A stretch of 33,419 bases of DNA. It comes from a virus. A program made the position numbers and the translations under genes. A model generated the notes under the pieces. The model did not search any database and had not been told where the DNA came from. It saw only the letters and a list, made by a program, of their open reading frames with translations. Within the stretch, counting starts at the first letter, position 1; every line of letters starts with the position of its first letter. This document shows, piece by piece, positions 1-33,419 of the stretch. The stretch covers positions 1 through 33,419 of IMG/VR virus record IMGVR_UViG_3300013307_000037; one strand, given 5' to 3'.

Positions 1-53
1 CCGCCCCCAGCGCCCGCCGCCCCAGCGGCCCGCGCCAGCGGTTGCGCGCTCAC
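1..53 (-). CDS. Possible 5' end of next gene, cut by window edge
   Basis: A GTG codon at 53-51 opens a frame that runs off the left edge and would encode an Ala/Gly-rich N-terminus of 17 residues. It lies 12 bases after the polymerase stop codon, with a weak G-rich Shine-Dalgarno-like stretch in front. The tight spacing fits the operon, but the stretch is too short to identify. It could equally be a non-coding GC-rich spacer. Confidence 0.25.
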   Translation of the reverse strand, partial: MSAQPLARAAGAAGAGG

Positions 54-65
54 GACGCCCCGGCC

Positions 66-2147
66 TTACGCGGCACACGCGGCGTCCTTCCAGGCGTGCT
101 TGGCGTCGCCCCAGTTGCGGCCGTACTCCTCGTCGACGCGGAACGGCACGCGCCCCCCGAATTGCGCGCCAACGTCGCGCATGATCTCCGCTATCCGTCG
201 GCCGTCCTTCTCCCTACCGACGGACACCGGGAACTCGTCGTGCATCTGCATCAGCGGCACGTAGCCCTCGCGCCACATGTCCCGCATCGCCATCTTTCCC
301 ATGCGCGCGGCCCCGCCCTGAATGAGCATGTTGCCCGCCTTGTGGGTGAAGGCCCGCTTGAGCCGCGCGCCGTACCACGGATGACCCTTGGTCGAAGCCC
401 GCTTCCGCGCTTCTTCCAGGTCGCACTCGACCATGGGCCACCGCTCGTCCCAGCCGCGCTTCCGCTCCGCCGCCGTGAGCCACGCCGCCTCCCAGAAGTT
501 GAAGTGGCCGCGAGCGCCGTCCAGCATCACGATGTATCCGCGCCTGTCCGCCGCCTTGGTGCAGCGGGACATAAGCTGCTTGACGAACGGCAGGTTCTCG
601 TCGTACTGCGTCATGACGGCGACAGCTTCCTCGACGTCCATCCCGGTCATGTCGGCGAACTTGTCCTTGCCAGCGCCGTACGACTTGGCGAAGTTGCAGT
701 CCTTCGCGCGCTGCCTGATCAGGCCGGTCATGCCGACCACCACGTTGTGGAAATCGGTGTTGACGTCCTTGAGATACAGCGCCACCGCGTCGTCAGCCTT
801 GGTGCAGCCCAGCACCGACGCGTAGTGCACGATCAGGCGGTACTCCTGCTGCGAGTAGTCCGGGCTGAACCACTTCTCCCCCCGTTCCGGCAGAAATGCC
901 GATCGGATGTACTTGGCAATTTCCTCCGTCAGTGTCCACTGACGAAGGAAAATCTCCGGTCGGGACGGCATCTGCTGGAGCGGGGGGTCCGCGTAGGAGA
1001 ACCTGTGCGTGCGGGTGCCGCCGTCCTCGCTCTTGAACTGGTTGATCACGGCGTGGACGCGTCCGGCCTGCGCGAACTCGAGAAGGTATCCGCGTATGAA
1101 CTTCTCGGCACCCTCGTCGCACTGCTTGGCCTCGGCGATCATCATTGGAAGCCAGTGACCCTGCTTCCCCTCCCTGTAGCGACCGATGTAGCCCTGCCGC
1201 ATCCAGTCCTTGCCGAAGCTGGCCTTCTTAGTCTCCCTGTCGACGCCGTACTCGACGCCCATGTTGCTGAACGTGTTGAACAGCCAGTTGTGCGAGCGAA
1301 TGTCGTCCATCGTGATCTCGCGGCCGCCGACCTGCCGCGTTAACTCGTGCAGGACGCGGTCGCGTCGCTCCGCCAGCTTCTCCATCGCCTGCACGCAGTG
1401 ATCTATGTCCAGCCGTATGCCGCGCTTGCGCATGGCGTGGACCATGGGTATCAGGTCCATCTCCAGCTTGTAGGCCGCGACGAGGCCCTGAGCGACGAGC
1501 TCTGGCCTCTGCAACTCTGCGCACTCCAGCGTGCTGGCCGGGTCCTGCTCGCCGTACGGCCCCACGTACCGCCCCGGCAGCATGTGGATGTGACCCTTCA
1601 CGTCCGACGGCCTGTATCCGTAGGTCACGCCCGCCTCGATCAGCAGCCGCTCGTCCTTCTGCCGCACGCCCAGCCGCTTGCAGATATCGTTGAGCCCGTA
1701 GCCGTCCCTGCGGCTCTCGTCGATCATTATGGCCATGCAGCCGACGTCGTCGATCGGGCCGGTCATCTGCACGTCTAGGTCTGCGTCCAGCCATCCGATG
1801 TCGTACGGCGCGTTCTGGAACACCACGCGCTTCCCGCGCGTGATGTCCTTGAGCCAGCGCGTCACGTTGTCCTTCGGGAAGTTGTTGGTGTCCGGGTGCC
1901 GTATCGGCACGTATATCTTCTGGACTGGACTCTTCCTGTTCGGCCGCCACGCCACGCCCACGCCGCAGACGTAGCCGCTGCGACGAACCCAGCCCGGACC
2001 GAGGTTGCCCCGCAGCCCCTCATCGTTGGTCTCCGTGTCCAACCCGATCTCCTCGACCTTTCTCAAGTCGGGGAGCTCCTTCGGAGTTACCCAACTTGAG
2101 TCAGGAGTGATCAGCGGATACTGGTCCGGGTTGAGTTTCTTCGCCAT
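66..2147 (-). CDS. Family A DNA polymerase with 3'-5' exonuclease domain
   Basis: Replicative phage DNA polymerase of the Pol I family, 693 aa. The N-terminal proofreading domain shows Exo I (DTET, residues 37-40), Exo II (NAPYD, 112-116) and a candidate Exo III around residues 198-202. The polymerase domain shows motif A (DYSQQEYR, D430 to R437), motif B (R478, K482, F486, Y490-G491) and motif C (HDE, 636-638), so all catalytic carboxylates are present. The O-helix residue is Phe (F486), as in Taq, and not Tyr as in T7. No 5'-3' exonuclease domain is present, as is usual in phages. I chose the ATG at 2147, one base after the stop of the upstream DUF3310 gene, because the Exo domain begins soon after it; an extension to 2210 would overlap that gene. 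It is the last full gene of the leftward replication operon. If the genome is hypermodified, this enzyme would incorporate the altered pyrimidine. Confidence 0.96.
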   Translation of the reverse strand: MAKKLNPDQYPLITPDSSWVTPKELPDLRKVEEIGLDTETNDEGLRGNLGPGWVRRSGYVCGVGVAWRPNRKSPVQKIYVPIRHPDTNNFPKDNVTRWLKDITRGKRVVFQNAPYDIGWLDADLDVQMTGPIDDVGCMAIMIDESRRDGYGLNDICKRLGVRQKDERLLIEAGVTYGYRPSDVKGHIHMLPGRYVGPYGEQDPASTLECAELQRPELVAQGLVAAYKLEMDLIPMVHAMRKRGIRLDIDHCVQAMEKLAERRDRVLHELTRQVGGREITMDDIRSHNWLFNTFSNMGVEYGVDRETKKASFGKDWMRQGYIGRYREGKQGHWLPMMIAEAKQCDEGAEKFIRGYLLEFAQAGRVHAVINQFKSEDGGTRTHRFSYADPPLQQMPSRPEIFLRQWTLTEEIAKYIRSAFLPERGEKWFSPDYSQQEYRLIVHYASVLGCTKADDAVALYLKDVNTDFHNVVVGMTGLIRQRAKDCNFAKSYGAGKDKFADMTGMDVEEAVAVMTQYDENLPFVKQLMSRCTKAADRRGYIVMLDGARGHFNFWEAAWLTAAERKRGWDERWPMVECDLEEARKRASTKGHPWYGARLKRAFTHKAGNMLIQGGAARMGKMAMRDMWREGYVPLMQMHDEFPVSVGREKDGRRIAEIMRDVGAQFGGRVPFRVDEEYGRNWGDAKHAWKDAACAA

Positions 2148-2148
2148 C

Positions 2149-2979
2149 TTACAGTTCAGGTCCCCACGCGCGGTACATGTCTCGCAGCCGCCACTTCTGG
2201 TCGTCCTCAATCCAGTGATAGAAGTGCCTCTGCCACGTCGGAAGGTGATCCCGCTCGACCGAGTTCAGTTCCAGCAGCAGTCTGGGGTAGTCCTCGCGCA
2301 GATCGGCCGGTATCCGGTTCGCGTTGACGACCCAGTGTATCAGGCCGTCTAGCATGTGAAAATCGTAGCACGTCTGGAGTTCCTTGGGTAGTACCGGGTT
2401 CTGAACGACAGTCTCCAGCACCCTCGACCCGCCGACGTGTCGGTAGAACGGTGCCAGTACCTCCTGTCTGTCGGCAGACATCGCGTTCCACACTGCCACG
2501 CTCACCGACCACGGATACGTGCTGGCGTGCTGCGAGCCGCCGTCCGCCACGCGCTCGGCGCGATCCATCGTGGCCGACGGTGGAGGCATCGCCGCGCCAG
2601 CCTGTACTCTAGCCGGATTGCGCATCAGGAAGTCGATGCCCTCGATCGCCATCTGCACGTCGTCCGCAGTGACCCAGCACAGCAGCGCCGTGACGATGCT
2701 CTGCTCGACGAAGTCCAGGCCAGCGTTCTTCATCCACGCCCTAGCTTCCGGGAACTCGTGATCGTTCTTGAACGTCGAGGGCCGCCGCCTGACGCCCTCC
2801 GCCAGCTTCTCGGCATAGTGCTTCGCCTTCTCCAGATCCTGCATCCCGTTCTTCTTGCGCCACCGCGACACGTACTTGGTCGCGCATCCCATGTAGTACT
2901 CCGGACCGAACATGTCCCAGTGCTGCAGTCCGCCGGTCCGGTAGTGGTCGCCGCCCACCTGTCTGTCGTTCGCCTTCAC
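2149..2979 (-). CDS. DUF3310 domain protein with unknown C-terminal region
   Basis: A 276-aa protein. The first 60 or so residues match the DUF3310 (SaV-like, often labelled nucleotide kinase) pattern: a start like VKANDRQVGGDHY, then QHWD, then GCATKYVSRWRKKNG and a helix DLEKAKHYAEKL. The family is very common in phages, usually near nucleotide or replication genes; its biochemical role is unproven. The remaining 200 residues are mostly helical and not recognised, so the protein is much longer than the bare domain. I prefer the GTG at 2979, which overlaps the HD gene stop as GTGA and has GGGAG just in front. An in-frame ATG at 3042 would add 21 residues but overlap the HD gene deeply. Confidence 0.8.
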   Translation of the reverse strand: MKANDRQVGGDHYRTGGLQHWDMFGPEYYMGCATKYVSRWRKKNGMQDLEKAKHYAEKLAEGVRRRPSTFKNDHEFPEARAWMKNAGLDFVEQSIVTALLCWVTADDVQMAIEGIDFLMRNPARVQAGAAMPPPSATMDRAERVADGGSQHASTYPWSVSVAVWNAMSADRQEVLAPFYRHVGGSRVLETVVQNPVLPKELQTCYDFHMLDGLIHWVVNANRIPADLREDYPRLLLELNSVERDHLPTWQRHFYHWIEDDQKWRLRDMYRAWGPEL

Positions 2980-3545
2980 TGCTTCTCCCACGTCAGCCTC
3001 CTCTCTATGTATCTCTTGATATTCGACGCCAGTGCGGGCCACGCGTCTCGCTCGTCCTCTTCAGCGGGCACCTCGCCGCTGAGGATCGCCTCGTACTGCG
3101 CGCTCTTGGCTGTCGACATTCGCATCGACACCGTGCGCCCGTACTGATTGCCGAGGTTCATCTCGTGCAGGCCCCACTCCCACATCTCGACGTACTCGCA
3201 CAGCTTGAACACTGCCCTCTCGAACGGAGAGAGCAGCACGTTCGGTATGCTGTTCGGGAACTCCTCGTTCATTCCGGTCGTCACCTGACGCTCCGCCTCG
3301 TCCATCCGCACCTTGAGCAGCGGGTCCTGAGACTTGAACGGATACTGAACGTCGCCGGCCATCTCGCCGATGTCGTGGTACAGCGCGTAGACCAGCAGGT
3401 GACGCGGAGCGTCCGGCCACACGGTCAGCAGGATGCGCATCACCTGCGCCGAGTGCTCGCCGACGGACTGCTCGCGAATGCGCGGCCAACTGTGATAACG
3501 GGTCAGTTGCAGCCCGACCCTCGGGTCCTTTGCGCAGTTTATCAC
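2976..3545 (-). CDS. HD-domain deoxynucleotide phosphohydrolase (YfbR/DatZ type)
   Basis: A 189-aa HD-superfamily protein, probably a cytoplasmic 5'-deoxynucleotidase or dNTP hydrolase. Visible features are R16-Y17-H18, the first metal ligand H31 in VGEH, the HD pair H57-D58, E61, and G64-D65 with K71. The position normally held by the last metal-binding Asp (in 'KLCD') appears as E117 in KLCEY. Layout and spacing resemble YfbR and, from memory, the dATP hydrolase DatZ of phage S-2L. The GTG start at 3545 overlaps the stop of the thymidylate synthase-like gene (GTGA) and has a strong GAGGAGG in front; a longer frame to 3692 exists but overlaps that gene. Coupling to a pyrimidine methylating enzyme suggests pruning of a host deoxynucleotide pool (inference). 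Which nucleotide it uses cannot be read from sequence. Confidence 0.82.
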   Translation of the reverse strand: MINCAKDPRVGLQLTRYHSWPRIREQSVGEHSAQVMRILLTVWPDAPRHLLVYALYHDIGEMAGDVQYPFKSQDPLLKVRMDEAERQVTTGMNEEFPNSIPNVLLSPFERAVFKLCEYVEMWEWGLHEMNLGNQYGRTVSMRMSTAKSAQYEAILSGEVPAEEDERDAWPALASNIKRYIERRLTWEKQ

Positions 3546-4570
3546 TTCATCCTCCTCAGTATCCACGACGAGCACGCTGCCGCCCAGTCCGGAGCCGCGA
3601 TATTCCGAGCCCAGTTGAGCGCCGAGTGCTTCTCCTTCGTCTTCCACCGATAGTTGGCGATCGCGACCGACGCGGCCACCTCGGCGAACCAAGCGTTGGC
3701 GTAGGTCTCTCGCGAGTAAAGGTCATGAGCATCGACTTCGCATCCAGTGTTGCTAGCCCACAGCACGTTATCGTGCCAAGCCATGAAGCGCGTCAGGTCG
3801 GCGTCCCACTCTTCCCACCGACTGGCGATCGGCATCGGGTGCATGTCCGCGACCGCGTAGGGATCGAGGTGCGACTCGGACGGTCGCACCTTGTTCAGCA
3901 CCTGCGTGTAGCCGTGCCAGTTGTTGCTGAACTGGTACATCGTTCCGACACCGACACCGATGCGCCCCGCCAGATACTCCTGAAGCATCGAGAAGTGCAC
4001 GGCGTTGGCACCGTATGCACCCCAGACTATGTCGTTCGATCGGCAGCACACCGTCAAGTCTAGGACTCCCCCCCGGATGCGACAATACAAGTGCGTGTTG
4101 CAGGGGCGGTCTTTCCAGTCGCCAGTCAAGTCGTTATTGCGATCCGAAGCATCCCACATCTGAATGACAGCCTGCCTATCGTTGAGGTTGGCGCACAGCT
4201 TGTGTATCACATCTTCCAGCTGATCACTAAAACCGAAGGCTTCGCGCCAGCGATGCCCGTATGCACCGTGGATATTGCCGTCCGTCTCTCCGAATCGGTC
4301 ACCGAAGTCTCCGACGTAGCGGTTCAGGAAGGCGGCGTCCCGGCGACCGGCCAGCATCCACAGGCTCTCCATCAGGTGGAAGAACGGGTTGGCGTCCCGT
4401 ACTGGATCGAACAGCACTCGCTCCGTCGGAGACTGATACACCGACATCACCGGCGTATCCGACACCAGCGCCGTGCCGTTGCGCGTGTCGCACAGCCTGC
4501 CGCACCAATCCAGAATGTCGAACCCCTGCTTCCACAGTTCGTTGACGTTTCGTCCCTCGATCACTATCAA
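3542..4570 (-). CDS. Thymidylate synthase-superfamily enzyme, possible dUMP hydroxymethylase
   Basis: A 342-aa member of the ThyA/dNMP hydroxymethylase superfamily, which transfers a one-carbon unit from folate to C5 of a pyrimidine nucleotide. The nucleophilic Cys is C157 in RPCNTH; classical ThyA has PPCH there. The RSND motif (D180) is followed by GAYGANAVHF, where N189 probably corresponds to the uracil-reading Asn of ThyA after a one-residue insertion; dCMP hydroxymethylases carry Asp. HGAYGHRWR (101-109) matches the folate-side YGxxWR motif. Substrate is therefore probably dUMP. Whether the product is dTMP or 5-hydroxymethyl-dUMP is undecided; the nearby DNA-kinase-like genes favour the latter. 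The start is TTG at 4570: AAGGAG lies 7 bases before it and it overlaps the upstream stop as TTGA. A GTG two codons later is the alternative. Confidence 0.85.
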   Translation of the reverse strand: MIVIEGRNVNELWKQGFDILDWCGRLCDTRNGTALVSDTPVMSVYQSPTERVLFDPVRDANPFFHLMESLWMLAGRRDAAFLNRYVGDFGDRFGETDGNIHGAYGHRWREAFGFSDQLEDVIHKLCANLNDRQAVIQMWDASDRNNDLTGDWKDRPCNTHLYCRIRGGVLDLTVCCRSNDIVWGAYGANAVHFSMLQEYLAGRIGVGVGTMYQFSNNWHGYTQVLNKVRPSESHLDPYAVADMHPMPIASRWEEWDADLTRFMAWHDNVLWASNTGCEVDAHDLYSRETYANAWFAEVAASVAIANYRWKTKEKHSALNWARNIAAPDWAAACSSWILRRMK

Positions 4571-4917
4571 TGCAGTGCTCCTTTCTGCTGCTCCACATCA
4601 CTCAGCTTCCTGAGCCAGTTCGCTGTCAACTCCCTCGTGTCCTCGACCAGCGTGGACAGTATCGCCTCGAAGCGGCGCTCCACTTCGGCGTGGTCCGTCA
4701 CCTCCTGCCCGTCGTCACCGCGCACGGCCAGAGCGCGCAGCAGCGTCGTGATGACACTGATCGTGGTGTACTCCACCTGCGCCGCGCAGACGTTGTTGCA
4801 GTTCATCATGTGCACCAGCATCTGGCACATGCCGGTGCTGATCTGGGCTATCGTGAAATCCAACTTGTCCTCCTGCAACACCTTGCAGTCGCATCTCTTG
4901 ATGTATCTCTCGTGCAT
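4567..4917 (-). CDS. Small hypothetical protein, Cys-rich N-terminus
   Basis: A 116-aa protein I do not recognise. It has Cys residues near the start (RCDCK) and further along (MNCNNVCAAQ), then a mainly helical, charged C-terminal half. The ATG at 4917 has GGAGAG about 7 bases in front. Its end is coupled to the thymidylate synthase-like gene by a TTGA overlap, so it is probably translated with it. Its first 203 bases are also covered, out of frame, by the run-on end of the upstream gene at 4715-5152. No function can be assigned. Confidence 0.7.
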   Translation of the reverse strand: MHERYIKRCDCKVLQEDKLDFTIAQISTGMCQMLVHMMNCNNVCAAQVEYTTISVITTLLRALAVRGDDGQEVTDHAEVERRFEAILSTLVEDTRELTANWLRKLSDVEQQKGALH

Positions 4918-5152
4918 AGACTCTCTCCAATCCCTTCTGTGGTAGATACTCCTCACTCCGGCAGCCGTCCCACTGTATGCAGACACCTGCCAGACTGTCG
5001 ACCGGATGTCTGGACACGGTACCCTCTCTGGTCTCCCACGTCCAGCCGCCCTTTCGCTGCGCATTCCTGGACCTCGTGCTTCTCGAGAGAGCCGCCGCAG
5101 CCTCAGGCGTCAGGCGCACGCGCTCGCCCTTCTTCCACGTTCCCAGTGCCAC
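4715..5152 (-). CDS. Small SH3-like or KOW-like beta protein with run-on tail
   Basis: A 145-aa frame whose first 75 residues look like a genuine small phage protein: KKGERVRLTPEAA, then a GTV strand, then QWDGCRSEEY and LERVY. This resembles short SH3-like beta-barrel proteins with a KGxxVRLTPEA signature. The GTG at 5152 has GAGGG 7 bases in front and follows the previous stop by 9 bases. The C-terminal 65 or so residues are His/Gln/Arg-rich and read like the shadow frame of the 116-aa gene below, with which they overlap by 203 bases. Either the stop is simply absent and the tail is tolerated, or a frameshift has removed the natural stop. Function unknown. Confidence 0.6.
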   Translation of the reverse strand: MALGTWKKGERVRLTPEAAAALSRSTRSRNAQRKGGWTWETREGTVSRHPVDSLAGVCIQWDGCRSEEYLPQKGLERVYAREIHQEMRLQGVAGGQVGFHDSPDQHRHVPDAGAHDELQQRLRGAGGVHHDQCHHDAAARSGRAR

Positions 5153-5161
5153 GATTTTCCC

Positions 5162-5377
5162 TCAGTCTAGCCCGGAGTAGTCCGGCTCGTCTGCCCTTCT
5201 TCGCTTCCACTCGGCGCAGCCGTCGCTTGCGCGAGTGACCTTCCAGTCCCGGCTGTCGGCCGCCAGCGTGCAGTACGCCACTAGGTAGCCGTCCTCGTGC
5301 TTCTTCAGCGCGTGCGTGGACCAGTGGCCGCAGTCGCCGCACCGCTTAGGCAGCACTCGCGTCTCCCCTGCTCGCAT
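5162..5377 (-). CDS. Small Cys-rich (zinc-finger-like) protein
   Basis: A 71-aa protein with a CGDCGHW motif, then YCTL and a later CAEW. This four-Cys layout is common in small phage proteins and probably binds zinc. GAGGAG lies 10 bases before the ATG at 5377. It overlaps the end of the glycosylase-like gene by 32 bases. The function is unknown; small zinc proteins of this type accompany nucleotide and DNA-modification genes in many phages but have no assigned role. Confidence 0.68.
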   Translation of the reverse strand: MRAGETRVLPKRCGDCGHWSTHALKKHEDGYLVAYCTLAADSRDWKVTRASDGCAEWKRRRADEPDYSGLD

Positions 5378-5855
5378 CCAGGTACAACTCCTCTAGCAGC
5401 AACTCCACCACCTTCACGTTCTCAGGCTCGTTGTACCAGCGGTTCAGCCCGGACGGATGCGGTATCTGTCGCCAAGTCACGCCCCCGATCACCGTCGGGT
5501 GGACGAGAACGGGGGGCAGCCCCTCGTCGCCGAACAGACTGCCGTCCCCGCGCAGCACGAAGTCGAACGCCCTGCGCACCTCGTTGCCCAGCAGCACGAC
5601 CGTGCGACCGCTGTCACGCAACTCGACGACGTACTCGTACGCCTTGGCGCGGGCCTGCACCTTGTCGAACGCCGCGCCGCGCACGAGGTTGCGCCGCTCG
5701 AACGTCTCGAGGTACTGACGCATCGTGGCTCCGGTGCGCGCGCTGAGCATCTTCCAGATGCGGTTGCCGGTGCATCCGTCCGGGAGCGGGTATAGCTCGT
5801 GACCCGCCCGGGTGCTCACCGGGTTGTTCATGCCGATCAGGATAGGCTTAGCCAT
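5346..5855 (-). CDS. Uracil-DNA glycosylase-superfamily protein
   Basis: A 169-aa protein that looks like a member of the uracil-DNA glycosylase fold. It has an N-terminal ILIGMNNP loop (residues 6-12) in the place of the water-activating motif, a VVLLGNEV strand at about 86-93, and a C-terminal HPSGLNRWYN (133-142) that matches the His-Pro-Ser DNA-intercalating motif. UDG-like proteins of this kind have been noted in phage base-modification clusters, where they may act on, or only bind, altered pyrimidines. The ATG at 5855 overlaps the kinase gene by 19 bases with GGAG about 11 bases in front; an ATG at 5876 would add 7 residues. Activity is uncertain because the classical catalytic Asp is not obvious in the first motif. 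Confidence 0.68.
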   Translation of the reverse strand: MAKPILIGMNNPVSTRAGHELYPLPDGCTGNRIWKMLSARTGATMRQYLETFERRNLVRGAAFDKVQARAKAYEYVVELRDSGRTVVLLGNEVRRAFDFVLRGDGSLFGDEGLPPVLVHPTVIGGVTWRQIPHPSGLNRWYNEPENVKVVELLLEELYLDASRGDASAA

Positions 5856-6361
5856 TCGCGCGCTTGCTCCAGACATTGATCGCGGTTGCCCTCGTACGTT
5901 GGTATCCCGGCTTCCCGGAACGCCAGTGCGTGTCTGCGGACCTGTAGGTAGACCCGCTCGATGCTGGCGGGCTTTATATTATGCCCGCGCTCGCGGACAC
6001 TGGCAATGCACTTCTCTACCGACGTGTCTAGCACCAGCGCGCGCACGTCGTGCCCGGCGGCCCGCGCCCGCATGACGTTCGACGCCCCGTCGCTCAGGCA
6101 CTTACCCTCCATCACGACGCTGTACTTTTTCTGCAGACTGATGGCCAGATCGTACGCCTCCGAGATCGACTTCAGAGTGTCCACGCCGCCGTTCTTGATC
6201 TCGTAGTGACCCAGCACGACTATCCTACCCAGATAGATCGTGTAGTAGGGCTTCTGGCGGCCGTCCTTCATGATCGGCAGCCCAGCGCCCAGCGGCTCGA
6301 CCAGCCGCCGGACCAGCGTCGATTTCCCGGAGCCGGACGGCCCGCGCACAGTGATGATCAA
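5837..6361 (-). CDS. Small P-loop kinase, likely for modified thymidine in DNA
   Basis: A 174-aa P-loop kinase. Walker A is GPSGSGKST at residues 7-15. The next motifs are GHYE (51-54) with GG.D (58-61) and a hydrophobic strand ending MEGKCLSD (84-91), then an Arg-rich lid-like region. The GHYE...GG.D signature recalls phage P-loop kinases associated with thymine hypermodification, including 5-hydroxymethyl-dU DNA kinases. In those proteins, as I recall, the kinase is joined to a helical domain; here the helical domain is a separate gene at 8808-9704. I start it at TTG 6361, which overlaps the glycosyltransferase stop as TTGA, with AAAGGGG 7 bases in front. A general nucleotide kinase role remains possible. 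Confidence 0.78.
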   Translation of the reverse strand: MIITVRGPSGSGKSTLVRRLVEPLGAGLPIMKDGRQKPYYTIYLGRIVVLGHYEIKNGGVDTLKSISEAYDLAISLQKKYSVVMEGKCLSDGASNVMRARAAGHDVRALVLDTSVEKCIASVRERGHNIKPASIERVYLQVRRHALAFREAGIPTYEGNRDQCLEQAREWLSLS

Positions 6362-7326
6362 GACAGCGCCCCTTTCCTGGCATCGTCGATCTGCGCCATC
6401 AGCGCTGCGCGAGGATCGATCAGGTTCGCCCATCTCGCGCGCTGCTCCTGCCCGATGTCCTCTCGGCTGGCCATGTAGCGCTTCAGGTCTCCGCCTGCGT
6501 GCAGCGCGTAGGGCTCCGGATCGTAGCCCGCCTTGCGCAGCATACTGCCGCACTCCGGCGAGAACACCATCGGCAGACCGGCCGACAGCATCTCGTAGAA
6601 CCGATTCGCCGGAGAGTGGAACTCCTCCGACGACTTTCGGTCCTCGATGTAGAGACCGAGCCCCTTGGTGCCCAGCGCGTCGTAGAAGTTCTCCGTGATC
6701 GCGCCGAGATGCGCACACTTCGGGTATCTGTTGGCGAACTTGTCCACCGGGCTCGAGATAACTGTAGGCACCTTCGGCTCGCGGAAGTACCTGTCGAACA
6801 GCGGTACCCGGGACGACTTGCCGCTGCCGTCCCTGAACGAACCGTAGTAGAATAGGGAATGGCCCGCCGACTTGCGCCGGTTCCGGATCGTCTTCTCGTC
6901 GTAGTTCTCGTCAAATGTCAGCATGTTCCAGTTCACGTAGTAGCTTCCCGGACGCTCGGACCACTTGTGGCACGTCGACCAGAACGAGACCGGCACGTCG
7001 CCGCGCTCGCGTCGCGTTATGAAAGCCTTTCGGAATGGACTGGTCGCGTCGCCGTTGTCCTTCGGCGGGATGATCGTGTAGTCGTTCTGAACCCACACCA
7101 CCCTGCGCGCTCCGAGAATAGCTCTCGCCAACTCCGACAGACACGGAGAGAACCCGTAGGCTCCGTTGACGATCACGAGCGTGTCCAGCTTGTCGTGGTC
7201 CCCGATGTCCTTGGTCCAGATCAGGGGTGCGTCGAGGTACTGCTCCAGGAAGCGCGCGATGCGCACGCTCGCCACCATGCTGTTGTCGGACACCCTGACG
7301 AAACTGAATATGGCTGAGTTTCTCAT
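6358..7326 (-). CDS. GT-B-like glycosyltransferase
   Basis: A 322-aa protein resembling GT-B glycosyltransferases. Evidence is a middle strand FYYGSFRDGS and a C-terminal SPANRFYEMLSAGLPMVF, the usual place of the sugar-nucleotide-binding loop (small residue, E, and 'aGlP'). The N-terminal half has VRIARFLEQY and a VIVNGAYG loop of the acceptor Rossmann domain. The ATG at 7326 overlaps the upstream stop as ATGA. It lies directly between the P-loop kinase and the radical SAM gene in one translationally coupled series, which suggests that its acceptor is a modified base in phage DNA and not a cell-surface glycan. The sugar donor and acceptor cannot be told from sequence. Confidence 0.72.
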   Translation of the reverse strand: MRNSAIFSFVRVSDNSMVASVRIARFLEQYLDAPLIWTKDIGDHDKLDTLVIVNGAYGFSPCLSELARAILGARRVVWVQNDYTIIPPKDNGDATSPFRKAFITRRERGDVPVSFWSTCHKWSERPGSYYVNWNMLTFDENYDEKTIRNRRKSAGHSLFYYGSFRDGSGKSSRVPLFDRYFREPKVPTVISSPVDKFANRYPKCAHLGAITENFYDALGTKGLGLYIEDRKSSEEFHSPANRFYEMLSAGLPMVFSPECGSMLRKAGYDPEPYALHAGGDLKRYMASREDIGQEQRARWANLIDPRAALMAQIDDARKGALS

Positions 7327-7547
7327 TTCGCTACTGCCTCCACTGTTATCTTCACTCTGTCGCCGCTGCTGATATCTGGACGGTGCTTGCCGAAGTGCAG
7401 GGCCGCTGGCCAACTGTCGAGCACAACGTACCATCCCTCGGAGTCCTCCGCAAACTCCGCGTCCTTGCCTACTCCGCGCACCCATCGCTTGGCCGCGCGC
7501 TCCTCGACCTTGGCCACGACACCGCTGAACGTGTATCTGTTTCTCAC
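7323..7547 (-). CDS. Small hypothetical protein
   Basis: A 74-aa protein, mainly predicted beta strand, with a central GWYVVLDSWPAALHFG segment and a C-terminal SGDRVKITVE strand. I do not recognise the family. The GTG at 7547 overlaps the radical SAM stop (GTGA) and has GGAGGG 4 bases in front; its own stop overlaps the glycosyltransferase start (ATGA). Conserved coupling on both sides argues that it belongs to the modification cluster, perhaps as an accessory subunit. Confidence 0.65.
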   Translation of the reverse strand: MRNRYTFSGVVAKVEERAAKRWVRGVGKDAEFAEDSEGWYVVLDSWPAALHFGKHRPDISSGDRVKITVEAVAK

Positions 7548-8395
7548 TTCGCCCTCCAGTACTGCTTCTTCTCGTCGACGTCCAGCGACACGGCTCTCGA
7601 GCACGTGCGACAGAGCGACCCCTTTCCGGCGTGGTACTGCATCGTCTCCCACCGCAGAATGTTGAATTGACTGCTGATGAACAGGTCGTAGTAGTCGTCG
7701 AGCAGCAGATTACCCAGCACGTGATGCTTCGAGTAGTCCATGCAGCACAGCACCACGTCGCCGTTCGGCAGCAACACGTTGTGATCGAAGAACGGTGTCA
7801 TGCTGCACGTGACCGGCGTATCGTGGTGCAGGTCCCGCTCTACCATCTGCCCTGCGATATTCTGCTGGTTCAGGTTTCCGGCGCGCGTCAGGCCGTGCCA
7901 CGGTAGCCAGCCGGGCGTGGCCACCGCGCTGTCCTCGTCCATCTGCACCTTGTCGTAGCGCACGGTAGAGTTCGCCAGTTCGTCGAAGCGACGCAGCGCC
8001 TCGCGATACGCGTCGCTGTCGCGGAACCCGCGCATGTTGCCCCTTGTGTCCGGCAGATGCACGACTACGACTTCCACCTGAGCGGCGTGCGCGAGTATCA
8101 GATCGACGACGTACTCCGGGTCTCTCATGCCCTGTAGCGTGGTGTAGATCGCGACGTTGTACCCCTCGCTCAGTGTCAGGGCGAGCATGTGCGTCGCGGC
8201 GCGGTTCATCCACGGTTCGGCCATGCCCGAGAAGTCGATCCTCACGTGCTTCGGCACCTTGGCCAGCACGCGGCTGAAGTTCTCGAACGTCAGCACCCGA
8301 ACAGGATCGTCGTAGGCGGCCGACAGCTTGTCCTGCGGACAGAACGTGCACTGTAGCGGGCAGCCCACCATCGTGGTTATCTCTAGCGTCGGCAT
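7544..8395 (-). CDS. Radical SAM enzyme with SPASM-like C-terminus
   Basis: A 283-aa radical SAM protein. The [4Fe-4S] ligands are C12, C16 and C19 (CPLQCTFC). SGMAEP at 56-61 fits the GGE-like SAM-binding element. The C-terminal part has C197, LLPNGDVVLCC (217-218), then C262 and C265, which is the layout of a SPASM/Twitch auxiliary-cluster domain. Such enzymes make difficult C-H changes on peptides, sugars or amino acids. The ATG at 8395 has AGGAGG 8 bases upstream and overlaps the GIY-YIG gene stop (ATGA). Radical SAM enzymes occur in known thymine hypermodification pathways of phages, and the neighbours here suggest the same use. It shows no sign of being QueE or another deazaguanine enzyme. 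Confidence 0.88.
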   Translation of the reverse strand: MPTLEITTMVGCPLQCTFCPQDKLSAAYDDPVRVLTFENFSRVLAKVPKHVRIDFSGMAEPWMNRAATHMLALTLSEGYNVAIYTTLQGMRDPEYVVDLILAHAAQVEVVVVHLPDTRGNMRGFRDSDAYREALRRFDELANSTVRYDKVQMDEDSAVATPGWLPWHGLTRAGNLNQQNIAGQMVERDLHHDTPVTCSMTPFFDHNVLLPNGDVVLCCMDYSKHHVLGNLLLDDYYDLFISSQFNILRWETMQYHAGKGSLCRTCSRAVSLDVDEKKQYWRAK

Positions 8396-8811
8396 CAGGA
8401 TTTCCTCCTAAATCGACCCTGTCTGTGTTGTTCTTTAGCTTGTTTCGACAATTTTTCACGGGCACCGGGCGTCGCCAAATATCTAATTCTTCCACGGCTC
8501 AGTCTCTCACGCAAATCGTCGGATAATTTATACCCCGGCAATCTTTCATTCAAAAGTTTCCCAGGCCAAGTCTGCATCACTTCTATTTCTCGTAATCTAA
8601 TTTCTTTATTTCGACAGAAAACCACCAGCACAAATACCCACTCTGGTTCTTTTATCTTATCCCATAATTCTTGTAACTCACGACTCGTATGCTCGCCACT
8701 TCTAAGCATCACCCTGTGCCACGTATATCTATTGGTGACATGGACACTGGACCCAATGTAAGCTGCACCAGTTGGGATATGAATAATGGCATATACTCCA
8801 CGGGCACTCAT
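8395..8811 (-). CDS. GIY-YIG homing endonuclease
   Basis: A 138-aa free-standing GIY-YIG nuclease. The motif appears as GVYAII (5-10) and AYIGSS (17-22), followed by the conserved Arg region NRYTWHR (27-33) and a later catalytic Glu in REIEVMQTW. The C-terminus, with SDDLRERLSRGRIRYL and AREKLSKQAKEQH, looks like NUMOD3-type DNA-binding repeats. Its DNA is clearly richer in A+T than both neighbours, a sign of horizontal acquisition. It sits between the hypermodification helical-domain gene and the radical SAM gene and overlaps both by 4 bases (ATGA at each end), so it may promote spread of this cluster. The ATG at 8811 has a long G run 7 bases in front. Confidence 0.9.
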   Translation of the reverse strand: MSARGVYAIIHIPTGAAYIGSSVHVTNRYTWHRVMLRSGEHTSRELQELWDKIKEPEWVFVLVVFCRNKEIRLREIEVMQTWPGKLLNERLPGYKLSDDLRERLSRGRIRYLATPGAREKLSKQAKEQHRQGRFRRKS

Positions 8812-9704
8812 CTATAAACCCCCCTTGGTCTACCTTCGCCGAGTCTTACACGTTCAAATTTATCAAATTCGCAGAGCGTGTGCTCCACGTCGCGCATCTC
8901 CCACGCTGGCCAATCCTGTGGCCAGTGCTTCGCGTCCCGAGACCACGACAGCAGGATGCGCATCTCGTCGATCACCTGATCTCGAGGCACCTTGTCGCTG
9001 CGGTCGCCGCGGAACACTCGGTTGGCTCCGCGGTGCGCCCCCGGTCCAGGATTCGCCCACGTCATGATGTCCGGCGCGCGGCTCAGCAGCGCCGTGTGCC
9101 GCAGATCCGTCACTATCTCGTAGGCGTGAAACGATCCGAAGTAGTCGAACTCGCGCAGCCACTCCCACGCCATCTGAAGCGAGACCTGCGGATCCTCCGG
9201 CATCTGTTCGGCGTACACGCGCCAGTCGCTATTCCTGTAGAATCGCCGGATCACCTCGAGAACTCCGTCCAGCTTGGAATAGCCGGGGGGTGAGCTGATG
9301 ATGTAGGCTCCGGTGACGTACGGACCCTTGCCGCAGTTGGCGAGTACGGCTTTCTTCAGGTGCTTCACGTTGCCGTCCTTCATGAACAGCGAGAAGGCGT
9401 TGTCGGCCTCGATGTCCTTCTGGCAGAAGATCGCCTCGCCCACCTCGATCCGGTTCAGGAGACGAAAGACCACCGTCGCCAGCAGCACCTCCGGCTGCTC
9501 GCGCATCGGGTCGCGCACGTTGCGCGCGAACCACAGTGTCGTCTTGTCCAACTCCCTGAACACGTTGGTGAACCTGTACGTGTCCAGTATCTTGTCCTTG
9601 GTCCACGGTCTAGGCATTCCAGACATCCGGTTCAAGTAAACCTGATGTCTGGAACGCGCGTACCCGAAGAACCGCTTGGTACCGTCCCTTGCTGTCTTGT
9701 TCAC
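8808..9704 (-). CDS. 5-hmdU DNA kinase helical-domain (aGPT-PPlase) protein
   Basis: A 298-aa protein resembling the family first named alpha-glutamyl/putrescinyl-thymidine pyrophosphorylase and later, as I recall, the helical domain of 5-hydroxymethyl-dU DNA kinase (HMUDK_hel). Diagnostic segments are PWTKDKIL (33-40) followed by FTNVFRELDKTT (45-56), a middle GAYIISSPPG, a GSFHAYEIVTDLRH segment and NPGPGAHRGANR. The fold is all-helical and glycosylase-like. No P-loop is present; the kinase is encoded apart at 5837-6361. The GTG at 9704 overlaps the upstream stop (GTGA) with GGAG 6 bases in front. Presence of this family is the strongest single sign that the phage hypermodifies thymine. The exact reaction of this separate domain is inferred. 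Confidence 0.82.
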   Translation of the reverse strand: MNKTARDGTKRFFGYARSRHQVYLNRMSGMPRPWTKDKILDTYRFTNVFRELDKTTLWFARNVRDPMREQPEVLLATVVFRLLNRIEVGEAIFCQKDIEADNAFSLFMKDGNVKHLKKAVLANCGKGPYVTGAYIISSPPGYSKLDGVLEVIRRFYRNSDWRVYAEQMPEDPQVSLQMAWEWLREFDYFGSFHAYEIVTDLRHTALLSRAPDIMTWANPGPGAHRGANRVFRGDRSDKVPRDQVIDEMRILLSWSRDAKHWPQDWPAWEMRDVEHTLCEFDKFERVRLGEGRPRGVYR

Positions 9705-9877
9705 GCCGAACTCCTCTCCGGTCTCCAGACCCAGCAGCCGAATTCCCAGTGGTACTCTCCCAGCTTGTCGCCCGCGCGCAGCAGACTAGGACGCCTGTGC
9801 ACGACGATCACGTGGCCGCCGTGCGCGAGCCACGTCCCGTCCCGAGGGCCGCCCAGACAGGGACCCTCGTTGGTCAT
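9701..9877 (-). CDS. Small conserved phage protein (GGPRDG...WVWRP)
   Basis: A 58-aa protein of a type seen in many phages: an N-terminal CLGGPRDG, an AHGGHVIVV strand, then GEYHWEFGCWVWRPE. It is probably a small beta-rich protein of unknown function. The ATG at 9877 overlaps the exonuclease stop (ATGA), and its own stop overlaps the start of the helical-domain gene (GTGA). A longer frame to 10219 is only the shadow of the exonuclease. Confidence 0.72.
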   Translation of the reverse strand: MTNEGPCLGGPRDGTWLAHGGHVIVVHRRPSLLRAGDKLGEYHWEFGCWVWRPERSSA

Positions 9878-10431
9878 CGCAGCCGCGCGTAGGCCGCCTG
9901 AACGCACCGCGCCTGATGGATCGCGTCGTCCAGCGCGTTGTGGTGCGAGCCCTGCCGCTTCATCGCGAACGGGTTGAACTTGCACACGTCGTAGGCCGTG
10001 CGGGTGCAGCGGCTGTCCCAGAATTTCCACGGACACTCCTGTCCGACTGCGCGAGCGGCGGCCTCGAATACCGGCTGATCGAAGTTGGCACCCTGCGACC
10101 AGACGAATACGCCGCGCTCCTTGCGGAACCAGTCGTTGAACGCTCGCACCACTGCGGCCAGCGGCTTCTGGTCGATAAGCAGCGCGTCCTGCACCTCCTT
10201 CTTCTGCTTGGCCCACCACGCCTTGGTACCGGCGTCCACCGTCAGGCCAGCCTCGAAGCAGCTACCGTCGTCCACCGTCGAGTAGAACTTCTCCCCGATC
10301 TCGCTGCTGAACGGGTCGAACGTGCACGCGCCCACGCTCCGGATGGCGCTGCCGGGTGTCGTACCCCACGTCTCCAGATCCAGCATGATGTTGATCTGAT
10401 TCGGCAGGGCGTCTGTTAGAAATACTCGCAT
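9874..10431 (-). CDS. DEDDh-family 3'-5' exonuclease (ExoVIII/RNase T-like)
   Basis: A 185-aa RNase H-fold exonuclease. Metal ligands are D18 and E20 in MLDLETWG, D118 in WSQGANFDQP, and H164 with D169 in HHNALDDA, so the DEDDh set is complete. Layout resembles the small phage exonucleases related to the exonuclease VIII nuclease domain. It probably trims DNA or RNA 3' ends during replication, recombination or host DNA breakdown. The ATG at 10431 has AAGGAG 5 bases in front. The first 170 bases are also covered out of frame by the run-on end of the small upstream gene. Confidence 0.9.
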   Translation of the reverse strand: MRVFLTDALPNQINIMLDLETWGTTPGSAIRSVGACTFDPFSSEIGEKFYSTVDDGSCFEAGLTVDAGTKAWWAKQKKEVQDALLIDQKPLAAVVRAFNDWFRKERGVFVWSQGANFDQPVFEAAARAVGQECPWKFWDSRCTRTAYDVCKFNPFAMKRQGSHHNALDDAIHQARCVQAAYARLR

Positions 10432-10579
10432 CGTGTCTCCTTGCTGCGGCCTGTACGCCGCCGGTTGTGTAGTTCCTGTCGTATCTGCGGCTCAACTCGA
10501 TCGCAACTTGCCGCCAGTTTCGATATACGTTCTCGTATAGACCTATCGCTTCCATCACCGGTACTGCTCTGCGTCCCAT
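10262..10579 (-). CDS. Small HTH/Myb-like protein with run-on tail
   Basis: A 105-aa frame. Residues 9-50 look genuine and helical, with NWRQVAIELSRRYDR and TTGGVQAAARR, like a Myb- or GcrA-type DNA-binding tri-helix. From about residue 51 the frame overlaps the exonuclease by 170 bases and becomes His/Arg/Gly-rich, as expected of a shadow frame. The ATG at 10579 lies one base after the helicase stop (TGACATG), so it is translationally coupled. It may be a small transcription regulator; not certain. Confidence 0.5.
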   Translation of the reverse strand: MGRRAVPVMEAIGLYENVYRNWRQVAIELSRRYDRNYTTGGVQAAARRHDASISNRRPAESDQHHAGSGDVGYDTRQRHPERGRVHVRPVQQRDRGEVLLDGGRR

Positions 10580-10580
10580 G

Positions 10581-12137
10581 TCAGACCCACGGACAGCCCC
10601 TGTTCATCTGCGGTTCGACTATCGACAACCGCTGCTTGGCTCTAGTCACGCCGACGTACCACACGCGGCGCTCCTCGTCTCGCTTTGTCTCGCTGCGGTT
10701 CATCTCCATGTAGGTGCGGCCCGCCATCTCCTTCATGAGCACTACGTGATCGGCCTCACCACCCTTAATCGAGTGGATGGTCGAGAGACGGACGCGGGGT
10801 CGTCCACCGCGTAGACGCTCACCGTTCCGTCTGGCAGCACGCATGTATGCCATGTCCGTGTCTGGTATTCTGTCGAGCGCGACATGCCAAGGCAGACTTG
10901 AATCGACGCACAACCCACCATTGGCTCGCAGTTCCTGCACGGAGACCAGTAGCTCCTCGTCATCACCGAACTGCTCCAGTTTCTTGTTGCCCTTCTTGAT
11001 GCCGACGCCACCGTTAGCGCTGCCAGCGACCGAGATGTACTTGTACATGGCGCGGGCCTCAGACAGCGGAACCATCTGCTTCTTCAGGTCCTCCCACGCG
11101 CCAGCCGCCCGCACCATGTCCACGTCGATGCTGGACTTGCCAGCGATCTCGTAGACCACGCCCTGCGCCCGTAGCTGCTCCTCAACGTAGTCCTTGAACA
11201 CGTAGCTGTTGCGAGCAAGCACCAGTACGGAGCCCTTCGCCGCCAGATCGACGCCTCCGAAGTCGGAGAAGTAGTCCACCTCGCCGTCGTCGCCAGCCTT
11301 GGCCTTCCAACTCTTGTCGCGGCGATGCTTCACGCCCTGTATCACCCTGTTGGCCACGGCCTGCACGCTGCTCGGCACGCGCCAACTCTGACCGAGCACC
11401 GAGGCATTTCCGTCCATGTCGACGAACTGGCTCACGTCCGCGCCCGCCCACTCGAAGATGGCCTGATCGTCGTCGCCGGCCACGACCACCCTGCCCGCCG
11501 TCCGCGCCAGCAGTCGCACTACCTCCCACTGCAATGCGGACAGGTCCTGTGACTCGTCGACGAACAGTCGATCGAGACCTGCGTCCTGCCCGTTGGCCAC
11601 GAATTCTAGGAGCATGTCGGTGTAGTCGAGCAGCCCTCGTCGCTTCTTGAATGTCTCGAGTGCCTTCGCGACGCGCTGCACCTCGTTCCACGGCAGGCCG
11701 TCGTTGTCGATATCGTACTGCTGCTTCAGCGAGATCTGCCGGATACGCGCTAGGTTCTCGAGGAATAGAATACGATCACCCTCCAGGAAGCCCGACAGCA
11801 TCCCGTCGTCCGACCACGCTCGCCCAGTAACGCGGATACCAGCGTAGTCAGCGAACTCGTTAAGCGTCTTGCCCGCAAGAACGTCACTCGACCTGAGACC
11901 AAGTCGCCGATAGCACAGGGAGTGGATGGTCCGGAAGTACGGCATCTGGTCGTCCCGGAAGCCGAACTTTTTCTTCGCGCGATCGACGGCCTCATTGGCA
12001 CCCTTCCTGGTGAAAGTGATATAGCCTATCTTCGACGGGTCGGCCCCCCGGTCCATCTCCTGCTCTACGAGGTTCAGCAGGGTCGTAGTCTTGCCGGTGC
12101 CGGGGGGACCTAGAACAATCTCGGTCGAGGTGGTCAT
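10581..12137 (-). CDS. Superfamily 1 DNA helicase (UvrD/Rep-like)
   Basis: A 518-aa SF1A helicase, shorter than bacterial UvrD (about 720 aa). Motif I is GPPGTGKTTT (10-19), Ia TFTRKGANEA (41-50), II FVDESQD (192-198), III GDDDQAIFEWAGA (221-233), IV around SWRVP, V STIHSIKGGEADHVVL and VI YVGVTRAKQRL near the C-terminus. It should unwind DNA with 3'-5' polarity in replication or recombination. The ATG at 12137 overlaps the HAD gene stop (ATGA) with GGAG 9 bases in front; the long extension to 12446 is the shadow of that gene. Its position beside primase and exonuclease genes suggests that it serves phage DNA replication. Confidence 0.93.
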   Translation of the reverse strand: MTTSTEIVLGPPGTGKTTTLLNLVEQEMDRGADPSKIGYITFTRKGANEAVDRAKKKFGFRDDQMPYFRTIHSLCYRRLGLRSSDVLAGKTLNEFADYAGIRVTGRAWSDDGMLSGFLEGDRILFLENLARIRQISLKQQYDIDNDGLPWNEVQRVAKALETFKKRRGLLDYTDMLLEFVANGQDAGLDRLFVDESQDLSALQWEVVRLLARTAGRVVVAGDDDQAIFEWAGADVSQFVDMDGNASVLGQSWRVPSSVQAVANRVIQGVKHRRDKSWKAKAGDDGEVDYFSDFGGVDLAAKGSVLVLARNSYVFKDYVEEQLRAQGVVYEIAGKSSIDVDMVRAAGAWEDLKKQMVPLSEARAMYKYISVAGSANGGVGIKKGNKKLEQFGDDEELLVSVQELRANGGLCVDSSLPWHVALDRIPDTDMAYMRAARRNGERLRGGRPRVRLSTIHSIKGGEADHVVLMKEMAGRTYMEMNRSETKRDEERRVWYVGVTRAKQRLSIVEPQMNRGCPWV

Positions 12138-12562
12138 GCTTCGCTGCTCCTGCTGTCGCTCTGGGTTGCGGCATCGTACCTCGCGGCGGCGTCCTCCGCC
12201 ACAGTCATGCCGGTGTTGGGCACCACCTGCACGGCGCGGTCGTCCCAGAGCTCGACCATGAAGCCGTCCTTGACGCAGGTGACCGCGAGCGACTGCCCGA
12301 CGTGCTCCATGCAGTAGTTGGCGATCGCGGCGTACATGTCGTGCCCGGTGTACGTCTCGTCCAGCACGCGGCAGCGGTGTGTCTCGTCCAGGTCCTGCGT
12401 GATCCTGGCCGTGAATATCCGGACTTCCCTGCCCTCGTCGAGCCACGCCCTGATGCGCTCGACCATGCGCGGGATCGGCTGTCCGAACACGCGCCAGCCC
12501 GACCAGCCGTGGTACTCTGCGAGAGTGCCGTCGAAGTCTACACCTATCCAGCCCTTATTCAT
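12134..12562 (-). CDS. HAD-superfamily phosphatase
   Basis: A 142-aa HAD-fold hydrolase. Motif 1 is DFDGTL with the nucleophile D9 and D11; a Thr-containing motif 2 fits IFTAR, and the acidic C-terminal ELWDD could supply motif 4. The size suits small phage phosphatases acting on nucleotides or sugar phosphates. It is coupled by ATGA overlaps to genes on both sides. In this context a deoxynucleotide 5'-phosphatase is likely, but substrate is not readable. Confidence 0.82.
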   Translation of the reverse strand: MNKGWIGVDFDGTLAEYHGWSGWRVFGQPIPRMVERIRAWLDEGREVRIFTARITQDLDETHRCRVLDETYTGHDMYAAIANYCMEHVGQSLAVTCVKDGFMVELWDDRAVQVVPNTGMTVAEDAAARYDAATQSDSRSSEA

Positions 12563-12683
12563 CAGTCGACCTCTTCGTGTGGGGGTTTATCATCACGAAC
12601 GCGATGTCGTCTCCCGTGAGGGGTACACGTCTCACTGCTCGCCGCGCGGATTCCTCGTCGCGGTGCCTCGAAAGGTAGCGCAT
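12555..12683 (-). CDS. Possible very small protein, alternative to overlapping frame
   Basis: A 42-aa frame from ATG 12683 (or GTG 12689) with MRYLSRHRDEESARRAV and a C-terminal GDDIAFVMINPHTK. It looks more protein-like than the frame of the 131-aa gene over the same bases. There is no convincing Shine-Dalgarno sequence, and its stop overlaps the HAD start by 8 bases. It may be a real short gene, or the original C-terminal frame of a frameshifted gene. Confidence 0.35.
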   Translation of the reverse strand: MRYLSRHRDEESARRAVRRVPLTGDDIAFVMINPHTKRSTDE

Positions 12684-12957
12684 CAGCACTACCGAGTACG
12701 GTCTCTCGTCCGAGGTACTCGTTGAAGAAGCACTTGACTTCCGCTTCGCGGTGGCCCGCCCTGCGGCCGTGGTCCCTGTCTTCGAGGTACTTCTTGCGGA
12801 CATTCCTGATCTCCATCACCTGACCCCAAGGGGTCTCCGAACCCTCTCCGCCGTACTCGCTGCCGAAGTCCATCCTCGCGATGCCGTAGAACACGCGCGT
12901 CTCGAAGACGTGATCCCGAAGGAATACGATTTCTACACTGTCGAGGAAGTTAATCAC
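12562..12957 (-). CDS. Small hypothetical protein
   Basis: A 131-aa frame starting at GTG 12957, which has AAGGGG 7 bases in front and overlaps the zinc-ribbon gene by 8 bases. Residues 1-85 (strands such as VEIVFLRDHVFETRVFY and a helix EIRNVRKKYLED, then EVKCFFNEYLG) look genuine. After about residue 90 the composition turns Arg/His/Pro-rich and a competing frame at 12555-12683 looks better. The final stop nevertheless couples to the HAD gene as ATGA. No family recognised. Confidence 0.55.
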   Translation of the reverse strand: MINFLDSVEIVFLRDHVFETRVFYGIARMDFGSEYGGEGSETPWGQVMEIRNVRKKYLEDRDHGRRAGHREAEVKCFFNEYLGRETVLGSADALPFEAPRRGIRAASSETCTPHGRRHRVRDDKPPHEEVD

Positions 12958-13156
12958 CGTAGTTCCCCTTGCAGTCCGGGCAGTAGTGCAGCCAAGTACT
13001 TATGCCCCTGACGTACTCGCAACTGTTGACCCACCCATCGTCTCGGGCCTCTGCCCACGCGTCCTTGAACGACCCGGTGCTGGCCTCGTAGTTTCGGTGG
13101 CATCCGGGGTGGTCACAGTTGAAGTGCAGCACCTTGTTCGCGTAGTCGTGACTCAT
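12950..13156 (-). CDS. Small zinc-ribbon-like protein
   Basis: A 68-aa protein with two Cys pairs: CDHPGC near residue 14 and CPDCKG near the end, with the pattern F..AW.EARDDGW between them. This is a common phage zinc-ribbon type that also appears in restriction and DNA-handling contexts; its function is unknown. The ATG at 13156 overlaps the primase stop (ATGA). It is coupled to the next gene by an 8-base overlap. Confidence 0.75.
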   Translation of the reverse strand: MSHDYANKVLHFNCDHPGCHRNYEASTGSFKDAWAEARDDGWVNSCEYVRGISTWLHYCPDCKGNYGD

Positions 13157-14754
13157 ATTATTTCCTTCTCCTCGTTTGGCGGATCCAGTTCGGACACCTT
13201 CTCGACCTTGTCCACAGCTATGGCCCAGTATCGCTGGTTGCGCTTGCCCTTCACGTCGAGCAGCAACTTGGTCGCTCCGAAACCGCTCTTCTCAGGAACC
13301 TCGCCGAGTCGGTGTATCACCTCGTTGCGATCGAAATCCTTGATGTTCTCTCGCTTCAAGAACTGCAGAACTGCAGACAGACTGAACACGTACCTGTTCG
13401 GTGTAGTCTCGTCGTCCAGCCACGGCACGCCGCGCAGCAGATCCTCCTTCTTCTCGCCCACGGTGCGGTTCGTCAGGAACGTGGACATCATGTCGTTGAA
13501 TATGCCGCCGCGCTTGCCCTCCGGCGGTGCTTCGATTCGCGTGGCATTGGCCATAGCCTCGGCTATTATGCTGTTCCACACCTTGTCGTTCATGAGCGTG
13601 AAGCATATCTGCGACTGCTCCATGCACAGATTGTGAAACTTGCGATAGTTGGTCAACTCGTGCGTGCGCGCCATGATGTGACCGCCCGGCACCTCCACGA
13701 ACCACAGCGGCGGGTCTGTCAGCAGCACCGTGATCGCCGTGATCTTCGGGTACGCACCCCCATCTCCCACGCCGAATTTTCTCGAGCGACATTTCACCGA
13801 GTCGCAGTGCGAGACCATGGGCTGATCCCTGCACTTGTACTCGTAGTCCTTCTTCTCGAGCGATCTAACGACGCTGCGAACTTCCTCGATAGGGAGCGGG
13901 GGCTTCATGAGCCTGTAGTTGTCGTCCTCGAGATGCTTCTGCCAGTCGTCTGGAAACGCCTTGCGCAGATACACGCCGAGGTGGAACAGCGCGTTATTGC
14001 GGTTGCCCTCCGGAAAGCCGCCGTTGCGCGCCATGAACTGGAGGCAGGGCGGTCCGTCGTGGAACGGCTCCTTTTCCTTGACCTTCGAATTCTTCTTGAC
14101 GCTGGGCTTGGCCAGTTCGGCCCGAAGGTCCGTCATGCCGGACTCGGTGATCCTGCGTTTCTCGGCGAAGCTGCAGAACTCCTCCAGCGTCATCTCAGCG
14201 CCGCTCTTCTTCAGTCCGTACTGGAAGCGAAGTTTGCCGTCGTAGTCCCCGCCGTAGTAGGGCATCACCATCCAGTTGCCCTGCTCACCCTTGTCTATGA
14301 AGACCTTGGTCTGCTTCGGGAATATCTCGCTCCCTGCGAACCCCAGCACGGCCGCTATCTCCCGCAGCACCGTCTGCATCTTCTCTGCGTCAACTGGCTC
14401 GGAGGCGAACATGAACAGATGCAGCCCGCCGGACTTACTTCGACACGGCACCAGCGGAAGTTTGGCCGCGTCTATCCTCTTGATGACTTCGATGGCGTCC
14501 ACGTCGTACTGATCCACGTCTATGCTGCCCCAGACGCACTTGCTATCGTCCATGATCGTGATCACGCCCAGCGGCTTCTTGCCGTCGAGGTGAGCCTTCC
14601 ACATCTCCGGGGTAGTCTTTCCCTTCAGCGTGCGGGCAGTCTTCTTGATGCCCCACTTGACGCCGTTCTCATCTAGTTCCGGCTCGCCGTGCGTGCCGTA
14701 GTAGGTATTCGAGCCACGAAACAACTCAATGATGCGATCTACAGAATTCTTCAT
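13153..14754 (-). CDS. AEP-type DNA primase (prim-pol) with PriCT-like region
   Basis: A 533-aa archaeo-eukaryotic-type primase. The catalytic core shows WGSIDVD (D79/D81), a SKSGGLHLF motif (106-114) with the nucleotide-binding His, and E143.FPKQ followed by GNWMVMPYY (159-167). A second segment near residues 236-300 (GNRNNALFHLGVYLRKAF and PLPIEEVRSVVRSLEKK) resembles the PriCT helical domain, followed by a Cys-containing stretch (HCDSVKCRSRKFG). The C-terminal 200 residues probably bind partner proteins or regulate the helicase step. It starts at ATG 14754 with GGGG about 6 bases in front, just after a terminator. It probably makes primers for the family A polymerase in the same operon. 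Confidence 0.88.
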   Translation of the reverse strand: MKNSVDRIIELFRGSNTYYGTHGEPELDENGVKWGIKKTARTLKGKTTPEMWKAHLDGKKPLGVITIMDDSKCVWGSIDVDQYDVDAIEVIKRIDAAKLPLVPCRSKSGGLHLFMFASEPVDAEKMQTVLREIAAVLGFAGSEIFPKQTKVFIDKGEQGNWMVMPYYGGDYDGKLRFQYGLKKSGAEMTLEEFCSFAEKRRITESGMTDLRAELAKPSVKKNSKVKEKEPFHDGPPCLQFMARNGGFPEGNRNNALFHLGVYLRKAFPDDWQKHLEDDNYRLMKPPLPIEEVRSVVRSLEKKDYEYKCRDQPMVSHCDSVKCRSRKFGVGDGGAYPKITAITVLLTDPPLWFVEVPGGHIMARTHELTNYRKFHNLCMEQSQICFTLMNDKVWNSIIAEAMANATRIEAPPEGKRGGIFNDMMSTFLTNRTVGEKKEDLLRGVPWLDDETTPNRYVFSLSAVLQFLKRENIKDFDRNEVIHRLGEVPEKSGFGATKLLLDVKGKRNQRYWAIAVDKVEKVSELDPPNEEKEII

Positions 14755-14778
14755 CCCCTACCCCTGAGCCTAGAAAAG

Positions 14779-14804
14779 CCACCGTCCGGCGTCCCGGACG
14801 GTGG
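14779..14804 (-). terminator. Rho-independent terminator before the primase gene
   Basis: A perfect 11-bp stem (14779-14789 with 14794-14804) and a 4-base loop. Read on the minus strand it is followed by CTTTTC. It lies in the 66-base gap between the 286-aa early gene and the primase gene and should limit transcription into the downstream operon. Confidence 0.85.
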
Positions 14805-14820
14805 TAGCTACGAGGGGGTG

Positions 14821-15681
14821 TCAGATGTTCTCGTCGTCCTGAGCGCTAGTGTCCTCGCTGACAGTATCATGGCCCGCCTCGTGGTCACCCGCAACCAGCT
14901 TGCCGCCCGCGAAGTCGTTGTGGATATCGCGCGCGAGCAGGTACTCCTCCGGCTCGACCATCTCGCCGGTGTCCTCGACAGCGTAGCCGAACCAGTCGCC
15001 CTTGTCGTTGGACTTCGGCACCGTCTTCAGTACGTACTTGTACGCGAAGCTGGCGGCCTTGTTACCCTTCGGTGTCTTCTTGCGGTTCATCAGGCCCATC
15101 CACGAGCGGCTCGCGCCGTGGTTGCTGCCCGAGAACGGCACCACGAACGGCACCGGGTCGTCATACTTGCCGATCACCAGAACGACGTGCTCGCGACTCT
15201 CCTGCACCGTGTTGCCGTTGGGCAGCACCCACTTCATGATCTTCGGGTCCTTCGGATCAGGGGTCTGCACGGCCTCTGCCGGACGCTCGGCGTGCCGACC
15301 GGCAAAGCCCTCGCGATTGGGTCGCCACTCGATCCAGCACTTGGAGAAGAACACCGGAACGACCTCGACGCCCTCCTCCTCACCGTCCCACACTGTCTTC
15401 TCGCCGCGCGGCCAGATGTTGCCCGCCTCGGCGTCCTTGATGTACTCCGGCTTCTGCTTCAGCACCTGCGGGCTGAGCGACTGCAGAATATACACCAGCG
15501 GCACGATGTTGTCGGCGATGTCGGTACTGACACCCGCGCCCGCGTCCTGCTCCATGAGTGCCGACACGTCCACGTTCGACGGCACCTTGGCCGCTTCCGT
15601 CTTCGCGATCTCCCTGCCCTTGTTCGGCGCGGCCTTCGGTTCCGGCTTCTTGCTCGTCTGCTTGGTACTGGCTTTCGCCAT
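14821..15681 (-). CDS. Conserved early phage protein, possible ssDNA-binding role
   Basis: A 286-aa protein. The first 45 residues are Lys/Ala/Pro-rich and disordered. Then comes NIVPLVYILQSLSPQV, a Lys/Glu-rich segment with AEAGNIW, a PVFFSKCWIEWRPN strand, and a second beta-rich region with MGLMNRKKTPKGN and YKYVLKTVPKSN. The C-terminus is strongly acidic (ending DDENI), a feature shared with ssDNA-binding proteins that recruit partners. I recall similar proteins near replication genes in phages but cannot name the family firmly. The ATG at 15681 has AAGGAG 8 bases in front, 2 bases after the upstream stop. The terminator behind it implies that it is made in larger amounts than the primase, as expected for an SSB-like protein. 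Confidence 0.65.
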   Translation of the reverse strand: MAKASTKQTSKKPEPKAAPNKGREIAKTEAAKVPSNVDVSALMEQDAGAGVSTDIADNIVPLVYILQSLSPQVLKQKPEYIKDAEAGNIWPRGEKTVWDGEEEGVEVVPVFFSKCWIEWRPNREGFAGRHAERPAEAVQTPDPKDPKIMKWVLPNGNTVQESREHVVLVIGKYDDPVPFVVPFSGSNHGASRSWMGLMNRKKTPKGNKAASFAYKYVLKTVPKSNDKGDWFGYAVEDTGEMVEPEEYLLARDIHNDFAGGKLVAGDHEAGHDTVSEDTSAQDDENI

Positions 15682-15683
15682 CT

Positions 15684-16304
15684 TCACTTCTCCTTCTTCT
15701 GCTTCACCACCTTGGCGACGCGGCCGACGGTCGCGCCCAACACTTCCATCGCCCTCACCGGCAACGGCTTTCGCTTGTACTCCTCGCGGAACCAAGCCGT
15801 CAGCGTGTTCCACGGAACACCCTGTTTCCTTTCGAACCCTACGCCAGCCTTGGTCAAGCTGCGCTCGAAGCGCTCCGCCGCATTGGCCTCGCCGAGCCCG
15901 AAGCTGATTACGTACTGCGTCTTGATCAGGTCCTCAGCCTTCACTTTCCTGAGGTAGTCGTAGGCTTCCTCCGCCTTCTCTCCGGAAAAAATATTGGCGT
16001 GGTAGTAGTCCTCCACGCGCACCTCGATGCGAGGCTTGTTGCCGTCTGCCTCCAGCGTGATACTCGGCACCATCGCTTCGTCCATGATGTCCGGCAGTTC
16101 CTTCTGGGTTATCGACAGGATACGCTTGTTGCACTCGGACAACTGCTCCTCGATCCGCTGCTTGCTAAGCTGCTCGTCGCGTAGCTCGCCAACCTTCTTG
16201 CGTATGGTGTCCAGCTTGTCCGGTGCTGGCCCCGCCTTGGCGTCCTCTTCCATCGCGTCGAGCATCGCTCGCGTCGCCGCGCTAACCGGCTTTGCTTGTT
16301 TCAT
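15684..16304 (-). CDS. Hypothetical early protein with coiled-coil N-terminus
   Basis: A 206-aa protein, first gene of the leftward operon. Residues 30-75 form a likely coiled coil (TIRKKVGELRDEQLSKQRIE and continuing). A beta strand region follows (PRIEVRVEDYYH), and the C-terminal 40 residues are very basic (ending KQKKEK), which suits nucleic acid binding. I do not recognise the family with confidence; similar proteins precede SSB-like genes in other phages. The ATG at 16304 has AGGAAG about 6 bases in front. The 5' leader contains an 11-bp inverted repeat. Confidence 0.65.
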   Translation of the reverse strand: MKQAKPVSAATRAMLDAMEEDAKAGPAPDKLDTIRKKVGELRDEQLSKQRIEEQLSECNKRILSITQKELPDIMDEAMVPSITLEADGNKPRIEVRVEDYYHANIFSGEKAEEAYDYLRKVKAEDLIKTQYVISFGLGEANAAERFERSLTKAGVGFERKQGVPWNTLTAWFREEYKRKPLPVRAMEVLGATVGRVAKVVKQKKEK

Positions 16305-16326
16305 GTGGGCTTCCTGTAGATGGTGC

Positions 16327-16360
16327 AGCCCGTCGCTGGGGGGTTGCGCAGCGACGGGCT
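16327..16360. repeat. 11-bp perfect inverted repeat in operon leader
   Basis: Arms AGCCCGTCGCT (16327-16337) and AGCGACGGGCT (16350-16360) flank a 12-base loop. It starts 23 bases upstream of the ATG of the 206-aa gene, inside its probable leader. No T-run follows on the minus strand, so it is more likely an operator or an RNA hairpin controlling translation than a terminator. Confidence 0.6.
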
Positions 16361-16510
16361 ACTGGCGAGGGAGGTCCAGCGACCGGGTGCCAAGCCAGCC
16401 GCCGCGCTTAACCTGCCTGATTCGTTCGTCCGCCGCAAGTGGGGGCGCTGTAGCGGCCTAGCGCGCAATGCGCTCAGGGGCGGGCCTGTATGCGCGCGCG
16501 AGTGCTACGC

Positions 16511-16519
16511 TGCTACAAT
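16511..16519 (+). promoter_or_regulatory. Candidate extended -10 element
   Basis: TGCTACAAT fits an extended -10 (TGnTAnAAT type) upstream of the plus-strand block. No recognisable -35 lies at the right distance, so this is a weak candidate. Confidence 0.3.
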
Positions 16520-16665
16520 TGCGCCTATGTGCGCGTGTTTACAGGGTTTTTGCCGTAGCACCCCCTTCGCTACGAGCCGCTACACAGTGCTGGGGGTACC
16601 GTTCGTCCGGCAAATCAGGCACATTGGGGCACCCTGCCCATCGAAGTATCCCGGAGATTTCAGTC

Positions 16666-16884
16666 GTGGCCATGAAGATGAAGATCACGTGCGACGCGTG
16701 TCGTCGCGACGACCTGCTGGGCCAGCCGCACATAGCCCTCAACTTCCACCCCAAGCACATGACCGGTGCCAGAGAGATGCACTTCTGCGGAACCAGTTGC
16801 ATGGGTCGCTATCTCGTGAACATACAGGCCCACGAGAACGAGGGACTCGAGTTCAGGAAGAAAAATCCGCGAGGGATTACGTGA
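16666..16884 (+). CDS. Small Cys-rich zinc-binding-like protein
   Basis: A 72-aa protein, first gene of the plus-strand block. It has CDACRRDD near the start and FCGTSCMGRYL later, with HPKH between them, so it probably binds one zinc. I start it at GTG 16666, which has GGAG 9 bases in front; the ATG at 16672 is the alternative. Its stop overlaps the helicase start as GTGA, so the two are translated together. Function unknown. Confidence 0.72.
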   Translation: MAMKMKITCDACRRDDLLGQPHIALNFHPKHMTGAREMHFCGTSCMGRYLVNIQAHENEGLEFRKKNPRGIT

Positions 16885-18395
16885 AGTACCGCAGCCCTAC
16901 CGTCGCCATGTCCCACCAGAGGGCCGCCATCGCGGCCTGCCGAGCGAAGCCCCCCGTTCCCGCTCCGTCCGACGCCTTCGCCTACCTCATGGACATGGGG
17001 ACCGGTAAGTCGAAGGTGGTGCTGGACGAGTGGGGGGAGAACGCGATGGGCGGGGGGCCGCGTGACCTGCTCGTGGTCGCTCCCGCTGGGTCGTACCGAA
17101 ACTGGTTCACGGACAAGGGCGAGAGCCCGGAATTCTGGAGCGAGGTGCGCAAGCACGTGGACCCGGCGCTGCTGGAAAGGACCGTGGTGCTGGGCTGGAA
17201 GAGCGGGATGCAGAAGAGGGTAGGTGGCAAGGCCGAGATAGAGAACCTGCTGCGCGCCGGAAAGGACAAGAGCATGTGTCGCGTGCTCGTAGTGAACGTG
17301 GAGGCGCTGTCTACTGTCGAGGCGGCCGAGGACCTATGCTCCGAGTTCCTGTCGCAGAGACGCGGGCACATGGTCATAGACGAGAGCACCACGATCAAGA
17401 GCTACCGCTCGTCGCGCACCAAGACGGCGACGCGTCTCGGCGAACTGGCGGGCTCGAGACGCATTCTCTCCGGGCTCTGGACACCGAAGTCGCCGCTGGA
17501 CACGTTCTCGCAGTGCTATTTCCTCGATCCCAAGATACTGGGCATGAGGAACTACTTCCTCTTTCAGCGCAAGTACGCGCAGCTTGTCCAGCAGGAGATG
17601 GGCGGGCGCAAGTTCTGGCAGGTCGTCGGCTACCAGAACATAGAGGAGTTACAGAGGCGCGTAGGAAAATACAGCTACCGCGTGCTGAAGAAGGACTGCC
17701 TCGACCTGGAGCCTAAGAACTACACCAGCCGCGACGTGGAACTGACCAAGGAGCAGCGCCGCATGATCGACGAGATCAAGCTGTTCGGGCACGCACGTAT
17801 CAGCGGCAGGGATGACCGCTTCGTCACCACGGACATGGTCATCAAGCAGATCACGCGAATAACGCAGATCGGCTGCGGTTACGTCATGGACGACGAGGAG
17901 CGCGTGCTTCACGAGGTGCCGGAGAACCGCACCGACACGATGATGGCAGTGCTGGCGGAACACGAGGGCAAGGCGATCGTGTGGGCACCGTGGAAGCCGT
18001 GCATCGACAAGATCGTGAAGCGACTGACTGAGGAGTACGGCCCCGCCAGCGTGGCGCAGTGGACCGGCGCGAACAAGCGCACGCGCCCGGAGGACGAGAT
18101 GCGCTTCCTGAATGATCCCGAGTGTCGGTTCATGGTCGCGACGCAGGGCGCTGGCATGAGGGGCAACACGTGGACTGTCGCCGACCTGACCGTGTACTAC
18201 GCGAACAATTACGACTTGGAGCAGCGGGATCAGTCGGAGGACCGCAACCACCGACGCGGACAGAAGAACCGAGTGACCTACGTCGATCTGCTGGCGGCGG
18301 GCACCAACGACGAGAAGGTGGTGAAGAACCTGCGCAAGAAGATCGACCTAGCGACGATGATCAATAAGGAGGGGTACAGGGAATGGTTAATTTGA
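16881..18395 (+). CDS. SNF2-type superfamily 2 helicase/ATPase
   Basis: A 504-aa SNF2-like ATPase. Motif I is MDMGTGKSK (37-45), Ia LLVVAPAGSYRNW, II DEST (167-170), III LSGLWTPKSP, IV IVWAPWKPCIDK, V TQGAGMRGNTW and VI QSEDRNHRRGQ, followed by the usual YVDLLAAGTNDEKV. Phage proteins of this type are thought to remodel protein-DNA complexes or branched DNA during replication. The GTG start at 16881 overlaps the upstream gene as GTGA with GAGGG in front; the long upstream extension is non-coding. It lies on the strand opposite to the rest of the replication genes. Confidence 0.92.
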   Translation: MKYRSPTVAMSHQRAAIAACRAKPPVPAPSDAFAYLMDMGTGKSKVVLDEWGENAMGGGPRDLLVVAPAGSYRNWFTDKGESPEFWSEVRKHVDPALLERTVVLGWKSGMQKRVGGKAEIENLLRAGKDKSMCRVLVVNVEALSTVEAAEDLCSEFLSQRRGHMVIDESTTIKSYRSSRTKTATRLGELAGSRRILSGLWTPKSPLDTFSQCYFLDPKILGMRNYFLFQRKYAQLVQQEMGGRKFWQVVGYQNIEELQRRVGKYSYRVLKKDCLDLEPKNYTSRDVELTKEQRRMIDEIKLFGHARISGRDDRFVTTDMVIKQITRITQIGCGYVMDDEERVLHEVPENRTDTMMAVLAEHEGKAIVWAPWKPCIDKIVKRLTEEYGPASVAQWTGANKRTRPEDEMRFLNDPECRFMVATQGAGMRGNTWTVADLTVYYANNYDLEQRDQSEDRNHRRGQKNRVTYVDLLAAGTNDEKVVKNLRKKIDLATMINKEGYREWLI

Positions 18396-18586
18396 GCAAG
18401 AATATTCGATGGCGGCACAAGAAGCGCGGCACGACGTACAGCATCGTGACCGGCGCGATAGCGCAGTGCGCCACCGGTCCAATCGTGGATGGTGACATCG
18501 TTACTGTCTATGTCGGTGACGACGGCAGAGCGTTCGTCCGAAAGACGACAGAATTCCTGGACGGTCGATTCGAGGAGATCGAGTGA
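18383..18586 (+). CDS. Small conserved phage protein
   Basis: A 67-aa protein with WRHKKRGTTYSIV, a DGDIVTVYV strand, GRAFVRKTTEF and DGRFEEI. This is a widespread small beta-barrel-like phage protein of unknown function. AGGAGG lies 10 bases before the ATG, inside the helicase gene end, which it overlaps by 13 bases. Confidence 0.8.
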   Translation: MVNLSKNIRWRHKKRGTTYSIVTGAIAQCATGPIVDGDIVTVYVGDDGRAFVRKTTEFLDGRFEEIE

Positions 18587-18795
18587 TGGTTGCGAGCAAC
18601 AGCGAGAGCTACCCTTATCTGTCGGTGGCGCAGCAGTATCGGGTATCGTATAGTCAGGTGTTAAGGCTTGTGGATATCTTGGACAAAGACGAAGGTCGCG
18701 GATGGGATAACTGGAGTAAGGGTCTTCCGACGTGGGCGAGATCTACTGTCGACGCTTGGGTTCGCGAGCAGGACAGAAGAAAAAGAACCCGGTAG
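18583..18795 (+). CDS. Small HTH-like protein
   Basis: A 70-aa, last gene of the plus-strand block. SVAQQYRVSYSQVLRLVDIL (14-33) looks like a helix-turn-helix, followed by a Trp-rich helix and a basic end. The start may be GTG 18583 (GTGA overlap) or ATG 18586; GAGGAG suits both. It may be a small DNA-binding regulator. Its stop codon lies within the terminator hairpin. Confidence 0.65.
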   Translation: MMVASNSESYPYLSVAQQYRVSYSQVLRLVDILDKDEGRGWDNWSKGLPTWARSTVDAWVREQDRRKRTR

Positions 18796-18813
18796 CCTGA
18801 GCAGCTACCGGGT
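18787..18813 (-). terminator. Terminator between convergent transcription units
   Basis: A 10-bp perfect stem, ACCCGGTAGC (18787-18796) with GCTACCGGGT (18804-18813), and a 7-base loop. On the minus strand it is followed by TCTTTTTCTT, so it ends the leftward tail/lysis operon. The hairpin also lies at the end of the plus-strand block and may slow that transcription as well, though without a T-run. Confidence 0.82.
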
Positions 18814-18867
18814 CAAGTTGACAGGAAGCCCGCTAGGGGCCTCCCCGCGCAGTGACGACGCGGAGAG

Positions 18868-19242
18868 CTAGTGTCGAGGGTTCACGATCGTGTACCCACG
18901 AATATTTCTCACGTGGTAGTAGGTCAGGTGACGTCCGCCGTTGGCGTCGTAGACGAACCACCACGGACCGATAAGATGCGCTCGCAGCACCATGACGTGA
19001 TGCGCGCGCACGGCTACCATGCCGGACGCGGCCTCCGCTCTCGGAAAGCGAAGCCAAGCCCGAGCCGACCACAAGTCCTTCACGGGGCTGCCGAATAGCT
19101 CGACGGCCGCGCCGCAGCCGCAGAAGTTGCGGGACGGACAGCCCTGCGGATGCGGCAGCACGCGCTCTGTCTCTGCAGACGCTGCGACGCCGGCGGAGAG
19201 ACAGAGTGCGAGCATCAGAAGTACCAGGAGTGAGCGGATCAC
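18868..19242 (-). CDS. Exported small protein with CG motif, Rhizobiales-like
   Basis: A 124-aa protein with a clear signal peptide (residues 1-23, cleavage after ASA). The mature part has GCPSRNFCGCGAAVELFG, then ARAWLRFPRA, GMVAVRAHHVMVL, YDANGGRHLTYYH and GYTIVNP. Proteins with this pattern are, as I recall, common in Bradyrhizobium and relatives and in their phages; the Cys plus His arrangement recalls a CHAP/NlpC-like papain fold, but activity is unproven. The GTG start at 19242 overlaps the upstream stop (GTGA). It is the last gene of the lysis cassette, directly before the terminator. Confidence 0.72.
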   Translation of the reverse strand: MIRSLLVLLMLALCLSAGVAASAETERVLPHPQGCPSRNFCGCGAAVELFGSPVKDLWSARAWLRFPRAEAASGMVAVRAHHVMVLRAHLIGPWWFVYDANGGRHLTYYHVRNIRGYTIVNPRH

Positions 19243-19712
19243 TCTGCGGATCTCCGCGTCTTGCCCCACGAGATTTGTATCTGGGTGGCCAGATCTTTCA
19301 GGTCCTTCTTGATCTCCTCTGACATTCTCACGAACGTGTTCTTGACTTCCTGTATCTGGGCTGCGAACTCCTCCTTCTGGACGTAGTTGTCCCTGCCGAA
19401 CAACTCCACCTGATGCAGTTCCTTCTCGAAGTCGGACATCATGTCCCGCATCGATACGCACTCCCGCATCAATCTCTCGTCTTGCATTCGCTGGTCCACG
19501 TCGAACTTCTGGACTATCAGTTCCAGTCGACTTGTCAGCTTTTCTGTCTCCTCGATTATCTTCTTCGTAGTGTCGTCCCGTATCTTGGTCACGGCTCTGG
19601 TGACCGAGATCACTGTCGCCGTCCAGGTGAGCAGGAACCCCAGCGTGCCCATTGCCAGAGTTAGCCACTGATAGAACGTCACCGCTGAGAGGCCGCCTTC
19701 CGGGTCTACCAT
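19239..19712 (-). CDS. Membrane protein with long coiled coil
   Basis: A 157-aa protein. One transmembrane segment lies at about residues 13-35 (WLTLAMGTLGFLLTW and following), then a long charged coiled coil from 45 to 150. Such a topology with the helix tail in the periplasm or cytoplasm is seen in phage lysis cassettes; it may act as holin, antiholin or spanin partner. The ATG at 19712 follows the upstream stop by 6 bases. No family recognised. Confidence 0.65.
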   Translation of the reverse strand: MVDPEGGLSAVTFYQWLTLAMGTLGFLLTWTATVISVTRAVTKIRDDTTKKIIEETEKLTSRLELIVQKFDVDQRMQDERLMRECVSMRDMMSDFEKELHQVELFGRDNYVQKEEFAAQIQEVKNTFVRMSEEIKKDLKDLATQIQISWGKTRRSAE

Positions 19713-19718
19713 GTCGGG

Positions 19719-19943
19719 TCACTGCCCTGCGAATGGGCGCTTCCACCCGCAGACCTTGATCCCTGTCTCCTGCGTGCGGCCGATCCACTGGTTGTCCCGG
19801 AGAGTCTTGCCCCGCACTGCAAATCCCGGGTCCTGAAAAACCTTGCACTCGCCCGTTGTCGATCCGGGGTTCACGCCGAGCGAGGCGCAGCCGCCAAGTG
19901 ACGACGCGAGCAGTACGATCGTAATCGCTAGTAACCTGTTCAT
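19719..19943 (-). CDS. Outer-membrane lipoprotein, candidate o-spanin
   Basis: A 74-aa lipoprotein precursor. Signal peptide 1-18 ends with the lipobox L16-G17-G18-C19. The mature 56 residues contain CKVFQDPGFAVRGKTLRDNQWIG and end CGWKRPF; two Cys could form a disulfide. This type is common in phages of Gram-negative hosts. Its start overlaps the stop of the membrane protein gene before it by one base (TAATG), the arrangement expected of Rz/Rz1-like spanin pairs. It is not rich in proline, so the o-spanin role is inferred. Confidence 0.65.
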   Translation of the reverse strand: MNRLLAITIVLLASSLGGCASLGVNPGSTTGECKVFQDPGFAVRGKTLRDNQWIGRTQETGIKVCGWKRPFAGQ

Positions 19944-20227
19944 TACTTGTCTCCCAGCATGCAGTTCTGGGTCACCACGTCCCAGAATCCATTGGTGTCG
20001 GTGCACTTCTCGGCGTCCTGCTGCACGGCGTTCGCGGCGTCCTCAGCCTTCTTGTCCTTGGCCTTGACGTCGGCGATCGCCCGGTTGTAGCCGAGATTGA
20101 CGTAGTGCTCGCGAATCACGATCGCGCCGCCAACGGACGAGGCGATACAGATAGCGTAGATCACGACCCGGAGCGGCGAGATTCCGAAGAACCCAGCCAC
20201 AGTGTTGAGAATAGAAAGCTGTAGCAT
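19943..20227 (-). CDS. Inner-membrane protein, candidate i-spanin
   Basis: A 94-aa protein with one N-terminal transmembrane segment (about 19-38) and a charged helical region (DVKAKDKKAEDAANAVQQDA), ending with a CTDTNGFWDVVTQNC loop with two Cys. Topology (membrane anchor plus periplasmic helix) suits the inner-membrane spanin that connects with the lipoprotein encoded next. The ATG at 20227 overlaps the endolysin stop (ATGA) with AAGGGAG in front. Confidence 0.62.
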   Translation of the reverse strand: MLQLSILNTVAGFFGISPLRVVIYAICIASSVGGAIVIREHYVNLGYNRAIADVKAKDKKAEDAANAVQQDAEKCTDTNGFWDVVTQNCMLGDK

Positions 20228-21492
20228 CAGTTAAGTCTCCCTTTGTTGTAATCACTGGTGGCCGCCTTGGCCGCCTTGGTCGAAGCGTACCAAACCGCAC
20301 AGGCCAGCAGACCCGCCAGAACGAACCACGCCTCCGGCGGCACCTTGGCGAAGGCGTCCTTCACGCTGGACATCTTGTCCTGCACGCTGCTGAAATAGTC
20401 GCTGACCGAGTTGCCGGTCAGTCCGACGGCCGCGCCGCCCGCTGCCACCTTGGCCCAGAAGCGCTGGATAAGCGAGAGACGCACGGTGTCCAGGTGCTTA
20501 AGGTCCTTCGGAGCGGCGCTGGCTCGAGAGTCGTTGATAGGTCGCTGCCAGTTCTCGTTGATGGCGTCGTCGACGGCGTCCATCAGCTGATCGTTCATCG
20601 CGGGCACCGCCTCGATGCCGCGATCGATGTAGAACGTGGTGACGGCACCGGCTGTCTGGCTGCCCCACTTGCCGTCCAGGTCGCCGACCGTGAAGTAGCC
20701 CATGTCGTGCAAGTCCTGCTGCAAGATCAGAACACGATGATCGTACCGGCCGGGTCGCGGCCCCCCGCTCCGCGAGACCGGGGGTGCGCTGTCCACGTGG
20801 TCCGACTGGGCCTCGACGGTGTGCGAACTGGTGGGCTCGCCGCTGGTGGGCTCGCCGCCGCTGTGCCAGACGAGGGCTAGGGTCTCCTGAGAGTCGATCT
20901 GCTTGCTGACCACGTTGAGATCCACCTCGCCACCGACGCCTGGAATCGTGTGCGGCTGCGGTCCGACGCGTCCGTCGGTGTACTGCCACAGGAAGAAGTC
21001 GGTGAAGCCGTCCGGCAGACGCGCCTGCGGCCCGTACTGGCACAGCCAGAGCAGTTTCTCGCAGAGGTACGCCCTGTCGGCAGCGGACAGCTTTCCGATG
21101 TTCTCCTTCAGTCGGTTGCCGCTGTAGATCGCGCAGTTGTAGCCGCGCGTCTCGACCAACTTCAGGAACTGCACGGCCTGCGTGATCGACATGTTGGACT
21201 TCGGATTGTCCTCGAAATCGAGCACCAGCAGGGTCTCGGCGTCCGGGTCGGCGTAGCGCAGGAAGTTGCTGACCTGGGACACGATGTCTGAGCCGTCGTT
21301 GAAGTGGTACGCGCCCCACAGCAGACCGGCCGCCTTGGCAGCGCTGCGCCGCTTGACATAGTCCGGATCGCGGTAGCTGCTGCCCTGTGTCGCCTTGTGA
21401 ATGACCCCCCAGATACCGGCCGAGGCGACGGCCTCGAAGCTGGCGACGCTGTTGTGGTGACTGATGTCGATTACGCGCGGTGTCATTGTCAT
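20227..21492 (-). CDS. Endolysin: GH25 muramidase, PG-binding domain, C-terminal TM
   Basis: A 421-aa cell-wall hydrolase. Residues 5-195 form a GH25 (Chalaropsis-type) lysozyme domain with VIDISHHN (D9), LDFED (D92, E94) and FLWQYTDG (167-174). After a Ser/Thr/Pro/Gly linker with an EPTSGEPTS repeat comes a peptidoglycan-binding-type domain (about 251-317: VLILQQDLHDMGYFTVGDLDGKWG). Near the C-terminus a transmembrane segment lies at about 388-405. No N-terminal signal is present. A C-terminal membrane anchor on a muramidase is unusual and may control its release. The ATG at 21492 overlaps the upstream stop (ATGA) with GAGGAC in front; ATG 21486 is also possible. Confidence 0.92.
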   Translation of the reverse strand: MTMTPRVIDISHHNSVASFEAVASAGIWGVIHKATQGSSYRDPDYVKRRSAAKAAGLLWGAYHFNDGSDIVSQVSNFLRYADPDAETLLVLDFEDNPKSNMSITQAVQFLKLVETRGYNCAIYSGNRLKENIGKLSAADRAYLCEKLLWLCQYGPQARLPDGFTDFFLWQYTDGRVGPQPHTIPGVGGEVDLNVVSKQIDSQETLALVWHSGGEPTSGEPTSSHTVEAQSDHVDSAPPVSRSGGPRPGRYDHRVLILQQDLHDMGYFTVGDLDGKWGSQTAGAVTTFYIDRGIEAVPAMNDQLMDAVDDAINENWQRPINDSRASAAPKDLKHLDTVRLSLIQRFWAKVAAGGAAVGLTGNSVSDYFSSVQDKMSSVKDAFAKVPPEAWFVLAGLLACAVWYASTKAAKAATSDYNKGRLN

Positions 21493-23141
21493 CTGAGCCA
21501 GTCCTCGTTGGGTTTGCCCAGAAGCTGCGCGGTCCAGCCGCTCATGCTTCTGGCGTACGGAAGCATCTCCTGATGTCTAGTCTGCCACGCTCTCGTGAAG
21601 GCCGTGACGGCGTGCCACTTCTGGCCGCGGAACCCGTTGGGGCTACTGTCCATGGGCACGCCGCAGAACACGATCTTGTCGTGTCCGTGCTCGCGAGCCA
21701 CCTGATACGCGAACAGTCCGCTGCTGCCGCCCCAGTCCCGCAGCATCTTGCCGCGCGGCGGGTTCAGCTTGCGCGCCCCGTCGTGGCACCACAGTTCGAG
21801 TGGGGGCTCCAGCCCGTTGTTCTTGCGCTGACCTAGCCACGTCGGCAGCTTGTCCGGATGCAGCGTGCAGGCCACGACGGGATGCGGGAACTCGCCGATC
21901 TGATCGTTCACCACGTAGTACTCGACGCGGTTACCTCGGAACATGGTCTGAAGTTCCATCAGGTCTCGCTGCCAGCACTCCGCACCGCCGACTACGATCG
22001 CCACGCGGCTACCGGGCGCGGGCTGCTCGGCGACCGCGGTCGAGCGACGAGCGATGAAACAGTTGTTGGCGAACCACCACGTCTGCTTGTTTCGCGCGCG
22101 CAGCATGTCGCACAGTTCAGTAGTCAGCTGCTCGTCTATCTCGAAGCCGCGCGCACGAAACTTGGCGTACCAGTACGGTCGCTCCTGCTCGTTGACGTGG
22201 CAGTGGCCGCCGAACCCAGCCTTGGCCGCGCTGAACAGAACGGCGTGCTCGGCAGCGTTGCACACCGTGTCCACCAGCGTGTCGGCGTACTTCTCCTCGA
22301 CGTGCTCGGCGACCTCGGTGCAGATAGCCACGTCGTGCTTGCCCACGTCTAGCGGCTGCGTGAGATCGCGTATCACGGCGTCAGGAAAATGCTTCAGTAC
22401 GTTGGTGCTACCGTCCACCCCGAGAATTGCCTTGCCCAAGCCGCCGAGTGCCTGAAGGATGTAGCCGTTGCCACAGCCGAAGTCCACGGCGCTGTTGAAG
22501 TGCAGACGAGCGTCGAGCCACTTGGCGATATTGACATATTCGTTGCGCCAGCCGACGTGCATCTGGTAGAACTTGGCGTCGTAGTCTGCATCCAGGTTGC
22601 GCGCTATGTCGCCCGGCTTGGTACCCTCGAAGCACATGCTCTCGAGCGCGTTGAACTCGTCTCCGATCACGTGACCATGACCCTCGACGCTGATCAGCGC
22701 CTTGTGGCTGCTGTCGCCGGGTAGACACTCCTCTATCCTATCGAAGCCCACGTACTTCAGCGTCGATCGCATCAGGCTCGCTGTCCACCCTGCCTCGTGA
22801 CCGTGGCAGAATATCATGGCGTGCAGGGCACCCTTACGATCGGGGGTCGGCGCCCAGCCTCGCTGATGCACCCAGTTGTAGTATCGCTGATTATCTGACT
22901 CCGCCAGCTTCTCGAGGCTCGGCACCGTCACTCGCAGCACGCCACCGGGCCGCAGCACGCGCAGCGCCTCGTCGAAGAACCGCACGGCATCGTGAAACTT
23001 GACGTGCTCCACGCAGTGCTCTATGAAGATGAAGTCTGCTGACGCCGTGGGCCACGGCAGAGGCTTGGTGATATCTACGTCGCGATCGTGATTCGACCAG
23101 CCGGGTAGCTTGTTAGTACCGCATCCCAGATTTAGTTTCAC
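21489..23141 (-). CDS. Fusion: two SAM methyltransferases plus MptE-like domain
   Basis: A 550-aa protein with three units. Unit 1 (1-160) is a class I SAM methyltransferase: LNLGCGTNKL at the start, DFIFIEHCVEHV, LRPGGVLRVTVPS. Unit 2 (185-365) is a second methyltransferase: AVDFGCGNGYIL (218-229), AILGVDGS, VAICTEVAEHV. Unit 3 (379-550) starts with RVAIVVGGAECW and later has SSGLFAYQVAREHGHDKIVFCGVPMD, which resembles the DUF115/MptE-like Rossmann family. Sugar or surface-polymer modification is likely. The GTG at 23141 overlaps the next gene stop (GTGA) with AGGAG 6 bases in front. Joined to two glycosyltransferase-like genes, it may decorate virion glycans or DNA. Confidence 0.8.
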   Translation of the reverse strand: MKLNLGCGTNKLPGWSNHDRDVDITKPLPWPTASADFIFIEHCVEHVKFHDAVRFFDEALRVLRPGGVLRVTVPSLEKLAESDNQRYYNWVHQRGWAPTPDRKGALHAMIFCHGHEAGWTASLMRSTLKYVGFDRIEECLPGDSSHKALISVEGHGHVIGDEFNALESMCFEGTKPGDIARNLDADYDAKFYQMHVGWRNEYVNIAKWLDARLHFNSAVDFGCGNGYILQALGGLGKAILGVDGSTNVLKHFPDAVIRDLTQPLDVGKHDVAICTEVAEHVEEKYADTLVDTVCNAAEHAVLFSAAKAGFGGHCHVNEQERPYWYAKFRARGFEIDEQLTTELCDMLRARNKQTWWFANNCFIARRSTAVAEQPAPGSRVAIVVGGAECWQRDLMELQTMFRGNRVEYYVVNDQIGEFPHPVVACTLHPDKLPTWLGQRKNNGLEPPLELWCHDGARKLNPPRGKMLRDWGGSSGLFAYQVAREHGHDKIVFCGVPMDSSPNGFRGQKWHAVTAFTRAWQTRHQEMLPYARSMSGWTAQLLGKPNEDWLR

Positions 23142-23812
23142 TTTTCACTCCTGTCATTGTAGAATTGCTCCATCACGTCTATAGTCGCGTGCGTGAGCCA
23201 GTCCAACTTGTAGCTGCCGAGGTTCGCCACGGTCAGCGCCTTGAAGTCGTCGCGCATGGTGCGCCAGTTCAGGTATCTCAAATCGCGACCAACCAGTCCG
23301 CGGATCACAACCTCCGGCTCTGGTCGGCGATTGCGCCGCTCCCAGTCGTACTGCTGAAGAAAATTATTCGCCCTGATCCAGCTAGTGCGGAACAGCATCA
23401 GGCCGGTCTCGACCCAGTGATGCGGCGCACTGCTGACACGAGTGCTGGCGACCTGCACATTCTGGTGCTCCATCCAACCGATAGCGGGCTCGATAAGTGG
23501 CAGCAGCAGACTGTCGCACTCCACGTGTATCGCATAGTCGTAGCCCTCGGCGATAGCCCGGAACAGGCCGTAGCTGAAGGCTCTACCCCAGCCGTCGCGG
23601 CCGCCGCGCGACAGATGACCGATATTGTCCCGGAAAGAGTAGTACCGAATGGGCATCGGAATGTGCGGCAGGGACGGACTCTGGCTGTCCACCACCATCA
23701 CGTCTAGACCCTCGCGCTTGTTCCGAAGCGCGAGAGCCGACCACATCTCGAGTACGCGCGCCTTCTCCGGACCGTCGCTGTAGCACGTTCCGAATAGGAG
23801 CGCGCGCTTCAC
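23138..23812 (-). CDS. Glycosyltransferase-like protein (GT-A-like)
   Basis: A 224-aa protein with ALLFGTCYSDG at the start, a MVVDSQSPS strand, a GWGRAFSYGLFRAI helix and YAIHVECDSLLLP, where ECD takes the place of the DxD metal-binding motif of GT-A enzymes. The later WVETGLMLFRTSW fits the acceptor side. It is short for a full GT-A enzyme. GTG start at 23812, overlapping the upstream stop (GTGA), with only a weak Shine-Dalgarno sequence, so it is probably translated by coupling. Confidence 0.6.
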   Translation of the reverse strand: MKRALLFGTCYSDGPEKARVLEMWSALALRNKREGLDVMVVDSQSPSLPHIPMPIRYYSFRDNIGHLSRGGRDGWGRAFSYGLFRAIAEGYDYAIHVECDSLLLPLIEPAIGWMEHQNVQVASTRVSSAPHHWVETGLMLFRTSWIRANNFLQQYDWERRNRRPEPEVVIRGLVGRDLRYLNWRTMRDDFKALTVANLGSYKLDWLTHATIDVMEQFYNDRSEK

Positions 23813-24042
23813 GTGTTGATCACCGCGTTGAGTGCAACCAGCGCGCGATACGGATCGAGCAGTTCGGTGGTGCCGATGGTGTTGGCCTTGGCAGCGTTGA
23901 TGCGCGCCGCAGCCAGCGTCGGGTCACCCTCGGACCACTTGTCGTGGATCGTAGTGGTGCCCAGCGCCAGATCGATGTCCTTGAGTTCCCTGATGGGATC
24001 CAGGAGATCGAAGTTGTTCAGGACTGTGTGGACTCGTGCCAT
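23809..24042 (-). CDS. Small hypothetical protein
   Basis: A 77-aa helical protein (LLDPIRELKDIDLALG, LAAARINAAKAN) without a recognised family. The ATG at 24042 has GGAG 8 bases in front and lies 25 bases inside the end of the GT9-like gene. Its size and position between two glycosyltransferase-like genes suggest an accessory or structural role, but nothing supports a specific function. Confidence 0.6.
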   Translation of the reverse strand: MARVHTVLNNFDLLDPIRELKDIDLALGTTTIHDKWSEGDPTLAAARINAAKANTIGTTELLDPYRALVALNAVINT

Positions 24043-25013
24043 TGCTTGGTCTCCATTGGCAGGTTATCTATGAACTCCCGAATGCGCCTGCTCGCTTCGG
24101 GGATGTCGATCGCTTTGTTGCAGTTGCGCGGACAGTACTTCATGACCCCGTGACACTTGCAGGACACGATCGGATCGATGCCGAGTGTCGGAGCCAGATG
24201 CACCCCCGCTCTCTGCGTCGTGTCGTAGTTCTCGCGCCCCCCGTACACCGTGATGGAGGGCGTGCCGACGGCCTGCGCCAGAACGGGGGCGTTGCCCGCG
24301 CAGCAGAAGACTGCGTCTGCCTCGGCGATCAGGGCCGCCATGCCTGCCATCGACAGTGCCCCGTCGTGCGACGTGAAGTCTACGTCCCGCTCCACCGCTC
24401 CGACGATCTGCTCCTCCGGACCCAGATAGGCAAGGCTGACGACAAAGAAGTCTTGACGGGCGACCCTGTAGAGTGAGGCGTAGCTGAGCCAGTCCGGGTT
24501 TCTTCGCTTGCTCTCTGGCCACTCCCTGCGATAGACCACTGGGCGATAGACCATGAGCGGGCGATCGAATTTGTACCCGGTCATCTCTAGGAAGCGCAGT
24601 GCCTCGTCGCGCCACTCGCTGCGCACCGGCAGCGTGAAGTCAGGGGCGACGCTCGATGGCAGCCCGGCGACACGCATCATCGTATCGAGGATCGACCCGT
24701 ATCTGTCTATCTCGTGCTTGTGGTACCAGTTGCGTATCACGCGGTTGGTACGCGGTATGGACGACACGCTCCTGTAGATGCCGGGAAATTGTTCGCGCTC
24801 GCGCGCTATGTTCTGCCAGTGGCCCCACAGTCGCGTCTGCCGCAGCACCAGCTTCACGTCGTACTGTTCGATCAGATCGAGGTGTATCCAGGCGTGGCAG
24901 GTCTCGAGCCAGATATCGTAATTCGGCAGCAGCGACTTAAGAACCGCGCGCTGATGCACGCAGTCCCCGATGCCGTACATGCCGATATAGTGGAGAGGCG
25001 TGCGCGTCATCAC
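24018..25013 (-). CDS. GT9/heptosyltransferase-like glycosyltransferase
   Basis: A 331-aa GT-B-type protein resembling the ADP-heptose:LPS heptosyltransferase family. Visible features are IGMYGIGDCVHQRAVLKSL at the N-terminus (the G.GD loop) and LSMAGMAALIAEADAVFCCAGNAP (about 237-260) followed by AQAVGTPSITVYGG, the usual donor site. A Cys-rich stretch near the C-terminus (CKCHGVMKYCPRNC) is unusual and may bind a metal. It starts at GTG 25013 (GTGA overlap) or ATG 25010. It directly follows the tail fibre gene, so virion or fibre glycosylation is possible; DNA-base glycosylation is the alternative. Confidence 0.75.
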   Translation of the reverse strand: MMTRTPLHYIGMYGIGDCVHQRAVLKSLLPNYDIWLETCHAWIHLDLIEQYDVKLVLRQTRLWGHWQNIAREREQFPGIYRSVSSIPRTNRVIRNWYHKHEIDRYGSILDTMMRVAGLPSSVAPDFTLPVRSEWRDEALRFLEMTGYKFDRPLMVYRPVVYRREWPESKRRNPDWLSYASLYRVARQDFFVVSLAYLGPEEQIVGAVERDVDFTSHDGALSMAGMAALIAEADAVFCCAGNAPVLAQAVGTPSITVYGGRENYDTTQRAGVHLAPTLGIDPIVSCKCHGVMKYCPRNCNKAIDIPEASRRIREFIDNLPMETKQWHESTQS

Positions 25014-26485
25014 ATCGGGCCAGCGCGACTGATCTCGTACAGGGTCGTGCCATCATTGACGAACGCCAGTGTCCACTTCTTTCCAGAGACAGTGCCGGTG
25101 GCCAGCGTGCCGTTCATACTCACGTTGGCACCCGCCGTGATATTGAAGGACGAGGTGCCGCTCGTGATGATAATGAGCGTCGTGATCTCGCCCTCCCGCC
25201 CAGCGCCGCCGTTCAGGATTTGCAGATTGCCGGTCGGCGTGAACTTGCCGCTGGCGTAGTCGGCGCCGCTCGTACCGAGACTGATATTCGAGCTAGTCGA
25301 ACCTATGTTGATGAACGACGGGCGGTTGACCCAGTGCGTACCGTCGTACGTCAGCGTGTCTCCGACTGACGGAGACGTCAGGGTGGGGGCGAAGGCTGCG
25401 ACTGCCTCCCACTTGCCCGCCGTGTTGTTCCACGACAGAAGGAACCCGTCGATTCCGGAGCCCTCGGAGACAGTGACATCCGTGAGTGCTGACAGCGAAG
25501 TAGTGGTGGACGAGGGGGCTGTCGCCTCCCACTTGCCCGCAGTGTTGTTCCACGTCAGGGAGTAACCGTCTATGCCCACGCCCTTGGTGACATTGACGTC
25601 GGCTAACGCAGAAAGCGCCAATGTCAACCACTCAGTGCTCGCAGCAGTACCGTCTGTAGTCGCGAGCACCTGACCTGCTGAACCGGCCGGGGACGCTGGT
25701 GGTGCGCGGACTACGTCTATCCACTCCATGTCAACTGACGACCCTGTGGTGGTCGCCAGCGATTGACCGGGTTGTCCGGCCGGGGACGCTGGTGGTGCGT
25801 AGACGCCGTCGACCCACTCGGTATTCAGCGCGCTGCCGTCTCGCGTTGCTACCATCTGACCAGTCACGCCGCCCGGCGAGGACGGCGGAGCGTAGACACC
25901 CTCGAATGCGTGCCACGCGGCGTCCTGGTTGGTACCGCTGTTCTTGCGCAGATACTGCCCGGTGCTGCCGCCCGTCGGCAGCTTGTACGACCACGTGACG
26001 CTGTAGTCAGTGCCGTCCACCTTCGAGAGGACCTGACTTGTCGCACCACCTGCGGGCAGCGCGCTGCCCGGTGCGGACAGCAGAAGAGCGTAGTAGTTGT
26101 CTCCGGCACCGTCGTTGGCGTTGGGGTCGAAGCTTCCAGACGATGACGTGTGCGCGAAGATCACAAGATACAGATTGCCGTTGGCCGTGAACACGTCGTT
26201 GACCGAGTACGGCGTGCTCGGGGCCCACGCACCTCTGTCCCGGAACGTCGCTATCGGTATCGTGAATGGTCCACGCGTGGTGCTGTCGGTCATCGTGAAC
26301 ATCAACTCGTCACCGTGCAGCGTGATATTGTCGATGCTGACTGTGGTGTGCGCGTTAGTCTCCAGTGTCGAGATGCGCTGGTCGTGCTGGTAGAAGTTGA
26401 AATCTACCTCGAACGAAGTTAGTAGACGATTTACACCAACCCATCTCGCGCTTACCGGGTCTGTTTCACAGTACGTGATTGTCAC
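25010..26485 (-). CDS. Tail fibre-like protein with internal repeats
   Basis: A 491-aa protein. The N-terminal 110 residues (VNRLLTSFEVDFNFYQHDQRI, then APSTPYSVNDVFTANG) look like a virion-attachment region of phage fibres. Residues 196-288 hold three 31-residue units of the form APPASPAG..GQ.LAT..G.....EW. Residues 291-370 hold two 40-residue units (LSAL.DV.V..G.GIDG..L.WNNTAGKWEA). The C-terminus is Gly/Thr/Ser-rich beta structure. Beta-rich repeats like these form trimeric fibres that contact the host. GTG start at 26485 with AAGGGAG 6 bases in front; the track to 26584 enters the upstream gene. Confidence 0.8.
   Translation of the reverse strand: MTITYCETDPVSARWVGVNRLLTSFEVDFNFYQHDQRISTLETNAHTTVSIDNITLHGDELMFTMTDSTTRGPFTIPIATFRDRGAWAPSTPYSVNDVFTANGNLYLVIFAHTSSSGSFDPNANDGAGDNYYALLLSAPGSALPAGGATSQVLSKVDGTDYSVTWSYKLPTGGSTGQYLRKNSGTNQDAAWHAFEGVYAPPSSPGGVTGQMVATRDGSALNTEWVDGVYAPPASPAGQPGQSLATTTGSSVDMEWIDVVRAPPASPAGSAGQVLATTDGTAASTEWLTLALSALADVNVTKGVGIDGYSLTWNNTAGKWEATAPSSTTTSLSALTDVTVSEGSGIDGFLLSWNNTAGKWEAVAAFAPTLTSPSVGDTLTYDGTHWVNRPSFINIGSTSSNISLGTSGADYASGKFTPTGNLQILNGGAGREGEITTLIIITSGTSSFNITAGANVSMNGTLATGTVSGKKWTLAFVNDGTTLYEISRAGPM
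25376..25615 (-). repeat. Two 40-residue coding repeats in tail fibre gene
   Basis: Two consecutive units of about 120 bases encode near-identical LSAL.DV...GIDG..L.WNNTAGKWEA segments (residues 291-330 and 331-370). DNA identity is visible in the CCTCCCACTTGCCCGC blocks near 25408 and 25528. Confidence 0.85.
25622..25900 (-). repeat. Three 31-residue coding repeats in tail fibre gene
   Basis: Three units of 93 bases encode the APPASPAG...GQ.LAT..G.....EW repeat (residues 196-288). The second and third share an exact block including CCGGCCGGGGACGCTGGTGG, at about 25685 and 25777. Similar, more distant units precede them (residues 144-195). Confidence 0.85.
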
Positions 26486-26496
26486 TTCTATCTCCC

Positions 26497-28176
26497 TTAG
26501 AATGGACCCACGAGGCCGCCGCCAGTGGATACTGGGTCGAACGCTATGAGCGGTGGTGGGTCGCCAAACGGGACACCATACCAACCTGAGGCATTGACGT
26601 TAGTACCAGCATTGGGCAAGTTTTGTCCCCATGCCGAGCCGTAGAGCAGCACGCCCGGAATACCTTGCGGCCCTATCGGATCACCAATAATCCTACCACC
26701 ACCATCAGCGAGTTGATTTCGCCCGACACCGTACGATGGCCCAGTTCCCTTACTATCTAATCGGTAGGCACCAACTAAATAACCGGCAGCAATAATCTGG
26801 AAATCTCCATTAGGGGCGATCACGTGAGGTTTTTCTAACGGATAGACTTGCACCATTTGATTAGGCAGCGAACTATTCGTGTTCACAGGGCGATGGGCAC
26901 CGCGCCTGATCTTGAGCGGTACAGTCTCATTGTCCGCAGTGCAATAGATACTCCATAGCAACCCAGGAGGATCAGCCTGCGACGGCAGATCAGTAGTGAT
27001 ATGGTGTGTTGTTCCCATTAAGACACCACCGGCGAAGAATGAAGATGCAATCAATTGTGCTCCATCTAAGGCACGGTCTAGACTCCACGATGGATTTGTC
27101 TTATCATAAGCAAATACACTCACAGTCATATCATTAGTGACAGCGTTATTTGGGTTTGATCCAGATATGTTTTTTGGGACATGGATATTTATGAACGCAC
27201 CAGCAGCATTGACATTTACTTTGAACGCCCAAGCTGGGGCATTAGGTGAGCCCTGGGAGCCACTGTATTTGATAGGACGTGAACCAAGAAACACTACACT
27301 TTCATCAAGAATTTGATATGAGGGTACGCTCGTAGCGGGTCCACCAGCGAATGGATAAGCAGCAGCATTGACCACTACGATAACGGTACCACCCCAATTG
27401 ACATTAATGATATTTTGAAACGGATCTAGCCGATACGGCGGGTTGACACCGCCACTGCCTGTAATTTTACCTTGCGCGGGTTGGCTCATGTCAATCAGGT
27501 ACTGATTGAGCAGCTTAATCTGCTTGCCCTGTCCGTTGGTATCCGAGTTGTTCATGTTGATCGGACTGGCGTTGCCACTGGCCTTGTAGAAACTGAGTAC
27601 TTCCTGCTCGACATATTGGGAGTCGTTCTCGGTCGAGGGGTCTATCTGGTAGTCCTCACCCTGCACTACGTATGCTGTCAGCGTAGGGTCGTCGTCGAAG
27701 GCTGCCTGAGCATCGTCATCGATGTTAGTGTCGTAGTGCACGAACCGGCGCGCCTCGAACTGACGAGCCGTGGTGCTGTCGCTATCGTCACCAGTGTCAA
27801 ATACCAGATGCTTGTCCTGATAGCCCTGACCGTGTCCGTCACCGCCGAACGACTTCATCACCTTGATAACCGGCAGCGGTATCCACTCGTCCGGATCAGT
27901 AACGTCGTCAGTATTCTCAGGATCGCACAGCTTCAGTGTCACGTACTCCCGAGCTGGATTACCGTTCGGATCGTAGTCGTCCCCAGCAGGATCATCCATC
28001 CACTTCAGCTTGCGCTGATGCCCCTGCCACTGCACGTCAGGTTTCTGCGTGACGCTCTTGATAATGTCCATGCGCTCGACGTCTACCCACATGTCCTGAA
28101 GAACGTCTCCATTCTTGTTCGTTCCGACGATGCGGATAACGTGTGTCTTGCGGGTGTCTGGTGCGCCGGTGGACAT
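26497..28176 (-). CDS. Putative tail-associated protein with AT-richer C-terminal module
   Basis: A 559-aa protein in the tail region, without a family I can name. Residues 1-236 (RIVGTNKNGDVLQDMWVDVE at the start; acidic, DDSDSTTARQFEARRF in the middle) are encoded by GC-rich DNA like the neighbours. From about residue 237 (GKITGSGGVNPPYRLDPFQN) to the end the DNA is clearly AT-richer and the protein turns into Asn/Gly/Ser-rich beta structure. This suggests a swapped receptor-binding or structural module. The ATG at 28176 overlaps the upstream stop by one base (TAATG). Probably virion-located. Confidence 0.65.
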   Translation of the reverse strand: MSTGAPDTRKTHVIRIVGTNKNGDVLQDMWVDVERMDIIKSVTQKPDVQWQGHQRKLKWMDDPAGDDYDPNGNPAREYVTLKLCDPENTDDVTDPDEWIPLPVIKVMKSFGGDGHGQGYQDKHLVFDTGDDSDSTTARQFEARRFVHYDTNIDDDAQAAFDDDPTLTAYVVQGEDYQIDPSTENDSQYVEQEVLSFYKASGNASPINMNNSDTNGQGKQIKLLNQYLIDMSQPAQGKITGSGGVNPPYRLDPFQNIINVNWGGTVIVVVNAAAYPFAGGPATSVPSYQILDESVVFLGSRPIKYSGSQGSPNAPAWAFKVNVNAAGAFINIHVPKNISGSNPNNAVTNDMTVSVFAYDKTNPSWSLDRALDGAQLIASSFFAGGVLMGTTHHITTDLPSQADPPGLLWSIYCTADNETVPLKIRRGAHRPVNTNSSLPNQMVQVYPLEKPHVIAPNGDFQIIAAGYLVGAYRLDSKGTGPSYGVGRNQLADGGGRIIGDPIGPQGIPGVLLYGSAWGQNLPNAGTNVNASGWYGVPFGDPPPLIAFDPVSTGGGLVGPF

Positions 28177-28403
28177 TACTCGGCAGTGCCCCAGTCTGCC
28201 TCAGATTTCTCGTTGGTGTACTGTGTCATGTAGTACGACGAGCTAGCGCTCACGCTGCCGTTGAACGTCTTGCCGCCACCGCTGCGTCCGAACTGTAGAA
28301 TCACGTTCGGCACCCCCGCTCGACCGGGGGTGAAGAACGGTGTGCTCGGCGAGATGTCCGGCGTCTGGAATGGTCGTACTATCGCCTCGATGCTGTTGCT
28401 CAT
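28176..28403 (-). CDS. Small tail-region protein
   Basis: A 75-aa protein with TPFFTPGRAGVPNVILQFGRSG and a Ser/Tyr-rich C-terminal half (SVSASSSYYMTQYTNEKSEA). No family recognised. The ATG at 28403 overlaps the large tail protein stop (ATGA), with AGAAGGTG in front, and the stop is joined to the next gene by TAATG. Probably a small virion protein or assembly factor. Confidence 0.65.
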   Translation of the reverse strand: MSNSIEAIVRPFQTPDISPSTPFFTPGRAGVPNVILQFGRSGGGKTFNGSVSASSSYYMTQYTNEKSEADWGTAE

Positions 28404-31400
28404 ACGTTCACCTTCTGAAGCAGGGGAATGATCTTGTTGCTGTCATGCCACGCATTGTCGGCAACGGTCTGATTGTAGGCGTTCTGCTGCATGCGAAGAG
28501 TCGAATCTCCGCCGGACACGTCGACGACATAACAACCGTAGGTCTTCAAGGCAGTGAAGATTTGCTGACCGATAGTTGAAAGACCGGTTGGCATCGCGGT
28601 GGATGGAGGAATGGCGAGCAGATCGCCCTCCTGCACTATTCCACTAGACGTATTGCCGTCGCCTCGAATGGCAGGTGCAACAAAGCCCGGCTTGACAAGC
28701 GTATAGAGAGGGCTAAGCTGGAGTGCATGCATGATCGGACCAGCATCTGTTTCCGCCTGGATCAACATACCACCTAGACCGCTTGACCCGCACGCCATGA
28801 TGCCAGCGCCCTGACCTCCGGAGAAGTTGCCGAAGCCGGTACCGGTGATGACGTCGCAGTGCCCCTGCTGATTGGCGGTTGCCGTGGTATCGCTAGTACG
28901 ACTGAACACCCAGAAATTCCAAACAGTAGTCCCATCGATGATGACAATCTCGCCGTCTGATCCTGGAGCTCCAGTGGCACCTGACGGGATATTGAGTTGG
29001 ACAGAGCCTGCTGGGTAGCCCTGACCCGCACCGTAGTTGACTGTACACAAAGGATCTGATGGTGAGGAAATATAGACTGGAGCAGAATATTGATTCCAGT
29101 TTGCTGAATAGTTGAAGCCTGTAGTTGCAGGCCACGCCAACGGCGTGAAGGTCGCACCATCAGGTACCGGGGTATTCCACAGCGAATTAGATGTGAATGG
29201 TACATCGCCTAGCTGGAACCCGGCCCCCGACGACCCACCCGTCAACTTGGGCACGTAGAAGGTGTCTGCGAAGTTAGTGCTGGACGGCAGGATAGACTTA
29301 TCACCACCTGATATCGAGGGAAAGTAGAATATATCACTATCTATGAAGAGTGATGACATTGGACCGTTCGGCGGCGGAGTAACAGATTGCGGAAACGTTA
29401 TCTGTGGTATGTCGGTATAATCTTCACTAATTCCAGTCAGATCAATACCCTTCGGAGCCGTCAGGGGTGTTAGAGTGACTACACAGCTATTGTTGAAGAC
29501 AAGACCAGTGAGGGGTTTCAGCGTAGCGTCGTACCATATGGGATTGAGTAGCGTGGCGCGCTGAACGCTGTTAGCGGATAACTGTTGAATCTGTTGCTGT
29601 ACCCACGTAGCATAACTCAGACTGTTGGAGGGAAACTGAGTCAGTCTGGCGGCCTGCGCCATGGCACCCAGAGCCGAACTGACGGCCCCGGCCTGCTTGC
29701 TAAAATCACCGAGCACACCTTCGCTAATCACGATCTGGGACTTATCGAGCGGAAACACCAGTCCGTCATCACTGGGGCTGATAACTGGTGGCGTGTAGCC
29801 AACGTCACTACTGTCGAGCAGCACTACGGTCCCGGTGCGCTGTTGGTAGCCATTCACGTAACCATCCACGTAGACTGGTTGTCCAGAGTCGGCCCTGACT
29901 GCCGTGTCCTTGCCGATACAGCACCCGATCTGAACGTGACACGTCTCTTGACCGCTGCCGCCGTCGCACGCGCGATGCACCTCTATGATCTTGCCCTCGG
30001 CGAGACCCCCGGCCAGTCTAGTGTCGTATACGACTGCGGTCTTGCGCAATGACATTTGAGACCCTAGCCCGAACGGATCGATCGGCTGGAAATCTAGTGT
30101 GACAGCGCGGGACTTCATGAGAGCTCGTGCTCTCATGATAGACACGAGATACTCGACTGACTGAAGTCCGCGAGTAGTGTCGAAGTACGTGCGACCCCAC
30201 GTGTCGCCGGGCGTGCCACCGATCGGCAGGTCTCCGACGCCGATTGCGGCCCAGATCACGGTGTTGTCGGCAGTCTGCGCGTGAAGTGCCGGGTTGAACG
30301 GGGGGATCATGAATTCCGCCCCAGTGGTGCCACCGCGGACAGCGATGTAGTGTGACTTGCCGTCAGGGACGGTGTTGCCGAGGCACGTCCACGTGACGCT
30401 GCCGTCCTGCACGGTGCTGGCGTACGTGCCGGGCCAGTTCGGTTCGGTCAGCGCGGTCAGACCGGGCGTCGTGCAGACAAAGAAAAATCCGTTGTTGCCC
30501 TGTATCAGCTGACCTCTGGACACCTGCGAGCCTATCTGCGGCACCTGCTGACGACCCGGCAGCGTGAGTACCTGCCAAGTGATATAGAGCGGCTTTCGTG
30601 GTAGAATGACTTCGCCCGCTGGCACGTTGGTCGCAGCCGTCCAGTCGTAGGCCGTCTCCGGCGGGTTAGGTGTTCCGAGGCTGGCCCATACCACTGTTCC
30701 GTCCACAGTGGTCTCCCCCGGCACGTCGCTGAAGTCTGGCTCGACAGTTCCGGCCGTGCCGGACTGCACGGCGATCTGAGCGGTGCGCTGGCTCGGAATC
30801 GACGGATCGTCTGGAAATACTATGGTGTCGATTTCGACTAACCTACCTGCCACAGTAGTCCAGTTCAACAGATCGAGTATGGGAAGACTGACGTCGGCAC
30901 CTTGCTTGGTGATAACCTCGGAGTCCTGTGTCACCAGAGGATCGACGAGTATCGGCTGCAGATCGCTGGTCAGCAGCATCTGCAAGCGCTCGGTTCGCTG
31001 TCTCGTGAGATCGCGATACTGCAGAACTAGTGACGTGTTCACCTGCCATACCGGGCAGAACGCGTAAGTCACGTTTAGATGCATTGGTATGTTAGTAGGA
31101 TCCGGGTCTCCGTCGCCGTCCACAGCGAACGGATCTAGGAACCCCGGCTGAATATCCTCTGTCAGGATCACACCGCCGCTAGGAATACCACCCACGGTAC
31201 CGCCTAGACTTGGCATCGTGACCGACCAGTTCAGGCTGAGCGTGTCGCCGTCTTCGTGTGTCTTCTCCCTGTTGGTCCACGAGCCGCTGGCGGTTGCCGT
31301 CACAGCGTGGGAGATACCCAGCGCGTCGTAGGCATTGGCGAACGCCACAGTGTAGCCACCGCCCAGTGGAGACAACGGCTTGGGCCAGTCTCCTATGATT

Positions 31401-32110
31401 GCATCACCGGCGTAGCTGCTGATGACATTGTTGCCCATGTCGATGTAGCCCTGACCAGTCTGGTTCCAGCTTACAGTCGCCACCATCAGTATGCTGGTAA
31501 TCTGGCTGGCCTGATCGAAGTTCACCTCCATGGCGTTATACAGGTGTTGATCCTGCGTGACCGTCACGCTGCCGTCGTCACCGTTAACGATGTCAGCCAC
31601 ACTGCAGACGTGTGTCACTGGATCGACGTGCCACAGCCCGGACACCGCCTCCAGAACTGTGTCCGGATCGTCACGCTTGGTCTCGTCGATGAACACCGGG
31701 TCATACGGACCAGTGGTCTTTATCTGTTCGGCCAGCGCTTGTATCTGCTCAAAGTAGTCGATCGGCCACGCGACCAATTGGATCGATATCTTTTCCTTGA
31801 AGATATCCTTCGGCGCAGCTATCAGGCGACCGCAGAACAATGGCGTGAAGGTGACACCGTCGTCACTGCGCGACAACCAAGCCCACTGCTTGCGTGCGCT
31901 ATTTAGCAGGCCAACGTGAGGATTGCGTATGGTAAGATCCAGTGTCGGCTTATCTCCCTCCTTCTCACCGATGTCGAGCGTGAAGATATACTCGTCCATG
32001 CGATTGTGCACGGTGGGGTCGAAGGCCGTACCGTTGCGCATGGCTATCGGATCCGGTGGGTTGATCCATGCGAAGTAGAACGGCCCAGCGACTGGTGTGA
32101 CGGTGGTCAT
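28400..32110 (-). CDS. Large tail protein with enzyme-like C-terminal module
   Basis: A 1236-aa tail protein. The N-terminal 250 residues (LDLTIRNPHVGLLNSARKQW, LFCGRLIAAPKDIFKEKISI, AMEVNFDQ) resemble tail-hub or tip proteins. The middle (about 440-640) has three copies of a beta unit ending T.DGTVVWASLG, QDGSVTWTCLG or ADNTVIWAAIG, found in many phage tail proteins. After a helical linker (about 800-860) the last 260 residues contain NSLWNTPVPDGATFTPLAW, GSDGEIVIIDGTTVWNFWVF, AGIMACGSSGLGGMLIQAE and FTALKTYGCYVVD. This order recalls a family of secreted bacterial proteins of unknown, probably polysaccharide-related, function. The C-terminal DNA is AT-richer. The ATG at 32110 has GGAGG 4 bases in front and an ATGA overlap. 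Confidence 0.82.
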   Translation of the reverse strand: MTTVTPVAGPFYFAWINPPDPIAMRNGTAFDPTVHNRMDEYIFTLDIGEKEGDKPTLDLTIRNPHVGLLNSARKQWAWLSRSDDGVTFTPLFCGRLIAAPKDIFKEKISIQLVAWPIDYFEQIQALAEQIKTTGPYDPVFIDETKRDDPDTVLEAVSGLWHVDPVTHVCSVADIVNGDDGSVTVTQDQHLYNAMEVNFDQASQITSILMVATVSWNQTGQGYIDMGNNVISSYAGDAIIGDWPKPLSPLGGGYTVAFANAYDALGISHAVTATASGSWTNREKTHEDGDTLSLNWSVTMPSLGGTVGGIPSGGVILTEDIQPGFLDPFAVDGDGDPDPTNIPMHLNVTYAFCPVWQVNTSLVLQYRDLTRQRTERLQMLLTSDLQPILVDPLVTQDSEVITKQGADVSLPILDLLNWTTVAGRLVEIDTIVFPDDPSIPSQRTAQIAVQSGTAGTVEPDFSDVPGETTVDGTVVWASLGTPNPPETAYDWTAATNVPAGEVILPRKPLYITWQVLTLPGRQQVPQIGSQVSRGQLIQGNNGFFFVCTTPGLTALTEPNWPGTYASTVQDGSVTWTCLGNTVPDGKSHYIAVRGGTTGAEFMIPPFNPALHAQTADNTVIWAAIGVGDLPIGGTPGDTWGRTYFDTTRGLQSVEYLVSIMRARALMKSRAVTLDFQPIDPFGLGSQMSLRKTAVVYDTRLAGGLAEGKIIEVHRACDGGSGQETCHVQIGCCIGKDTAVRADSGQPVYVDGYVNGYQQRTGTVVLLDSSDVGYTPPVISPSDDGLVFPLDKSQIVISEGVLGDFSKQAGAVSSALGAMAQAARLTQFPSNSLSYATWVQQQIQQLSANSVQRATLLNPIWYDATLKPLTGLVFNNSCVVTLTPLTAPKGIDLTGISEDYTDIPQITFPQSVTPPPNGPMSSLFIDSDIFYFPSISGGDKSILPSSTNFADTFYVPKLTGGSSGAGFQLGDVPFTSNSLWNTPVPDGATFTPLAWPATTGFNYSANWNQYSAPVYISSPSDPLCTVNYGAGQGYPAGSVQLNIPSGATGAPGSDGEIVIIDGTTVWNFWVFSRTSDTTATANQQGHCDVITGTGFGNFSGGQGAGIMACGSSGLGGMLIQAETDAGPIMHALQLSPLYTLVKPGFVAPAIRGDGNTSSGIVQEGDLLAIPPSTAMPTGLSTIGQQIFTALKTYGCYVVDVSGGDSTLRMQQNAYNQTVADNAWHDSNKIIPLLQKVNV

Positions 32111-32580
32111 ACTTCCTCCATCGGGATCGACCACTCGTACCCGGCCTGCCACTCGTCGAAGTGGCCGGTGGGCTTACCTATCATGAACGTGATCAGCGGC
32201 TGATAGAACGTGAAACTACCCTCGGTGAAGGTGCTGCCGCTTACTACTGGACGGGACGGCGTACCTCCGACAGTGGGGTACGACAACAGATACGCGCATC
32301 CAACTGTGACTATCACGCCCGGCCATATGTCGTTGCGGCTCGGCGGGCGCTGGTCCTTGGCGGATATGGTGGACTTGAATTTGCGAAATCTGGATACGGA
32401 CATGTCGACGAGTTCGCCATTGACAGTTCGGTCCTGGAACATGCTGCCGTCTATCATCTCCATCGTCTGTGTGATACCTCGAGACGAGTACAGCGGCAAC
32501 ACTGCCTTGCTGTCGCTCACAGTCGAAATCGTCAGCAGGGTCTCGTACGGGATACTGTGTCCGCGAAAATTATTAGGCAT
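32107..32580 (-). CDS. Minor tail protein-like
   Basis: A 157-aa beta-rich protein between the tape-measure end and the large tail protein. Segments RGITQTMEMIDGSMFQDRTV, FKSTISAKDQRPPS and PLITFMIGKPTGHFDEWQAG suggest a distal tail or baseplate component like those that follow tape-measure genes in siphoviruses. The ATG at 32580 follows the upstream stop by 3 bases, and the end overlaps the next gene as ATGA. Confidence 0.7.
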   Translation of the reverse strand: MPNNFRGHSIPYETLLTISTVSDSKAVLPLYSSRGITQTMEMIDGSMFQDRTVNGELVDMSVSRFRKFKSTISAKDQRPPSRNDIWPGVIVTVGCAYLLSYPTVGGTPSRPVVSGSTFTEGSFTFYQPLITFMIGKPTGHFDEWQAGYEWSIPMEEV

Positions 32581-32583
32581 GAT

Positions 32584-33419
32584 CTAGCTTCTTCCCCTGA
32601 ACCAAGTTGGCTTCGTGCCGTTCTGCACGGTCTGGCGCTGCACGGCGGCGCGGCTCAGTTGTCGAGCTACGTGGTCCGGCGCCATCAGTCCTGCGAAGTG
32701 TCCGTGATCTGTTCGTAGATCGACGCTGACGTGACCACCGCTGCCTCCGCTGCTCGAAGGGATAGCTGCCAACACTGGACCACCAGTCGCGAAGTGCTGC
32801 ACCGGAGCGTAGGCGAACCCTGTCAGTCCAGACACCAGCCCACCGAGCGAGAATTTCGGCAGCTTGAGACTATTGACAGCGTGCATGAACGAAAGGCCGT
32901 AGTGGTTGACCGCCCGCGCATTGTGAACGTACTCGTTGTGTGAGAGCATAGCTGGAATATTGTCGCTGGTCTCGCTGCCCGCGCCCTGCACGTGACCGCC
33001 ACCAGAAAAGGTCTGTGTTCCACCGTTGTCGGCAGCGTTGGCCAGCGACACTGCGAGAGCATCAGCCGCAGCCTTCAGAGCGTCGAAGGCCCCGGCGAGC
33101 CCACTGGCAGAAGAGGCAGTTCCCGAATTTTGTCCGACATCGTCGTCATTTCGACCGATCGACTGACCCTCACCAATCGTATTCAGGCCGTTCTGTCCGG
33201 CGGAGAACTGGCGCTCTGGACTTCCTTGCGACAGCACCTGTGCCACAGACTGAAGCGACTGCACGATCTGCTGCCACGTGCTCTGTCCGCTGCTGCCATT
33301 GACGGTGCCGGGGGGCGGCTCGCTGCCGGCGAACGGTGCCGTGCCGCCGCTGGACCGAGCCTGTGATATGCCCTTGGCAACCCCGTCCGCTAGTTGCTGC
33401 GGAAAGTTGCTCTCGAACG
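32584..33419 (-). CDS. Tape measure protein, C-terminal part
   Basis: The frame is open to the right edge, so the 277 residues seen are the end of a longer protein. The sequence FSGGGHVQGAGSETSDNIPA, then MLSHNEYVHNARAVNHYG and FMHAVNS, is the classic C-terminal signature of phage tape-measure proteins (gate-like glycine-rich segment, 'SDxIPAMLSxxEYV'). It continues with Gly-rich FATGGPVLAAI. It sets tail length and is a virion component. An apparent start at 33264 is only an internal GTG. The N-terminal bulk is outside the window. Confidence 0.88.
   Translation of the reverse strand, partial: FESNFPQQLADGVAKGISQARSSGGTAPFAGSEPPPGTVNGSSGQSTWQQIVQSLQSVAQVLSQGSPERQFSAGQNGLNTIGEGQSIGRNDDDVGQNSGTASSASGLAGAFDALKAAADALAVSLANAADNGGTQTFSGGGHVQGAGSETSDNIPAMLSHNEYVHNARAVNHYGLSFMHAVNSLKLPKFSLGGLVSGLTGFAYAPVQHFATGGPVLAAIPSSSGGSGGHVSVDLRTDHGHFAGLMAPDHVARQLSRAAVQRQTVQNGTKPTWFRGRS

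Follow-up and report, generated by a model that had tools for sequence, protein, structure and literature searches.

The enzymatic routes described so far for 5-hmdU in phage DNA proceed mainly via amino acids, and the best-known substrate of DNA glycosylation is 5-hydroxymethylcytosine (5-hmC). Which modified base, then, is made by a phage operon that joins the genes expected for 5-hmdU formation to a glycosyltransferase (GT)? We addressed this question for such an operon in a 33,419-nucleotide fragment of the virus record IMGVR_UViG_3300013307_000037 (hereafter the window).

Gene content of the cassette

All genes named in a first-pass annotation of a coupled series at 2976-9704 were found there on the minus strand, with neighbours mostly overlapping by 1-4 bases (Table 1). 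A GIY-YIG gene and a small conserved ORF, both missing from that annotation, lie within the same series; the former also adjoins the gene for the HMUDK_hel protein in three other loci (L011, L020 and L038), and homologues of the latter occupy the same place in L010, L011 and L031. The gene order of the cassette is repeated in independent contigs, with homology far above chance, and DNA polymerase A adjoins it as in the Pseudomonas phages PaMx11 and M6.

Table 1 Features of the cassette and of a second glycan cluster in the window.
Feature	Coordinates	Strand	Evidence
HMUDK_hel / aGPT-Pplase1 protein, 298 aa	8808..9704	-	Pfam PF18723 1.1e-43
GIY-YIG endonuclease-like gene	8395..8811	-	GIY-YIG 0.0012 (below cut-off), phrog_13862 9.8e-7
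Radical SAM/SPASM protein, 283 aa	7544..8395	-	SPASM 1.9e-7, Radical_SAM 8e-6
Small conserved ORF, ~74 aa, between HMUDK_hel and GT	7323..7547	-	Homologues in sister loci
GT-B glycosyltransferase (predicted), T4 beta-GT-like, new sequence family, 322 aa	6358..7326	-	AF2 model
P-loop kinase, 5-hmdU DNA kinase family	5837..6364	-	GTG start at 6364 inferred
UDG-superfamily-like protein	5346..5855	-	phrog_12275 4.8e-17
ThyA-superfamily enzyme, predicted dUMP 5-hydroxymethylase	3542..4570	-	Thymidylat_synt 6.5e-18, phrog_5131 1e-93
HD-domain nucleotidase	2976..3545	-	YfbR-like 7.8e-6, phrog_7076 dATP triphosphohydrolase 1.9e-8
Second, tail-proximal glycan cluster	20227..25010	-	Methyltransf_11 8.7e-17, Glyco_transf_9 1.9e-4

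Based on its sequence, the ThyA homologue is predicted to be a dUMP 5-hydroxymethylase. It is 41% identical to SN1_017 of an M6-like phage and has the GANAVHF site common to M6/PaMx11-type enzymes, which differs from that of T4 gp42, while its nearest PDB relative is the CMP 5-hydroxymethylase 5b6d. For the HD protein, whose gene has the same gene beside it in phages of the M6 and PaMx11 types, the thymidine nucleotide pool is the predicted target. The label UDG-like, also given in the first pass, is tentative: the window protein alone matches the UDG profile weakly (0.035), and 5 of 14 family members match it (best 1.5e-4); the window protein carries an HPSGxNxWYN motif.

The HMUDK_hel protein also matches phrog_2396 (1.8e-59), is 47% identical to PaMx11_50 and 36% to SN1_020, and has relatives in almost every 5-hmdU cassette seen. 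Its AF2 model (pLDDT 95.2) adopts an HhH-DNA-glycosylase-like fold, nearest in the PDB to the 5-PmdU glycinyltransferase 8z2n (Z 11.4) and then to HhH glycosylases; against PDB sequences it gave nothing beyond chance-level lectin matches. A role as a mere kinase domain is weakened by its occurrence with a GT or TAGT (see below), but without a kinase, on contigs of 61-68 kb. The kinase itself matches AAA_33 (1.8e-8), falls below the cut-off for the 5-hmdU kinase model HMUDK_HMUD1 (7e-5 in one search, 3e-4 in another), which is matched by 14 of 25 members of its family (best 2.9e-19), and is 32% identical to PaMx11_49 (blastp, 3e-23). It clusters with other kinases of GT cassettes in a clade of their own (support 99/99), and its conserved GHY..GG.D and EG motifs recur in the kinases of amino acid:DNA transferase (AADT) cassettes. 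Both the HMUDK_hel protein and the kinase are therefore placed by profiles and homology in the families expected at the outset, and the ThyA, HD, HMUDK_hel and kinase profiles, together with homology to PaMx11 and M6, uphold the original identification of a thymine-hypermodification locus based on 5-hmdU.

Predicted fold and active site of the glycosyltransferase

Neither the window GT nor its family gave a sequence match in Pfam, PHROG, NCBIfam or the PDB, the family searches returning just Glyco_trans_1_2 at 0.034 and chance PDB matches. Since no family matched, the GT-B assignment was made from an AF2 model (pLDDT 92.2). When this model was compared with 1000 chains, T4 BGT ranked top (1nzd; VIA Z 20.2, 290 residues, 3.6 A), followed by T4 AGT (1y8z; VIA Z 17.0), with the remaining GT-B enzymes at Z 16.3 or less. 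A profile alignment with T4 BGT reached an E value of 2e-4 only, which is no usable sequence similarity. By alignment, rather than from superposed coordinates, D82 corresponds to BGT D100, R165/R173 to R191/R195, and R242/E245 to R269/E272. The counterparts of BGT D100, S189, R191, R195, R269 and E272 are invariant or nearly so in 21 family members, D82, R165, R173, R242 and E245 being unchanged in all 21; the invariant catalytic Asp at the D82 position fits a hydroxyl acceptor. The modelled fold and these residues suggest that the protein is likely to be an unrecognised relative of the T4 DNA glucosyltransferase and may act on hydroxymethyl-pyrimidines in DNA.

The predicted GT-B fold and the counterparts of the catalytic Asp100 and the UDP-binding Arg/Glu residues are shared with T4 BGT and AGT, and a ThyA-superfamily hydroxymethylase is a neighbour as in T4, where b-gt adjoins gene 42. 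Unlike the T4 enzymes, the window GT comes with HMUDK_hel and a kinase, and its expected acceptor is 5-hmdU instead of 5-hmC.

Distribution of glycosyltransferase cassettes

The GT had been singled out as the unusual element of the locus, a view that our analysis supports. Among 47 viral contigs encoding a GT of this family, 45 also carry HMUDK_hel and/or ThyA, and the remaining two end right beside the GT. A kinase is encoded in 25 of the 47 loci, usually adjoining the GT, and minimal GT-hel-ThyA-HD cassettes without a kinase occur, including on 61-68 kb contigs. The GT family and the amino-acid enzymes are mutually exclusive. No GT locus (0/47) contains AADT, a PLP enzyme, FAD lyase, acetyltransferase or the M6 radical SAM enzyme, no AADT locus (0/80) contains the GT family, and 18 of 19 GT or TAGT contigs examined whole lack AADT. 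The cassettes of PaMx11/Ab18 and M6/SN1 resemble that of the window in grouping ThyA, HD, HMUDK_hel, a kinase and DNA polymerase A close together, but the window encodes a GT where theirs encode AADT, FAD lyase, acetyltransferase, a PLP enzyme and the M6 radical SAM enzyme, and its kinase falls in a separate clade.

In sister phages, the slot between HMUDK_hel and ThyA may instead hold a TET-associated glycosyltransferase (TAGT, PF20691), above all in L031, where the backbone hel-u109-X-kin-UDG-ThyA-HD is otherwise the same. TAGT is a DNA glycosyltransferase that adds a second glucose to 5-hmC in T2/T6 (PMC13216743); it belongs to another glycosyltransferase family, and its cassettes, unlike that of the window, usually lack a kinase. 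Cassettes combining a GT or TAGT with HMUDK_hel often include a ~330-aa radical SAM protein of a second family, sugar kinase, epimerase, FkbM methyltransferase or PIG-L deacetylase. Relatives of the GT are present in the cultured Escherichia phages EP_H11 and IME392 and Cronobacter phages S13 and LPCS28.

Proposed product and alternatives

The BGT-like fold and active site, the co-occurrence within the cassette, the exclusion of amino-acid enzymes and the TAGT found in the GT slot lead us to propose that the operon makes glycosylated 5-hmdU in phage DNA, with a probability of roughly 65%. The product is therefore likely to be base-J-like rather than an amino-acid-type base. The analysis shows which genes the operon contains, their homologues, the predicted fold and active-site residues, and the cassette statistics; from these we infer the following chemical steps. 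The ThyA-type enzyme would form 5-hm-dUMP, the HD protein would reduce the normal thymidine nucleotide pool, and kinases of the host or the phage, together with DNA polymerase A, would bring 5-hmdU into DNA. The HMUDK_hel protein, with its DNA-glycosylase fold, may recognise or flip the modified base, and the T4-BGT-like enzyme would use a UDP-sugar donor to glycosylate the hydroxymethyl oxygen, Asp82 serving as the base. The kinase probably phosphorylates either some 5-hmdU or the sugar that it carries, and the radical SAM protein may or may not tailor the sugar. The resulting base-J-like or larger glycan would shield the DNA from host nucleases.

The simplest expected product, glucosylated 5-hydroxymethyluracil, is the base J of kinetoplastids, although here 5-hmdU would be formed as a nucleotide, by a phage and genome-wide. 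In favour of such a product, T4 BGT itself converts 5hmU to base J in vitro, but in duplex DNA it does so only opposite G (PMC4111573), and 5hmU paired with A would therefore require adaptation of the enzyme. A comparable case is the Yersinia phage YerA41, whose reported thymidine substituent is ~1 kDa in size and has an apparent oligosaccharide character (PMC9023294). If correct, our proposal describes a dedicated and recurrent thymine-glycosylation branch that would broaden the anti-restriction chemistry of phages, account for many unannotated cassettes and provide a source of enzymes glycosylating 5-hmU opposite A; according to a 2014 study, efficient enzymes for base J DNA synthesis had not been found (PMC4111573). 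The EP_H11, IME392, S13 and LPCS28 isolates make the idea testable now.

A phosphorylated intermediate is possible, since the kinase lies in the same operon and has the motifs of AADT-cassette kinases. It could yield 5-phosphomethyl-dU, to which the GT would add a sugar through the phosphate, so that thymine would carry a glycan in phosphodiester linkage. The frequent kinase gene beside the GT and the acceptor motifs shared with kinases whose AADT partner uses 5-phosphomethyl-dU (PDB 8z2n title) agree with such a route, but kinase-free GT cassettes, some on 61-68 kb contigs, and the invariant catalytic Asp suited to a hydroxyl acceptor make it a minority reading, to which we give perhaps one chance in five. 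We are similarly doubtful of a doubly decorated thymine, in which 5-hmdU would be both phosphorylated by the kinase and glycosylated by the BGT-like enzyme, with the sugar remodelled in DNA by the radical SAM/SPASM protein; on this reading, the larger class of cassettes pairing a GT or TAGT with HMUDK_hel would form a widespread branch of thymine hypermodification that uses glycans, running alongside the amino-acid branch and excluding it.

The first-pass annotation had instead viewed the locus as an extension of the M6/ViI route, in which amino-acid hypermodification would be followed by a late radical SAM step and a sugar added by the GT. Although the kinase, HMUDK_hel and ThyA are common to M6 and PaMx11, we reject an amino-acid-type product as very improbable because AADT, the PLP enzyme, FAD lyase and the M6-type radical SAM enzyme are all missing from the window, itself a fragment of a virus record, because the two enzyme sets exclude each other across loci and whole contigs, and because the window radical SAM gene is of another family. 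Cytosine could be the target if the ThyA homologue formed 5-hm-dCMP and the GT glycosylated 5-hmC as in T4, as the nearest solved structures of both proteins might suggest; this is unlikely, given that the ThyA homologue is closest to enzymes of M6/PaMx11-type phages, which have 5-hmdU-derived bases, with their active site and not that of T4 gp42, and that HMUDK_hel and the kinase family are markers of 5-hmdU pathways. Least probable of all is that the GT and the radical SAM protein decorate the surface of the virion or of the host and lie in a DNA operon by chance. The location of radical SAM relatives in tail-proximal glycan clusters makes this partly true for that gene, but the GT matches DNA glucosyltransferases in its predicted fold and active site and almost always resides in a 5-hmdU cassette.

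Origin of the radical SAM gene

The identification of the radical SAM protein as a SPASM enzyme holds, with C12-C16-C19 and the SPASM cysteines conserved, but a later action on the base, as first suggested, or any tailoring of a DNA sugar is doubtful, since its closest relatives are located in tail-proximal glycan clusters. It is not the M6 isomerase, being of a different family: blastp gave no match to SN1_022, the radical SAM protein of an M6-like phage, and no M6-like phage was among four tblastn matches. Nor is it the usual radical SAM protein of GT cassettes, which belongs to the different ~330-aa family and is encoded at another gene position. None of its 80 nearest viral relatives lies in a 5-hmdU cassette, and GT9 is present near eight of them. 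The gene was probably recruited from a tail-glycan cluster. Its closest relative (59%) is found in L030 within a GT9-GTA-rSAM-FkbM-MT cluster, to which the second glycan cluster of the window, encoding an endolysin, a two-domain methyltransferase, a GT-A-like protein and a GT9-like protein, is 40-50% identical.

Layout of the thymine-modification locus

The thymine-modification locus proposed in the first-pass annotation is real, as confirmed by its cassette genes, their profile matches and the layout in relatives. All window genes at 66-14754 of this 33,419-base virus genome fragment lie on the minus strand, and the description of the locus as one coupled gene series is right because most neighbours overlap by 1-4 bases. 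Profile searches back the gene labels as well, with the qualification that the UDG match of the window protein taken singly is weak, and that of its family only moderate. M6-type phages have members of this UDG-like family too, at positions away from their modification cassette (L002:17566-18072 and L053:2818-3318), and the family is therefore not specific to the glycan branch. The GIY-YIG gene adjoins HMUDK_hel repeatedly (also on contigs L011, L020 and L038), and could be either a homing endonuclease or a functional partner.

Genes of the modification series in the window
Gene	Position	Strand
HMUDK_hel	9704-8808	minus
GIY-YIG	8811-8395	minus
Radical SAM/SPASM	8395-7544	minus
Small ORF	7547-7323	minus
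Glycosyltransferase	7326-6358	minus
Kinase	about 6364-5837	minus
UDG-like	5855-5346	minus
Small ORFs	between UDG-like and ThyA genes	minus
ThyA	4570-3542	minus
HD	about 3545-2976	minus
DUF3310-like gene, then DNA polymerase A	after HD in series	minus

Nucleotide similarity of the window to phage records did not extend beyond 87 bases in ThyA. HMUDK_hel is 47-48% identical to that of PaMx11/Ab18-type phages (Mesyanzhinovviridae) and about 36% identical to that of M6-type phages. The layout beside DNA polymerase A is common to the window, PaMx11 and SN1, an M6-like phage with a published modification cassette (PMC9476957), and the SN1/PaMx11 ThyA and kinase match the window proteins at 41% and 32% (3e-23), respectively.

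A predicted BGT-like glycosyltransferase and its slot

Sequence searches with the window glycosyltransferase (GT) returned no match in Pfam, PHROG, NCBIfam or PDB. Its AlphaFold2 model, built from a 21-sequence alignment (pLDDT 92.2, pTM 0.90), was most similar to T4 DNA alpha-glucosyltransferase in Foldseek (1e-7) and to T4 DNA beta-glucosyltransferase (BGT) in VIA-align (1nzd, Z 20.2, 290 residues, 3.6 Å), followed by T4 alpha-glucosyltransferase (Z 17.0) and the remaining GT-B enzymes (Z ≤ 16.3). Pairing by sequence motif and profile alignment, rather than by superposed coordinates, aligns BGT YLFTDIRLP (D100) with window WVQNDYTIIPP (D82), YGGSFRSGQR (S189, R191, R195) with YYGSFRxG...R (S163, R165, R173), and LRVWETMAS (R269, E272) with ANRFYEMLSAG (R242, E245). 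In BGT, D100 is the catalytic residue and R191, R195, R269 and E272 bind UDP; the title of PDB 1nzd specifies a D100A mutant. BGT can transfer glucose to 5hmU that is single-stranded or paired with G (PMC4111573), YerA41 thymidine bears a substituent of roughly 1 kDa with apparent oligosaccharide character (PMC9023294), and virus-encoded DNA-acting glycosyltransferases are known (Pyle 2024, as cited in PMC13216743). A full-text literature search found no paper on a system combining hydroxymethyluracil, kinase, radical SAM and glycosyltransferase; key thymidine papers fell outside its coverage. The Pyle study reportedly deals with 5-hmC.

In sister cassettes, the slot between HMUDK_hel and ThyA is occupied by TAGT (PF20691), a family that puts a second glucose onto 5-hmC in T2/T6 (PMC13216743). 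Contig L031, among the closest HMUDK_hel relatives, has the same backbone as the window (hel-u109-X-kin-UDG-ThyA-HD) with TAGT at X, and is nested among GT-bearing rows in the HMUDK_hel tree. The window's HMUDK_hel falls in a clade of 14 (99%) in which eight rows have TAGT, five have GT and none has AADT (amino acid:DNA transferase). Other slot genes are sugar-related, namely an NAD-dependent epimerase (contig L035), an FkbM methyltransferase (L074), a PfkB sugar kinase (L016) and, by eye from sequence, a PIG-L-type deacetylase in Escherichia phage EP_H11. Judged by gene content, this is a predicted glycosyltransferase slot.

In EP_H11 a homologue of the window GT stands beside HMUDK_hel, a P-loop kinase (AAA_28), ThyA and HD, and the cassette (L007:8292-14607) also includes the deacetylase and a GT-A-like protein, the latter again assigned by eye. 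This phage is cultured and suited to nucleoside analysis. A compact hel-TAGT-ThyA-HD cassette without kinase occurs on many contigs (L055:8953-11602, L054-L069, L084), a second and larger set of predicted thymine-glycosylation systems. On contig L028 a C5-cytosine methylase gene (4586-5968, Pfam 2e-16) lies between GT and ThyA.

A predicted glycan branch and the amino-acid branch

The distribution of cassette genes points to a predicted glycan branch, built on this distant T4-BGT-like family, that is exclusive of the amino-acid branch marked by AADT. A profile scan of IMG/VR with the GT family gave 47 contigs, 45 with HMUDK_hel and/or ThyA in the fetched flank and two ending at the contig edge beside GT. 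None of the 47 loci contained AADT, PLP, FAD, acetyltransferase or M6-type radical SAM genes, and protein comparison found no homologue of AADT, PLP enzyme, FAD lyase, acetyltransferase or the M6 radical SAM enzyme in the window. The reciprocal AADT scan gave 80 loci (kinase in 77, TAGT in one, window-type GT in none). Among 77 HMUDK_hel loci, AADT was present in 1/47 with GT or TAGT vs 17/30 without (Fisher 3e-8), and restricting the comparison to loci found by HMUDK_hel only gave 1/29 vs 12/25 (2e-4), although these p-values overstate independence because the contigs are related by descent. Each of three labels changes at least four to six times on well-supported branches of the HMUDK_hel tree, and whole-contig searches found AADT absent from 18 of 19 GT or TAGT contigs.

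The HMUDK_hel model (pLDDT 95.2) is nearest to PaMx11 5-phosphomethyl-dU glycinyltransferase (8z2n, Z 11.4) and then to HhH-GPD DNA glycosylases (Z 8-9.5), matches to be read with caution given the helical fold; profile comparison with AADT was weak (E 9.5e-4). A DNA- and base-binding role is predicted. HMUDK_hel is not simply a kinase subunit, since it occurs beside GT or TAGT on 61-68 kb contigs in which no kinase was found. A second, divergent copy is present on one contig (L036:14066-14902).

Assignment of the kinase to the 5-hmdU DNA kinase family held up, with 14 of 25 family members matching the model. The window kinase clusters with other glycosyl-cassette kinases (99/99), and because it has the GHY..GG.D and EG motifs in common with AADT-associated kinases, 5-hmdU is a plausible substrate. 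Kinase genes were found in 71/71 AADT loci with hel or ThyA, 25/47 GT loci and few TAGT loci.

The radical SAM gene

A late-acting radical SAM step of the M6/ViI type had also been proposed. The window protein does have the CxxxCxxC and SPASM cysteines, but homology comparison rejected it as M6's radical SAM enzyme and none of its 80 nearest viral relatives lies in a 5-hmdU cassette, which leaves the proposal weak. Its closest relative in the first comparison (59%) is on contig L030, within a GT9-GTA-rSAM-FkbM-methyltransferase cluster; neither HMUDK_hel nor ThyA is on that contig. The L030 tail region is related to that of the window (tail proteins 51% and 35%, GT9 40%, GT-A 39%, methyltransferase 50%). 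In the window the genes for GT9, GT-A and the methyltransferase have stayed together at 21489-25010, and the radical SAM gene stands in the DNA operon, reflecting either recruitment or mere relocation. Seven cassette relatives searched whole contained neither this radical SAM family nor GT9.

A separate radical SAM/SPASM family of ~330 aa, unlike the window protein, accompanies GT; many glycosyl cassettes have its gene flanked by those for GT and kinase (contigs L012:8978-10009, L014:1887-2900 and relatives). Since SPASM radical SAM genes occur in 21/47 GT loci vs 0/80 AADT loci, it is plausible that, in the class as a whole, a radical SAM enzyme acts on the DNA glycan.

The tail-proximal window region homologous to L030 (20227-25010) encodes an endolysin, a two-domain methyltransferase, and GT-A-like and GT9-like proteins, and probably holds genes for virion or surface glycans. 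Among bacteria, the proteins most similar to the window radical SAM protein (L289-L299) come mainly from Alphaproteobacteria (Rhodopila, Acetobacteraceae, Rhodoblastus), which hints at the range of hosts that phages of this kind infect.

Follow-up and report, generated by a model that had tools for sequence, protein, structure and literature searches.

A phage protein of two methyltransferase domains and a modeled CstII/MptE-like domain as one fragment of an apparently undescribed cassette with putative glycosyltransferases

The window analyzed here is the whole of IMG/VR record IMGVR_UViG_3300013307_000037, 33,419 bases from a virus of bacteria. It contains a run of genes that starts with a minor tail protein (28400–32152, minus strand; phrog_17388, 1.8e-22), which marks the upstream tail module, and passes through two structural-type genes (26497–28176 and, on the minus strand, 25010–26584) to a GT9-like, that is, heptosyltransferase-family-like, glycosyltransferase (24018–25013, minus strand; phrog_6804, 2.3e-18; PF01075, 1.9e-4). 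The next gene encodes a 224-aa member of a putative GT-A-like glycosyltransferase family, GT224 (23138–23812, minus strand), and lies directly upstream of a gene for a 550-aa protein (21489–23141), which is followed directly by a GH25 endolysin (20227–21492, minus strand). The 550-aa open reading frame singled out in the first-pass annotation is real: it is read on the minus strand from a GTG start at 23141 to a stop at 21489–21491. The structural-type gene at 25010–26584 has a CBM5/12 domain, and its homologue lies upstream of the cassette in another locus (L009). Overlaps of 4 nt join the end of the GT224 gene to the start of the 550-aa gene (GTGA), the stop of the latter to the start of the endolysin (ATGA), and the GT9-like gene to the CBM5/12 structural-type gene. 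Because of these overlaps, and because the run has a structural gene before it and the endolysin after it, the cassette genes of the window are probably late and co-translated, in an operon-like run. Hydropathy reveals no transmembrane segment in the window cassette, which fits cytoplasmic modification of a protein.

An AlphaFold2 model of the 550-aa protein, built from an 18-sequence alignment, divides the chain into three confidently modeled domains, aa 1–180 (MT1), 184–366 (MT2), and 378–550 (D3), with a mean pLDDT of 87.6; the only low-confidence segments between domains are the linkers 179–184 and 371–376. The low pTM (0.45) is what flexible linkers between three domains would lead one to expect. 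Pfam places two methyltransferases in the first two thirds of the chain: Methyltransf_11 matches in two stretches (8.7e-17, 62 bits at a cut-off of 21.2), and Methyltransf_23 is also above its cut-off (4.3e-11, 43.2 bits vs. 27). MT1 (22602–23141, minus strand), delimited by Pfam, alignment, and the census described below, has an intact motif I (LNLGCGTNKL), the acidic residue of motif II (NHDxDVD), and a conserved C-terminus, EGHG.VIGD.FN.(I/L)ES. MT2 (22044–22592, minus strand), delimited by Pfam and alignment, has an intact motif I (VDFGCGNGY) followed by GVDGS with an acidic residue after strand 2, and a further conserved motif, GGH.H(V/L)NEQ. In alignments the key residues of the SAM motifs of both units are invariant among homologues. 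Thus, the earlier assignment of two class I methyltransferases with intact SAM motifs holds, and a search for the loss of SAM-binding residues found none in either unit. By their sequences MT1 and MT2 belong to the class I SAM-dependent methyltransferases, and methyl transfer itself is predicted.

D3 (21492–22010, minus strand) is known elsewhere as a stand-alone phage protein of ~180 aa. The window D3 alone has no Pfam match, and scans of the viral contigs with the whole protein or with the single D3 sequence gave no matches. A two-row alignment of the window D3 and protein p38 of Paracoccus phage Pkon1, whose gene directly follows the major capsid gene, detected 29 viral loci; in these, D3 is mostly free-standing, at ~180 aa, and in six it forms the C-terminal end of a chain of ~1000 aa. 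PF01973, the MptE-like family, is matched at E ≤ 1 by 6 of 34 D3 homologues (best 3.3e-5), with observed scores of 19–24 bits, under the gathering score of 34.6. The profile phrog_4603, labeled alpha-2,3-sialyltransferase, is likewise matched by 6 of 34, and the CST-I family model by one homologue (E 0.22) and not by the window D3. A related domain, D3p, corresponds to phrog_4603 and is of sialyltransferase type; D3 and D3p form one superfamily by profile comparison (hhalign, 95.9%). Searches of PDB sequences, by phmmer with the whole protein and with profiles of D3, D3p, and GT224, returned no meaningful match, and the designed-protein (7osv) and retroviral p15 rows among the results were judged to be chance.

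D3 was also modeled structurally (pLDDT 89.6, pTM 0.87). Foldseek against the PDB alone was ambiguous (best 1.9e-3); with VIA-align, CstII and MptE stood apart from the other candidates. The best match is CstII (PDB 1ro7; Z 11.5, rmsd 3.2, 164 of 177 modeled residues), and the next is MptE/HPPK (PDB 8sd5; Z 10.4 over 138 residues). The third Rossmann-like unit proposed earlier is thus borne out by the domain model, in which D3 adopts a CstII-type fold common to MptE/HPPK. As modeled, the earlier label "MptE-like" is fair as a fold and not as a function: CstII fits equally well or better, and no sign of pterin metabolism accompanies the domain. Since CstII, the Maf pfam01973 domain, and MptE share this fold, the label says little about the chemistry of D3. 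A role of D3 as a pterin enzyme was rejected, as no pterin gene context was found.

One position of the window D3 departs from the family. In 30 of 33 aligned D3 domains, the GVPM strand, whose motif is GxP/GxD, is followed by a His, and D3p has an invariant His at the corresponding column; the window protein has Gly503 there, which makes the activity of its D3 uncertain. If this His is the catalytic base, as analogy with CstII would have it, the window D3 may be altered or inactive. Such a domain would be degenerate and non-catalytic, binding a substrate or holding a complex together, and the protein would effectively be a double methyltransferase. We consider this possible but less likely than not: the catalytic role of the His is proposed by analogy with CstII, and the other near-invariant residues are all retained (N412, D413, H428, GSSG 472–475, G494, P496, R531, and SG 534–535). 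Part of the apparent conservation in D3, at MSGWTA, is biased, because this motif was used in searching; the patterns searched with did not include N412, GSSG, or the His.

The two partners encoded upstream are less easily assigned. The GT9-like protein scores 21.2 bits against PF01075 (E 1.9e-4), 0.8 bits under the cut-off of 22. GT224 has three motifs invariant in the family alignment (E.DSL, DGWGRA, and ETGLM), and two of 14 sequences match PF00535 weakly (best 0.01). Based on the E.D motif, these weak matches, and the gene context, GT224 appears to be a new family of putative GT-A-like glycosyltransferases. No GT224 homologue was found in 50,697 isolate phage records.

A search for the same domain order found it in one other phage contig, IMGVR_UViG_3300012001_000025 (L042, L071, L176). 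Here GT9, GT224, and MT1-MT2-D3 follow in the order of the window, and the 583-aa MT1-MT2-D3 protein is 51% identical to the window protein end to end. Between the two proteins, third codon positions differ most in all three domains. The identity of this relative and the concentration of differences in third positions place the three-domain order beyond chance. The same contig encodes, upstream of its cassette, a protein of 900 aa that is 50% identical to the minor tail protein of the window, and an endolysin 45% identical to that of the window; hence, it belongs to a related phage, and its fusion is not counted as independent. In a quick GT224 tree the two phages are sisters (SH-aLRT 99), and in the MT1 tree this relation is not clear. 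A single origin of the three-domain fusion is thus likely on the evidence of the GT224 tree. No characterized protein with the MT1-MT2-D3 order was found, in agreement with the earlier remark that no described enzyme has it.

The first-pass annotation recognized the domains of the 550-aa protein and missed the cassette, in which the GT9-like and GT-A-like partners encoded upstream are fused to MT1 and D3 in relatives. A GT224 profile scan of contigs yielded 50 distinct contigs, the basis of a domain census. GT9-like, GT224, and MT1 units occur together in 41 of the 50, and in 37 they are accompanied by D3 or D3p. The most frequent form is a single GT9-GT224-MT1-D3 chain (13 contigs, plus one with a separate MT2), followed by a GT9-GT224-MT1 chain with a separate D3p (9) and a single D3p-GT9-GT224-MT1 chain (8). 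Rarer forms are GT9-GT224-MT1 alone (3) or with a separate D3 (1), GT9-GT224-MT1, GT224, and MT1-D3 as three genes (2), fully separate units (3), the form of the window (1), and GT9-GT9-GT224 (1); GT224 occurs without the other units in eight contigs. The fused chains, of 920–1280 aa, are found in other uncultivated phages and in Mesorhizobium genomes, and elsewhere the units are split; three Mesorhizobium-group genomes encode D3p-GT9-GT224-MT1 chains of 959–964 aa. Thus, the 550-aa protein represents part of a bigger phage cassette of five modules that seems not to have been described. That the units have been fused repeatedly, and in more than one order, strongly supports their acting on one product. 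The literature searched yielded neither a described system with such fused units nor a described phage protein in which a glycosyltransferase is fused to a methyltransferase.

MT1 and D3 form the core of the cassette, and MT2 is a variable extra. Among the cassettes examined, the MT2 family is present in only four (window, L176, L181, and L185), and beyond the window and L176 an MT2 scan gave just two further sequences near 50% identity, those of L070/L185 and L072/L181. MT2 is encoded as a separate gene in L070/L185, L072/L181, L056, L142, and L143; in L070/L185 it adjoins a separate MT1 gene, and in L072/L181 it comes after a GT9-GT224-MT1-D3 chain. A separate gene in the first case and a position behind the chain in the second show that MT2 is a unit moving as one piece. 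Methyltransferases of other families are found in similar positions. The FkbM family (PF05050) is present in 11 of 28 cassette contigs, in 10 of them inside the cassette or within about 2 kb of it as judged from converted coordinates; a Methyltransf_24 unit is part of the chain in one cassette (L054/L191), and in L206 another methyltransferase unit stands behind the fused chain. The cassette therefore has a recurrent slot for a second methyltransferase, filled by different families.

These observations bear on an alternative in which the tandem methyltransferases act successively on a small non-glycan metabolite, like the phosphoethanolamine N-methyltransferases of plants and nematodes, and D3 makes or activates this metabolite. 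The top Foldseek matches of the whole model are indeed the tandem methyltransferases AtPMT1, AtPMT2, and HcPMT, and MptE/HPPK ranks high among the folds matched by D3. However, identity to the three tandem enzymes is 12–15%, the match reflects just two successive class I folds, and the conserved set consists of MT1, D3, and two glycosyltransferases, with MT2 optional. We regard a metabolite substrate as very improbable.

Taken as a simple tally of flanking genes, the gene neighborhood favors a virion protein as the acceptor. Cassettes and free-standing D3 genes are flanked mostly by genes for head maturation proteases, major head proteins, head-tail adaptors, portal and head morphogenesis proteins, tail fibres, and endolysins. 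Like that of the window, D3-type cassettes typically close the tail-fibre block, and the glycosyltransferase genes of the window and its relatives lie in the late structural block.

The same neighborhood argues against a cassette that, in the course of infection, alters a host surface glycan, such as the lipopolysaccharide core or O-antigen, and so blocks superinfection or the binding of released particles to receptors. A host target would suit the GT9-like component, since most GT9 enzymes are heptosyltransferases of the lipopolysaccharide core, and is consistent with the ADP-heptose genes of some cassette phages, with the MT1-like methyltransferases of cellular genomes such as those of planctomycetes and cyanobacteria, and with the presence of the cassette in Mesorhizobium. 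But the genes lie in the late structural block beside head and tail genes and the endolysin and not in a lysogeny module, and the window cassette includes no membrane or flippase-like protein by hydropathy. We consider a host-glycan target unlikely.

Phage DNA is a third candidate substrate, with glycans placed on hydroxymethylated pyrimidines and then methylated. Viruses are known to encode glycosyltransferases that attach a variety of glycans to DNA (Pyle et al., 2024, as cited in PMC12619734), and one gene of the window (3542–4570) is of the thymidylate synthase family and is closer to CMP 5-hydroxymethylase (1.1e-14) than to thymidylate synthase. Yet such a gene is present in one of 28 cassette contigs, that of the window, and the cassette sits with structural and lysis genes, 17 kb away from it. 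DNA hypermodification was rejected as a general function of the cassette, since the hydroxymethylase-type gene is found only in the window, and overall we judge this substrate improbable, somewhat more so than a host glycan. The earlier suggestion of a sugar or nucleoside product can be narrowed: a sugar is the better supported part, and the nucleoside is unsupported.

The sugar of the virion glycan probably is a heptose, as indicated by ADP-heptose genes in cassette phages together with the GT9 similarity. In L206 the genes after the fused chain encode, in turn, a methyltransferase, a heptose-7-phosphate kinase (1.2e-41 to a solved heptose kinase), an adenylyltransferase, and a protein resembling ADP-heptose epimerase. 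All three ADP-heptose genes are present in three of 28 cassette contigs, adjoining the cassette in L206 and away from it in the other two. The heptose kinase matches four of 50,697 isolate phage records at 1e-10; the search methods for cassette contigs and isolate phages differ, and the enrichment is large. The full ADP-heptose set is absent from 25 of 28 cassette contigs, and no ADP-heptose gene was found in the contig of the window, so that either the host has to provide the donor or the sugar is another one. No CMP-sugar synthetase gene (PF02348) was found in any of the 28 cassette contigs. A CMP-sugar pathway in the phage was rejected on this basis, and a sialyl-type reaction would need a CMP-sugar from the host.

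The reading that we prefer, although we hold it to be evenly poised between right and wrong, is that the late cassette decorates a virion protein with a methylated glycan, probably one that contains heptose. The 550-aa protein would be the methylating and capping part of this late-gene glycan-modification cassette. The GT9-like and GT-A-like GT224 enzymes would transfer sugars, at least one of them probably heptose from ADP-heptose, to a tail or head protein made at the same time. MT1 would methylate the glycan, MT2 would add a second methyl group at another position, and D3, with its CstII/Maf-type transferase fold, would transfer or attach a further sugar or, alternatively, may have turned into a binding domain in the window phage. 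Where the units are fused, one chain could act in sequence on one glycan. What the sequences show directly is the domains, their fusion and co-occurrence, the gene positions, and the intact SAM motifs; the benefit of the cassette, like its donor, acceptor, and order of steps, is presumptive. More generally, and more tentatively, such phages may have a new kind of enzyme, cytoplasmic glycosylation-methylation assembly lines that are single-chain or tightly coupled. Their GT9-like, GT224, MT1, and CstII/MptE-like units, joined in some phages by a second methyltransferase, would build a methylated glycan with heptose on the head or tail protein itself, the order of units being shuffled and the extra methyltransferases swapped between phages.

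Virion glycosylation has been proven in few phages. The cassette family joins as many as four or five enzymes of a single presumed glycan pathway in every kind of fusion, an arrangement that points to one product and makes that product testable; intact cassettes in Mesorhizobium genomes, M. ciceri WSM4083 and Mesorhizobium sp. GbtcB19 among them, offer cultivable hosts for such tests. The cassette context also offers a function for D3, a widespread unnamed phage protein often encoded beside the major capsid gene, and is the first hint of a function for GT224. Database labels such as "methyltransferase" or "MptE-like" alone would hide the pathway of the 550-aa protein.

Several known systems share parts of the cassette. 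Maf proteins O-glycosylate flagellin, and their central domain (pfam01973) is reported to resemble Cst-II (PMC11339370). D3 is modeled with the same fold as the GT42 sialyltransferase CstII and the PF01973 domain of Maf, with 164 of 177 residues aligned to 1ro7, but its sequence identity to CstII is 10%, it is fused to methyltransferases, it occurs in phages without a CMP-sugar synthetase, and in the window it has Gly at the near-invariant His of its family. MptE, the archaeal HPPK (8sd5, PF01973), is similar to D3 in fold and weakly matched by the six homologues, whereas the window D3 lacks a Pfam match, the homologues stay under the gathering score, and pterin genes are absent from the context. 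AtPMT1/2 and HcPMT also have two class I methyltransferase domains per chain; the families differ, those enzymes lack a third domain, and MT2 of the cassette is optional. The GT9 heptosyltransferases are linked to the cassette by weak PF01075 similarity and by the ADP-heptose genes beside one cassette, and differ in that the GT9-like protein falls 0.8 bits short of the Pfam cut-off, is phage-borne, and is fused to other enzymes in relatives. Protein p38 of Paracoccus phage vB_PkoS_Pkon1 (MK291442), 31% identical to D3 and encoded after the major capsid gene, is a stand-alone protein annotated as hypothetical, in contrast to the fused D3 of the window. A functional parallel is provided by the mycobacteriophages Che8 and Rita, in which phage glycosyltransferases decorate capsid and tail proteins, with glycans on the tail tube as well as the capsid (Freeman et al., 2023, as cited in PMC12619734 and PMC11256854). 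The present cassette differs in combining glycosyltransferases with methyltransferases within single chains, beside structural genes, and in GT224, a family without a homologue in the isolate phage records.

Phage-borne sugar-nucleotide genes accompany the cassette at one related locus, L206. Here, a single chain GT9-GT224-MT1-D3 (GT9-like and GT-A-like glycosyltransferases, a class I methyltransferase and an MptE/CstII-like domain) is directly followed, at 8924-12118, by ADP-heptose pathway genes (kinase, adenylyltransferase, epimerase) and a methyltransferase gene. A further two-methyltransferase chain, of 1282 aa, is GT9-Methyltransf_24-GT224-MT1-D3 in IMGVR_UViG_3300037180_000021 (L054/L191); its second methyltransferase differs in both kind and position. 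Two other contigs, L043/L194 and L057/L187, carry two cassettes in tandem, with a GT9-GT224-MT1 chain, a second GT224 and an MT1-D3 fusion in this order, an arrangement that looks like a duplication of the set. Radical SAM genes also lie behind cassettes, encoding a radical SAM/SPASM protein with a C-terminal methyltransferase in L009 (9566-11020) and, in L183 (3981-4895), a protein whose start resembles it, as judged by eye only.

D3 also occurs as a free-standing protein, as in Paracoccus phage Pkon1, where p38 (L002, 7962-8828), annotated as hypothetical, is encoded directly after the major capsid gene. It is extended by a C-terminal tail of roughly 100 aa; L013 has a tail of the same kind, and both share the motif IAYEPHPV..ERKRELN. 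Contig L017 contains two D3 copies (564-1124 and 8757-9112), the second apparently broken, with matches divided between two frames.

In the window, a minus-strand gene distant from the cassette (7544-8395) shows weak radical SAM similarity (phrog_21308, 0.0032). Another minus-strand gene, at 3542-4570, belongs to the thymidylate synthase family (phrog_5131, 1.1e-93). The encoded enzyme may yield a hydroxymethyl pyrimidine nucleotide, and hence the phage DNA could contain modified bases; CMP 5-hydroxymethylase (PDB 5b6d, 1.1e-14) is a nearer match than thymidylate synthases.
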